From: a virus
IMG/VR virus record: IMGVR_UViG_3300001848_000543
Coordinates: 1 to 35,210 of that record
Length of the DNA stretch: 35,210 nt
Direction: 5' to 3' (one strand)
Shown here: one piece after another, positions 1 to 35,210 of the stretch
How the letters are laid out: the number at the start of each line of letters is the position of its first letter
Numbering within the stretch: position 1 is the first letter of the stretch
Program-made: the position numbers and the translations under genes
Notes under the pieces: model-generated
What the model saw: the letters and a program-made list of their open reading frames with translations, nothing else
Database searches by the model: none
What the model was told of the DNA's origin: nothing

Positions 1-339
1 CGTGAGCTTGTTCGTCGTGCCTACGGTATTTGGAACAATCAACCAGACTGGCTAAAGGCCGTTGCTCCTGCCACTTTCGCGGAAGGCAGCTACCGCTCGG
101 GCATTTTGGCTGTTACATCCCTACAATCCGAGATTCTTGGTCTGCCAAAAGGCACATCGAAGGTCCGAATGCACCATCCAACCGGCTTTTTTTCCGATGA
201 GGCCGCCTTCAATCCCGATGCAGCGGAGTCATTTGCGGCAATCAAGCCTGCAATTTCGGACGGCGGCAAGTATTCAGCCATCAGCTCGGCCAATCCTGGT
301 TGGTTTCATCGACTTTGCCGCGATGCACTGGAGGCTTAA
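1..339 (+). CDS. terL: Terminase large subunit, C-terminal part of ATPase domain (5' end outside window)
   Basis: The frame is open from the window edge to a TAA at 337-339, giving 112 visible residues. It shows a Walker B pair in GFFSDEAAF (D66, E67 of the visible part), followed by the coupling motif SSANPGWF (95-102), in the order and spacing of phage TerL packaging ATPases. The protein powers DNA translocation into the prohead through the portal. It stops soon after the coupling motif, where TerL normally continues into the nuclease domain. That missing domain is found at about 2148-3050, after four other genes. The stop overlaps the next start as TAATG. What is seen: motifs and stop. Inference: the gene is naturally split. 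A sequencing error cannot join the halves because 1.8 kb of other coding sequence lies between them. Confidence 0.85.
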   Translation, partial: RELVRRAYGIWNNQPDWLKAVAPATFAEGSYRSGILAVTSLQSEILGLPKGTSKVRMHHPTGFFSDEAAFNPDAAESFAAIKPAISDGGKYSAISSANPGWFHRLCRDALEA

Positions 340-848
340 TGGGTAAAGCAGCAAGAGATTACTTTTTTCACCGTGAAAAACCAGACGATGTGGAGTGGCT
401 GCGTCCAAAAGACTTTGAAAGGCTCACACTCCGCGCTCCAGTAGTCCTAATCAACGGTTGTTTTGACCTGCTTCACGTCTCCCACATGCGGATGATCTTT
501 GCAGCCCGTAAAAAGGCAGGCACCCTCATCTGTGCCCTTGACGAAGACACCAAAATCAAGAAGGAAAAAGGCCCTCTTCGCCCGATTATGACCTTTGCCG
601 AACGTGCATCGGCCCTCAACTACATGCCGGTTGACTACATTTGTCCGATTCGCAATAGCAACGACATGAACCAGCTTATTGCTACCATAAAACCAGACCT
701 TCGGGTGCAGGGTTCTGACTACAAGAACCGTCCATCCCGCTACAAGATCCAGAAAATGCTGGTTCGAGAGGGCGGAATCCATACAACTGCCATTGTGGAA
801 AGGATTTTGAAGCTATATGACAAAAGCAGCGATCTTGAAACGGTGTAA
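339..848 (+). CDS. Cytidylyltransferase-like nucleotidyltransferase (RfaE/HldE C-terminal type)
   Basis: The product has 169 residues. GCFDLLHVSH (40-49) matches the nucleotide-binding HxGH signature of the cytidylyltransferase superfamily, except that Ser replaces the usual Gly (H46-V-S-H49). VQGSDY (123-128) resembles the VKGGDY motif of ADP-heptose synthase nucleotidyltransferase domains. Enzymes of this family transfer AMP or CMP from the triphosphate onto a phosphorylated sugar or alcohol, making activated sugar precursors in the cytoplasm. Start chosen: the ATG at 339 overlaps the terminase stop (TAATG) and has GGAGG at 330-334. It opens the four-gene cassette inside the split terminase and probably acts with the sugar-related enzymes elsewhere in the window. 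The substrate cannot be read from the sequence. Confidence 0.85.
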   Translation: MGKAARDYFFHREKPDDVEWLRPKDFERLTLRAPVVLINGCFDLLHVSHMRMIFAARKKAGTLICALDEDTKIKKEKGPLRPIMTFAERASALNYMPVDYICPIRNSNDMNQLIATIKPDLRVQGSDYKNRPSRYKIQKMLVREGGIHTTAIVERILKLYDKSSDLETV

Positions 849-1158
849 ATACTGGCAAAAGCGCCTTCGCCTCACACATTGGGACATTAACTTCAAAGTG
901 GTCTCCAAAGCGGACATGCCCGGTGACATGGTCGGCCTTTGCCAACGCTGGGAGAACATGAACACCGCAGAAATCCTGATTCTCGACCCAAAAGACCTGC
1001 GAAGTCGCCCATTTGAGGACACTATCGAGGCAACTATCGTCCACGAACTCTTGCACCTCATTGTCAGCCCTCTTTTCCGCAATCCCGCAAGCGATTTTGA
1101 GGATCAAGCACAGGAAGCAGCCATCGAAGCAATTGCGAAAGGATTGGTGGACATTTAA
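817..1158 (+). CDS. Small HELLH putative zinc metalloprotein (SprT-like)
   Basis: The product has 113 residues. HELLH at 76-80 is a zincin HExxH motif in a predicted helix (EATIVHELLHLIV). A following Glu-rich helix (E100 or E104) could supply the third zinc ligand. The N-terminal HWDINFKVV segment resembles the edge strand of SprT-like or minimal gluzincin folds. It could be a peptidase acting on a phage or host protein, but no substrate is evident. It overlaps the upstream gene by 32 nt and ends in a TAATG junction with the amidase, so it is translated as part of the cassette. HExxH plus fold pattern is what is seen; enzymatic activity is inferred. Confidence 0.75.
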   Translation: MTKAAILKRCKYWQKRLRLTHWDINFKVVSKADMPGDMVGLCQRWENMNTAEILILDPKDLRSRPFEDTIEATIVHELLHLIVSPLFRNPASDFEDQAQEAAIEAIAKGLVDI

Positions 1159-1655
1159 TGGTAAAATGGATAGGTGCAGCCAAAACAAACTTCAAGCCCG
1201 GTCGTCAAATTTACAAGCCAAAAGCCATTGTAATTCACATCATGGGTGGTTCGCTTGCTGGAACCGACACTTGGTTCAATAATCCGGCAGCCATGGTTTC
1301 GGCCCACTACGGAATCGGTAAAAATGGCGAAATCCACCAATACGTGAAGGAAGAAGATACAGCCTTCCACACTGGCAAACTTAACAACCCGACTTGGACT
1401 GGCCTGATCAAAGGCGTCAACCCAAACCTCTACACACTTGGCATCGAGCATGAAGGCCAGCCCTCAGTTTTATGGACATCGGCTATGGAAGATGCCAGCA
1501 CAAAGCTGGTTTACGATCTTTGCAAGAAATATGACATCCCCATGGACGTTGACCACATCATCCGACATCACGAAATTTATGATCTGCATAATTGTCCTGG
1601 TCCTTGTTGGGACAAGCAGACATATATCGACAAGGTAAAGTCCTATGGTGCCTAA
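1158..1655 (+). CDS. N-acetylmuramoyl-L-alanine amidase (Amidase_2), endolysin
   Basis: The product has 165 residues, the size of T7-lysozyme-type amidases, and a single catalytic domain. IVIHIMGG carries the first zinc ligand (H27), and HHEIYDLHNCPG carries H138 and C146. Their eight-residue spacing equals H122/C130 of T7 lysozyme. AFHTG (H71) and LGIEHEG (E97) match other conserved core positions. The enzyme cleaves the amide between MurNAc and the stem peptide, lysing the cell at the end of infection. There is no signal peptide or membrane segment, so a holin is expected to let it out; the membrane protein at 32026 is one candidate. It starts at a TAATG overlap and overlaps the next gene by 11 nt. 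An endolysin lying between terminase halves is unusual placement. Confidence 0.92.
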   Translation: MVKWIGAAKTNFKPGRQIYKPKAIVIHIMGGSLAGTDTWFNNPAAMVSAHYGIGKNGEIHQYVKEEDTAFHTGKLNNPTWTGLIKGVNPNLYTLGIEHEGQPSVLWTSAMEDASTKLVYDLCKKYDIPMDVDHIIRHHEIYDLHNCPGPCWDKQTYIDKVKSYGA

Positions 1656-2187
1656 TGACATTAGCGGATACGCTCATATCCTTTCCGCCCAACCCATTGG
1701 CACCGGCGACATCGCTATCTTCGGTGTTTATAACGGAAAGGGTGTTGCGGAAGCCGCCAAACGCTTTCAGCGTACAACCTACGCCTTTGATACTTTCGAG
1801 GGCCTCCCTCCCGAAGAATACATGGACATCGACTCGGACAACCCTCCAGGCAAATTCGTGCCCGAGCACAATGCTTACGAGTGGCTGCTCTATCAGCCAC
1901 TCGTAAAGCCCCTCAAAGGTCGGTTCCTTCACACCCTGCCCCTCATTCCTGCCGATACCAAATTCGGCTATGTTTACCTCGATGCAGACTACTACAAAAG
2001 CTATAAACAAGTTCTGGACTACTTGGACACCCACAACCACTGGGGTGAAAACTGCCTGATCATCACTGACGATTACTATCACCTACCGGCAGTAAAGCAA
2101 GCTATGGATGAGTGGACGGCAAAGCACGGCCTACAGTTAAAGGAGGGATGCTGGGTCCGATGGTCCTCCACGAACAAACAGGATTAA
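1645..2187 (+). CDS. TylF/MycF-like SAM-dependent methyltransferase
   Basis: The product has 180 residues. In order it shows a glycine motif GVYNGKG (27-33), FDTFEGLP (48-55), LDADYY (112-117) and DDYYHLPAV (142-150). This is the arrangement of macrocin-O-methyltransferase (TylF) proteins, whose acidic motifs bind the metal and the sugar hydroxyl. It is shorter than cellular TylF enzymes at the N terminus, a common state for phage copies. It probably O-methylates a sugar in a glycan. It overlaps the amidase by 11 nt, and its 3' end overlaps the start of the terminase nuclease part. A 13-bp perfect stem-loop lies in its middle (1875-1906). Confidence 0.87.
   Translation: MVPNDISGYAHILSAQPIGTGDIAIFGVYNGKGVAEAAKRFQRTTYAFDTFEGLPPEEYMDIDSDNPPGKFVPEHNAYEWLLYQPLVKPLKGRFLHTLPLIPADTKFGYVYLDADYYKSYKQVLDYLDTHNHWGENCLIITDDYYHLPAVKQAMDEWTAKHGLQLKEGCWVRWSSTNKQD
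1875..1906. repeat. Perfect 13-bp inverted repeat, 6-nt loop
   Basis: TTACGAGTGGCTG (1875-1887), loop CTCTAT, exact reverse complement at 1894-1906, inside the TylF-like gene. There is no U tract. Confidence 0.85.
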
Positions 2188-3050
2188 AGATTGTTAAGAA
2201 TGAGCGGAACAAGTTCTGTATTGTTACCCTCCATCACACTGCTGACGAGCACAAACGCAGTCCCGAATGGCGGCGTGAAGCAGCCGCAGGACTAACGCCA
2301 GAGCAGGCCGCTCGAGAACTCGACATTGATTATACTGCGATCCTCGGCAGCAAGGTCTTTCCCGAGATCACCGAAAAAAAGCACTTGATTGTGCAGGCCA
2401 ACCTCGATTTTGGTCCTCATCAACGCTACTATGGCGGTTTTGACTATGGCATCCGCAACCCAAGCAGCTTTCACGTTTACACAGTAGTGGACGGTGTCAC
2501 CTATAGCGTTTTTGAGATATTCCGACCTTGTACCAACATCAGCGAGTACGTGGAAGAGATGAGAACCTTCCCGTACTGGAATCAGATCCGGTTTGTGGCT
2601 GCTGACCCTAGCCTTTGGAACAAACGTGCGGAAATTGACGGTCTAAGCACCACCCAAGAACTGTTTATGAGGGCTGGAGTTCGAAATATGGTGCCGGGCA
2701 GCCGCGATGAAGAGGCTTGGCTAACGATCATGCGGAAGCACTGGCAGTCTGACAACCCGACCTTTTGCATTTCTGACCGGTGCCCAAACCAAATCCGCGA
2801 GTTTGAAACAGCCATCTACGTCAACCAGTCCGAACGTCAACTCCTCACCAGTAGTTTTCACGAGACAATTGAGGACAAAGATAACCATAGCCTCGACGAT
2901 TGTAAGTACTTTATGTTGAGGCAACCAAAGGGGAACCAACAGCAGGTGTCTTGGAATAATAGTAAAATAGTGAACAGGTGGAGTTTACCTGGAGGGCGAG
3001 TACCCGCCACGCCTAAAAAGTCTGACGGCAAAGGCTATTTACTGCCTTAA
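2148..3050 (+). CDS. terL: Terminase large subunit, nuclease domain encoded separately
   Basis: About 300 residues with the RNase H-like nuclease fold of TerL. Numbering from the ATG at 2148, the acidic metal ligands are D99 in GGFDYGIRNP, D153 in VAADPS and D250/D251 in SLDDCKYF. The N terminus (IVTLHHTADEH...EWRREAAAGL) is the segment that in intact TerL follows the ATPase coupling motif, so together with 1-339 it makes a nearly complete TerL. The nuclease cuts the concatemer during packaging. The start is uncertain. AAGGAGG at 2140-2146 is a strong ribosome-binding site, but the ATG at 2148 is too close and the ATG at 2160 rather far; a GTG at 2112 is also open. There is no Walker A or B motif here, so it must act with the ATPase part. 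Confidence 0.9.
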   Translation: MLGPMVLHEQTGLKIVKNERNKFCIVTLHHTADEHKRSPEWRREAAAGLTPEQAARELDIDYTAILGSKVFPEITEKKHLIVQANLDFGPHQRYYGGFDYGIRNPSSFHVYTVVDGVTYSVFEIFRPCTNISEYVEEMRTFPYWNQIRFVAADPSLWNKRAEIDGLSTTQELFMRAGVRNMVPGSRDEEAWLTIMRKHWQSDNPTFCISDRCPNQIREFETAIYVNQSERQLLTSSFHETIEDKDNHSLDDCKYFMLRQPKGNQQQVSWNNSKIVNRWSLPGGRVPATPKKSDGKGYLLP

Positions 3051-3062
3051 GTTGGAGAACAT

Positions 3063-5333
3063 ATGCCTGTAATGCGTAGTTATAACGATGCGACACCTGT
3101 TGACCTCCTTATTAACCCATCCCCTCAAGGTGACCACCTAAGTCCAGAAGAAGCCAAAGTCCGCGATTATGTCCTTGCGTGGCGTAACAAACTCCGCTAC
3201 GAACGTATCGAAAAGGTCAACATTTGGAACGAGTGCTGGGCACTTTACCGTGGTCAAGAAGATTTTACCAACAAAGAAGACTGGCAGTCAAAAATTGTTC
3301 TACCTAAGGCTTGGGGTACCGTCAAGCAGGCCGTCAACGTAATTAAGCGGTTGATGAACCTGTCTAAGAAACCTTGGAAGTTGGAAAGTCAAGACGTGGC
3401 AAACCCGCTTTGGCAGCTTCGTGGGGAAAAGATGACCAACCTCACGAATATGTTCCTCGAAAAAGCCAAATTCAGTGAAGAGTTTACCACCGGCCTAGAA
3501 TGCGGCTTTATTATGGGTGTCGGCATCTGGAAGCTGGGCTGGAACCTCTCTAAACGCAACCGCATGCGAATCCAGATGGTTCAAATGCCGGTAGAACCCC
3601 TCCAGGCCGCCCCGCCCATCACCCCGCAAGGCCCAATCCAGAACCTACCGCCCGAACTTCAGCAGGCGGCAATGCGTGGTCAAATGCCCGCAGGACCACT
3701 CGAACAGCAGCAACAGCCTGTTCTTGCGCCCGAACAAATCGGTCAAAGCCGCCAAGAACTGCCTGTCCAGCAGAACGTCCAGTACCCGACTCAGCTTCCT
3801 CAAGAAGCCTTGATGCCTCCGGGCAGCCTGAACAGCCCGATGGGCGGACCGGTCGGTGGTCTTGCCCCGATCATGGTGCCGCAATTCCAGAAACAGGTCG
3901 TCCAAGAAGAGGTGCTCGAAGGCAACCTCACCATCAACGCGGTTGACCCGTACTTCTTCTATTGGCTTCCGGGCAGCAAACTCAACAAGTGGACCGGCAC
4001 AATCGAGGAAATCGAAGTCCCGAAATGGCAACTTCTCGAGATGGCCCAGGAAGGTGCTTTTGATCCTGAGCTGATCGAAAAGATCGGGCCGATGCTCATT
4101 CCCGAGTACCAGCGCCAAGTTTACCTGCGTTTTGGTGAAATGCCCCGTGGTCCTTCTGGCCCGACCAAAGACACCGGCATCATTAAGCTGACCGAGTTCT
4201 ATGGCCCACTGGTCATCGAGGGTAAAGTCGTTGAGAAAGACGCCCATATCATCATTGCAAATGACACTTGGGTGCTCAAAAATGGCCGAAACGAGTCTTG
4301 GTTTGGCACGCCTCCCTACTGCGCTTACTCCCCGCTGAGCCTGCCCTTCCGTACTGAAGGCACTGGCCTCGTCGAAATGGTGCGCTATATTGATCGTGCC
4401 CTGAACCAAATTGTCAACCTCGGCGTGGACACGTTGCTTTTCCGCTTGAACCCGCTTTTCGAGTTTACGCCGGACCTGTACGAAAACCCTGAAGACCTCC
4501 GCAACGGCATCACCCCCGGCAAGATGCTGCGCCGGAACCAGATTGTCGGTAACACGGACATGGGCATTCGGCCTGTGAAGTTCGAGGATGTGAGTCCCGG
4601 AGCTTCGAGTATGGCCGGAATTCTGGACCGCTCCCACCAGGAAGGTGGTTTGGTTTCGGAACTTCAGCAAAGCCTGCCTCGCTGGAGTGGTGCTCAAACT
4701 GCCACAGAAACTCAAGCCATCCAGCAAAACCAGAACAGCTTTTTCGGGAGCCTCGCCTCGGACATTGAAAAGCAGGCGATTCAGCCCATTGTCAAAATGG
4801 CGTCTGAGCTGATCATGCAGTACATTGACACGGCAAATGACCCCCGAGTTAGTGCAGTGCTCGGTATCGATCAAGTGGTGTTGGCCGGTATGAGTCATGC
4901 CGAGATCTATGAGATGATCAACGGCGATTATGACGTGAAGGTGACCGGCCTGAGCGATCAGATTGACAAGGCCGACATGCTCCAGAATCTGATCCAGCTC
5001 ATGAACATTATCGGTCAGAACCCGCAGGCTTGGCTGCCCTACATCAACCAGGATGCGCTGTTGCGTCGGATTCTCGATAGCTTCCGGCCCACAATCCATG
5101 ACATTGAGCAGATTGTGGCGGACCCGCAGACCGTGGCAGCAAACAAGGCCGCCCAGCAACAGTCCGAACAGCAGGCACAACTCATGAAGATGATGCCTGA
5201 GTTGCAGCGTCTACAGCAGGAACAGCAAATGAAGCAGATGGATCTTCAGCATGACATGGCAAAACATCAGGACACGATGATGCAGCGGGCTGCGGATCAA
5301 GCAATTGAAGCAAAACACAAAGGGGTAATGTAA
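3063..5333 (+). CDS. Portal protein
   Basis: The product has 756 residues, in the size range of large podovirus portals, and lies directly after terminase. The N-terminal part (WNECWALYRGQEDFTNKEDW) and the central helical segments with ETQAIQQNQNSFFGSLASDIEKQ resemble the stem and crown regions of portals in this group. Residues about 172-280 form a Pro/Gln-rich, low-complexity insertion, probably an exposed loop. The last 65 residues are a Gln/Met-rich coiled coil. The protein forms the dodecameric ring at the capsid vertex, through which DNA passes and on which the tail assembles. GGAG at 3053 sets the start. The long minus-strand reading frame across it is only a codon-bias shadow. Confidence 0.9.
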   Translation: MPVMRSYNDATPVDLLINPSPQGDHLSPEEAKVRDYVLAWRNKLRYERIEKVNIWNECWALYRGQEDFTNKEDWQSKIVLPKAWGTVKQAVNVIKRLMNLSKKPWKLESQDVANPLWQLRGEKMTNLTNMFLEKAKFSEEFTTGLECGFIMGVGIWKLGWNLSKRNRMRIQMVQMPVEPLQAAPPITPQGPIQNLPPELQQAAMRGQMPAGPLEQQQQPVLAPEQIGQSRQELPVQQNVQYPTQLPQEALMPPGSLNSPMGGPVGGLAPIMVPQFQKQVVQEEVLEGNLTINAVDPYFFYWLPGSKLNKWTGTIEEIEVPKWQLLEMAQEGAFDPELIEKIGPMLIPEYQRQVYLRFGEMPRGPSGPTKDTGIIKLTEFYGPLVIEGKVVEKDAHIIIANDTWVLKNGRNESWFGTPPYCAYSPLSLPFRTEGTGLVEMVRYIDRALNQIVNLGVDTLLFRLNPLFEFTPDLYENPEDLRNGITPGKMLRRNQIVGNTDMGIRPVKFEDVSPGASSMAGILDRSHQEGGLVSELQQSLPRWSGAQTATETQAIQQNQNSFFGSLASDIEKQAIQPIVKMASELIMQYIDTANDPRVSAVLGIDQVVLAGMSHAEIYEMINGDYDVKVTGLSDQIDKADMLQNLIQLMNIIGQNPQAWLPYINQDALLRRILDSFRPTIHDIEQIVADPQTVAANKAAQQQSEQQAQLMKMMPELQRLQQEQQMKQMDLQHDMAKHQDTMMQRAADQAIEAKHKGVM

Positions 5334-5701
5334 TGAAAGGCTCAGCAGAATTTATAGCGAGGCTCCTCCATTCAGTGACTGGAGCGCATATGCTCCACTT
5401 GATGCAGAAAGGCCCAGGCAGTTATGCCGCGCATATCGCCCTTGGCGGCCTGTACGAAGGCCTCCAGCACAAGACAGATGAGCTTGCCGAGGAGTATTTT
5501 GGGGCTTACGGCTTGCTGGATACTTATCCTGACCAGGAATTCAAGACTCCGACTGACCCGCTGAAGTTTACCAAAGACCTGTATCAGTACGTGCTTGATA
5601 ACCGTGGTAAAATGGGTAAAGATACGCATATTCAGAATAGTATCGATGAGATTCTGAAGTTGCTGTCTACGACTGCTTACAAGCTAAAGTATTTGGCGTA
5701 G
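5333..5701 (+). CDS. Small helical phage protein, DUF5856-like
   Basis: The product has 122 residues, predicted almost all helical. The pattern HMLHL...YAAHIALGGLYEGLQHKTDELAEEYFGAYG followed by a C-terminal IDEILKLLSTTAYKLKYL fits a family of small phage proteins that I recall as DUF5856, with His/Glu spacing reminiscent of ferritin-like four-helix bundles. No function is established that I can state. It starts at a TAATG overlap with the portal, so it is translationally coupled to it. The family assignment is from memory of its sequence pattern, not a search. Confidence 0.65.
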   Translation: MKGSAEFIARLLHSVTGAHMLHLMQKGPGSYAAHIALGGLYEGLQHKTDELAEEYFGAYGLLDTYPDQEFKTPTDPLKFTKDLYQYVLDNRGKMGKDTHIQNSIDEILKLLSTTAYKLKYLA

Positions 5702-5712
5702 AAAGGGAGTAT

Positions 5713-6207
5713 ATGGCTAAGAAGAAACATATTGCCGATAAAGCAGGCGTTCGTGGCTTTTTCCGGCTTAACATTGTTGAGGATAAGGCCGGTAAACCGG
5801 TCATTGTGGGTGATTCGGGTTGGCTTGAGAACACGATCACGAACAACGGTAAAAACCAGATCGCGTCGGCTATCGGTGGTGTGAGCGGATCTAGCCAGAT
5901 CACTTATGCTGCTCTAGGCACGGGTACTGCTCCGGCAGCCACGGACACTTCGCTCAATGGCGAAATCACGGATGCCAGCAACGCTCGTATGGCGGTCACC
6001 CCGACTACCATCGCAACAGGCACTGTGCAGTTTGCCTTCACGTTGAACAGCGGTATTTACACTGCGGCGAAGACCATCCAGAACGTGGGTCTGTTCCAGA
6101 CGTCCACGACCAGTGCTGGTACGCTGTATGCCGGTAACACTTATGCTACGTCTCAGTTGCAGACCAACCAGAGTGTCAACGGTACTTACCAACTTCGATT
6201 CTCGTAA
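5713..6207 (+). CDS. Putative phage structural (tail or decoration) protein
   Basis: The product has 164 residues. The middle is Thr/Ala/Gly-rich and predicted beta (YAALGTGTAPAATDTSLNGE, then NVGLFQTSTTSAGTLYAG). This is typical of small fibre-associated or virion proteins whose genes often follow the portal in this phage type. The basic N terminus (AKKKHIADKAGVRGFFRLNIVED) carries a short beta-like segment. There is no enzyme motif. GAAAGGGAG at 5701 provides the ribosome-binding site. The gene ends just before the hairpin-promoter element at 6215-6251. The structural role is inferred from composition and location. Confidence 0.6.
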   Translation: MAKKKHIADKAGVRGFFRLNIVEDKAGKPVIVGDSGWLENTITNNGKNQIASAIGGVSGSSQITYAALGTGTAPAATDTSLNGEITDASNARMAVTPTTIATGTVQFAFTLNSGIYTAAKTIQNVGLFQTSTTSAGTLYAGNTYATSQLQTNQSVNGTYQLRFS

Positions 6208-6214
6208 GCCTCTA

Positions 6215-6223
6215 TGCTATAAT
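6215..6223 (+). promoter_or_regulatory. Extended -10 promoter element upstream of the methyltransferase gene
   Basis: TGCTATAAT is an exact extended -10 box (TGnTATAAT). No convincing -35 hexamer lies 16-18 nt upstream, which is usual for extended -10 promoters. The predicted start of transcription, near 6230, falls inside the hairpin at 6219-6251, giving a leader of about 20 nt before the ATG at 6250. Confidence 0.6.
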
Positions 6224-6251
6224 GAGGAGGGCCAACGGCCCTCCTCATTAT
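6219..6251 (+). repeat. Perfect 15-bp inverted repeat, 3-nt loop, overlapping -10 box and start codon
   Basis: AATGAGGAGGGCC (6221-6233), loop AAC, then the exact reverse complement (6237-6249), with two more A/T pairs at the base. The 5' arm contains GAGGAGG, a sequence like a ribosome-binding site, and the 3' arm contains its complement. In read-through RNA the stem would form and end at the ATG. No U tract follows, so it is not a classical intrinsic terminator. Confidence 0.85.
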
Positions 6252-6735
6252 GAAACAAAAGTACAAAAATATCAAGTTGGATATTGGCTGCGGCGGTAAC
6301 AAGCAGCCAGGATTTGTTGGTATGGACGTCCAAAAACTCCCTGGAGTGGACATTGTCCATGACATCGAAAAATATCCATGGCCCCTCCCCGACAATTGCG
6401 TGCAGTTGGCGATTGCCTCCCATGTAGCCGAGCACATTGAGCCCTCCCGCTTTGGCTTCATCAACTGGATGAATGAAATTTGGCGTGTGATGGAACCGGA
6501 TGGCCGCCTCATGCTGTCCCTCCCCTACGGTAACAACTCACTTTTCGTCCAAGATCCCACCCATGTAAATCCTTGTAATGAAAATACATGGAACTACTTC
6601 GACCCCCTCCATCCAAGCAACTTCTATCGGTTCTACCGGCCCAAGCCCTGGAAAATCGTTTCGTGTTTCTGGGACGCCCAAGGTTTTATGGAAGTAGTGC
6701 TTGAGAAGCGGAGGATGGATAAGAGTTATGCCTAA
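6250..6735 (+). CDS. Class I SAM-dependent methyltransferase
   Basis: The product has 161 residues. LDIGCGGNKQPGFVGMD (about 10-26) is motif I with the following acidic residue, and VQLAIASHVAEHIEP is motif II/III. W-R-V-M-EPDGRLMLSLPYG is the typical post-motif strand. It resembles the predicted methyltransferases that accompany glycosyltransferases. The substrate is unknown; a glycan or a protein is possible. It starts right after the 6219-6251 hairpin, with an extended -10 upstream, so it may begin its own transcript. It overlaps the next gene by 8 nt. Confidence 0.87.
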   Translation: MKQKYKNIKLDIGCGGNKQPGFVGMDVQKLPGVDIVHDIEKYPWPLPDNCVQLAIASHVAEHIEPSRFGFINWMNEIWRVMEPDGRLMLSLPYGNNSLFVQDPTHVNPCNENTWNYFDPLHPSNFYRFYRPKPWKIVSCFWDAQGFMEVVLEKRRMDKSYA

Positions 6736-7558
6736 AAAATCGTTAATGTCAGCCTGTCCGTTCTTGGACGTTCACCAACAAGAGTCCCTGAACCGCCTTG
6801 TCATCGGGCATCCGGTCACTGGCCTGATTCGCGTGGAATGGATGATGGCTCGAATGGGCCAGATCATCCCCACTAATTGGTCCCACATCGATCTCATGCA
6901 GTTCATGAGTCCGTACGTACCACTGAAATATCAGGTTGCAGACGCAGAAAACCTCATTGCAAAAGCGGTTGTCGAGTCTGACGCAAAGTGGTTGCTCTTT
7001 TGGGAACACGACAATGTACCTCCAAACGATGCTTTTATCAAGCTCAACGAGTACATGATTGATGAAAAGGTGCCGGTGGTCGGCGGCCTTTACTTTACCA
7101 AGAGCGTTCCACCAGAACCGATGGTGTATCGGGGCATCGGCAAAGGCTATTTTGCCGATTGGAAAATGGGTGACAAAGTCTGGTGCTCTGGCATCCCCTT
7201 CGGCTTCACCCTGATCCATGGCTCGATCATCAAAGCACTATGGAATGAGTCACCTGAATATAGTGTTAACGGTCAAATCACACGGCGGGTGTTTGAGGCA
7301 CCGCAGCAGAACTGGATGGACCCAGAAAAGGGTGTGTACATGAGTCGCTCCGGCACGTCCGACCTTGCATGGTGTCAGCGAGTCATGAAAGACCGCATTT
7401 TCGAGAAGGCTGGATGGCCGGAGTACCAAAAGAAAGAAAACCCGTTCCTGATCGACACTGGCATTTTTGTGCATCACATCGATAACAACGGTGTGAGGTG
7501 GCCGCTCGAGGTTCCGGCACGGTTTAAGCCGGATGGTAAGACAAAGGAGGTGAAATAA
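6728..7558 (+). CDS. GT-A-like glycosyltransferase family protein
   Basis: The product has 276 residues from the ATG at 6728; an upstream TTG at 6701 is less likely. The segment KWLLFWEHDNVPP (88-99) is a beta strand ending in an HDN triad, where GT-A glycosyltransferases have the metal-binding DxD. GGLYFTK and later GIPFGFTLIHGSII fit the acceptor side of that fold. A C-terminal FVHHIDNNGVRW segment completes the domain with a possible metal ligand His. It probably moves a sugar from a nucleotide-sugar to a phage or host acceptor, using products of the nucleotidyltransferase at 339. It is coupled to the methyltransferase upstream and to a zinc-ribbon gene downstream. Confidence 0.72.
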   Translation: MPKKSLMSACPFLDVHQQESLNRLVIGHPVTGLIRVEWMMARMGQIIPTNWSHIDLMQFMSPYVPLKYQVADAENLIAKAVVESDAKWLLFWEHDNVPPNDAFIKLNEYMIDEKVPVVGGLYFTKSVPPEPMVYRGIGKGYFADWKMGDKVWCSGIPFGFTLIHGSIIKALWNESPEYSVNGQITRRVFEAPQQNWMDPEKGVYMSRSGTSDLAWCQRVMKDRIFEKAGWPEYQKKENPFLIDTGIFVHHIDNNGVRWPLEVPARFKPDGKTKEVK

Positions 7559-7731
7559 TGGAAAAACATTGGGTGCAGTGTGAATGTGGCGGTGGCGCGG
7601 ATGTTGTTGTTCCTGAAGGGTCTTCCAACGGAATGGCTGAATGCGCCTGTGGTAAAATGTTGTTTTGGACGCCCGGACTCTCATTTGGGGTGACTGACTC
7701 GGTATCCACTAACGACGTTTTTGGGGGTTAG
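7558..7731 (+). CDS. 57-residue zinc-ribbon-like protein
   Basis: A short frame with a near-perfect ribosome-binding site (AAAGGAGGTGA at about 7542-7552) whose ATG overlaps the preceding stop (TAATG). The product carries CECGG near the N terminus and CACGK near the middle, a pair of CxC knuckles 20 residues apart that could bind one zinc ion. No further domain is visible. The strong translation signal suggests a real and abundant product. It may be a small virion or regulatory protein; the function is unknown. Confidence 0.7.
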   Translation: MEKHWVQCECGGGADVVVPEGSSNGMAECACGKMLFWTPGLSFGVTDSVSTNDVFGG

Positions 7732-7734
7732 TAT

Positions 7735-8547
7735 ATGGCTAGACTGGCAGATCGCGTACAAATGACAACCGCAACGACGGGAACCGGTACAATTACACTC
7801 GGTTCGGCGTCCACCGGTTACCAATCTTTTGCATCTGCCAGTATCCCCACCGGTGGTGTCATCTCCTACGGTATTGTAGACGGGTCTGCTTGGGAAACCG
7901 GCACTGGAACCTACACTTCTGTTGGCACCACCCTTAGCCGCACATTAGTCAGTTCATCAACTGGTTCACTCCTTAGCCTTAGCGGTAGTGCAATTGTATA
8001 CATCACCCCAAACTGGAAGGACATCAACACTCAGCAGCAATTTTTCTTTGGCACTTCAGGCACCACGCCTGATGCAAACATTCAAGTCGTTGCAGCAAAC
8101 ACCCTAACCTTCTCCACTGCTGGATCCGAAAGAATTCGTGTCGACTCCTCTGGCAACGTAGGTATCGGTAAAACTCCGAGTGTGTTTTTAGACGTAAACG
8201 GTGCGATTACCTCAAGTGGTGCAATTACTGATTCTACCGGCAACGTCAGAACCATTGTTCAAAACTCACAGGCTACAACTTATACTCTTGTTGCTAGTGA
8301 TTCCGGCAAACACATCTATACCGCATCTGGTGTTACGGTTCCTGCTTCTATCTTTACAGCAGGCCAAGCAATCTCGATTTACAACAATAGTGCTTCCAAC
8401 ATAACCATCACCCAAGGCACATCAGTGACTATGTATCTTGCAGGATCTGCAACAACAGGCAACCGCACCCTAGCCCAACGTGGTATTTGCACTGTTCTTT
8501 GTGTCGCTTCTAATACATTTGTTATTTCTGGCGGAGGACTCACCTAA
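7735..8547 (+). CDS. Tail fibre protein (N-terminal attachment type)
   Basis: The product has 270 residues. The N terminus (MARLADRVQMTTATTGTGTI..., then YGIVDGSAWETGTGTYTSVGTTLSRT) matches the virion-attachment domain at the start of many phage tail fibres. The centre has ERIRVDSSGNVGIG, the beta motif typical of fibre shafts. The C-terminal half is Thr/Ser-rich and beta. It probably links the virion to the glycine-rich adhesin encoded just downstream (TAATG overlap), which would contact the host receptor. Confidence 0.78.
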   Translation: MARLADRVQMTTATTGTGTITLGSASTGYQSFASASIPTGGVISYGIVDGSAWETGTGTYTSVGTTLSRTLVSSSTGSLLSLSGSAIVYITPNWKDINTQQQFFFGTSGTTPDANIQVVAANTLTFSTAGSERIRVDSSGNVGIGKTPSVFLDVNGAITSSGAITDSTGNVRTIVQNSQATTYTLVASDSGKHIYTASGVTVPASIFTAGQAISIYNNSASNITITQGTSVTMYLAGSATTGNRTLAQRGICTVLCVASNTFVISGGGLT

Positions 8548-9506
8548 TGTCCATCCAACAAATGCTTTTTGCTACTTCCGCAAAAACTTGTTATTGTGGT
8601 ACATACCTCATTGTTGCTGGGGGCGGTGGTGGTGGTAGCTCTACTGGTGGAGCTGGTGGTGGCGCAGGTGGTGGTTATAGGGCTAGTACACAAAATTTCA
8701 AAAAGGGTACAGTTTATACTGTAACAGTTGGTGGTGGCGGCGCAGGTGGTAATAATAATTCAGGCTGTAATGGATCATGCAGTTCAGTAACTAGCATAGT
8801 TACCTCCACCGGAGGAGGTGGTGGTGGTGGTGGCTGCACGCTTTCGTCATCTACTGGGAAAAATGGTGGTTCCGGTGGTGGCAGCAATGGTAAACTCTTT
8901 AACTACTGTTGTTATTTTCATGCAGCACCTGCGGGATCTGGTACAAGTGGTCAAGGTAATTCCGGCGGTATTGGTAATTACTTTAATGCAATTGGAAGTC
9001 CAGCTACTCCTCGCTATGTTGGAGGTGGTGGTGGCGGTGCAGGTGCAGTAGGTCAAAATGCCTATTCAGCATATTGTGGTTGTCTATTAAACGCATATGC
9101 TGGCAACGGTGGTTGTGGCAGTTCTAGTTCTATTACCGGATCTTCTGTCACATATGCTGCTGGCGGCGGCGGCGGTGCATGTACTACCATTAGTTCTACT
9201 CATGTCGGAACTGGTGGAGCTGGTGGTGGCGGAAACGGAGCTAAAGGAAATTTTTGTTATTATTGTTCTTGCATTGCTCAGTATATATATTCTTATGCCG
9301 GGTCTGGAACTGCTAATTCCGGCGGTGGGGGTGGTGGTTTTGGTAATACTATATCCGGTCACTCAGGAGCTGGTGGTTCTGGTGTAGTAATTCTCAGAGT
9401 TCCAACTGCAAATTACACCGGAACAACAACAGGATCACCAACAGTAACAACCTCTGGTTCTTGTACAATCATTAAATTTACTGGTTCAGGGAGTTACACA
9501 GGATAA
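8547..9506 (+). CDS. Glycine-rich putative tail adhesin
   Basis: The product has 319 residues with long runs of Gly broken by short beta-like segments. LIVAGGGGGG near the start and SGVVILRVP...FTGSGSYTG at the end are the hallmarks of the glycine-rich domain seen in phage tail tip proteins. The glycine runs could pack as polyglycine-II, as in the gp38-type adhesins of T4-like phages. Unusually, Cys-rich aromatic segments recur between the glycine runs (CYCG, NYCCYF, YCGCL, CYYCSC). It is encoded right after the fibre and overlaps it, fitting a distal receptor-binding role. The role is inferred from composition and context. Confidence 0.75.
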   Translation: MSIQQMLFATSAKTCYCGTYLIVAGGGGGGSSTGGAGGGAGGGYRASTQNFKKGTVYTVTVGGGGAGGNNNSGCNGSCSSVTSIVTSTGGGGGGGGCTLSSSTGKNGGSGGGSNGKLFNYCCYFHAAPAGSGTSGQGNSGGIGNYFNAIGSPATPRYVGGGGGGAGAVGQNAYSAYCGCLLNAYAGNGGCGSSSSITGSSVTYAAGGGGGACTTISSTHVGTGGAGGGGNGAKGNFCYYCSCIAQYIYSYAGSGTANSGGGGGGFGNTISGHSGAGGSGVVILRVPTANYTGTTTGSPTVTTSGSCTIIKFTGSGSYTG

Positions 9507-9997
9507 TGGCACACTTTGCAAAGTTAGATGAAACCAATCAGGTCACTGAAGTCGTTGTAGTAAGCAACGATATTTTACAAAACCTTCCTTTTCCAGATAG
9601 TGAACCCATAGGTGTTGCATTCCTCCAATCTCTTTTTGGTCCAGGAGTTTGGAAACAAACTTCCTACAACAACAATTTTCGTGGAAAGTATGCTGGTCTA
9701 AGTATGACCTACGACACTGAAATTGACATTTTTATAGGACCAAAACCCTTTCCCTCATGGGTGCTGAACAAGCAAACAGCAGACTGGAACGCACCAGTTT
9801 CAAAGCCAGATGGAAAGAGCTATACTTGGAACGAAGGAACTGGATCTTGGGATTATGTGCCACCTCCGCCTGCACCATTTCCAAGTTGGAAGTTAGACGA
9901 GAATGACATTTGGCAGCCGCCAGTTCCAAGACCGACTGACGGTCAAAAGTATAGGTGGGATGAAGCAACTCAAACATGGATAGTAAGGACGGTATGA
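9506..9997 (+). CDS. Tail-associated protein with two FPSW...W repeats
   Basis: The product has 163 residues. The N-terminal MAHFAKLDETNQVTEVVVVSND resembles a domain common at the start of small fibre-linked proteins of marine phages. Two copies of a Trp/Pro-rich unit follow, at 81-115 and 124-158, each reading FPSWxL...W..P...P.DG..Y.W.E.T..W. It lies in the fibre block at a TAATG junction. A fibre-associated role is inferred; I know of no defined biochemical function. Confidence 0.68.
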   Translation: MAHFAKLDETNQVTEVVVVSNDILQNLPFPDSEPIGVAFLQSLFGPGVWKQTSYNNNFRGKYAGLSMTYDTEIDIFIGPKPFPSWVLNKQTADWNAPVSKPDGKSYTWNEGTGSWDYVPPPPAPFPSWKLDENDIWQPPVPRPTDGQKYRWDEATQTWIVRTV

Positions 9998-10608
9998 CAA
10001 AGATAGAATTGCATGAGGAGATACTTTTTCCGAGTGCAGTGTACTTCTGTGATTTTAGTCACCATCTAGCGGCAGTGAAGGCAGTTAGTAATACTGCTTT
10101 GGCTGATGCAAAGAAGAAGAACGGTGATAACGGTGTTTTGACCATGAGCGAGGATTTCACGGCTAGTCCAAAGCTCGATCAATTTCGGACTGAGTTGGCA
10201 GACATCTTTAGCAATGTACTGACAGGTCAAGGCTACCAGCCAAACTCGATCCAGTTCAATGCAATGTGGACTCAGGAGCACAAATTCATGAGTTCCATGG
10301 AACAGCACGTGCATGGTGGATTTCAAGTTGTTGCTTTTTACTGTTTGGACGTTCCTGACGATTCCTCTAGGCTCATTTTTCATGACCCTCGGCCTGCAAA
10401 GGTTCAAGTGAATCTACCAGAGCGAGATATGTCTGTGGCCTCAATTGCCAGCCAATCCATCAATTATAAGCTGGTTCCTGGCAGACTGTTTATTGCTTCT
10501 AGTTGGCTGCCTCATAGCTTCACCCGAAACATGAGTAAGAAGCCGGTAAGATTTGTACACATCAATGCTTCGGTTGGTGTGTGTAACAGCAATGTGGAAG
10601 TGGTATGA
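9994..10608 (+). CDS. 2OG-Fe(II) oxygenase-like protein
   Basis: The product has 204 residues from the ATG at 9994, which overlaps the upstream stop (ATGA) and has AAGGA 5 nt before it. The double-stranded beta-helix signature is visible: MEQHVHGGFQVVAFY (H105, H107), then RLIFHDPRP (D131), PGRLFIASSWLPHSF (H174) and a following R186 that can hold 2-oxoglutarate. This order matches the putative 2OG-Fe(II) oxygenases common in aquatic phages. Such enzymes hydroxylate proteins, nucleotides or small molecules; the target is unknown. Its place in the fibre block raises the possibility that a virion protein is the target, but this is only inference. Confidence 0.78.
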   Translation: MTKIELHEEILFPSAVYFCDFSHHLAAVKAVSNTALADAKKKNGDNGVLTMSEDFTASPKLDQFRTELADIFSNVLTGQGYQPNSIQFNAMWTQEHKFMSSMEQHVHGGFQVVAFYCLDVPDDSSRLIFHDPRPAKVQVNLPERDMSVASIASQSINYKLVPGRLFIASSWLPHSFTRNMSKKPVRFVHINASVGVCNSNVEVV

Positions 10609-10835
10609 GGTATCTTATAAGGTTTAACAAGCACAGGGGAAAGCCTGGGAGGGGTTCCTCAGAGCATGTTTGGCGAGTTTTTGAGGGTACAAAAGAGTAC
10701 ATTGTAAAGCACGTTCGGATTGAGGTTCCTTGTTGGGATGAAACTACTGGTGAAGACGGTGGAGACAACTTTAACATTTGTTGTGAAGGAACCTTGCAGT
10801 TAGATAGGGAGAACAGTATAGCCAAGATATGCTAG
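10605..10835 (+). CDS. Conserved-type small phage protein, function unknown
   Basis: The product has 76 residues, joined to the oxygenase by an ATGA overlap. The pattern RGKPGRGSSEHVWRVFEG...KEYIVKHVRIEVPCW is one I associate with small hypothetical proteins of cyanophage-like genomes. There are two adjacent Cys (ICCEG) near the C terminus. No domain function is known to me. Tight coupling to the oxygenase and to the repeat protein downstream supports it being real. Confidence 0.65.
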   Translation: MRYLIRFNKHRGKPGRGSSEHVWRVFEGTKEYIVKHVRIEVPCWDETTGEDGGDNFNICCEGTLQLDRENSIAKIC

Positions 10836-12229
10836 GGTTATATCCACTTGCGGCTAAACCTCTTGCTGCCATAGGCAATGGCGTAACTGTCACTTTTTCT
10901 GTTAATGACAGCAGCACTGTAAGTGAATCTGTAACGGAATCGGTTAAGGTCACACCTAGTGTTTCAGACTCTAGCACCGGTTCTGAATCTACAGCCCTTA
11001 CCGAACTAACCAATCTAACCGTCAATGACAGTTCAACCACCACTGAATCTGTCACCCTAGCCGAATCTGCAATTAAGGCATCCGTCAGTGATAGTTCCAC
11101 TATCACTGACTCAACGACTCTAACCGTAGCGGCGCCTGTTTCAGTCAGCGACTCCAGCACAATTACCGAGTCCACGACCCTTACCGAATCTGCAATTCAG
11201 GTAAACTCAAACGTCAATGACTCCAGCACAGTCACTGAATTTGTTTCCCAGTCAGTAACCGCTCCTGTCTCTGTCAGTGATTCAATTACTATTACCGAAT
11301 CAGTGACCCTTGTTGAGTCTGCAATTCAGGCTAATGTCAGTGACAGCAGCACAATTACTGAATCTACAACCTTACAGCCTACAGTCTCGATAAGTGTAAG
11401 CGACAGTAGCACCACTTCTGAATTTACACAAGCTCAAGTTATTAGTTATGGCATACAGTTATCTACTTACGACAATGTAAGTATTACTGAGTCTACCGCC
11501 TCTGTCAGCAACACTAATCTTTCGATTAGTGACAGCTCCACTGTCACTGAATCTACGACTCTTTCCTTTAATCCTGCTTTATCAGTTAGTGACTCTAGTA
11601 CTGTTACTGAATCTAGTGCGGTCAGACCGACCCTGTCTGTTTCGGTCAATGATTCTAGCACGATTACTGAGTCCATAAATGACTATGAGGGTGAAGCCCT
11701 CATAGTCAGTGACTCCAGTACTGTTTCTGATTACTCAAAGCTGGCATTTAATCTGGTCATCAATGTCAGTGACAGTTCGACTGTTTCTGAAAATAACGCT
11801 TTTACCACAGTTTGTTTGGTTTCAGTCAATGACGGTTCTTCAGTTAGTGATACTGCCAACATTGCCGCTCTATACAACTTAGCGGTCAGTGACTCTAGCA
11901 CAGTGAGTGAGTTTGAATCTTTAGCTTCAAACTCACTCATCTCACTATACGATACTGTTAGCGTTTCTGAGTATCAGAAAACAACCTCGATTGCCAGATT
12001 CCTGGTTTCTGACACTAGCACAATCTCTGACTTCATCCGAATCAAGGAACGCATCACCACTGCGCCCTACAAAACCTTTAAGGTTGTGGTTGACAACAAG
12101 GTCTTTAATGTGGCGTATGCCGGTAGAAATTATAGAGTTACCTCTGATAATAAGATCTTTTATGTGGGTACAGACAAGCGCACATTCAAGGTGGTTCCAG
12201 CTCCAACCACAGTTACCCCATTTAGATAA
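10829..12229 (+). CDS. Virion repeat protein with about 19 SDSST-type repeats
   Basis: The product has 466 residues. After an N-terminal MLGLYPLAAKPLAA segment, about 19 copies of a unit of roughly 20 residues run from about residue 24 to 410. Each has a core [SN]-D-S-S-T-[VIT]-[ST]-E-[SF] followed by a hydrophobic beta-like stretch. The C-terminal 60 residues (FKVVVDNKVFNVAY...KIFYV...RTFKVV) are a separate beta domain. The codons of the repeats differ widely while the amino acids are kept, so selection acts on the protein. Regular acidic Asp/Glu positions could bind calcium. It is probably an elongated fibre or decoration protein. It contains two perfect stem-loops (11680-11708 and 11904-11939). 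Confidence 0.78.
   Translation: MLGLYPLAAKPLAAIGNGVTVTFSVNDSSTVSESVTESVKVTPSVSDSSTGSESTALTELTNLTVNDSSTTTESVTLAESAIKASVSDSSTITDSTTLTVAAPVSVSDSSTITESTTLTESAIQVNSNVNDSSTVTEFVSQSVTAPVSVSDSITITESVTLVESAIQANVSDSSTITESTTLQPTVSISVSDSSTTSEFTQAQVISYGIQLSTYDNVSITESTASVSNTNLSISDSSTVTESTTLSFNPALSVSDSSTVTESSAVRPTLSVSVNDSSTITESINDYEGEALIVSDSSTVSDYSKLAFNLVINVSDSSTVSENNAFTTVCLVSVNDGSSVSDTANIAALYNLAVSDSSTVSEFESLASNSLISLYDTVSVSEYQKTTSIARFLVSDTSTISDFIRIKERITTAPYKTFKVVVDNKVFNVAYAGRNYRVTSDNKIFYVGTDKRTFKVVPAPTTVTPFR
11680..11708. repeat. Perfect 12-bp inverted repeat, 5-nt loop
   Basis: TGACTATGAGGG (11680-11691), loop TGAAG, exact reverse complement at 11697-11708, inside the SDSST repeat gene. Confidence 0.85.
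11904..11939. repeat. Perfect 14-bp inverted repeat, 8-nt loop
   Basis: TGAGTGAGTTTGAA (11904-11917), loop TCTTTAGC, exact reverse complement at 11926-11939, in the SDSST repeat gene. Confidence 0.85.
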
Positions 12230-12234
12230 GTTTA

Positions 12235-12243
12235 TGTTATAAT
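12235..12243 (+). promoter_or_regulatory. Extended -10 promoter predicting a leaderless mRNA for the 12250 gene
   Basis: TGTTATAAT is an exact extended -10 box lying in the 20-nt gap between two genes. Only 6 nt separate it from the ATG at 12250, so transcription would start at or within a base or two of the start codon. There is no ribosome-binding site in the gap. Confidence 0.65.
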
Positions 12244-12249
12244 AGGCAC

Positions 12250-12525
12250 ATGGCGACTTTTTACGCTACCAAAGATCCGAATTCTGACCTGGATTATGCC
12301 ATCAACTGGGGTGACTGGTTGGTCGGCACTGACACCATTTCTACCAGCACTTGGACTGGCCCAACAGACCTTACCATTTATGGCGACAGCCATGGAACCG
12401 CAACAACCACAACCTGGATTTCAGGTGGTACTTCCGGCGAAGTGTATACGGTAACCAATAGGGTTCAAACTGCGGCTGGTCGGATTGACGAGCGTAGCAT
12501 TGAGTTTACCATGGTGGACAAGTAA
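12250..12525 (+). CDS. Phage fibre-tail adaptor-like small structural protein
   Basis: The product has 91 residues with an Ig-like beta pattern: AINWGDWLVGTDTISTSTW, then ISGGTSGEVYTVTNRVQTAAGR and a closing SIEFTMVDK. This matches a family of about 90-residue phage proteins I recall as fibre-tail adaptors, encoded near head or fibre genes. There is no ribosome-binding site; the ATG is 6 nt from an extended -10 box, so translation is probably from a leaderless mRNA. It ends in TAATG with the next gene. Confidence 0.7.
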   Translation: MATFYATKDPNSDLDYAINWGDWLVGTDTISTSTWTGPTDLTIYGDSHGTATTTTWISGGTSGEVYTVTNRVQTAAGRIDERSIEFTMVDK

Positions 12526-12818
12526 TGGATGAGAAGCAGTATTTGAAGGCTGCTCAGGGTATCGACACTCAAGACCTCCTTAATCATATCGCGTGGACGG
12601 ACGTTGTCCGTCCACGCTTAGATGAAGCAAAGGCGGCCCTGACCAAACGGCTGGTTGAGGCTACATTGAAACCCCTGGACCCCCGTGAAGAGAGTCGGGA
12701 ACAGCTTGCCGGTAAGCTTTGGGGTATCGACTTTGTGATTACCACGCTAGAGCGTATTTTAAGGGAGGGTGCCAATGCGAAAGATTTCCTTGCTCGCCAA
12801 AACATTTTTATTCAGTAG
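12525..12818 (+). CDS. Small helical phage protein, function unknown
   Basis: The product has 97 residues, predicted alpha-helical and charged (RPRLDEAKAALTKRLVEATL...LAGKLWGIDFVITTLERIL). The composition is like that of small head-completion or chaperone-like proteins, but I recognise no family. It is coupled by TAATG to the adaptor-like gene and overlaps the next gene by 44 nt. A perfect 12-bp stem-loop with a 3-nt loop lies in its first third (12591-12617). Confidence 0.65.
   Translation: MDEKQYLKAAQGIDTQDLLNHIAWTDVVRPRLDEAKAALTKRLVEATLKPLDPREESREQLAGKLWGIDFVITTLERILREGANAKDFLARQNIFIQ
12591..12617. repeat. Perfect 12-bp inverted repeat, 3-nt loop
   Basis: GCGTGGACGGAC (12591-12602), loop GTT, exact reverse complement at 12606-12617, inside the 97-residue gene. 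Confidence 0.85.
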
Positions 12819-13446
12819 TTTAGCCTTTGGTCAAACCATACAAACTGTTCAAACTCAGCCCGCCTATGGTTCTGCCTGTCCTTCCGCACCCAACATCCAG
12901 TACAATGACCTGACCGGCCACCTGTACGTTTGTATGAGGCCGCTTGGCTGGAACCCCCTCCTTGCTACTACCGATTACCTGTTCAGTCAGACCAACAGCG
13001 TTACTGTCGTCAACAGCACTGCCGAAACTAGCATTTTGGGCACTGGGGACGGTACAGCTACCATCCCAGCCAACTTCTTTGCGGTAGGCCGGATTATCCG
13101 AGTGCGTGTTTATGGTTACCATTCCGCTACTGCCAACCCGAACATAACGATTAAGGTCAAAATCAATGGTACCACAATCCTGAACACTGGCGCATACCCA
13201 AGTCACACTGCAACAACTGAAGGGTTTACGATAGAAGCATTTTTGACATGTCGGACTACCGGCACGTCAGGAACCTTTATTGGGCAAGGCTTTTATCAGG
13301 AGTCTGGCAGTACGCCAGTGTCAGTGGTTATGACAGCTGCCCAGACAGTGGACACAACTAAGGCTTTGCCGATTGATGTGACTGTTCAGTGGGACACAGC
13401 ATCGGTAAACGACAGTATTACTTCGACTAACGCTGTTATCTACTAA
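12775..13446 (+). CDS. Putative virion beta-protein with an N-terminal Sec signal peptide
   Basis: The product has 223 residues from the ATG at 12775, chosen because AAGGGAGG ends 6 nt before it; a GTG at 12769 is also open. The first 19 residues form a classical signal peptide: basic MRK, hydrophobic LLAKTFLFSSLA, likely cleavage in AFG|QT. There is no lipobox Cys. The mature part has ILGTGDGTATIPANFFAVGRIIRV and a long beta-rich domain that I associate with phage tail or appendage proteins. An export signal on a structural-type protein is odd. It may be displayed or secreted from the infected cell, or borrowed from a host gene. The structural assignment is from pattern memory only. Confidence 0.65.
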   Translation: MRKISLLAKTFLFSSLAFGQTIQTVQTQPAYGSACPSAPNIQYNDLTGHLYVCMRPLGWNPLLATTDYLFSQTNSVTVVNSTAETSILGTGDGTATIPANFFAVGRIIRVRVYGYHSATANPNITIKVKINGTTILNTGAYPSHTATTEGFTIEAFLTCRTTGTSGTFIGQGFYQESGSTPVSVVMTAAQTVDTTKALPIDVTVQWDTASVNDSITSTNAVIY

Positions 13447-13466
13447 CAGCAAACTAAAGAAAGGTG

Positions 13467-13475
13467 TGTTAAGAT
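13467..13475 (+). promoter_or_regulatory. Extended -10 promoter predicting a leaderless mRNA for the scaffold gene
   Basis: TGTTAAGAT fits TGnTAnnAT and ends 6 nt before the ATG at 13482, the same geometry as at 12235 and 17785. The nearest purine-rich site (AAAGGTG at about 13460) is about 16 nt from the ATG, too far for normal initiation, so a leaderless transcript is plausible. Confidence 0.55.
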
Positions 13476-13481
13476 TACTTC

Positions 13482-14315
13482 ATGGACGAGCAGAATCAAT
13501 TAGTTGAACAGGTCGATCCGAGAGCGCCGTCCGCGCCTCCGGCTGGCAATCCTAGCCGTGATGCCGTGATCGACAAATATCAGCAGCTTTATGGTCAAGA
13601 GCCGCAGGCAGAGCCTGTTGTTCCGGTAACGCCTCAGGTGGCTGAACCGGTGCAGGCGGCAGAACAACCGTCAGCCCAGGACCAGTTGCTGATGCAGATG
13701 GCTGAGGAGCTGAGGGCTCTGAAGCAGCAGGTTGTGACTCAGAATCAGCCTGCGCCTGTCGAACAGTCAGATTGGCTGAAGTTGCTGGCCGACGGTAAGA
13801 AGGCCGAAGGTGAAAAGGCCATGGCGGATTTGATCCGTCAGCAATTGAATTTAAATGAAATTCAGGATCAGGCTGTCAATCAGGCTGTGGCGGTTCTAGA
13901 CGCCAAGCAGCAGATTGATAGCTTTATTAACCAAGTACGGACAGCGCCTGAGAACGCTGACGTGCTGGTTATGGAACCGTATATTACTGCGGCTGTGGCC
14001 CGTCGTTATGACGAGGCTATGGCAGGCGGTAAGATTAAAACTCCCGCTGACTCCGTAGCAGTCTACAAACAGGCAGTCAATGCCGAACTCGAAACCGCCC
14101 GAAATCTTGCTCTGTCACTCCGGGGCGCAGGCAAAAACGAAGCACAAACCCGCACTCAGCAGGTGATGGCTTCACAAGTTATTCGTCCGAATGCGGTCAA
14201 CCTCCAAAGGGAAGCACCAACGGCATCACCTGAACCTCAGGTCGATCCGACGACGGCTTACCTCCAGGAACGGATGGCACGGCAAGCTCGGATGCATGGC
14301 TTGACCACAGCGTAA
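13482..14315 (+). CDS. Capsid scaffolding protein
   Basis: The product has 277 residues, Gln/Ala/Glu-rich and highly helical, and lies immediately before the major capsid gene. The N-terminal 70 residues are Pro/Gln/Val low complexity. Residues about 70-160 form a coiled coil (LLMQMAEELRALKQQVV and following). The C terminus is basic (QERMARQARMHGLTTA), as in scaffolds whose end contacts the capsid protein. Scaffolds direct prohead assembly and are then lost. Composition, position and the basic tail make this the standard reading, though no catalytic or family motif is diagnostic. Confidence 0.85.
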   Translation: MDEQNQLVEQVDPRAPSAPPAGNPSRDAVIDKYQQLYGQEPQAEPVVPVTPQVAEPVQAAEQPSAQDQLLMQMAEELRALKQQVVTQNQPAPVEQSDWLKLLADGKKAEGEKAMADLIRQQLNLNEIQDQAVNQAVAVLDAKQQIDSFINQVRTAPENADVLVMEPYITAAVARRYDEAMAGGKIKTPADSVAVYKQAVNAELETARNLALSLRGAGKNEAQTRTQQVMASQVIRPNAVNLQREAPTASPEPQVDPTTAYLQERMARQARMHGLTTA

Positions 14316-14347
14316 GCTGTGTAAATCTAAAGTAAAGAGGACAATCT

Positions 14348-15298
14348 ATGCCAGGACAAGTATATTCAGTCTCCAGTCTCGGCGGAGTGATGTCTCAGCC
14401 GTACCTCTCGCAGAAGTTGCGAGCGGTGGCTCAGCCTTTGTTTCGATTTCGTCAGTTTGTAGACGCAAAGGAAGCAATCGGAAAGAACCGTGGTGATACG
14501 TTCCTATTCGACAAGATGCAGAACGTGCAGACCCAGGGTGGTGTTCTGATTGAAACTAACACGATTCCTGAAACGCAGTTTGTTACGAATCAGGGTACTT
14601 GTGTTATTACTGAGTACGGCAACGCCATTCCGTTTACCCAGAAGCTCGAAAACATGGCTCAGTTCCAGTTGGAACCGGCCACCGAACAACGTCTTCGTGA
14701 CGATATGGTGAAGGTGCTCGAATCCGCTTGCGGTACCAAGTACATCAACACCGAATTTATTGCGGTTTGCTCCGCGACGAACTCGGTTGTGATTACGACC
14801 AACGGTACTGCGACGGCGACGGCCACTGCCAATCTCACGGCCAGCAATACCCGCGACATTGTGAACTTCATGACGAAGAAACTCATTCCGAAATATGATG
14901 GTCGCAACTATGTGTGTATTGCCGGTGTCACTGCCCTTAGCGGTATGCACGCTGATACTGCTGCGGGTGGCTGGCAGGACATTAGCAAGTACACTGTGAC
15001 GTTTGCTCCGAATATCTTTGCTGGTGAAGTTGGCGAATTCTACAAAACTCGTTTTGTGGAAGAAACCGGCTTCTTGAGCAATTCCATCGGCTCTGGCTCG
15101 AACTACGGTCAGGCGGTGTTTTTCGGCGCGGATCAGGTGTATGAAGCGATTGCCGTGCCGGAAGAAATCCGCGTTAAGATCCCTCTCGACTACGGTCGTG
15201 ATATGGGTCTTGCGTGGTATGCGTTGCTTGGTTTCCAGACGGTTTGGAACTACAACGTCGACACCGAACAGCACTTGGTTTACGTAACGTCTGCTTAA
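14348..15298 (+). CDS. Major capsid protein (N4 gp56-like, HK97 fold)
   Basis: The product has 316 residues. LSQKLRAVAQPLFRFRQFVDAKEAIGKNRGDTFLFDKM near the N terminus is the pattern of N4-gp56-family capsid proteins, followed by an E-loop-like QTQGGVLIETNTIPETQF, P-domain helices (ATEQRLRDDMVKVLESACG) and a closing beta strand (IPLDYGRDMGLAWYALLGFQTVW). AGAGGA 7 nt before the ATG is a good ribosome-binding site, as expected for the most abundant virion protein. It lies between the scaffold and a decoration-like gene. It assembles the icosahedral shell. Confidence 0.92.
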   Translation: MPGQVYSVSSLGGVMSQPYLSQKLRAVAQPLFRFRQFVDAKEAIGKNRGDTFLFDKMQNVQTQGGVLIETNTIPETQFVTNQGTCVITEYGNAIPFTQKLENMAQFQLEPATEQRLRDDMVKVLESACGTKYINTEFIAVCSATNSVVITTNGTATATATANLTASNTRDIVNFMTKKLIPKYDGRNYVCIAGVTALSGMHADTAAGGWQDISKYTVTFAPNIFAGEVGEFYKTRFVEETGFLSNSIGSGSNYGQAVFFGADQVYEAIAVPEEIRVKIPLDYGRDMGLAWYALLGFQTVWNYNVDTEQHLVYVTSA

Positions 15299-15308
15299 GG
15301 AGGACAAC

Positions 15309-15809
15309 ATGGGATATTCTGACCAGAAGTATTATGATCGCAAGCAAATTCCGATGTCCGACCCGGTGGCGTTTACGGGAACCTTCACGGCAAGTGCAGC
15401 TACGAACTCTGTAGCGGCGTCTGCCTACCGTATTCCCACTTTCGCTCGCAAGACTAAAGTGAACGGCATCAAAATGGTGGTTCGTACTGCCAGCACAACT
15501 GGACAGCAAACTTTCTCGTTTGTGAACGGTACGAATACTTTTGCAACCGCAACTAATTCTAGCACGAATGCTGCGGGTGCGGAACTCACCGCTACACTCA
15601 CCAACACCGCTTCTACTGCGGTTACGACTCAGACGACTACCTACGCGAACGGCGGCACGGCTGTCAGCACGGTCACTACGACCACTGACTGGTCTGTGTT
15701 TGCCGCCGGTACGGGTATCCAGGTTATTGTTCAGGGAACGGCGACGGCCTCTGGCAATACTTGGGGTGCGTTTGATCTCGAACCCGAAGTCCAGGAAGCG
15801 TTTGTCTAA
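15309..15809 (+). CDS. Putative capsid decoration or head fibre protein
   Basis: The product has 166 residues. A short N-terminal segment (MGYSDQKYYDRKQIP) precedes a Thr/Ala/Asn-rich beta domain (ATNSSTNAAGAELTATLTN and similar). It has a strong AAGGAGG site and directly follows the capsid gene, the usual place for head decoration or stabilising proteins. There is no enzyme motif. The decoration role rests on position and composition. Confidence 0.72.
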   Translation: MGYSDQKYYDRKQIPMSDPVAFTGTFTASAATNSVAASAYRIPTFARKTKVNGIKMVVRTASTTGQQTFSFVNGTNTFATATNSSTNAAGAELTATLTNTASTAVTTQTTTYANGGTAVSTVTTTTDWSVFAAGTGIQVIVQGTATASGNTWGAFDLEPEVQEAFV

Positions 15810-15812
15810 ATA

Positions 15813-15852
15813 CATGGGGAGGAAGGGGCTTGACAGCCCCTTCCTCCCCATG
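15813..15852 (+). repeat. Perfect 18-bp inverted repeat with 4-nt loop carrying a TTGACA -35 box
   Basis: The arms 15813-15830 and 15835-15852 are exact reverse complements, rich in GGGGAGGAAGGGG and its complement, with the loop TGAC. TTGACA, a consensus -35, spans the tip (15830-15835). No U tract follows on either strand, so termination would not be classical. It separates the capsid operon from the zinc-finger gene. Confidence 0.9.
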
Positions 15853-15859
15853 ATAGAAT
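15830..15859 (+). promoter_or_regulatory. Complete promoter (TTGACA-N18-TAGAAT with TGn) for the zinc-finger gene
   Basis: TTGACA at 15830-15835, an 18-nt spacer, then TAGAAT at 15854-15859 preceded by TGA, an extended -10. The ATG at 15868 is 8 nt past the -10 box, so the transcript would be leaderless or have one or two leader bases. This is the best promoter in the window. Confidence 0.78.
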
Positions 15860-15867
15860 AGGGGTTT

Positions 15868-16329
15868 ATGCCTGCTACCGCCGAAGCTGCGAATGCTTCA
15901 AAGAAAACCTACACCAATTGGGAAGCCTTTGCTAAGGCTGGCCTGATTCCTGCTACTCTCCGTTGCCAGTCCTACAAGCCGGTTCACCTTTCTGATAGCT
16001 CTTGTCATAGCAACTTGAAGTTCGATGCTGCTACGCTCAAGCGTCATTTCGATGGGGAACACGGTGGCGGGTTCTGGGTTGACGTGCGTAAGACCGAAGG
16101 TAAGCCGCATCCGCTTTGGGCGGAATTGGCTGCCAGCGGTCTAGAAGCCCACGATTTACGTTGTGACATCTGTGATGCTCAGATTCGGTGGTCGCCAAAC
16201 AGTATTATGGCCCACATGAAAGCGCATTCAGGCAAGACACGCCGGGTTTATCCCGGTGGCAAATTCAATTTCACGATTGGATACGGCCAGCCTGACCGCG
16301 AAGACTCTGACGTCGAAGATGCAGCCTGA
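15868..16329 (+). CDS. Protein with two internally duplicated C2H2-type zinc-finger modules
   Basis: The product has 153 residues. The second module has a textbook C2H2 pattern: C99-x2-C102-x13-H116-x3-H120 (RCDICDAQIRWSPNSIMAHM). The first is a variant: C33-x12-C46-x13-H60-x4-H65. Each is preceded by a matching helix, W-E-x-F-A-K-A-G-L ... L-R-C (18-33) and W-A-E-L-A-A-S-G-L ... L-R-C (84-99), so the protein is a tandem duplication of about 66 residues. It may bind DNA, RNA or protein; a transcription or packaging regulator is possible. It has its own strong promoter and no ribosome-binding site, and overlaps the next gene by 11 nt. Confidence 0.78.
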   Translation: MPATAEAANASKKTYTNWEAFAKAGLIPATLRCQSYKPVHLSDSSCHSNLKFDAATLKRHFDGEHGGGFWVDVRKTEGKPHPLWAELAASGLEAHDLRCDICDAQIRWSPNSIMAHMKAHSGKTRRVYPGGKFNFTIGYGQPDREDSDVEDAA

Positions 16330-17779
16330 AGTCGTTAAGTCTAAGTGGGTCCGCTATCGGGCAGCCTCGGCTTTATCTGGCCGAGGCTTGTCCTTTGGTT
16401 GCGGCCACGATCCGATTGTCCCCAAACAAGCCTTAGACGACGGTAAGTACTGCATCAACATGGACGTCATGAAGACGCCCAATGTTGATATCTGTGGTAC
16501 TGACTCAAGTGTCATCCAAAACCGAAGTTTGGACTTTGTGTTTGTGGGTGCCCGCGACAACGCTCCCCTCCGTGACCTAATCCAGAAACTTCGCCTGTAC
16601 GGTCACCTTGTCATCCACCAAAACTCCACAGACCTTGAGGCAGTGCGTGCCTCGATCACTCACCTCGGAAAATGGCAAGAGAAGGACACTTACGTCCGAG
16701 ACGGCCAGACCTTAGGCATTTGGAAGCTGATCGGGTTTGAGCAGCAAGGCATTCTTCCTCCTAAGCCCAAATCGGAAAAACGTGCATGCATTGCCCGATA
16801 CGGCGCAATTGGCGATATGATCATGATTTCGCCTATTATTCGCCTCCTTTCCGAACAAGGCTATGCAGTCACCCTGAATGTCACCCCTTACTGTGCGGAA
16901 GTCCTAAAGCACAACCCCTACATCTCTAACATCATCATTCAAGAACGGGATATGATCCCGAACCCTGAGCTTGGTGAATATTGGAAGGAGTGGATGGGTG
17001 ACTATGATAAGTACATCAATCTGTCCGAGTCTATTGAAGGCAAGCTGCTTCGGGTGGAAGGCCGGAACGACTTTTACACGAGCAAGGCTTGGCGAAGCAC
17101 GGACGTAAATTACTTTGACCAAACAGCCAGACTCTCTGGCTTCCCTGACGCCGTTGGCCTCAGGGGTGAGATCTACTTCAGCAAGGCTGAAGAACGGGAA
17201 GCACAGCTTTGGCGCAAAGCCCAAAAGGACGTGTTCACCATTCTTTGGGCACTCAAAGGCTCGAGCTACCACAAGATTTACCCGCTACTTGAACCGTGCC
17301 TTGTGGAGTGGCTTGAGAAGCACCCTGATGCTCAGGCCGCTCTGGTCGGTAGTTCTGGTGACGCCAACCTCCAGTTTGAGCACCCTCAAGTCCTGAATCT
17401 AGCGGGTGTGGCAAGCATTCGGCAGGTGTTTTGCCTGACCAAATACGTGGATTGTGTGGTTGGTCCTGAGTCCAGTGTGATCAATGCGGCTGGCTGTTTT
17501 GACACACCTAAAATCGCACTGCTGAGCCATAGCAATTGGAACAACTTGTGCAAGTACTGGGTGAATGATCATAGCTTAGCGCCTGAAAACATTGCCTGTT
17601 ATCCTTGCCATCAACTTCACTACACGCTCGATTCTTGCCCAACGGTGGATATGGTGGATCAGGACACACAGCAGGTGGCTTGGGCTGGACCGGTTTGTGC
17701 GGCTTACGGTGTTACCCCTGAGCGGATACACCAAAAGCTAGACCTGATATATCAGGAGTGGAAGAGCAAGCGAATCTAG
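16319..17779 (+). CDS. Fusion of methyltransferase-like domain and GT9 (heptosyltransferase-like) glycosyltransferase
   Basis: The product has 486 residues from the ATG at 16319; an upstream GTG at 16256 would add 21 residues. Residues 20-140 have a Rossmann methyltransferase outline: LSFGCGHDP (24-32) as motif I, YCINMDV, LDFVFVGARD and HLVIHQNS. The acidic and catalytic parts look weak, so it may bind rather than modify. Residues 155-486 are GT-B: ARYGAIGDMIMISPIIRLL (160-178) matches the GT9 N-terminal loop that contacts the acceptor, and VVGPESSVINAAGCF (about 380-394) matches the sugar-nucleotide-binding region. It probably adds a sugar to a glycan. It is coupled to the zinc-finger gene. 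Confidence 0.8.
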   Translation: MQPEVVKSKWVRYRAASALSGRGLSFGCGHDPIVPKQALDDGKYCINMDVMKTPNVDICGTDSSVIQNRSLDFVFVGARDNAPLRDLIQKLRLYGHLVIHQNSTDLEAVRASITHLGKWQEKDTYVRDGQTLGIWKLIGFEQQGILPPKPKSEKRACIARYGAIGDMIMISPIIRLLSEQGYAVTLNVTPYCAEVLKHNPYISNIIIQERDMIPNPELGEYWKEWMGDYDKYINLSESIEGKLLRVEGRNDFYTSKAWRSTDVNYFDQTARLSGFPDAVGLRGEIYFSKAEEREAQLWRKAQKDVFTILWALKGSSYHKIYPLLEPCLVEWLEKHPDAQAALVGSSGDANLQFEHPQVLNLAGVASIRQVFCLTKYVDCVVGPESSVINAAGCFDTPKIALLSHSNWNNLCKYWVNDHSLAPENIACYPCHQLHYTLDSCPTVDMVDQDTQQVAWAGPVCAAYGVTPERIHQKLDLIYQEWKSKRI

Positions 17780-17784
17780 GCGTT

Positions 17785-17793
17785 TGATATAAT
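17785..17793 (+). promoter_or_regulatory. Extended -10 promoter predicting a leaderless mRNA for the adaptor gene
   Basis: TGATATAAT is an exact extended -10 box in the 21-nt gap after the GT9 fusion. It ends 7 nt before the ATG at 17801. There is no proper ribosome-binding site; an AGGG lies 3 nt from the ATG. No good -35 is seen. Confidence 0.65.
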
Positions 17794-17800
17794 AGGGTTT

Positions 17801-18550
17801 ATGAGCCTTGCTGCCCGTTGGACCCTAAATCAAATCCGATCCGCAGTGCGCCGTGAACTCCTCGACCCCACTGGTAAGTGGTGGAGTAACGACGAACTCA
17901 ACCAGTACATCAACGACTGGCAGCAAAACCTTCAAAATCAGTTTGAGTTTGTTTGGGAAACCTCAACCCTTACCTTTACTGATACCACAACCACCTTCAA
18001 CATTTCAACTGTAACTCCAGGTGCGATGCGCTTGGACGCTGTTTACTACTGTGCTGGTGGCACAGACACCTCTACAGGCCGCCTTTCCCCTCGCTCCCCC
18101 GCAGACCTTGACACCATGCAGCGTGACTGGCGTGGTACGGCCGCCGCCGCTGGCATCGACCCTGTCATCGTTTACCAGAACAACGCCCAGACAGTCAGTT
18201 TTTGGCCGCCTCCCGCTGGCACTGGCACTGTTTACTTTGAATATCCAGTGCTTTGCACGATGACCACGACTGTGTCTAGCGGGACATTCGTGGACGGAAC
18301 CATGGCAATTCCGGCGTGGACCCGCTACAGCGCGATTCCTTACTGCCGGTACAGGGCCTACAGCCGGTTTGGACCGAACCAGGACATCAACAAGGCTGCT
18401 CGAGCGCGGAAGTCGTGGGACCGTCAGAAGAAACTTATTCGCCGGTTCTGGGACGGCTACTTCCCTGACAAATCCGAAATGCTACGTCCAGGCCGCAAGT
18501 GGGCCGGACAAGTCCTTCGCACCAAACCAGCTTGGCCTATTTGGAGGTAA
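17801..18550 (+). CDS. Head-tail adaptor-like protein (SU10-adaptor type)
   Basis: The product has 249 residues. The N-terminal helices (LNQIRSAVRRELLDPTGKWWSNDELNQYINDWQQNL) followed by a beta sandwich and C-terminal helices (DINKAARARKSWDRQKKLIRRF) match the phage adaptor family I know from the podovirus SU10, which docks under the portal. A second protein of the same general plan is encoded at 19109. Two adaptor-type proteins are unusual but not unheard of; one may be a second connector ring. It starts with a leaderless-type promoter. Confidence 0.72.
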   Translation: MSLAARWTLNQIRSAVRRELLDPTGKWWSNDELNQYINDWQQNLQNQFEFVWETSTLTFTDTTTTFNISTVTPGAMRLDAVYYCAGGTDTSTGRLSPRSPADLDTMQRDWRGTAAAAGIDPVIVYQNNAQTVSFWPPPAGTGTVYFEYPVLCTMTTTVSSGTFVDGTMAIPAWTRYSAIPYCRYRAYSRFGPNQDINKAARARKSWDRQKKLIRRFWDGYFPDKSEMLRPGRKWAGQVLRTKPAWPIWR

Positions 18551-18552
18551 CC

Positions 18553-19011
18553 ATGGACCTAAGTAACCTTTGGCTTAGTAAACTGCGCGGTTTGATGCGT
18601 CCTGAATCCATTTCACCTCAAGATGTGTACGCGAAATTAAGGGATTATCAATTCATACCTCCAGGTTTTGCTGGTATGGTAGCTCCCCCTACTATTGATC
18701 TGTATAACCGACCTCATGTTGCAAATCGTAACGGTACTGAGAGTACTGTTAATACCATAAGTGCTGATTCACCTTCTGGACGCTATACAACGTTAATGCC
18801 TACCGTGATAGGTGGTCGAATCGTCAGCCCTGAGGAAGCTATACGGTATTCAGCAAGGACTGGAGAACATATGGGCTTATTCACTAATACACAAACTGCT
18901 GATCAGTACGATGCTTGGTTACATAACAAAATGGGTTGGTATCCCCCACCTGGAAGTGATCAGGATATATGGCAGAAAACATTAGCCCCAAGTAATTACA
19001 AAAAGAGGTAA
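18553..19011 (+). CDS. Phage virion-associated protein with NRPHV/PTVIGG/EHMG domain
   Basis: The product has 152 residues from the ATG at 18553, which has GGAGGTAACC before it. The segment IDLYNRPHVANRNGTESTV...LMPTVIGGRIVSPEEAIRYSARTGEHMGLF...YDAWLHNKMG is a domain I have seen in internal virion proteins of other phages, often attached to larger proteins. Here it stands alone. Codon use is more A/T-rich at third positions than in the flanking adaptor genes, like the 28093-31394 genes, suggesting a different history. Its biochemical role is not known to me. Confidence 0.68.
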   Translation: MDLSNLWLSKLRGLMRPESISPQDVYAKLRDYQFIPPGFAGMVAPPTIDLYNRPHVANRNGTESTVNTISADSPSGRYTTLMPTVIGGRIVSPEEAIRYSARTGEHMGLFTNTQTADQYDAWLHNKMGWYPPPGSDQDIWQKTLAPSNYKKR

Positions 19012-19013
19012 CC

Positions 19014-19112
19014 ATGTTGCAGGATCTATTCAATTATATCATGCGGTTTGGTAAGACGAAGGGCTTTCCGGCAACGAATCTCGGTTGGGATGCACAGAAG
19101 GGTGTCCAATGA
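19014..19112 (+). CDS. Possible 32-residue protein
   Basis: A short frame starting 2 nt after the previous stop, with AGAGGTAACC directly before its ATG, nearly the same leader as the gene at 18553. The product is basic, with a short hydrophobic N terminus (MLQDLFNYIMRFGKTKG). Its stop overlaps the next ATG (ATGA), so it fills the gap between two genes exactly, as real small phage genes do. Function unknown. Confidence 0.5.
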   Translation: MLQDLFNYIMRFGKTKGFPATNLGWDAQKGVQ

Positions 19113-19786
19113 GCCTACTGTCAGACATTCAGTTACAGGTAGATGAAAGTCAAGGCCCAGTCTTCTGGACGATTGAGCAGCTTTATGACGCTGCAAATGC
19201 GGCCCAGCTAGAAGTGTGGCTAAACCTAAAGGACTGGCAGCGGACTGTCTATACCCTAAACATTCCCGCTAACGCGGATCTGGTTGCACTGCCGGAGTCC
19301 GCAATTATGGTTCCCCAGTTCATTATTTATAATGGGGTAAAGATTTTTCCGACAACCACAGCCCAGCTTCAGGATTGGGCGACCAACTGGAAGAGCCAGG
19401 ACAAAACCCGTCCGAACTGGTATGTCCTTTGGGATGCCCAGCACATTCGCCTGTTTCCAAACAGTGATGCTGCTTACACTTTTCAGTTGTGGGGAGTGCC
19501 GTTGCCGACTGAAATCGATGACAACAACCACGACATTTTGAATGTGGACCCGCTAGTCAAACGGGCAGTAACCATGCGGGCGGCTTCAAAGCTGCTGGAA
19601 GAAACTCAACCTCCGCTTGCCGATGCAAAGGCACTGGAGGCGGAAGAGTTTGAGAAGCAGTATGCACGGCAGCAGCGGAACACATTTGGGGATAACATCA
19701 TGCGGTTGAGGCCCACCACCGCATGGGATCAGGCGAACTTTGGCGATATCAAGGTGGGTAGACTATTCATGGGGACTAGCACCTAA
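19109..19786 (+). CDS. Second head-tail adaptor-like protein
   Basis: The product has 225 residues. The N-terminal helix (FWTIEQLYDAANAAQLEVWL), a beta sandwich (IYNGVKIFPTTTAQLQDW, WDAQHIRLFPNSDAAYTFQLW) and C-terminal helices (DPLVKRAVTMRAASKLLEE) follow the same plan as the protein at 17801 but with little direct identity. Location before the nozzle-like gene supports a connector role between portal and tail. It starts in an ATGA overlap and ends in TAATG with the next gene. Confidence 0.7.
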   Translation: MSLLSDIQLQVDESQGPVFWTIEQLYDAANAAQLEVWLNLKDWQRTVYTLNIPANADLVALPESAIMVPQFIIYNGVKIFPTTTAQLQDWATNWKSQDKTRPNWYVLWDAQHIRLFPNSDAAYTFQLWGVPLPTEIDDNNHDILNVDPLVKRAVTMRAASKLLEETQPPLADAKALEAEEFEKQYARQQRNTFGDNIMRLRPTTAWDQANFGDIKVGRLFMGTST

Positions 19787-22700
19787 TGCCTGAAGCCAAA
19801 AAATATCAGATCAATTTTAGTCGTGGAGTCAATCCGTCCATGCCCTCTCACCTGATTGGTGATGACGAGGTGCAGACCGCCACAAACATTGACTTCTCCA
19901 TTATGAACGGGGCGCTAGTACCCCGTCAAGGCAGCTACAAACGGGCTTCAGTCAGTAGCTATGCTCTTGCCACGATGTTTGACAATTACAATAGTCAGTC
20001 TAGCGTCATTACCGGAAACCAGTACGTTTGCGACTCTAATGGTGATGTTTACCGTAGCGGTACTTCTTCCTATTGGGCAGGATCATTCACCAAAATCAAC
20101 GGCTCTACTGCTGGCCGTCAATCCACCGCCTTCCCCAACGCGATTGGCTCTTACAAGAACTATGCGTTTTTCAGCGGCGGAAGCATTAACCTGAAGGACG
20201 ACGGTTCTGCCACAACAGATTGGGTCAAACAAAGTCCTAGCGCACCTACAGTCACTGCCGGAACCTTAGCTTTAACAACTTGGGTTCCAGGTACTACTTG
20301 GACTGCCGGTGCGGGCACCATTCAGTCAGTCAATACGTATGACACTACCTTTGCTACAGATGACTCTTTTCATGTGCTGGCAACCTATACTTGGGGTAGT
20401 GATCAGAACTTCAATCTAAACGGAACCCATACAGTTGGCATTTATGGTGTATACACATACTGGTTGGCTTTTGGCGACCCAAGCAGCATAGACAGTGTTG
20501 ATATTGATCTTAGCATTGGTGACACGTCTTTTACCAACTACCTTCATTTTGGGGTGACTACCGGAGGTAATTCTGGCACTCCAAACAGCCTGCTTATCGC
20601 ACAGCTTTCCACTTCTAGTGCTGATGTAAACAGCCTTCTTAACCCATATGTAACACAAGATGCATTGACTGTTTCCAACGTGGCAGGCAGTCCTAGTAAT
20701 TGGCGTATTCCAATTACTGACTTCACCTTTATTGGCGACACCGGAAGTTACACTAACCCACTAGAGCATGTGCGAGCGGTGCGTATCAATGTGGCTGGCC
20801 ACGCAGCCACTACAGTAACTATCGGTGATTTTACGATTGACGGTTCTGTCGAGTACCCGATGACGGACATGAACAACGGGTATGTCTATTGGCAGACCTG
20901 GGCAACGCTAGATAGTAACGGAAACAAGATTGATGAGTCCGCGCCGAGTGGTACTACCGGTCCTTACAAAATTCAGAACGGTAACTTTCAGGTAGTCACA
21001 AACGGCTCACCAACCGGTGCTCACGGCATCACCCACACTATTACCTACCGGCAGGGTGGGTATATGTTGGATGCTTATGCCGTTAACACCCATACATATA
21101 CTTTAGCCACATTTACTGACACAATGAGTGACATTACTGCTCTCAACAACGGTGATGTGTTGGTGCGGAACATCATGACCAAAAGTCAGTTTCCAGGCTA
21201 TGTTACGACCATTTCAGAGCCTTGGCAAGATCGGCTGTTTTTCTCGGACCAGAATCTGGTCCGGTGGACACTGCCGGGTCAGATCGGTGCTATTCCGTTG
21301 ACCAGCTATGCTGAGGTCAGTAAGCCCGGCGACAACATCATGGGCTTGGTTGTGAGTAGTCCCGGCATGATTATCATCAACCGGGAAAGCATCTATGAGA
21401 TGTACGGTACGGATTTTGAAGGCGGAAACTACACTCTCAACCGTATTGGCTCTAACCGAGGCAGCCTCGCAACCAAAGCCACCATCAAAACGCCCTATGG
21501 CATCACCCTCATGAATTCGGATGGCCTGTACATCTATACCCCAGGTAGTGCAGCGCCTAGCCCGATTGATTGGTTCAACCAGAAGTATTCGGACGTGTTT
21601 AAGGGTAGCTTTTCTTATAGCCCAGCCACATACAAAGGCAGTCGAGTGCCTGCCTTGAATCAGAGTTACATTCAAGAGTCCATAGCAGCGTTTCGGCAGA
21701 ACAAGCTGTATCTTGGGCTGCCCACTGGAACCTCGACAGTTCCAAACACAATATTTGTGCTCGACTTTACGTTGAAGCAGGCTTGGTGGTATACATTCCC
21801 GTTCAACTTTACCAGTATGTGGGTGGATGGTCGGGATGTTGGTTTCTATGTTGGAACTACCGACGGTGTAGTCATGCAGATTGAGGTTAGTACGGTAGAC
21901 CAGACTACATCTGGAGGTAATCAAGCAATTACTTGGTCGGCCAAGTCTAAAACCTGGACTAGTGACTCGGACACGATTCTTGAGAATTTGACTGTGAATG
22001 CTCAAGGTTCACCGATTGTTATGAAGGCGTATTATGACACGACCAACACTGTTACGGTAGGCACCCTTACCAATAACAACCGAAGTTGGATTGTGTCACC
22101 GCTCAATGGTACTTTTGTTAATCAGATTGAATTTGATTTTACCGGCACCTGTTCTATTACCTCGCCAACTGGGACTGGCACACTTCAGTCTGTTTATGCT
22201 CTTGGCTTTCACCTGATGGATGAGCCTATGCCGGTTCAATATTCCCGTAGTGATTATGATGAACAGGGCTGGACGGCGGACAAACTTTGGGATGTGGCTT
22301 ACTCTGACATTCAGGTGAGTGGCACAGGCACGGTCACTGCGGTTACCTTTGTAGATACAACAGCGGTCATGACCAATACTATGACTGGTCCGACTGGTGG
22401 TAGAAAAGTGTTTCAGTTCAGCTTCCCTGCCGAAACTTATGGTCGAGTGGCCTACACGACTTACACCAGTCCAGTGTACTTTAAGCCTTGGGAAACACGG
22501 TATGAGGCTAGGAAAGAACCGGCCAAAGTCAATTATTACAAGTCTGATATTGAATCGCTGGATGAAGTGATTATTGATGCTTTTGATGTGGACATCAATC
22601 CGAATGGGACTGTTCTTGCCACGGTGTATGTGGACAACACAGTGTTAACCACTGCCACAATCACTGGTTACAACCGACAGAGCTTTACTTTTGATTTGAA

Positions 22701-23751
22701 TGCAACTTCTTATCCAGTCAACCAGTTTGGTCGGACCATGTACGTCACATATAGTGGTACGGCGTTCAAAGTATACCAGACATGGTGGCACAAGCGGCCT
22801 GAGCCGGATCGGTGGAATGAGTATGTCAGCCCGAAGCTTACCGGTGATGAACGGGAAGTGAAGGTGTTTAAGCCGGAAGTGAACTGCCTTAGCAATACGG
22901 TGCTGGCGACCACGTTCTTGGATGGCACTGCGATTTCCACCCATACGATGACTGGTACGGTACGAAAACAGTATACGTTTAGCTTGCCGGTAGAGAAGTA
23001 TGGTAGGACGCTTCATGCGGCTTATGCGGTGAGTGGGACGGGCCGATTCAAGCACTACACTACTGATTTTGATGGTGCGGTCGAGCCACCCCGAGTGACG
23101 TTGTTCAGGTATGGTCCGATGCCGTATGAGAGCAGCCACTGGATGAAGACATGGCAGCCGCAGCTTGATTGTGTGAATGGGACGGTCACTGGCACGCTGA
23201 TTGTGGACGATCAGGTGATGCAGACTAGCACCTTTACAGGCACCCGTAAACAATGGTATACTGTAGGGTTAGACCTCAATACAAACACAAATGCTTATGT
23301 GTTACAGACTGGTAGCCGCTGGGAAGCAGTATATAGCGGGGCTGCCCAGTTTAAGCACTATAACACAAAGCTGGAATCCGATACAGATCCCTTCCGTAAA
23401 ACCACCTGGAGCTTCCATTATAAGAAAATCGGTGGGGCTTCGCAACTTGATTTGGCCCGGTACTGGAGCGTCTTTAGCAAGGTGCCGCTCGGTCAGGACT
23501 TTGCGGTGGCTACTTATTGGTGGGATATTGATGGCGAGAATTTTAACACCGGAACTCTTACGTTGACTGAAGGACTAAAGTGGACAGACCGAATCGCCTT
23601 CCCGCCGGGAGCGAGAGGCCGCCTGTTTGAGTTCAGGATGTACGCGCCTCAGACCATCCAGGTTGAAAACGTGAATCTTGACTTGAACCAAATTGGTGTG
23701 AAGGGGCTGACACGCCGTGGTATACCGGGTACACCGCTGGAGGGTCAATGA
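19786..23751 (+). CDS. Large tail nozzle-like structural protein with tandem C-terminal modules
   Basis: The product has 1321 residues. The N terminus (FSRGVNPSMPSHLIGDDEVQTATNIDFSIMNGAL) is typical of large podovirus tail nozzle or tubular proteins. Residues about 560-720 include a propeller-like region (GSNRGSLATKATIKTPYGITLMNSDGLYIY). Residues about 819-1205 are four tandem beta modules of about 94-100 residues, starting near 819, 916, 1011 and 1105, each with a GT(V)LAT.YVD/FLD core and a WYT/QYTF strand. A final domain follows. It probably forms the tail tube through which DNA leaves the head. No separate tail-tube gene exists in the window. Confidence 0.75.
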   Translation: MPEAKKYQINFSRGVNPSMPSHLIGDDEVQTATNIDFSIMNGALVPRQGSYKRASVSSYALATMFDNYNSQSSVITGNQYVCDSNGDVYRSGTSSYWAGSFTKINGSTAGRQSTAFPNAIGSYKNYAFFSGGSINLKDDGSATTDWVKQSPSAPTVTAGTLALTTWVPGTTWTAGAGTIQSVNTYDTTFATDDSFHVLATYTWGSDQNFNLNGTHTVGIYGVYTYWLAFGDPSSIDSVDIDLSIGDTSFTNYLHFGVTTGGNSGTPNSLLIAQLSTSSADVNSLLNPYVTQDALTVSNVAGSPSNWRIPITDFTFIGDTGSYTNPLEHVRAVRINVAGHAATTVTIGDFTIDGSVEYPMTDMNNGYVYWQTWATLDSNGNKIDESAPSGTTGPYKIQNGNFQVVTNGSPTGAHGITHTITYRQGGYMLDAYAVNTHTYTLATFTDTMSDITALNNGDVLVRNIMTKSQFPGYVTTISEPWQDRLFFSDQNLVRWTLPGQIGAIPLTSYAEVSKPGDNIMGLVVSSPGMIIINRESIYEMYGTDFEGGNYTLNRIGSNRGSLATKATIKTPYGITLMNSDGLYIYTPGSAAPSPIDWFNQKYSDVFKGSFSYSPATYKGSRVPALNQSYIQESIAAFRQNKLYLGLPTGTSTVPNTIFVLDFTLKQAWWYTFPFNFTSMWVDGRDVGFYVGTTDGVVMQIEVSTVDQTTSGGNQAITWSAKSKTWTSDSDTILENLTVNAQGSPIVMKAYYDTTNTVTVGTLTNNNRSWIVSPLNGTFVNQIEFDFTGTCSITSPTGTGTLQSVYALGFHLMDEPMPVQYSRSDYDEQGWTADKLWDVAYSDIQVSGTGTVTAVTFVDTTAVMTNTMTGPTGGRKVFQFSFPAETYGRVAYTTYTSPVYFKPWETRYEARKEPAKVNYYKSDIESLDEVIIDAFDVDINPNGTVLATVYVDNTVLTTATITGYNRQSFTFDLNATSYPVNQFGRTMYVTYSGTAFKVYQTWWHKRPEPDRWNEYVSPKLTGDEREVKVFKPEVNCLSNTVLATTFLDGTAISTHTMTGTVRKQYTFSLPVEKYGRTLHAAYAVSGTGRFKHYTTDFDGAVEPPRVTLFRYGPMPYESSHWMKTWQPQLDCVNGTVTGTLIVDDQVMQTSTFTGTRKQWYTVGLDLNTNTNAYVLQTGSRWEAVYSGAAQFKHYNTKLESDTDPFRKTTWSFHYKKIGGASQLDLARYWSVFSKVPLGQDFAVATYWWDIDGENFNTGTLTLTEGLKWTDRIAFPPGARGRLFEFRMYAPQTIQVENVNLDLNQIGVKGLTRRGIPGTPLEGQ

Positions 23752-26015
23752 GAATATTCATTCCTCAACTTCCTGAGGTAGAAAACATTGAAGATTTGAG
23801 GCGTTCTGTCTATGAGGGTTTCAAGAAGATCGTGGATCAGCTTCAGGGTGTCTCGGATTCTGTTCCAGCAAAAGCCACAACTACTACAGTAGCAACCAAA
23901 AAAGGCATAACTACCAGCTCACTTAGTGGCGGTGTCGGTGTGACCGGCGCATCCACCATTAACAACGCCACACTAGGTACTCCTACTTATGTGAACAATG
24001 GTGACGGAACAGTGTCAGTGACGCTGCCGTGGACCGCGCCTGCCGTCCTTGGCGAGTTCATAGGCATCCACGTTTATGTCGAAGATCCAGATCAGAGCAG
24101 CGGTAACAAAGGCACAAACCTGACTGGGTCCACCACATTTGGTGGAAACCCGGACATGAGCGGTACTTGGCAGCCAGCAGACCTTGGCAAGTTCACTGAC
24201 TCACCGGCAGTCTTCAACCTTTCCCAACAAATTAACTCTCGTACCATTCGGATTTATGGGGTCAGCTATAGCACCAGCATTGAGAATGATTTGGTGCGGT
24301 ATGGTGCGACTGGAGCAAGTCCGTCCACCACGCTATTGATTGATCCGGTGGGTGTTGCCAACGGTGAAGAGTATGCCCGCTTAGTTACCAATGTAGGCAA
24401 AATCGATTATGGGTCTGGTGTGACTGGCATTCGGTTTATAAGCGATTATACTGCGGGTCAGCGATGGTCGGAAGGTGTAACTTGGAGTTGGCCTACTGCA
24501 CCACCCTCACCAACCCAAGGACAAATCGACACGGTACGCCTAATTCATAGGTATCAGATGCTGTTTCAGGATGGTAGTGCCATGCCTGATACTTTGTGGG
24601 CAGACGTTGGTCATCCATTCACTAAGAATGAGGATGTGAAGGGTTGGCCGTTGATTCCTTACCACTATAAGTTTACTACTTACTTTGTGAGTGGTTCTGG
24701 TGGTAACTTCAACAGCATTGTGGACGGTGTAACTCCGAGTGTCAGTTATGAGTTTGACTGGCCCTTGTCCGCCAACACTTATGCTTCAAATGTGACTGGT
24801 GCTTCAGCCACAGTGACCACGCCGACTAGCAGTGATGGCACGAACATGAAGCAGATTACTGTTACCTTTACACCACCCACCGAAAATACGTGGGGTGGGG
24901 TAATTTTAAGGGTTTATGACGGCTCAACCTTGATGGTTCAGCCCGTAAAAGGCATTAGCAGTCCTATTTCTATACTTGTTCCAAATCCGTCCAGCAGCAA
25001 AACTTACACTTGGAAGTTAGTCAGTTTTGACGTTAATAACAAGATCAATGCTGAAGACGGAAGCACGCCTCAGGGTAATGTTGCGGTTGGGAGTGCCTCG
25101 GGTACTTTAGACGGTGCAAAGTTAGTGGTTAGTAGCGTAAGTACAGTTAGTCTAGATGCTACTAAGATCATGGTCGGTGGTGGCGGAAGCAAGCCTGGAT
25201 ACTTTGAAGTGTACAATGCGGCTGGCTCTGCTATTGGCTTTATTGGTACACAGTCTGGAAATGATGGAGCTTGGTTTAAGACCATTTCTATTGGCGGCAC
25301 TAGCTACACCAACGGTCTTATCAAGATGGATAGTAGCGGTAATGTGTCGATTGACGTACCCAATGGTACGCAACATTTGGTTATTGCTCAGTCTATTCTT
25401 GATCCTAGTGCTAACCAATTGGGTATCCGTATAGCTAATGGAGCATCGCCTTGTGCCGGTAGTAATACTGCTTGGTATGTTGGAAGCGGTGTTTCTATCT
25501 TTGGTCCTAGACTAGTCACTAATTATAGTGACTACAGGGATTACACCTATGGTGTAATGGCCGTAGACACCAACGGTGGCACGCTTAGGCTGTATGGAAG
25601 TAGCCACACAGGAACATCTACCAACTATATATCATTTACTGGAAGCAACGGCCAAGTTCGTGCTGATGGTGGGTTCTATATTGGAACCGGTTCACTAAAC
25701 TCCGCCACTGCTGTTATTGACTCAAATCAAAATGGCAAATTTTTGTCGTTGTACATTAACGGTGTTCAACGTATTGATTCTTCAGCAAACTCTGGATTCC
25801 TTACAGTGGCTTGGGGTTCAGGAGGCTCTTCCAGTTTAGATTCTAGCGGTAATGTATCGTTGGGGTCTGGGAAAGTGCTAAAAGTGAATAGTATACAAGT
25901 AGTGGGAGCACAGCAGGCAGACATCGGTGCTCCAAGTTTTGCAACTCTTTCTGACGCTGAAACTTATTGTGGTCAGCTAAGAACTGTTTTAAGAAACCAT
26001 GGCCTAATGGCATAG
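23748..26015 (+). CDS. Distal tail or fibre protein
   Basis: The product has 755 residues. A helical N terminus (IEDLRRSVYEGFKKIVDQLQGVSDSV) could trimerise or bind the tail. It is followed by beta domains with an Ig-like or Fn3-like appearance (FTPPTENTWGGVILRVYDG) and fibre-type segments containing MDSSGNVSI, RIDSSANSG and LDSSGNVSLGSG. A C-terminal DAETYCGQLRTVLRNHGLMA helix closes it. The gene overlaps the nozzle gene by ATGA. It is most likely a tail spike or fibre projecting from the nozzle. Two small adjacent hairpins lie at 25513-25534 and 25540-25558. Confidence 0.75.
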   Translation: MRIFIPQLPEVENIEDLRRSVYEGFKKIVDQLQGVSDSVPAKATTTTVATKKGITTSSLSGGVGVTGASTINNATLGTPTYVNNGDGTVSVTLPWTAPAVLGEFIGIHVYVEDPDQSSGNKGTNLTGSTTFGGNPDMSGTWQPADLGKFTDSPAVFNLSQQINSRTIRIYGVSYSTSIENDLVRYGATGASPSTTLLIDPVGVANGEEYARLVTNVGKIDYGSGVTGIRFISDYTAGQRWSEGVTWSWPTAPPSPTQGQIDTVRLIHRYQMLFQDGSAMPDTLWADVGHPFTKNEDVKGWPLIPYHYKFTTYFVSGSGGNFNSIVDGVTPSVSYEFDWPLSANTYASNVTGASATVTTPTSSDGTNMKQITVTFTPPTENTWGGVILRVYDGSTLMVQPVKGISSPISILVPNPSSSKTYTWKLVSFDVNNKINAEDGSTPQGNVAVGSASGTLDGAKLVVSSVSTVSLDATKIMVGGGGSKPGYFEVYNAAGSAIGFIGTQSGNDGAWFKTISIGGTSYTNGLIKMDSSGNVSIDVPNGTQHLVIAQSILDPSANQLGIRIANGASPCAGSNTAWYVGSGVSIFGPRLVTNYSDYRDYTYGVMAVDTNGGTLRLYGSSHTGTSTNYISFTGSNGQVRADGGFYIGTGSLNSATAVIDSNQNGKFLSLYINGVQRIDSSANSGFLTVAWGSGGSSSLDSSGNVSLGSGKVLKVNSIQVVGAQQADIGAPSFATLSDAETYCGQLRTVLRNHGLMA

Positions 26016-26024
26016 AAGGAGAGT

Positions 26025-26246
26025 ATGGAAATTAAGATTACGGATAAAGAGAAAGAGCGGTTTGTGCAGATGCAGATGCGGGCACAGCAGCTTCAAGGTG
26101 AGTTGGACCGGATCAAAGAAACGATCCAGGTTGTGTCCACCACGATTATTGAGAGGTCCGGCCATGAGGTTGGGGCTGGATGGGAGTTGGATCTGGCTAC
26201 CAGTCAGTTCAGGAAGGTAAGCGATGGCGTGGAACACACGAATTAA
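26025..26246 (+). CDS. Small coiled-coil protein, function unknown
   Basis: The product has 73 residues with a strong GAAGGAG ribosome-binding site. Residues 5-45 are a charged helix suited to a coiled coil (DKEKERFVQMQMRAQQLQGELDRIKETIQVVS). It lies between fibre genes and overlaps the next by 23 nt. It may be a small tail chaperone or linker; there is no diagnostic motif. Confidence 0.65.
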   Translation: MEIKITDKEKERFVQMQMRAQQLQGELDRIKETIQVVSTTIIERSGHEVGAGWELDLATSQFRKVSDGVEHTN

Positions 26247-26574
26247 CTATACAGGGACAGACACAATTGGCACTGGTTTTGCCAACGGCATCGGTAATGA
26301 TTTGCGGACTTGGGGTAGTAATGTCAATGCCGGTGGCTACAACCTGAGTAATTTGGGTACGGTGGTGACGTCTGGCCCAGTTGATGTGACCAGTCCGGTC
26401 ATTGCCAGACCGACCACAACACCTGGAACGCCGGGTGTTTCGAGTGAAGGCAAAATGTATGTGAAGGGTGGCAAACTGATTGTCCAGTACAACGATGCCG
26501 GTACTGTACGGTACAAGTACCTGGATTTGACCGGTACTGGTGTCACTTGGGTTGCCACAACGGTTGCTCCATGA
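26224..26574 (+). CDS. Small tail fibre hinge-type protein
   Basis: The product has 116 residues. DLRTWGSNVNAGGYNLSNLGTV (about 28-49) is the short beta-turn motif found at hinges and shafts of phage fibres. The rest (EGKMYVKGGKLIVQYNDAGTVRYKYLDL) is a beta hairpin domain that often precedes fibre tips. It probably belongs to the same fibre complex as the 755-residue protein. It ends in an ATGA overlap. Confidence 0.7.
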   Translation: MAWNTRINYTGTDTIGTGFANGIGNDLRTWGSNVNAGGYNLSNLGTVVTSGPVDVTSPVIARPTTTPGTPGVSSEGKMYVKGGKLIVQYNDAGTVRYKYLDLTGTGVTWVATTVAP

Positions 26575-26906
26575 CAATTATTTATAGTTGGTTGATTGAC
26601 ACAATGGTTGTGTATCCGACAAGCGAAGGCTTGTCGGATGTGGTCATTCAGGTGAATTGTGAGCGGCGGGGTAATTATGAGGACTATACGGCGTTTGTGG
26701 GTTGTTCGGTTAGCCTTCCGCCACCCAAGCCTAATGACTTTATTCCCTACCAGCAGTTGACCCAGGCGGAAGTCGATGAATGGCTAAATACATATGTAGA
26801 TCCAGAGATTGTGGCAGGGTATGACAACCAGATTCAGACCTCGATTGAGAACCAAATCAACCCACCCATTCAGGTGCTACCTGTGCCTTGGCCTAACAAC
26901 GGGTAA
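26571..26906 (+). CDS. DUF7936-like phage protein
   Basis: The product has 111 residues from the ATG at 26571. IIYSWLIDTMVVYPTSEGLSDVVIQV, then NDFIPYQQLTQAEVDEWL and a closing Pro-rich LPVPWP match a family of about 110-residue proteins I know from aquatic phages (DUF7936). The biochemical role is unknown; such genes usually sit near fibre and tail genes. A perfect 11-bp stem-loop with a 4-nt loop lies inside it (26614-26639). Confidence 0.72.
   Translation: MTIIYSWLIDTMVVYPTSEGLSDVVIQVNCERRGNYEDYTAFVGCSVSLPPPKPNDFIPYQQLTQAEVDEWLNTYVDPEIVAGYDNQIQTSIENQINPPIQVLPVPWPNNG
26614..26639. repeat. Perfect 11-bp inverted repeat, 4-nt loop
   Basis: ATCCGACAAGC (26614-26624), loop GAAG, exact reverse complement at 26629-26639, inside the DUF7936-like gene. 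Confidence 0.85.
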
Positions 26907-26917
26907 TGTGGAGCAAA

Positions 26918-26926
26918 TGGTATAAT
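26918..26926 (+). promoter_or_regulatory. Extended -10-like sequence overlapping the acetyltransferase start
   Basis: TGGTATAAT is an exact extended -10, but it overlaps the ATG at 26925, so a transcript from it would start inside the gene and lack the start codon. GGAG at 26910-26913 gives the gene an ordinary, if distant, ribosome-binding site. It may be chance, or the true start may be later. Confidence 0.3.
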
Positions 26927-27470
26927 GATTCAAGTTATTGAAGGTAAGGATGTTGACGTTATTGAGCCATTTCCGGTAGGACAGCTTGACCATGTGGTTC
27001 GGTGGATGCACAACTTTAAGTCGCTTGTGCTGGACGACATGCCGGATGAAGAGATGTTAATGTTCCTGGGGGAACAGGTCAAGCGGATGCGGACGTGGGG
27101 GATCATCGATAAAGCGAACCTCACGAAGTCGAAGGTGGTGGAAGTTCCGATTGTGGGAATCATCTTTTTTGAGAAGATCAACCCGTACAACGGATACTTT
27201 CATGTGGCAAGCAACCGGAAGGCTTGGGGCGAAAAGCTGGCGAAACCAGGGATGGTGGAACAGGCTGGCCGGTTGGTGATTGATGAGATTTTTAAGACGG
27301 ATCAAGATTTGATGCGGGTGAGTGCAGCGATGGTATCCACGAATCTGGCTGCGGTCAATTTGGCAAAGCGGCTTGGGTTTGTGAAAGACGGGTACTTTGC
27401 GAGGGCTGCCATGCAGAGCGGGAAACCTAAGGATGTTATGCATTTTGGCATCCTAAGACCAGGAGAATAG
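26925..27470 (+). CDS. GNAT-family acetyltransferase
   Basis: The product has 181 residues. A central beta strand (VVEVPIVGIIFFEKINPYNGYFHVAS) is followed by an acetyl-CoA-binding helix region and the typical GNAT end: VSTNLAAVNLAKRLGFVKDGYFARAA, where the N-x-x-A...A-x-x-LGF pattern is that of RimJ/RimL-like enzymes. It could acetylate a protein N terminus or a small molecule, perhaps a host target. It lies alone between tail and ejection genes, a typical moron position. Confidence 0.78.
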   Translation: MIQVIEGKDVDVIEPFPVGQLDHVVRWMHNFKSLVLDDMPDEEMLMFLGEQVKRMRTWGIIDKANLTKSKVVEVPIVGIIFFEKINPYNGYFHVASNRKAWGEKLAKPGMVEQAGRLVIDEIFKTDQDLMRVSAAMVSTNLAAVNLAKRLGFVKDGYFARAAMQSGKPKDVMHFGILRPGE

Positions 27471-27472
27471 TT

Positions 27473-28042
27473 ATGGGATTTGGCTCAAAGACAGTTACCA
27501 AAGGATCATCCACCAGTCAGCAGACTGAAGATCCAAACCTCACAGCGTATCGAATGAGCCTGATACCTCAGTATCAGGCTCTTGTCAAACAAGCACAGCA
27601 GCCGATGTACGGTGCTGCCGAACAGGCAAACTATTTTAATCAGGCCAATGCTGGGGCTCAAGCTGCTTCACGTCAACTTGCCAGTCAATTGGCAAGCCGT
27701 GGTGTGCTAGGTAGCGGAGGTTATGCGGCAGGCCTTGGTGATATTCTTGAGAAATCTATGGGTCAGAAGCAGCAGTTCGCTATGGATATTCCTCGCCTGA
27801 ATCGCCAACAGACCATGCAAGACACGCTGAATGCCCTTCAAGCGTCTAGCGCGTTTGCCGGTCCACAGCTTCGTGGCAGTTCCGGCACAAGTGAACAAAC
27901 CCAAACCACTACACCTGGACTTGGCAGTGTGCTTGGTAGCTTTGCCGGTGCTGCCCTTGGTGGTGCATTCCCTGGTCTTGGTTCAATTCCTGGTATGAGT
28001 AAGATCTTCAACCCGTTTGGTTTTGGGCAGCACCAACCGTAA
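27473..28042 (+). CDS. Putative internal virion protein, small
   Basis: The product has 189 residues, with Gln/Ala/Ser-rich helices (QYQALVKQAQQPMYGAAEQANYF, SRQLASQLASRGV) and a C-terminal Gly/Ala hydrophobic segment (GLGSVLGSFAGAALGGAFPGLG) that could enter a membrane. This fits the small ejection proteins of podoviruses, which form part of the channel across the cell envelope. Two larger candidate ejection proteins follow. A perfect 11-bp stem-loop lies at 27556-27581. Confidence 0.65.
   Translation: MGFGSKTVTKGSSTSQQTEDPNLTAYRMSLIPQYQALVKQAQQPMYGAAEQANYFNQANAGAQAASRQLASQLASRGVLGSGGYAAGLGDILEKSMGQKQQFAMDIPRLNRQQTMQDTLNALQASSAFAGPQLRGSSGTSEQTQTTTPGLGSVLGSFAGAALGGAFPGLGSIPGMSKIFNPFGFGQHQP
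27556..27581. repeat. Perfect 11-bp inverted repeat, 4-nt loop
   Basis: GAGCCTGATAC (27556-27566), loop CTCA, exact reverse complement at 27571-27581, inside the small ejection-type gene. Confidence 0.85.
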
Positions 28043-28092
28043 ACCCAGTGCCGATTGGTAAGTTTTAATTACTTCGGATAGGGGGGTAGAGT
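28043..28092 (+). other. Intergenic gap before the 28093 gene
   Basis: A 50-nt gap, one of the few in the window. It contains a T/A-rich stretch (GTTTTAATTACTT) and a GGGGGG ribosome-binding site before the ATG. No clear extended -10, -35 or hairpin is seen. Confidence 0.5.
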
Positions 28093-29496
28093 ATGGGCGG
28101 ATTTGGAGCTAGTTTTTTAGATAGTTACATGAAGGCGTTCCAGACTGGAATGGAGCGCAAACGCATGGAAACTGAGCAGCAACAGTTCAAACAAGACCTT
28201 GCAGAACGTCAACGGCAGAATATGGCAGAAGAGTCTTTCCGTCAAAGTCAACTTGGACTTCAACAGCAACAATTTGGTTTAGCTCAATCTCAATTCAAGG
28301 CGGCAGAGGAAGCTCAAAAGGAAGCTCGTCGTCTTAATCAGATAAAGGAAAATGTACAGTTTCTGAAAGAAGGAGGCACAATACTTCGTGCTTTTGGAGC
28401 ACCTCAAACTGCTGTTATGAGTGGAGCTGCACCAGTTAGACAGCAAATGATGGATGCTGGTCTTCTGGGACCACCAGAACTTCAAGGTGTTGATTTAGGT
28501 GAAATGGCTATTCCTGGATCACCGGGTTATCGCTTGTCTGTACAAAAACCTGAAGATCTTGTTCGTGAACAGCGTCAGAAATTTATGCAACCTGCTGGCG
28601 CGGAAATGCCTGTGTATACATCTGTTCCTGGCGAACTTCTTGGACTTGCTAAAGATCAGGAAGCTTTCCTTCCGACAAAGTATGGTGAGGAATATCAAAA
28701 GAAACTTGCTGAAAGAGCAAAATTAAAAACGATGACCCCGGAGCAGCGAAATGAAATAACTTCGGCTTTTGAGGGTTCACCTTTCGTACAACTTCTTATT
28801 CCAAAGGTTGGTGACCAATATGATCCAGAAAAACTCGAAAAAAATATTTTTGATCTTCAAAAAACAGTAACACCTCGTACTGATGAGGAAAAGGCTTATG
28901 ATGTACTTGTCAAGGATTTAGAGGCTAAAGGAGTAAAGAATGCTAAGTTTGAAGCATGGCGTCAAATGCAACAAGCAAAAACTGCTGGAAGTAAAGCAGA
29001 CTACGGGACTAATTTTGTAACACCTGAGGGTACTGTCGTCAGAGTTCTTCCTGGTGAAAAAATTCCAGAAGGAGGTAAGACTGTTTCCCAATTAGGTAAA
29101 ACAGATAAGGATCAAGATGAGGTTAACCGTCTATTATCCGCTCAAGATTTTGCTAGCTCTTATATATCCGGCAAAGAATTTACTGGTCCATCAGACGAAG
29201 CCCTTATGGAAGCATATTTTGAGGCAGTAAAACCCTCTAGGGGCTTTAGGCAAAACCAAACACAATTAAAATTGACCCAAAATTTAGGCAGTTGGGCAGA
29301 CAAGGCAAAAAGATTTGCCATGAATGCTCGCTATGGTGTTTTGTTTAGTCCAAACACAAGACAAGATATAGTTAATGCAATGAATGATGCTATTAAATCA
29401 AAATTAAAGTATCTTCAGCAACCTGAAAGTTCTGGTGAGGAAGACGCTGTTTCTGCATTACGCAGTCACAAGTCAGCTAAAGAAGGGCCAAAGTAA
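28093..29496 (+). CDS. Putative internal virion (ejection) protein, coiled coil
   Basis: The product has 467 residues. Residues about 20-90 are a long Gln/Arg/Glu-rich coiled coil. The remainder is mixed helix and loop, with no enzyme motif. Size, helical content and place between a small ejection-type protein and a larger one fit the internal proteins carried in the podovirus head. Codons are clearly more A/T-rich than in the capsid genes, as also in the next gene, which suggests joint transfer or a different host history. The function is inferred from context. Confidence 0.62.
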   Translation: MGGFGASFLDSYMKAFQTGMERKRMETEQQQFKQDLAERQRQNMAEESFRQSQLGLQQQQFGLAQSQFKAAEEAQKEARRLNQIKENVQFLKEGGTILRAFGAPQTAVMSGAAPVRQQMMDAGLLGPPELQGVDLGEMAIPGSPGYRLSVQKPEDLVREQRQKFMQPAGAEMPVYTSVPGELLGLAKDQEAFLPTKYGEEYQKKLAERAKLKTMTPEQRNEITSAFEGSPFVQLLIPKVGDQYDPEKLEKNIFDLQKTVTPRTDEEKAYDVLVKDLEAKGVKNAKFEAWRQMQQAKTAGSKADYGTNFVTPEGTVVRVLPGEKIPEGGKTVSQLGKTDKDQDEVNRLLSAQDFASSYISGKEFTGPSDEALMEAYFEAVKPSRGFRQNQTQLKLTQNLGSWADKAKRFAMNARYGVLFSPNTRQDIVNAMNDAIKSKLKYLQQPESSGEEDAVSALRSHKSAKEGPK

Positions 29497-29498
29497 CT

Positions 29499-31394
29499 AT
29501 GCCTCTTTCTCAAAAACATGTGCATACCCTATTGGGCGGTCAATGGGCTAATCTTACTGATAGTGATAAAGCTGATCTTGCTGATGCACTACGGGAAGAC
29601 CCAGGTTTGATTGGAAATGTAAAAGGTTATTCTCCTGAGCAAAAAGCTAGGCTTTCATCCCTTTTAGTACCTCAACCTAAAGTTTCTACACCACAACTTA
29701 AAAAGGTTAGTTTACTTGAGGGAACTCCTGTCGATGATACGCGCAGGGATTTATCTACTTACAATTATGCCCTAGATCCATTTAATTTAGGTAGTTCATT
29801 TGAAAAAGCTTCTAGATCCCTTGTAGATCTCCCAGCACAATGGCAAGCTGCCGCTGAAAGTGCAAAAGTCAAGGGAACTACACCGGCTGACATAAAGACT
29901 GTAGCTGCAATTAAAATGGTTGAAGATGTTGCAGAACCATATTTGAAAGCTGCTGGTGTTATAGGATTGGGTAGAGCATTAGCTGGAGATTGGAAGTCAA
30001 CATTGAAATCATTACCGGGTGCTGCTATTTTAGGTGGCGTTGGTAGTGAAATCGGTAGTGAACTTGGTGGTATGACAAGTATGCCTGAAACAGGTAAAGA
30101 GCTTGGTAGTATAATTGGCGGCTTAGGTGGTGCCACTCTTGGGGCGGAGTCACCTAAACTTGGGAAACCCAAACCTGTTGAAGAATTGATTAACGCCCTA
30201 CGTCCAAACATAGAAACTGAACGTACATTACATCCCGACAATCGACCCCTTGCTGAAAATGCAATGGCTCATATTAAGGAAGCTTGGGGTAAGGAAATCA
30301 CTAACCCTAATGATGTTGTTAAGGCCTCTAAGCATACACAAGATCTTATAAAGGGAAATATCGATACCCTTATAAAACATTATGATGACGTTGATGTCAG
30401 GAATACAGGTGAGCCAACTAGCTTTTCCTTGGATTCTATACCTCAGAAAGTACTAAGTAAGGTTAGCCCTGATCTTAAAAAGTTTCACCCAGAGGAAATT
30501 AGTCAACTTTACAATGAACTAGTCGATAAGTATACAGGAAAAAACCTTACACGATCTGAACTTGCTGATAGAAATAGTACTCTCAATGCTGAAGTAAGTA
30601 GATTCTTTGATGCTAAGACTGGTGATAGGATAACAAAATTTAATAGTGGCTCGGATCTAGCCCTTAAAAAGTTAGAGCGTGATGCCATCAATGAATTATT
30701 TTACGATTCAGTTGGTGGTAAGGGTAGTCCTGTTGGGCAGTTAAATACGTTACGTCAGGGTGTAATTGATATTGGTAATGCTGCCGAACGTAGAGTGGGA
30801 GAGCCTACCCTACAACAAGCCACAACTCCAGTTGGTAAGATTGGTGACTTTTTAAAGGGCTTTATTCCCCTTACAAAAACTACAGCGGGAGTTACAGAGC
30901 TTGGATCCCCCATGGAAGCTGTTAGGGGGAAGACAGCTTCAAAAACCAGAAGTGCGTTTTCCGCTGTCGGTAAACCAGCATATGTGGATGTAGGCCCTAT
31001 GAATTTGCCGCCACCCATACCGGGACAAGGCCGCCTTGCTGCTGGAGGATCACCTACCCCACCGATTGCCGGTAGACCTCAGCCTCAACTTGGTGGTTTA
31101 ACCCTAACGCCAACTCAACTTGAAAATCTGAATGCGTTTTTACGTTCAGGTGGAACATCAGAATACTATACCCCAACTCAGTTGGAAAATTTACGTCGTT
31201 CAGTCGAAATAGGTGAAACCCCAAGAGAGCCTCGTATGGCTGATGTACTTCGAGCTTGGCAAGAGTGGTATTTAAATCCGAATATACATACTTCCGTACC
31301 GGGTAGTCAAGCCGAACAAATGAAGGCTGCACAAAACCCAAATGTTTCATTATTGGATGTGCTTAGAAATAATAGATGGTGGGGACCACGCTAA
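29499..31394 (+). CDS. Putative large internal virion (ejection) protein
   Basis: The product has 631 residues. Residues about 170-216 are a glycine-zipper-like hydrophobic region (GAAILGGVGSEIGSELGG..., IIGGLGGATLGAE), as found in channel-forming ejection proteins. Helical segments follow, then a Pro-rich stretch and a C-terminal duplicated TPTQLENL/YTPTQLENLRR motif (about 546-575). No lytic transglycosylase residues are seen. It is probably ejected with DNA into the host. A/T-rich codons match the gene upstream. It ends in TAATG with the phosphatase. Confidence 0.62.
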   Translation: MPLSQKHVHTLLGGQWANLTDSDKADLADALREDPGLIGNVKGYSPEQKARLSSLLVPQPKVSTPQLKKVSLLEGTPVDDTRRDLSTYNYALDPFNLGSSFEKASRSLVDLPAQWQAAAESAKVKGTTPADIKTVAAIKMVEDVAEPYLKAAGVIGLGRALAGDWKSTLKSLPGAAILGGVGSEIGSELGGMTSMPETGKELGSIIGGLGGATLGAESPKLGKPKPVEELINALRPNIETERTLHPDNRPLAENAMAHIKEAWGKEITNPNDVVKASKHTQDLIKGNIDTLIKHYDDVDVRNTGEPTSFSLDSIPQKVLSKVSPDLKKFHPEEISQLYNELVDKYTGKNLTRSELADRNSTLNAEVSRFFDAKTGDRITKFNSGSDLALKKLERDAINELFYDSVGGKGSPVGQLNTLRQGVIDIGNAAERRVGEPTLQQATTPVGKIGDFLKGFIPLTKTTAGVTELGSPMEAVRGKTASKTRSAFSAVGKPAYVDVGPMNLPPPIPGQGRLAAGGSPTPPIAGRPQPQLGGLTLTPTQLENLNAFLRSGGTSEYYTPTQLENLRRSVEIGETPREPRMADVLRAWQEWYLNPNIHTSVPGSQAEQMKAAQNPNVSLLDVLRNNRWWGPR

Positions 31395-32029
31395 TGGCAG
31401 ATAGAATTAGGGGTACGAGTAATATTCCGTTGTCGGCACTGGGGCGAAAGCAGGTGGCTGACTTGGCTTTGGCACTCAAGGGTCAGGTCAATAAGATTCA
31501 CAGCAGTGACTTGGATCGGGCTGTGGCGACTGCGGCTGCCATTCGGCAGACCAACCCTGATGCTTTTGTCGTGAATATTACCCATAAGCTGCATCCTTGG
31601 CGGATGGGTGAGCATGAAGGAAAGTTAACGGAAGAAATGCTGCCGATCATGCTGGACCGAATTGCCAAAAACCCTGACCAAGTCATGGAAGGCATTAGCC
31701 CCCAGAGTGGATCGAGGGGTGAGAGCTTTAATCAGTACAAGAATCGGTTGCTTGGCTACATTCGAGATGAGGTGCTGAGGAATGCCAATCCGAAAGAAGT
31801 GACGGTAGTGACGACACACTACAGGCCGATTCGGACGTTGGAATCGTGGTTGAAGGCCGGTAGCCCGCATGACTTGAGCATTGATACGAATGAGATGTTA
31901 CAGAAGGGTGATAGTGAACCGAGTGACCTGTTCTATCTCCATCCTGACGGGAAGCTGGTTAAGGTCAATGACGCGAAGGATGCTGGAGTCTATTTCGCAA
32001 GGCACGGTGCCACGGAGTGGAATGGATGA
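31394..32029 (+). CDS. Histidine phosphatase with circularly permuted domain order
   Basis: The product has 211 residues. In ordinary histidine phosphatases the catalytic RHG comes first, followed by RG...PLS..G, SSDL.RA and a late His. Here the protein starts at the part that normally follows RHG (DRIRGTSNIPLSALGRKQ), continues through SSDLDRA (R42), GEHEG (E73-G76) and TTHYR (H142), and ends with VYFARHGATEWNG, RHG at 203-205. All catalytic residues are present, in permuted order within one frame. It would dephosphorylate a small molecule or protein through a phospho-histidine. The start ATG overlaps the upstream stop. Its role in infection is unknown. Confidence 0.85.
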   Translation: MADRIRGTSNIPLSALGRKQVADLALALKGQVNKIHSSDLDRAVATAAAIRQTNPDAFVVNITHKLHPWRMGEHEGKLTEEMLPIMLDRIAKNPDQVMEGISPQSGSRGESFNQYKNRLLGYIRDEVLRNANPKEVTVVTTHYRPIRTLESWLKAGSPHDLSIDTNEMLQKGDSEPSDLFYLHPDGKLVKVNDAKDAGVYFARHGATEWNG

Positions 32030-32268
32030 ACGAAACTCTAAAGTGGAGTATTGGTCTGTGCATTAGCATAGTGATTGCAGGCGCAACACTTTACGCGCAC
32101 TGGATCAATGACTCTGTAGAGACAGGTCAAAAGGTAGCCAATGATCTGGTGCGAATTCAGCACGACACCCAGCAGAACCTGGATATCCTCAATGCAAAAG
32201 TGGATCTTATACTCCAGCTAAACAAGATTAACTATAATGGACCTAAGTATAGGTCCATAGAAAAGTAG
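32026..32268 (+). CDS. Small membrane protein with coiled coil (lysis candidate)
   Basis: The product has 80 residues from the ATG at 32026, which overlaps the upstream stop and has GGAG 8 nt before it. One transmembrane helix lies near residues 7-25 (WSIGLCISIVIAGATLYA), followed by a charged, coiled-coil-like stretch (VANDLVRIQHDTQQNLDILNAKVDLIL). This plan fits a pinholin, holin-like or inner-membrane spanin protein, and it is the last gene of the late operon. No holin or spanin family can be named. It converges with, and overlaps by 26 nt, the minus-strand gene at 32243. Confidence 0.6.
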   Translation: MNETLKWSIGLCISIVIAGATLYAHWINDSVETGQKVANDLVRIQHDTQQNLDILNAKVDLILQLNKINYNGPKYRSIEK

Positions 32269-32512
32269 ACGTGTTCCACGCTACTACCATCATAAACCAT
32301 AGGTTGACTGCCTTTAGCATCTTTGGATAGGTTCTGTTTATCATAAAGGCCATAGCAGTAGCTATGGCCTTTATGATAAAGAAGCCAAGCCAGATACTGT
32401 CAAAAGGCTGTATCAGCCATAGGATAAATGGGTTACCTTCACGACCACCATTCCTTATTACAAGCCATGTGGTTAGTAAGTCTAACAGTTGCAATAAGAT
32501 GAATGTGTTCAT
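32243..32512 (-). CDS. Small membrane protein, DUF5658-like
   Basis: The product has 89 residues with three hydrophobic segments. The first has LLQLLDLLTTWLVI and is followed by GREGNPF, the Asp/Glu/Asn-Pro pattern of the DUF5658 family of small membrane proteins. Function unknown. It is coupled to the JAMM gene by an ATGA overlap and is the last gene of the minus-strand block. A perfect 20-bp inverted repeat lies within its coding sequence (32337-32380). Confidence 0.68.
   Translation of the reverse strand: MNTFILLQLLDLLTTWLVIRNGGREGNPFILWLIQPFDSIWLGFFIIKAIATAMAFMINRTYPKMLKAVNLWFMMVVAWNTSTFLWTYT
32337..32380. repeat. Perfect 20-bp inverted repeat with 4-nt loop
   Basis: The arms 32337-32356 and 32361-32380 are exact reverse complements around AGTA. 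The stem includes ATAAAGGCCATAGC. There is no U tract on either side. It lies where plus- and minus-strand transcription converge and may act as a transcription block or an RNase III-type processing site. It encodes part of a membrane helix on the minus strand. Confidence 0.92.
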
Positions 32513-32937
32513 CCGTCAATTATATCATAGATGACGGTCTTGGCTCCGCTATAAAAGGTCAGGTCAGAGCGGCGCTTTGCTCCGCTCTTCCACCAGCTTA
32601 ACACCCCAAAGATTGCTTCACCGATTTTAGCTGCGCCCTCGATGTCGGCCTTGCTCAAGTGCGGTTCACAGTTAGGGTGGCTGTGAATGGTGCCTACGAT
32701 TTGGAGGGGCAGGATCTTGACTTGGAGGCGAACCACGTCATTAACGCTCCACAGGTCTTCTACAGAACGGTTGGAGGAGCGTTGAGGCGGGTAGATTGCC
32801 TCTTCGACCACTACTTCAGTGATCTGTTCGTTCTCCTTGATCACTTTGCCCACTAAGAACACCAGCAGTTCTTTGTTCGAGGCCATCGCCTTTTTCTTGA
32901 ACGTCTTTATCAGGGATGCCGGAATGGTTAGAGTCAC
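32509..32937 (-). CDS. JAMM/MPN+ (Prok-JAB) metalloprotein
   Basis: The product has 142 residues. TIHSHPNCEPHLSKAD gives the full JAMM signature H85-x-H87-x7-S95-x2-D98, with the catalytic Glu at E23 (NKELLVFLVG). JAMM proteins are zinc peptidases or isopeptidases that cut isopeptide or small protein tags, or act in sulfur transfer. Here it is a stand-alone phage enzyme, unlike the tail JAMM domain in the lambda K protein. It starts with GTG at 32937, supported by the normal N-terminal strand of the fold (TLTIPASLIKTFKKKAM). AAAGGAGG lies 12 nt upstream, a long spacing. Confidence 0.85.
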   Translation of the reverse strand: MTLTIPASLIKTFKKKAMASNKELLVFLVGKVIKENEQITEVVVEEAIYPPQRSSNRSVEDLWSVNDVVRLQVKILPLQIVGTIHSHPNCEPHLSKADIEGAAKIGEAIFGVLSWWKSGAKRRSDLTFYSGAKTVIYDIIDG

Positions 32938-33304
32938 TATAGTCCAGAGCCTCCTTTACTGCCCGGAACCCGTAATAGTTACCAAGGGCGAAATGTTGTA
33001 GAATTGCTCCTGCATTCAAAAACAGGTCTTTGCCTTTATAGTTAAGACGCCAGTAATGGTTGAGTGGAGTGTTCTCCAGGAACCCACCCCGCTTGAACAT
33101 GGCAGACTCAAACGGGTCGTCATGGATAGCTGTGCCTTTTGGGGGTACGATAGCTACGCTGACCAGCTTAGGCGGCCAAAAGCGGAAGAACACGTTCCAG
33201 AAGTTAAACGAAGTGATGCGGGTGCCAAGGTTCCAAGCAATACCGTGCGTGGTATTAAAGCGTTGGTCTGGGTGCGTGTTGTGAATGATAGTTGATTGCT
33301 TCAT
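32816..33304 (-). CDS. Phage protein of unknown function, overlapping the JAMM gene
   Basis: The product has about 162 residues from the ATG at 33304; an ATG at 33340 is also open and has AAAGGA 9 nt upstream. The N-terminal part has HPDQRFNTTHGIAWN and NFWNVFFRFWPPKLVSVAIVPP, then NHYWRLNYKGKDLFLNAGAILQHFALGNYYGF. Aromatic residues are frequent. The last 40 residues are Gly/Asp/Gln-rich and run 122 nt into the JAMM gene, so this tail may be non-essential. I recognise no family. It overlaps the HAD gene by about 50 nt. Confidence 0.55.
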   Translation of the reverse strand: MKQSTIIHNTHPDQRFNTTHGIAWNLGTRITSFNFWNVFFRFWPPKLVSVAIVPPKGTAIHDDPFESAMFKRGGFLENTPLNHYWRLNYKGKDLFLNAGAILQHFALGNYYGFRAVKEALDYSDSNHSGIPDKDVQEKGDGLEQRTAGVLSGQSDQGERTDH

Positions 33305-33785
33305 GGATTTCTTTCCAGCTTTTGACACGGTCTGCTTCATACACTTGGTTCCTTTCCCAATGAGGATTGTCTACCAAGTATACCGTAGTCATAAAGGTGC
33401 CTGGGCGTGTGTCATAACAGTCCAAATGGAAGGCTGTGTGTACTACCGGATTGTCATCAAAAACCAGCGTACAGCCAAGGAGCTTCGCCAGATCGTACTT
33501 CCAGGGGCCAGTTTCTATACTGCCTCGCCCTGGGAACGGGTTTGTGATAATCGTGTTGGCTGGGTACATACCTTCCCGATCCAGCCATTCCTGGATGTAG
33601 TAGCCGTCGTCATGGGCAAACCGGGCCGTAATAATGAACAGGTCATGGTTGATCGAAAGCTGATTCCAGATGTCCTTGGTGTCCTTGTCGAACGGGGCAA
33701 GGCTCATGTAATCGATGGGCTTGCGGGGTGCAGGTAAGTATTTGCCCTCGGTCAGGGTGCCGTCCATGTCAAAGGCGATTCTCAT
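33255..33785 (-). CDS. HAD-superfamily hydrolase or phosphatase
   Basis: The product has 176 residues from the ATG at 33785, preceded by GAGGAG about 7 nt away. FDMDGTLTEG gives motif I (D6, D8), IITAR (51-55) motif II, a Lys near 96-101 motif III and VFDDNP (D110, D111) motif IV. The cap is small. It probably hydrolyses a phosphate monoester, for instance a nucleotide or the 5'/3' end of DNA or RNA. The minus-strand cluster also has a dNTP-diphosphohydrolase-like gene, which fits nucleotide metabolism. Confidence 0.85.
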   Translation of the reverse strand: MRIAFDMDGTLTEGKYLPAPRKPIDYMSLAPFDKDTKDIWNQLSINHDLFIITARFAHDDGYYIQEWLDREGMYPANTIITNPFPGRGSIETGPWKYDLAKLLGCTLVFDDNPVVHTAFHLDCYDTRPGTFMTTVYLVDNPHWERNQVYEADRVKSWKEIHEAINYHSQHAPRPTL

Positions 33786-34092
33786 TTTTGATCTCCTCAT
33801 ACAGGTAACCCATCACATTGAATAGGAGCGCACAGAGGGTGTCTTGGGACACCCTCTGTGCTTCATGGTTGTGCCACACTTCCATAAAGTGCCGGAACAT
33901 GGATTCCATGTAGGCTTGCTGGGGAATACCCTTCTTCCAGTTATCGGCAGACCTCAGCTTACCGTCTGCCTGAACCTGATTGGCCTGCATGTATTTAGCA
34001 TAACGCTCCAGCACACGAGGGCTAAGGAAGCCTGCATAATTTGGCTTGGACTCATTTGAGTCGCGGGTTGCTCCAGTGTCAAATGTTCTCAT
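33769..34092 (-). CDS. dNTP-diphosphohydrolase N-terminal domain-like protein
   Basis: The product has 107 residues from the ATG at 34092. TFDTGATRDSNESKPNYAGFLSPRVLERYAKYM...RSADNWKKGIP...MFRHFMEVW.NHE is the pattern of a domain I know as the N-terminal part of phage dATP/dGTP diphosphohydrolases. It normally has further catalytic MazG-like parts; here it stands alone. It may lower dNTP levels or regulate their use; activity is not shown. A perfect 14-bp stem-loop with a 4-nt loop lies inside it (33830-33861). Confidence 0.72.
   Translation of the reverse strand: MRTFDTGATRDSNESKPNYAGFLSPRVLERYAKYMQANQVQADGKLRSADNWKKGIPQQAYMESMFRHFMEVWHNHEAQRVSQDTLCALLFNVMGYLYEEIKNENRL
33830..33861. repeat. 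Perfect 14-bp inverted repeat, 4-nt loop
   Basis: GCACAGAGGGTGTC (33830-33843), loop TTGG, exact reverse complement at 33848-33861, inside the dNTP-hydrolase-like gene. Confidence 0.88.
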
Positions 34093-34306
34093 TGAATTTG
34101 TAGTAGGTGGCGATAACCCTACCACGCTTTACCCTTACTGAATCTAGCATACCAGCAGTGACACCTTTATCAAGAAACTTCTTTACATTGTTCCTGTGCT
34201 TGCCAATCTCTTGAGCCAGCTCGTCTGCTGTTTTGTAGCCCTCAGGAATTTGATCCTCATAACCAAGGACTTCTTTCAGTTTACGGAATGCCTCAACAGA
34301 GTTCAT
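34079..34306 (-). CDS. Small helix-turn-helix protein
   Basis: The product has 75 residues. GYKTADELAQEIGKHRNNVKKFLDKGVTAGML is a helix-turn-helix with a recognition helix, and VKRGRVIATYYKF the two-strand wing of a winged helix. It probably binds DNA, perhaps as a transcription regulator of phage or host genes. It is joined to the metallophosphoesterase by an ATGA overlap and overlaps the dNTP-hydrolase-like gene by 14 nt. Confidence 0.75.
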   Translation of the reverse strand: MNSVEAFRKLKEVLGYEDQIPEGYKTADELAQEIGKHRNNVKKFLDKGVTAGMLDSVRVKRGRVIATYYKFNENI

Positions 34307-35034
34307 AACGGGAACCTCAGGTCTTCTCCAGGCGCTGCTGCTGTTAGGTGCAGGTGTGCTCTCTTTTCAGAAACCTCACCCCAAACACAGCCTGCTCCCC
34401 ATCGTCCAGTGGATCGGTTACCGTCCGCATATGAGAGTTTTTCGATGTCCGCAAGCATACCCACACAGAAGGATTGACTCCAATCTCGAGTACGGCCTTG
34501 TGCAACTTGAGGCGCGTGAATATGGGCCATGACACAAGGACCACCAAGGTATTCTGCGTGCTCCCGCAGTGCGGTTTCATTGAAGAACTGACCGTGACCC
34601 CAGTACATACCGCCAAGCTCAAACCAGTTTTTACGGAGGATGTAGGGGCGGGTTTGGCACTTGAGCTTGGCAAGAGTCTTGTTCAGGTCATTCCAAACTG
34701 TGGCTGCGGAATGCGAGATAATCGCACTCGGATGGTTCATCCAATTGAAAAGCCGCCAATCATGGTTGCCCCAAGCTAAGTGGGTCGGTTCGTATTGCTC
34801 AAACCAAGTGACTGCCGAAATCTTGTCAGGATCTACCGGACGGGTTTCATCGGCAGTGCCTTTTGCTCCATGGCGGAAGGCCGCAGTGTCCACCACATCC
34901 CCAAGATCAAAGCGGTGTTTCGGTTTGAATCTCTTTTTGAAGTCGAGGATTTGCTGGCAGACAGCGAGGTTAGCAAGATCACCATGACGGCAACCAATTG
35001 CCATAACCCGCTCATACTTTTGAATGTGATGCAT
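34303..35034 (-). CDS. Calcineurin-like metallophosphoesterase with altered first motif
   Basis: The product has 243 residues. DLGDVVD (43-49), GNHDW (89-93), YWGHGQF (H147) and MAHIHAPQ (H171, H173) are metal-ligand motifs II to V of the family. Motif I, normally GDxHG, reads GCRHGD here: the first Asp is Cys at position 15, though H17 is kept. This could change or weaken metal binding. Such enzymes cut phosphoesters in nucleotides or nucleic acids. It starts at a TAATG overlap and ends in ATGA with the HTH gene. Confidence 0.83.
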   Translation of the reverse strand: MHHIQKYERVMAIGCRHGDLANLAVCQQILDFKKRFKPKHRFDLGDVVDTAAFRHGAKGTADETRPVDPDKISAVTWFEQYEPTHLAWGNHDWRLFNWMNHPSAIISHSAATVWNDLNKTLAKLKCQTRPYILRKNWFELGGMYWGHGQFFNETALREHAEYLGGPCVMAHIHAPQVAQGRTRDWSQSFCVGMLADIEKLSYADGNRSTGRWGAGCVWGEVSEKRAHLHLTAAAPGEDLRFPL

Positions 35035-35210
35035 TAGTCTTCCTTTAGGTAAAAGATGTTGCCTTTTTGATAAATGCGGTTGGTGTCCACAACCAAGGAG
35101 TCAAAGGCTTTCTTTACTTGGTTCATATCGTATTTCTTTTCCATTTCGCGGAACAGGAACTGGCGGGTGGCGGGGAGCATCCTGATAATGTCCATAGCGA
35201 TCCGGTTGTG
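35034..35210 (-). CDS. Partial gene, C-terminal 58 residues of an unknown protein (5' end outside window)
   Basis: The frame is open from the window edge to the stop at 35034-35036. The visible part is helical (RMLPATRQFLFREMEKKYD), ends in a possible wing (VVDTNRIYQKGNIFYLKED) and could be a winged-helix DNA-binding domain. The stop overlaps the phosphoesterase start as TAATG, so they share an mRNA. Without the N-terminal part no family can be named. Confidence 0.6.
   Translation of the reverse strand, partial: HNRIAMDIIRMLPATRQFLFREMEKKYDMNQVKKAFDSLVVDTNRIYQKGNIFYLKED

Follow-up and report, generated by a model that had tools for sequence, protein, structure and literature searches.

The window analysed here, that is, the whole 35,210-base virus record IMGVR_UViG_3300001848_000543 (positions 1 to 35,210), encodes terminase, portal, head, adaptor, and tail proteins, and no tRNA genes were found in it. 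Five of its start codons are closely preceded by an extended -10 box (TGN-TANNNT), with the TGN element present in 5 of 5 boxes (Table 1). A preliminary description had reported four of these, and all four were confirmed with the gaps to the ATG that are tabulated; the fifth, on the minus strand, had not been listed there. The same box sites are present, in identical form, in contig L002.

Table 1. Extended -10 boxes of the window and the features associated with them (gap, nucleotides between box and ATG)
Feature	Position	Strand	Remarks
Extended -10 box TGCTATAAT	6215..6223	+	26 nt before ATG 6250
Extended -10 box TGTTATAAT	12235..12243	+	Gap 6 to ATG 12250
Gene	12250-12525		Pfam Gp77 fiber-tail adaptor domain
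Extended -10 box TGTTAAGAT	13467..13475	+	Gap 6 to ATG 13482
Strong hairpin	15813..15852	+	-39.4 kcal/mol, z -6.8; after gene 15309-15809; no T-run
-35 hexamer TTGACA	15830..15835	+	18-nt spacer to -10 hexamer at 15854 (TAGAAT)
Extended -10 box TGATAGAAT	15851..15859	+	Gap 8 to ATG 15868
Extended -10 box TGATATAAT	17785..17793	+	Gap 7 to ATG 17801 (SU10-adaptor family protein)
Extended -10 box TGATATAAT	32527-32519	-	Gap 6 to ATG 32512 (DUF5658 protein)

The poorest match among the boxes is TGTTAAGAT, which has two mismatches to TATAAT; the gene that it precedes lies immediately 5' of the major head protein gene and, by this position, probably encodes the scaffold. The box before 32512 is located in the last codons, at the 3' end, of an upstream ORF (32509-32937) and is therefore weaker evidence; here the reading frames share an ATGA overlap, and coupling, with the box in coding DNA, could be enough without a promoter. 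At the other four box-led starts, the upstream ORFs end 20-58 nt 5' of the start. The best -35 match is 2-3 of 6 positions for four boxes and 6 of 6 (TTGACA) for the box at 15868, where the hexamer sits in a hairpin loop region. The strong hairpin at this site may be a terminator or an mRNA 3' end. The proposal that the boxes divide the late genes into units was not borne out, as a strong hairpin precedes only 15868 and carries no run of T.

Directly 3' of the box before 6250 lies a hairpin rich in GC (6224-6246; -20.5 kcal/mol), and this box is probably the same kind of promoter in a leadered form. The stretch from 6215 to 6252 reads TATAATGAGGAGGGCC-AAC-GGCCCTCCTCATTATG, a perfect inverted repeat in which one arm holds most of the -10 and the other arm the bases preceding the ATG. 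A 5'-hairpin as a general rule after extended -10 boxes was considered and rejected: folds of -12 kcal/mol or better were present at 13% of 68 intergenic sites vs 9% of 1040 random positions, and the median fold was weaker than random. A tRNA-Thr(TGT) gene occurs in the related contigs L061, L075, L094, and L095, and in L094 it lies shortly after an extended -10 box. Elsewhere in the window, TGGTATAAT at 26918-26926 overlaps the start codon of an acetyltransferase-like gene at 26925 (TATAATG) and is therefore no ordinary promoter for that start, and a 466-aa ORF at 10829-12229 consists in part of many copies of a short Ser/Thr-rich unit.

Placement of the boxes in the window and in related contigs

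A total of 47 hand-picked starts in the window were scored with a -10 weight matrix taken from general knowledge rather than derived with a tool, and with a cut-off at the genome-wide top 0.2%. The motif was not equally common at random positions, a possibility that the preliminary description had itself raised: a score above the cut-off at gap 5-8 was found at 5 of the 47 starts, compared with 4 of the 1108 remaining ATGs of the window (Fisher p = 1e-5). When the sequence upstream of each start was shuffled with its dinucleotides retained (2000 runs), 0.11 such starts arose on average and never more than 2, against the 5 observed. Further, the gaps of the extended motif across the 47 starts are bunched (6, 6, 6, 7, 8, 26, and 48), with none at 9-14. 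Placement of the boxes by chance is excluded.

Related phage contigs were collected with five scans of viral_contigs using head and portal proteins (singly and as profiles) and one using the 17801 protein, which together returned 97 locus identifiers, many of them overlapping. Any stretch that matched a longer locus at 88% identity or more was removed from the pool; in other pooling steps, seven loci representing the virus of the window or its overlaps were removed, as were nine loci and the first 2500 bases of L004. Among the contigs recovered, one matches the window exactly over 4348-25295, another does so over 4461-10217, and a third reaches 99.7% identity over 1096-5906. The final pool comprised 65 non-redundant segments from 64 loci (659,246 bases), including the window and one contig from a metagenome-assembled genome (MAG), with 884 genes by automatic calling. 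Within it, extended -10 sites were located, allowing up to one mismatch, and their distance to an ATG able to open a called gene was recorded.

The motif search in the genome and its relatives, proposed in the preliminary description, again gave a peak at gap 5-8. A total of 222 extended -10 sites were present in the pool; 0, 14, 15, 19, and 15 of these fell at gaps 0-4, 5-8, 9-14, 15-30, and 31-60, respectively, whereas 39 letter-permuted motifs gave means of 1.4, 1.1, 1.4, 4.3, and 7.4 in the same bins and never exceeded 3 at gap 5-8. With the window left out, 11 extended sites remained at gap 5-8; the window adds three rather than five because the gene caller omits 15868 and the box at 13482 has two mismatches. 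Hexamers without TGN (1839 + 485 sites) yielded 12 sites at gap 5-8 vs 179 at 9-60, which is no peak, and the spacing peak thus depends on the TGN element. Additionally, 68 of 221 extended sites were intergenic, where 15.3 were expected. It should be noted that, across the family, gaps of 9-14 are as enriched as gaps of 5-8 (15 and 14 sites).

Four E. coli and Vibrio phages with head proteins 35-38% identical served as a comparison. Of the boxes within 60 nt of a start, 14 of 63 in the family vs 1 of 15 in these phages were at gap 5-8 (p = 0.16), and 29 of 63 vs 2 of 15 were at gap 5-14 (p = 0.018); Streptomyces phage BRock was not used, having only 1 site within 60 nt. This contrast is modest and agrees with a difference in host.

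Ribosome-binding sites and orthologous genes

The preliminary description held that the box-led genes lack a good ribosome-binding site. This is so for the five as a group, with a median anti-Shine-Dalgarno (SD) pairing energy of -3.7 vs -7.0 for the 42 other starts (p = 0.007), and family-wide, genes with a close box likewise have weaker SD sites (p = 0.002). It is arguable for 15868, which carries an AGGGG (-5.9 kcal/mol) directly 3' of its -10 box; with 3 nt between the end of this AGGGG and the ATG, it would be mostly or wholly missing from an mRNA begun at the ATG. The companion claim, that neighbouring genes have clear sites, is right for 15309 (-12.1) and 18553 (-10.6), both clearly SD-led, whereas the third gene named as SD-led, 14348, reaches only -5.8, similar to box-led 15868.

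The gene at 17801 has an extended -10 box at gap 5-8 in 6 of 17 orthologs (the window, L004, L027, L052, L061, and L091, the last with a GTG start), and these include proteins with as little as 27% (L027) and 31% (L052) identity to that of the window; two further orthologs have boxes at gaps 13 and 15, and 9 of 17 are without a box within 44 nt. For 12250, the count at gap 5-8 is 2 of 3; the ortholog in L003/L089 carries TGATATAAT at gap 5, and that in L009 has no box. For 13482, none of 16 orthologs has a one-mismatch box at gap 5-8, while in 5 of them the gap is 12-30; boxes with two mismatches are present in the window (gap 6) and in L009 (gap 8), TGTTAATAT is found at gap 8 in L004 and L009, and TGCTATATT is found at gap 30 in L003 and L089. 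For 15868, the single ortholog of 26 with a box at gap 5-8 is the window itself. Portal orthologs have such a box in 1 of 34 cases and 9 more at gaps 9-44. In portal orthologs of L010, L063, L090, L091, and L099, an extended -10 lies 10-13 nt before the start and the SD is weak or absent; boxes so placed predict leaders of a few nucleotides.

Seven neighbouring control genes, which closely follow other genes and so have less room for promoters, had a box at gap 5-8 in 0 of 134 cases and 1 at a longer gap. With the rows of the window set aside, the four genes of the preliminary description had a box at gap 5-8 in 6 of 58 cases vs 0 of 127 for the controls (p = 8e-4), and any box within 44 nt in 15 of 58 vs 1 of 127 (p = 8e-8). 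By these counts, the putative promoters recur at the four genes, and their distance to the ATG has changed often.

At 15868, the orthologs in L003 and L004 are preceded by TTGACA, a similar spacer, and TATAAT or TACAAT, after which come a hairpin at the 5' side and a leader, approximately 110 nt or longer, whose last elements are a small conserved hairpin and then an SD. These structured leaders (~110-130 nt) lie at L003:11502-11635 and L004:2608-2735, and their conserved 3' part reads GCCCCGCAA..CGCAACCCG..TTGGAGA; between the two contigs, the last small stem differs by one change on both sides. Rfam at gathering scores had no match in the window, L003, L004, L009, L010, or L011, and a single sub-threshold match was in L004. 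The simplest account of these sequences is that the leader was lost at 15868 in the lineage of the window, or gained in others.

Promoters, leaders, and alternative explanations

The boxes behave as extended -10 promoters: their placement is not random and depends on the TGN element, they lie preferentially in intergenic DNA, and diverged relatives have them again at orthologous genes. At the level of sequence statistics, their placement, TGN dependence, and recurrence, as well as the weaker SD sites of the genes they precede, are established, and from this we infer that the boxes act as promoters, where exactly the 5' ends lie, and how the mRNAs are translated. The explanation considered best, with a probability of roughly 80%, is that extended -10 promoters of the main sigma factor of the host give leaderless or near-leaderless mRNAs at these genes. 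Transcription from sigma-70 promoters starts approximately 7 nt after the -10 hexamer. A start 7 nt past the box would coincide with the A of the ATG at gap 6 or fall 1-2 nt earlier at gaps 7 and 8. The sigma factor would be the housekeeping factor of the host, of the sigma-70/sigma-A class, and translation of the mRNAs would fall to ribosomes able to recognise an AUG at the 5' terminus. The boxes would then open short transcription units inside the structural region, while the head protein gene at 14348 and other SD-led neighbours would be read from the promoter upstream of them. At 15868, the promoter may once have had a leader that was later lost, as relatives have a TTGACA/-10 pair with a long SD leader.

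The claim that transcription starts at the start codon itself is suited by the spacing in the window; it does not hold strictly, given the equal enrichment of gaps 9-14 and the ~110-nt leaders of L003 and L004. Real extended -10 promoters could instead yield leaders of ~2-8 nt or serve as minor internal starts, with translation, through coupling or standby binding, coming mostly from mRNA that reads through from upstream. This accords with the gaps of 9-14 in the family, with the gathering of portal orthologs at gaps 10-13, and with upstream ORFs that end 20-58 nt from four starts and overlap 32512. However, the extended-motif gaps of the window are 6, 6, 6, 7, and 8, with none at 9-14, and with weak SD sites a read-through mRNA would be poorly translated, and this reading is judged unlikely. 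A phage factor, either a sigma-4 remodeller like gp39 of P23-45 or a phage sigma, might move the polymerase to promoters without a -35 late in infection, a reading compatible with leaderless expression from host extended -10 promoters, to which it adds a switch. That 4 of 5 boxes lack a -35 would fit, as would the account in PMC7403470 that gp39 of P23-45 leaves middle and late promoters of the extended -10 type unaffected; yet no such gene was present among the scanned proteins of the window, although the region is mostly structural, and the box at 15868 has a consensus -35, so that the added switch seems improbable. That the boxes are a coincidence, being TATAAT-like strings from AT-rich gene junctions, is very improbable, for despite the poor match of TGTTAAGAT and the position of one box of five in coding sequence, such boxes are far fewer in shuffles, at other ATGs, and for permuted motifs, the equally AT-rich non-extended TATAAT gives no peak, and the box returns before gene 17801 in contigs that have diverged.

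As this case illustrates, likely leaderless expression can be read from sequence alone in viruses that have never been grown, and it offers a clue to the translation habits of the host. Orthologous genes here alternate between leadered and leaderless-type states, such that the gain and loss of leaders may be traceable. A more far-reaching picture, offered tentatively and as a whole rather unlikely, is that a widespread uncultivated family shuttles individual structural genes between SD-led leadered and leaderless expression by sliding an extended -10 as far as the start codon, that the head-tail adaptor gene 17801 is long-standing in its leaderless state, and that a phage factor favouring both promoters without a -35 and 5'-AUG initiation sets the timing.

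Host signals and known systems

A search of genome_contigs with a portal pattern found no relative, and a profile of 15 head proteins matched a single contig there (L029), which belongs to a MAG titled Thaumarchaeota. This contig encodes homologs of eleven genes of the phage and has a run of structural genes of the family, with a head protein that is 70% identical; it is probably phage DNA in the bin and was not taken as evidence on the host. A total of 44 of 49 adaptor homologs are from phages of Mycobacterium, Gordonia, or Rhodococcus and 4 are from Microcystis phages, whereas head-protein homologs are from Vibrio, Escherichia, and Streptomyces phages. Because these homologs point to contradictory hosts, no host is claimed.

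The proposed mechanism, an uncommon route of gene expression, has close prior art in Deinococcus-Thermus, in actinobacteria, and in phages of Thermus; a literature search, which was not by family name, found no report on this phage family. In Lactococcus cremoris, leader lengths are bimodal, with none found between 4 and 14 nt (PMC10986495); unlike there, gaps of 9-14 in the phage family would give such short leaders. A study of AR9 notes that transcripts of phages are often leaderless (PMC5312081). In TA-led leaderless bacterial genes, a TANNNT-type signal approximately 12 bp before the start codon replaces the SD (Zheng et al. 2011, PMC3160421), with the full TAtaaT form in medium-GC groups (PMC3160421). 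The phage resembles these in having a -10-like signal approximately 12 bp upstream of the start more often than by chance, and differs in that the TGN extension is needed for the spacing peak and in that it is an uncultivated phage with no host assigned.

Among Thermus phages, most middle and late mRNAs of phiYS40 are leaderless (PMC3594737), and P23-45 transcribes middle and late genes from extended -10 promoters (PMC7403470). The likeness lies in later phage genes with leaderless mRNA (phiYS40) or an extended -10 (P23-45), here predicted from sequence. Unlike in those phages, the structural genes are a mixture of SD-led and leaderless-type ones, with no sign of a Thermus host; where most middle and late genes would be leaderless, a close box precedes 5 of 47 starts in the window, and the head protein gene and most others look SD-led. 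In Deinococcus-Thermus, a -10 motif lies approximately 6-7 bp before the ORF, mostly with no -35, and gives leaderless mRNA, and its promoter function was shown with reporters (PMC12340547). A minority of the genes of the present phage use the box, and its host phylum is not assigned, unlike in that case; in both, however, the box adjoins the ORF and the -35 is mostly missing.

Follow-up and report, generated by a model that had tools for sequence, protein, structure and literature searches.

Nearly all cells have histidine phosphatases, enzymes whose catalytic nucleophile lies on the first strand of the chain. A gene in a metagenomic contig from an uncultivated virus (35,210 bases, called the window below) raises the question of whether that strand can sit at the opposite end of the protein. 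Its product, P0001, carries the catalytic RHG triplet at residues 203-205 of 211 and starts with the segment that normally follows RHG, as a reading of the sequence alone had described. The features referred to throughout are listed here.

31392..31396, plus strand: TAATG, the stop of the 631-aa upstream gene overlapping the phosphatase start (shared A; sequence)
31394..32029, plus strand: P0001, 211 aa, putative circularly permuted histidine phosphatase (sequence, PF00300, AlphaFold2)
31403..31414, plus strand: R4-I-R-G7 in the N-terminal segment, normally found after RHGxTxxN; the hallmark DRIRG of a phage clade (sequence)
31517..31519, plus strand: R42 in SSDLDRA, the phosphate pocket's second conserved Arg (invariant in alignment A4)
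31595..31597, plus strand: P68, where bacterial members have the proton-donor Glu (alignment)
31817..31819, plus strand: H142, second conserved His (VTTHYRP; nearly invariant in A4)
31985..32002, plus strand: residues 198-203 in the GVYFAR region, predicted to form the last beta strand, which stops at R203 and stands in for the usual first strand (AlphaFold2)
32000..32008, plus strand: R203-H204-G205, the catalytic RHG with nucleophile His204 (sequence; profile, residues 198-211)
32026..32029, plus strand: ATGA, the phosphatase stop overlapping the start of the next gene (sequence)

Gene boundaries and genomic context

P0001 begins with MADRIRGTSNIPLSALGR and ends with GVYFARHGATEWNG. Both flanking genes are read in frames other than that of P0001 (the downstream one encodes a small protein with a hydrophobic N-terminal segment), and because both gene ends are tightly coupled to their neighbours, they look natural. 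Within the window sequence, RHG is absent ahead of the start codon, and the stop codon is not followed by phosphatase sequence.

The window belongs to a tailed phage, as its P22-like portal gene at 3063-5333 and its major capsid gene at 14348-15298 indicate. The P0001 gene comes after a run of putative virion proteins, so assigned from their position, and is probably co-expressed with those adjoining it; these gave no PHROG match. Where relatives of the source phage were reached via the capsid and portal genes, the P0001 region was absent or the relatives were fragments, and the 631-aa upstream protein, used as a query, brought up no relatives. Just downstream on the opposite strand, positions 32509-32937 encode a Prok-JAB (MPN) domain protein (27.5 bits). 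Elsewhere in the window are a heptose-1-phosphate adenylyltransferase-like gene (300-848; TIGR02199, 83 bits, below the cut-off) and a gene with weak heptosyltransferase resemblance (16256-17779), which together suggest sugar modification by the source phage. A role for P0001 in a heptose pathway was considered from these two genes and set aside as too thinly supported.

Profile scores of original and rejoined sequences

Against PF00300, P0001 scored 78.4 bits (cut-off 21.7), with residues 3-157 aligned to profile positions 15-162; the RHG-bearing positions 1-14 were absent from the front of the protein. When the C-terminal 21 residues were moved to the front, the score rose by 17 bits to 95.6 and the match covered profile positions 1-162 (89.6 bits with the Met retained). 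The same operation raised the scores of L142 and L061, the two relatives described below, from 68.4 to 81.8 bits and from 84.2 to 101.1 bits, respectively, and a control in which the RxRG block was put in the wrong place came down to 62.8 bits. The gain was thus 13-17 bits across all three proteins, and the prediction that a rejoined sequence would outscore the original held for each of them.

A separate profile of the RHG block was built from 78 normal-order relatives. The last 14 residues of P0001 (198-211) scored 29.6 bits against it, while the best of 20,000 shuffles of P0001 reached 16.6 and the next best of 214 six-frame window ORFs reached 3.7, which argues that the C-terminal RHG is not there by chance. 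PF00300 itself was present in 13 of 14 control genomes. P0001 shows these marks of branch 1 of the superfamily: a PF00300 match, RHG, the second Arg and His, and a predicted three-layer alpha/beta fold.

Predicted structure

AlphaFold2, given an input alignment made of window and locus proteins only, returned a confident histidine-phosphatase fold for P0001 (mean pLDDT 96.9, pTM 0.92) with RHG on the C-terminal strand, so the structure check proposed in the sequence-only reading came out in favour of permutation. The L142 model (pLDDT 90.2, pTM 0.86) likewise has the RHG strand as its last strand (206-211). Residues 1-193 of the P0001 model aligned with residues 17-200 of PhoE (1h2e) in VIA-align (Z 17.0, rmsd 2.7, 171 residues). 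The N-terminal RHG strand of PhoE had no sequential partner in the model, which is the outcome expected for a permutation at that point. Given the high pTM, the RHG strands of the P0001 model and PhoE would overlap in space, and the model implies that the P0001 termini meet in space.

Permuted and normal-order relatives

Neither a P0001-only peptide pattern applied to viral and genome contig collections nor tblastn against GenBank phages yielded relatives. A degenerate DNA pattern, DRIRGxxx(hydrophobic)PLxxxG, returned 55 loci from IMG/VR, most of which were phage phosphatases with RHG shortly ahead of DRIRG. At one of them, L061 (a 109.6-kb contig), DRIRG comes first and GGIYFVRHGETAWNG follows about 210 residues on, all inside an ORF or polyprotein longer than 3,600 aa. 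When the L061 record was searched independently with PF00300, profile positions 12-147 came first and positions 1-14 downstream in the same frame. A second IMG/VR pattern gave L142 (a 73.8-kb contig), a stand-alone protein of 238 aa with RHG last; its start and the stop of the gene upstream share the ATGA at 2342-2345. A large gene near L142, which has no Pfam match, looks like a terminase large subunit.

All three permuted sequences come from uncultivated metagenome contigs with different gene surroundings. P0001, L061 and L142 align end to end and share the same break point, the other two being 36-39% identical to P0001, and in each the old C terminus runs collinearly into RHG. What follows RHG differs: the P0001 gene ends (RHGATEWNG), L061 continues into a proline-rich linker and L142 has a short tail. 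No second RxRG follows RHG in any of the three. Relatives with the same order had been named as something to look for, and two were thus found by the IMG/VR pattern scans; an RHG lying in a second, separate phosphatase domain, named in advance as contrary evidence, is absent from both L142 and L061. The occurrence of the same order in two other viruses marks it as a real natural variant, not a sequencing accident.

Among the other profile-matching ORFs that were fetched, 106 distinct ones are of normal order, with RHG (or RHA) first. No end-to-end match to a three-sequence profile was found in about 700 bacterial genomes from two phyla (E limit 1e-14), where every match ended near profile position 151 and is therefore of normal order or partial. 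Two weak matches without RHG (L078 and L079) were considered as permuted candidates and proved to be of normal order; they are large phage polyproteins in which the phosphatase domain has diverged and RHA replaces RHG. A locus with two RHG triplets (L071) was considered as an intermediate and rejected, since its first triplet sits in a Cys-rich HiPIP-like stretch. L077 contains the ORF of L061; in this polyprotein the permuted phosphatase is accompanied by a weak Eco57I-type methylase match and helicase-like sequence, and the whole presumably resembles DarB-like antirestriction proteins.

Catalytic residues

Conservation of R42 and H142 was judged on the 41 sequences of alignment A4. P0001 keeps R42, H142, R203 and H204, and L142 keeps the same set. 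The sequence-only reading had placed R42, E73-G76 and H142 in their normal order between the ends; this is correct for R42 and H142, and E73-G76 (EHEG) turned out to be the glycine-containing 'wEG' stretch, the position of the catalytic Glu (LRE) being taken by P68 (LHPWRMG in P0001 versus LREIHLG in PhoE). P0001 therefore lacks the Glu proton donor that characterises dPGM/PhoE/CobC-like members (LRE motif), and the statement that all catalytic residues are present, sound for R203, H204, R42 and H142, was too strong. This acid position holds Pro in 30 of 36 phage-labelled rows, whereas 42 of 43 bacterial rows have Glu. L061 has Asp at the proton-donor position and Asn in place of the second His (VVNRRS), so its domain may be inactive or altered. 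With the general-acid Glu absent and the second His lost in L061, activity is not certain.

Phylogeny and the phage clade

When 82 rejoined domains were placed on a tree, the permuted rows all fell on one side of a branch (support 67/81), with P0001 and L061 paired (97/87) and L142 on a long branch. A set of 36 rows (33 phage and 3 permuted) stood apart from the 43 bacterial rows (100/96). P0001 lay inside the phage LRPWNxG clade, as defined here, both in this set and in a 34-row set (31 phage and 3 permuted; 97/83). A single origin for the three permuted proteins is likely, at the moderate support of 67/81.

Normal-order members of the phage clade mostly have Pro at the Glu position (LRPWNxG) yet keep RHG, Arg and His. 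Among the normal-order domains, some have a portal protein as fusion partner (Phage_portal_3 for L037 and L059, SU10_portal for L050), and others have Mu F (L073), XkdF protease (L044 and L057), LigD_N (L056) or a HiPIP-like module (L033). The portal, Mu F and XkdF fusions suggest a role tied to the phage head, for P0001 as well, and head association of the phosphatase is the simplest reading for the clade as a whole. The literature searched offered no function for the clade and nothing relevant on portal proteins with histidine phosphatases. Phosphatase-matching records under the names Listeria phage LM 4-11-1 and 4-14-1, Enterococcus phage IME_EF3 and Efs 1-1-1, and Escherichia phage ECO95 1-6-1 are unverified and look like pieces of host chromosome.

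Weighing of explanations

P0001 is very probably a branch-1 histidine phosphatase that has been circularly permuted in nature and belongs to a phage-specific clade, the enzymatic part of this description being a prediction. The original proposal of natural permutation is upheld by motif order, the coupled gene ends, L142 and L061, the gain on rejoining and the predicted fold. An assembly or frameshift artefact, in which a normal gene was broken or rotated in the contig and its true upstream RHG lost, might come to mind because the window is a metagenomic contig; it is in effect refuted by L142 and L061, which share order and break point in different surroundings, and the coupling of both P0001 ends to neighbours in other frames and the collinear run of the old C terminus into RHG in all three proteins leave it next to no probability. 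Only slightly less improbable is that P0001 is a tandem remnant, in which a phosphatase minus its first strand has the beginning of another, truncated phosphatase domain behind it. Circular permutants in general are likely to arise through tandem duplication, but no second RxRG follows RHG in P0001, L061 or L142, a single domain is predicted (pTM 0.92), and a phosphatase without RHG would have no nucleophile.

A loss of enzymatic function is a more serious alternative, although still on the unlikely side. Under it, the permuted fold would serve the phage particle as a module for binding or structure, as could be read from Pro68 at the proton-donor position, from the L061 domain that lacks the second His within a large polyprotein, and from the portal or head protein fusions of some normal-order relatives. 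Set against this, P0001 retains R42, H142, R203 and H204 and L142 the same set, and the normal-order relatives, which mostly have Pro, still retain RHG, Arg and His.

Proposed mechanism and origin

As a natural permutant, the P0001 chain would still fold as the usual alpha/beta sandwich. Its former first strand (GVYFARHG) would be the last to be made and is predicted to sit in the core sheet. A predicted hairpin (about residues 179-197) would join the old C terminus to the RHG strand, and the new N and C termini would lie at the site of the usual RHGxTxxN-to-RxRG loop, at the edge of the active site. R203, R42 and H142 would hold the phosphoryl group while His204 takes it up, and water would then free it. 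With Pro68 in place of the Glu donor, another residue would have to protonate the leaving group, unless the substrate has a good leaving group. We infer that a normal phage phosphatase gene was duplicated or fused and then lost its outer halves, and that this probably happened a single time, in an ancestor shared by P0001, L142 and L061. A speculative and rather improbable extension is that, since the permuted phosphatase has its ends at the active site, catalysis has to wait for the final residues of the chain and, in polyproteins like that of L061, flanking linkers could gate the pocket; activity would then depend on translation being completed or on proteolytic processing.

Relation to known systems

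The histidine phosphatase family is already known, and the permuted order appears to be a new variant of it. In the open-access literature searched, nothing relevant turned up on circularly permuted histidine phosphatases or phosphoglycerate mutases. As a natural permutant, P0001 would indicate that the fold tolerates shifting the nucleophile strand to the opposite chain end; a first-strand RHG is typical of superfamily members but is not required for the catalytic core. There would be three natural examples in which to study how permutations arise. Such members will be missed or cut short by searches built on an RHG at the front. Attention is also drawn to a clade of phage phosphatases, some fused to portal or head proteins and mostly without the usual Glu.

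Within branch 1 of PF00300, the nearest solved structures are PhoE (1h2e, 1ebb) and the phosphoserine phosphatase PspA (4ij5). P0001 resembles these in fold (Z about 17), RHG, second Arg, second His, RxxG...PL...G and GES, and differs in having the RHG strand C-terminal rather than N-terminal and Pro for the proton-donor Glu. With the normal-order phage clade (DRIRGW...LRPWNxG), whose members occur alone or as fusions with portal, Mu F or XkdF proteins (for example L040, L066, L037, L059, L073 and L044), it shares the C-terminal region and the motifs DRIRG, GESFNxF/GESFNQY and THxR, as well as PW at the acid position; in that clade RHG comes first, 4-9 residues ahead of RxRG, whereas in P0001, L142 and L061 it comes last. 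Other natural circular permutants include concanavalin A, swaposins and DNA methyltransferases. P0001 has in common with them an unchanged fold with moved ends, but belongs to another superfamily and is unlike them in that the catalytic nucleophile itself shifts from the first strand to the last.
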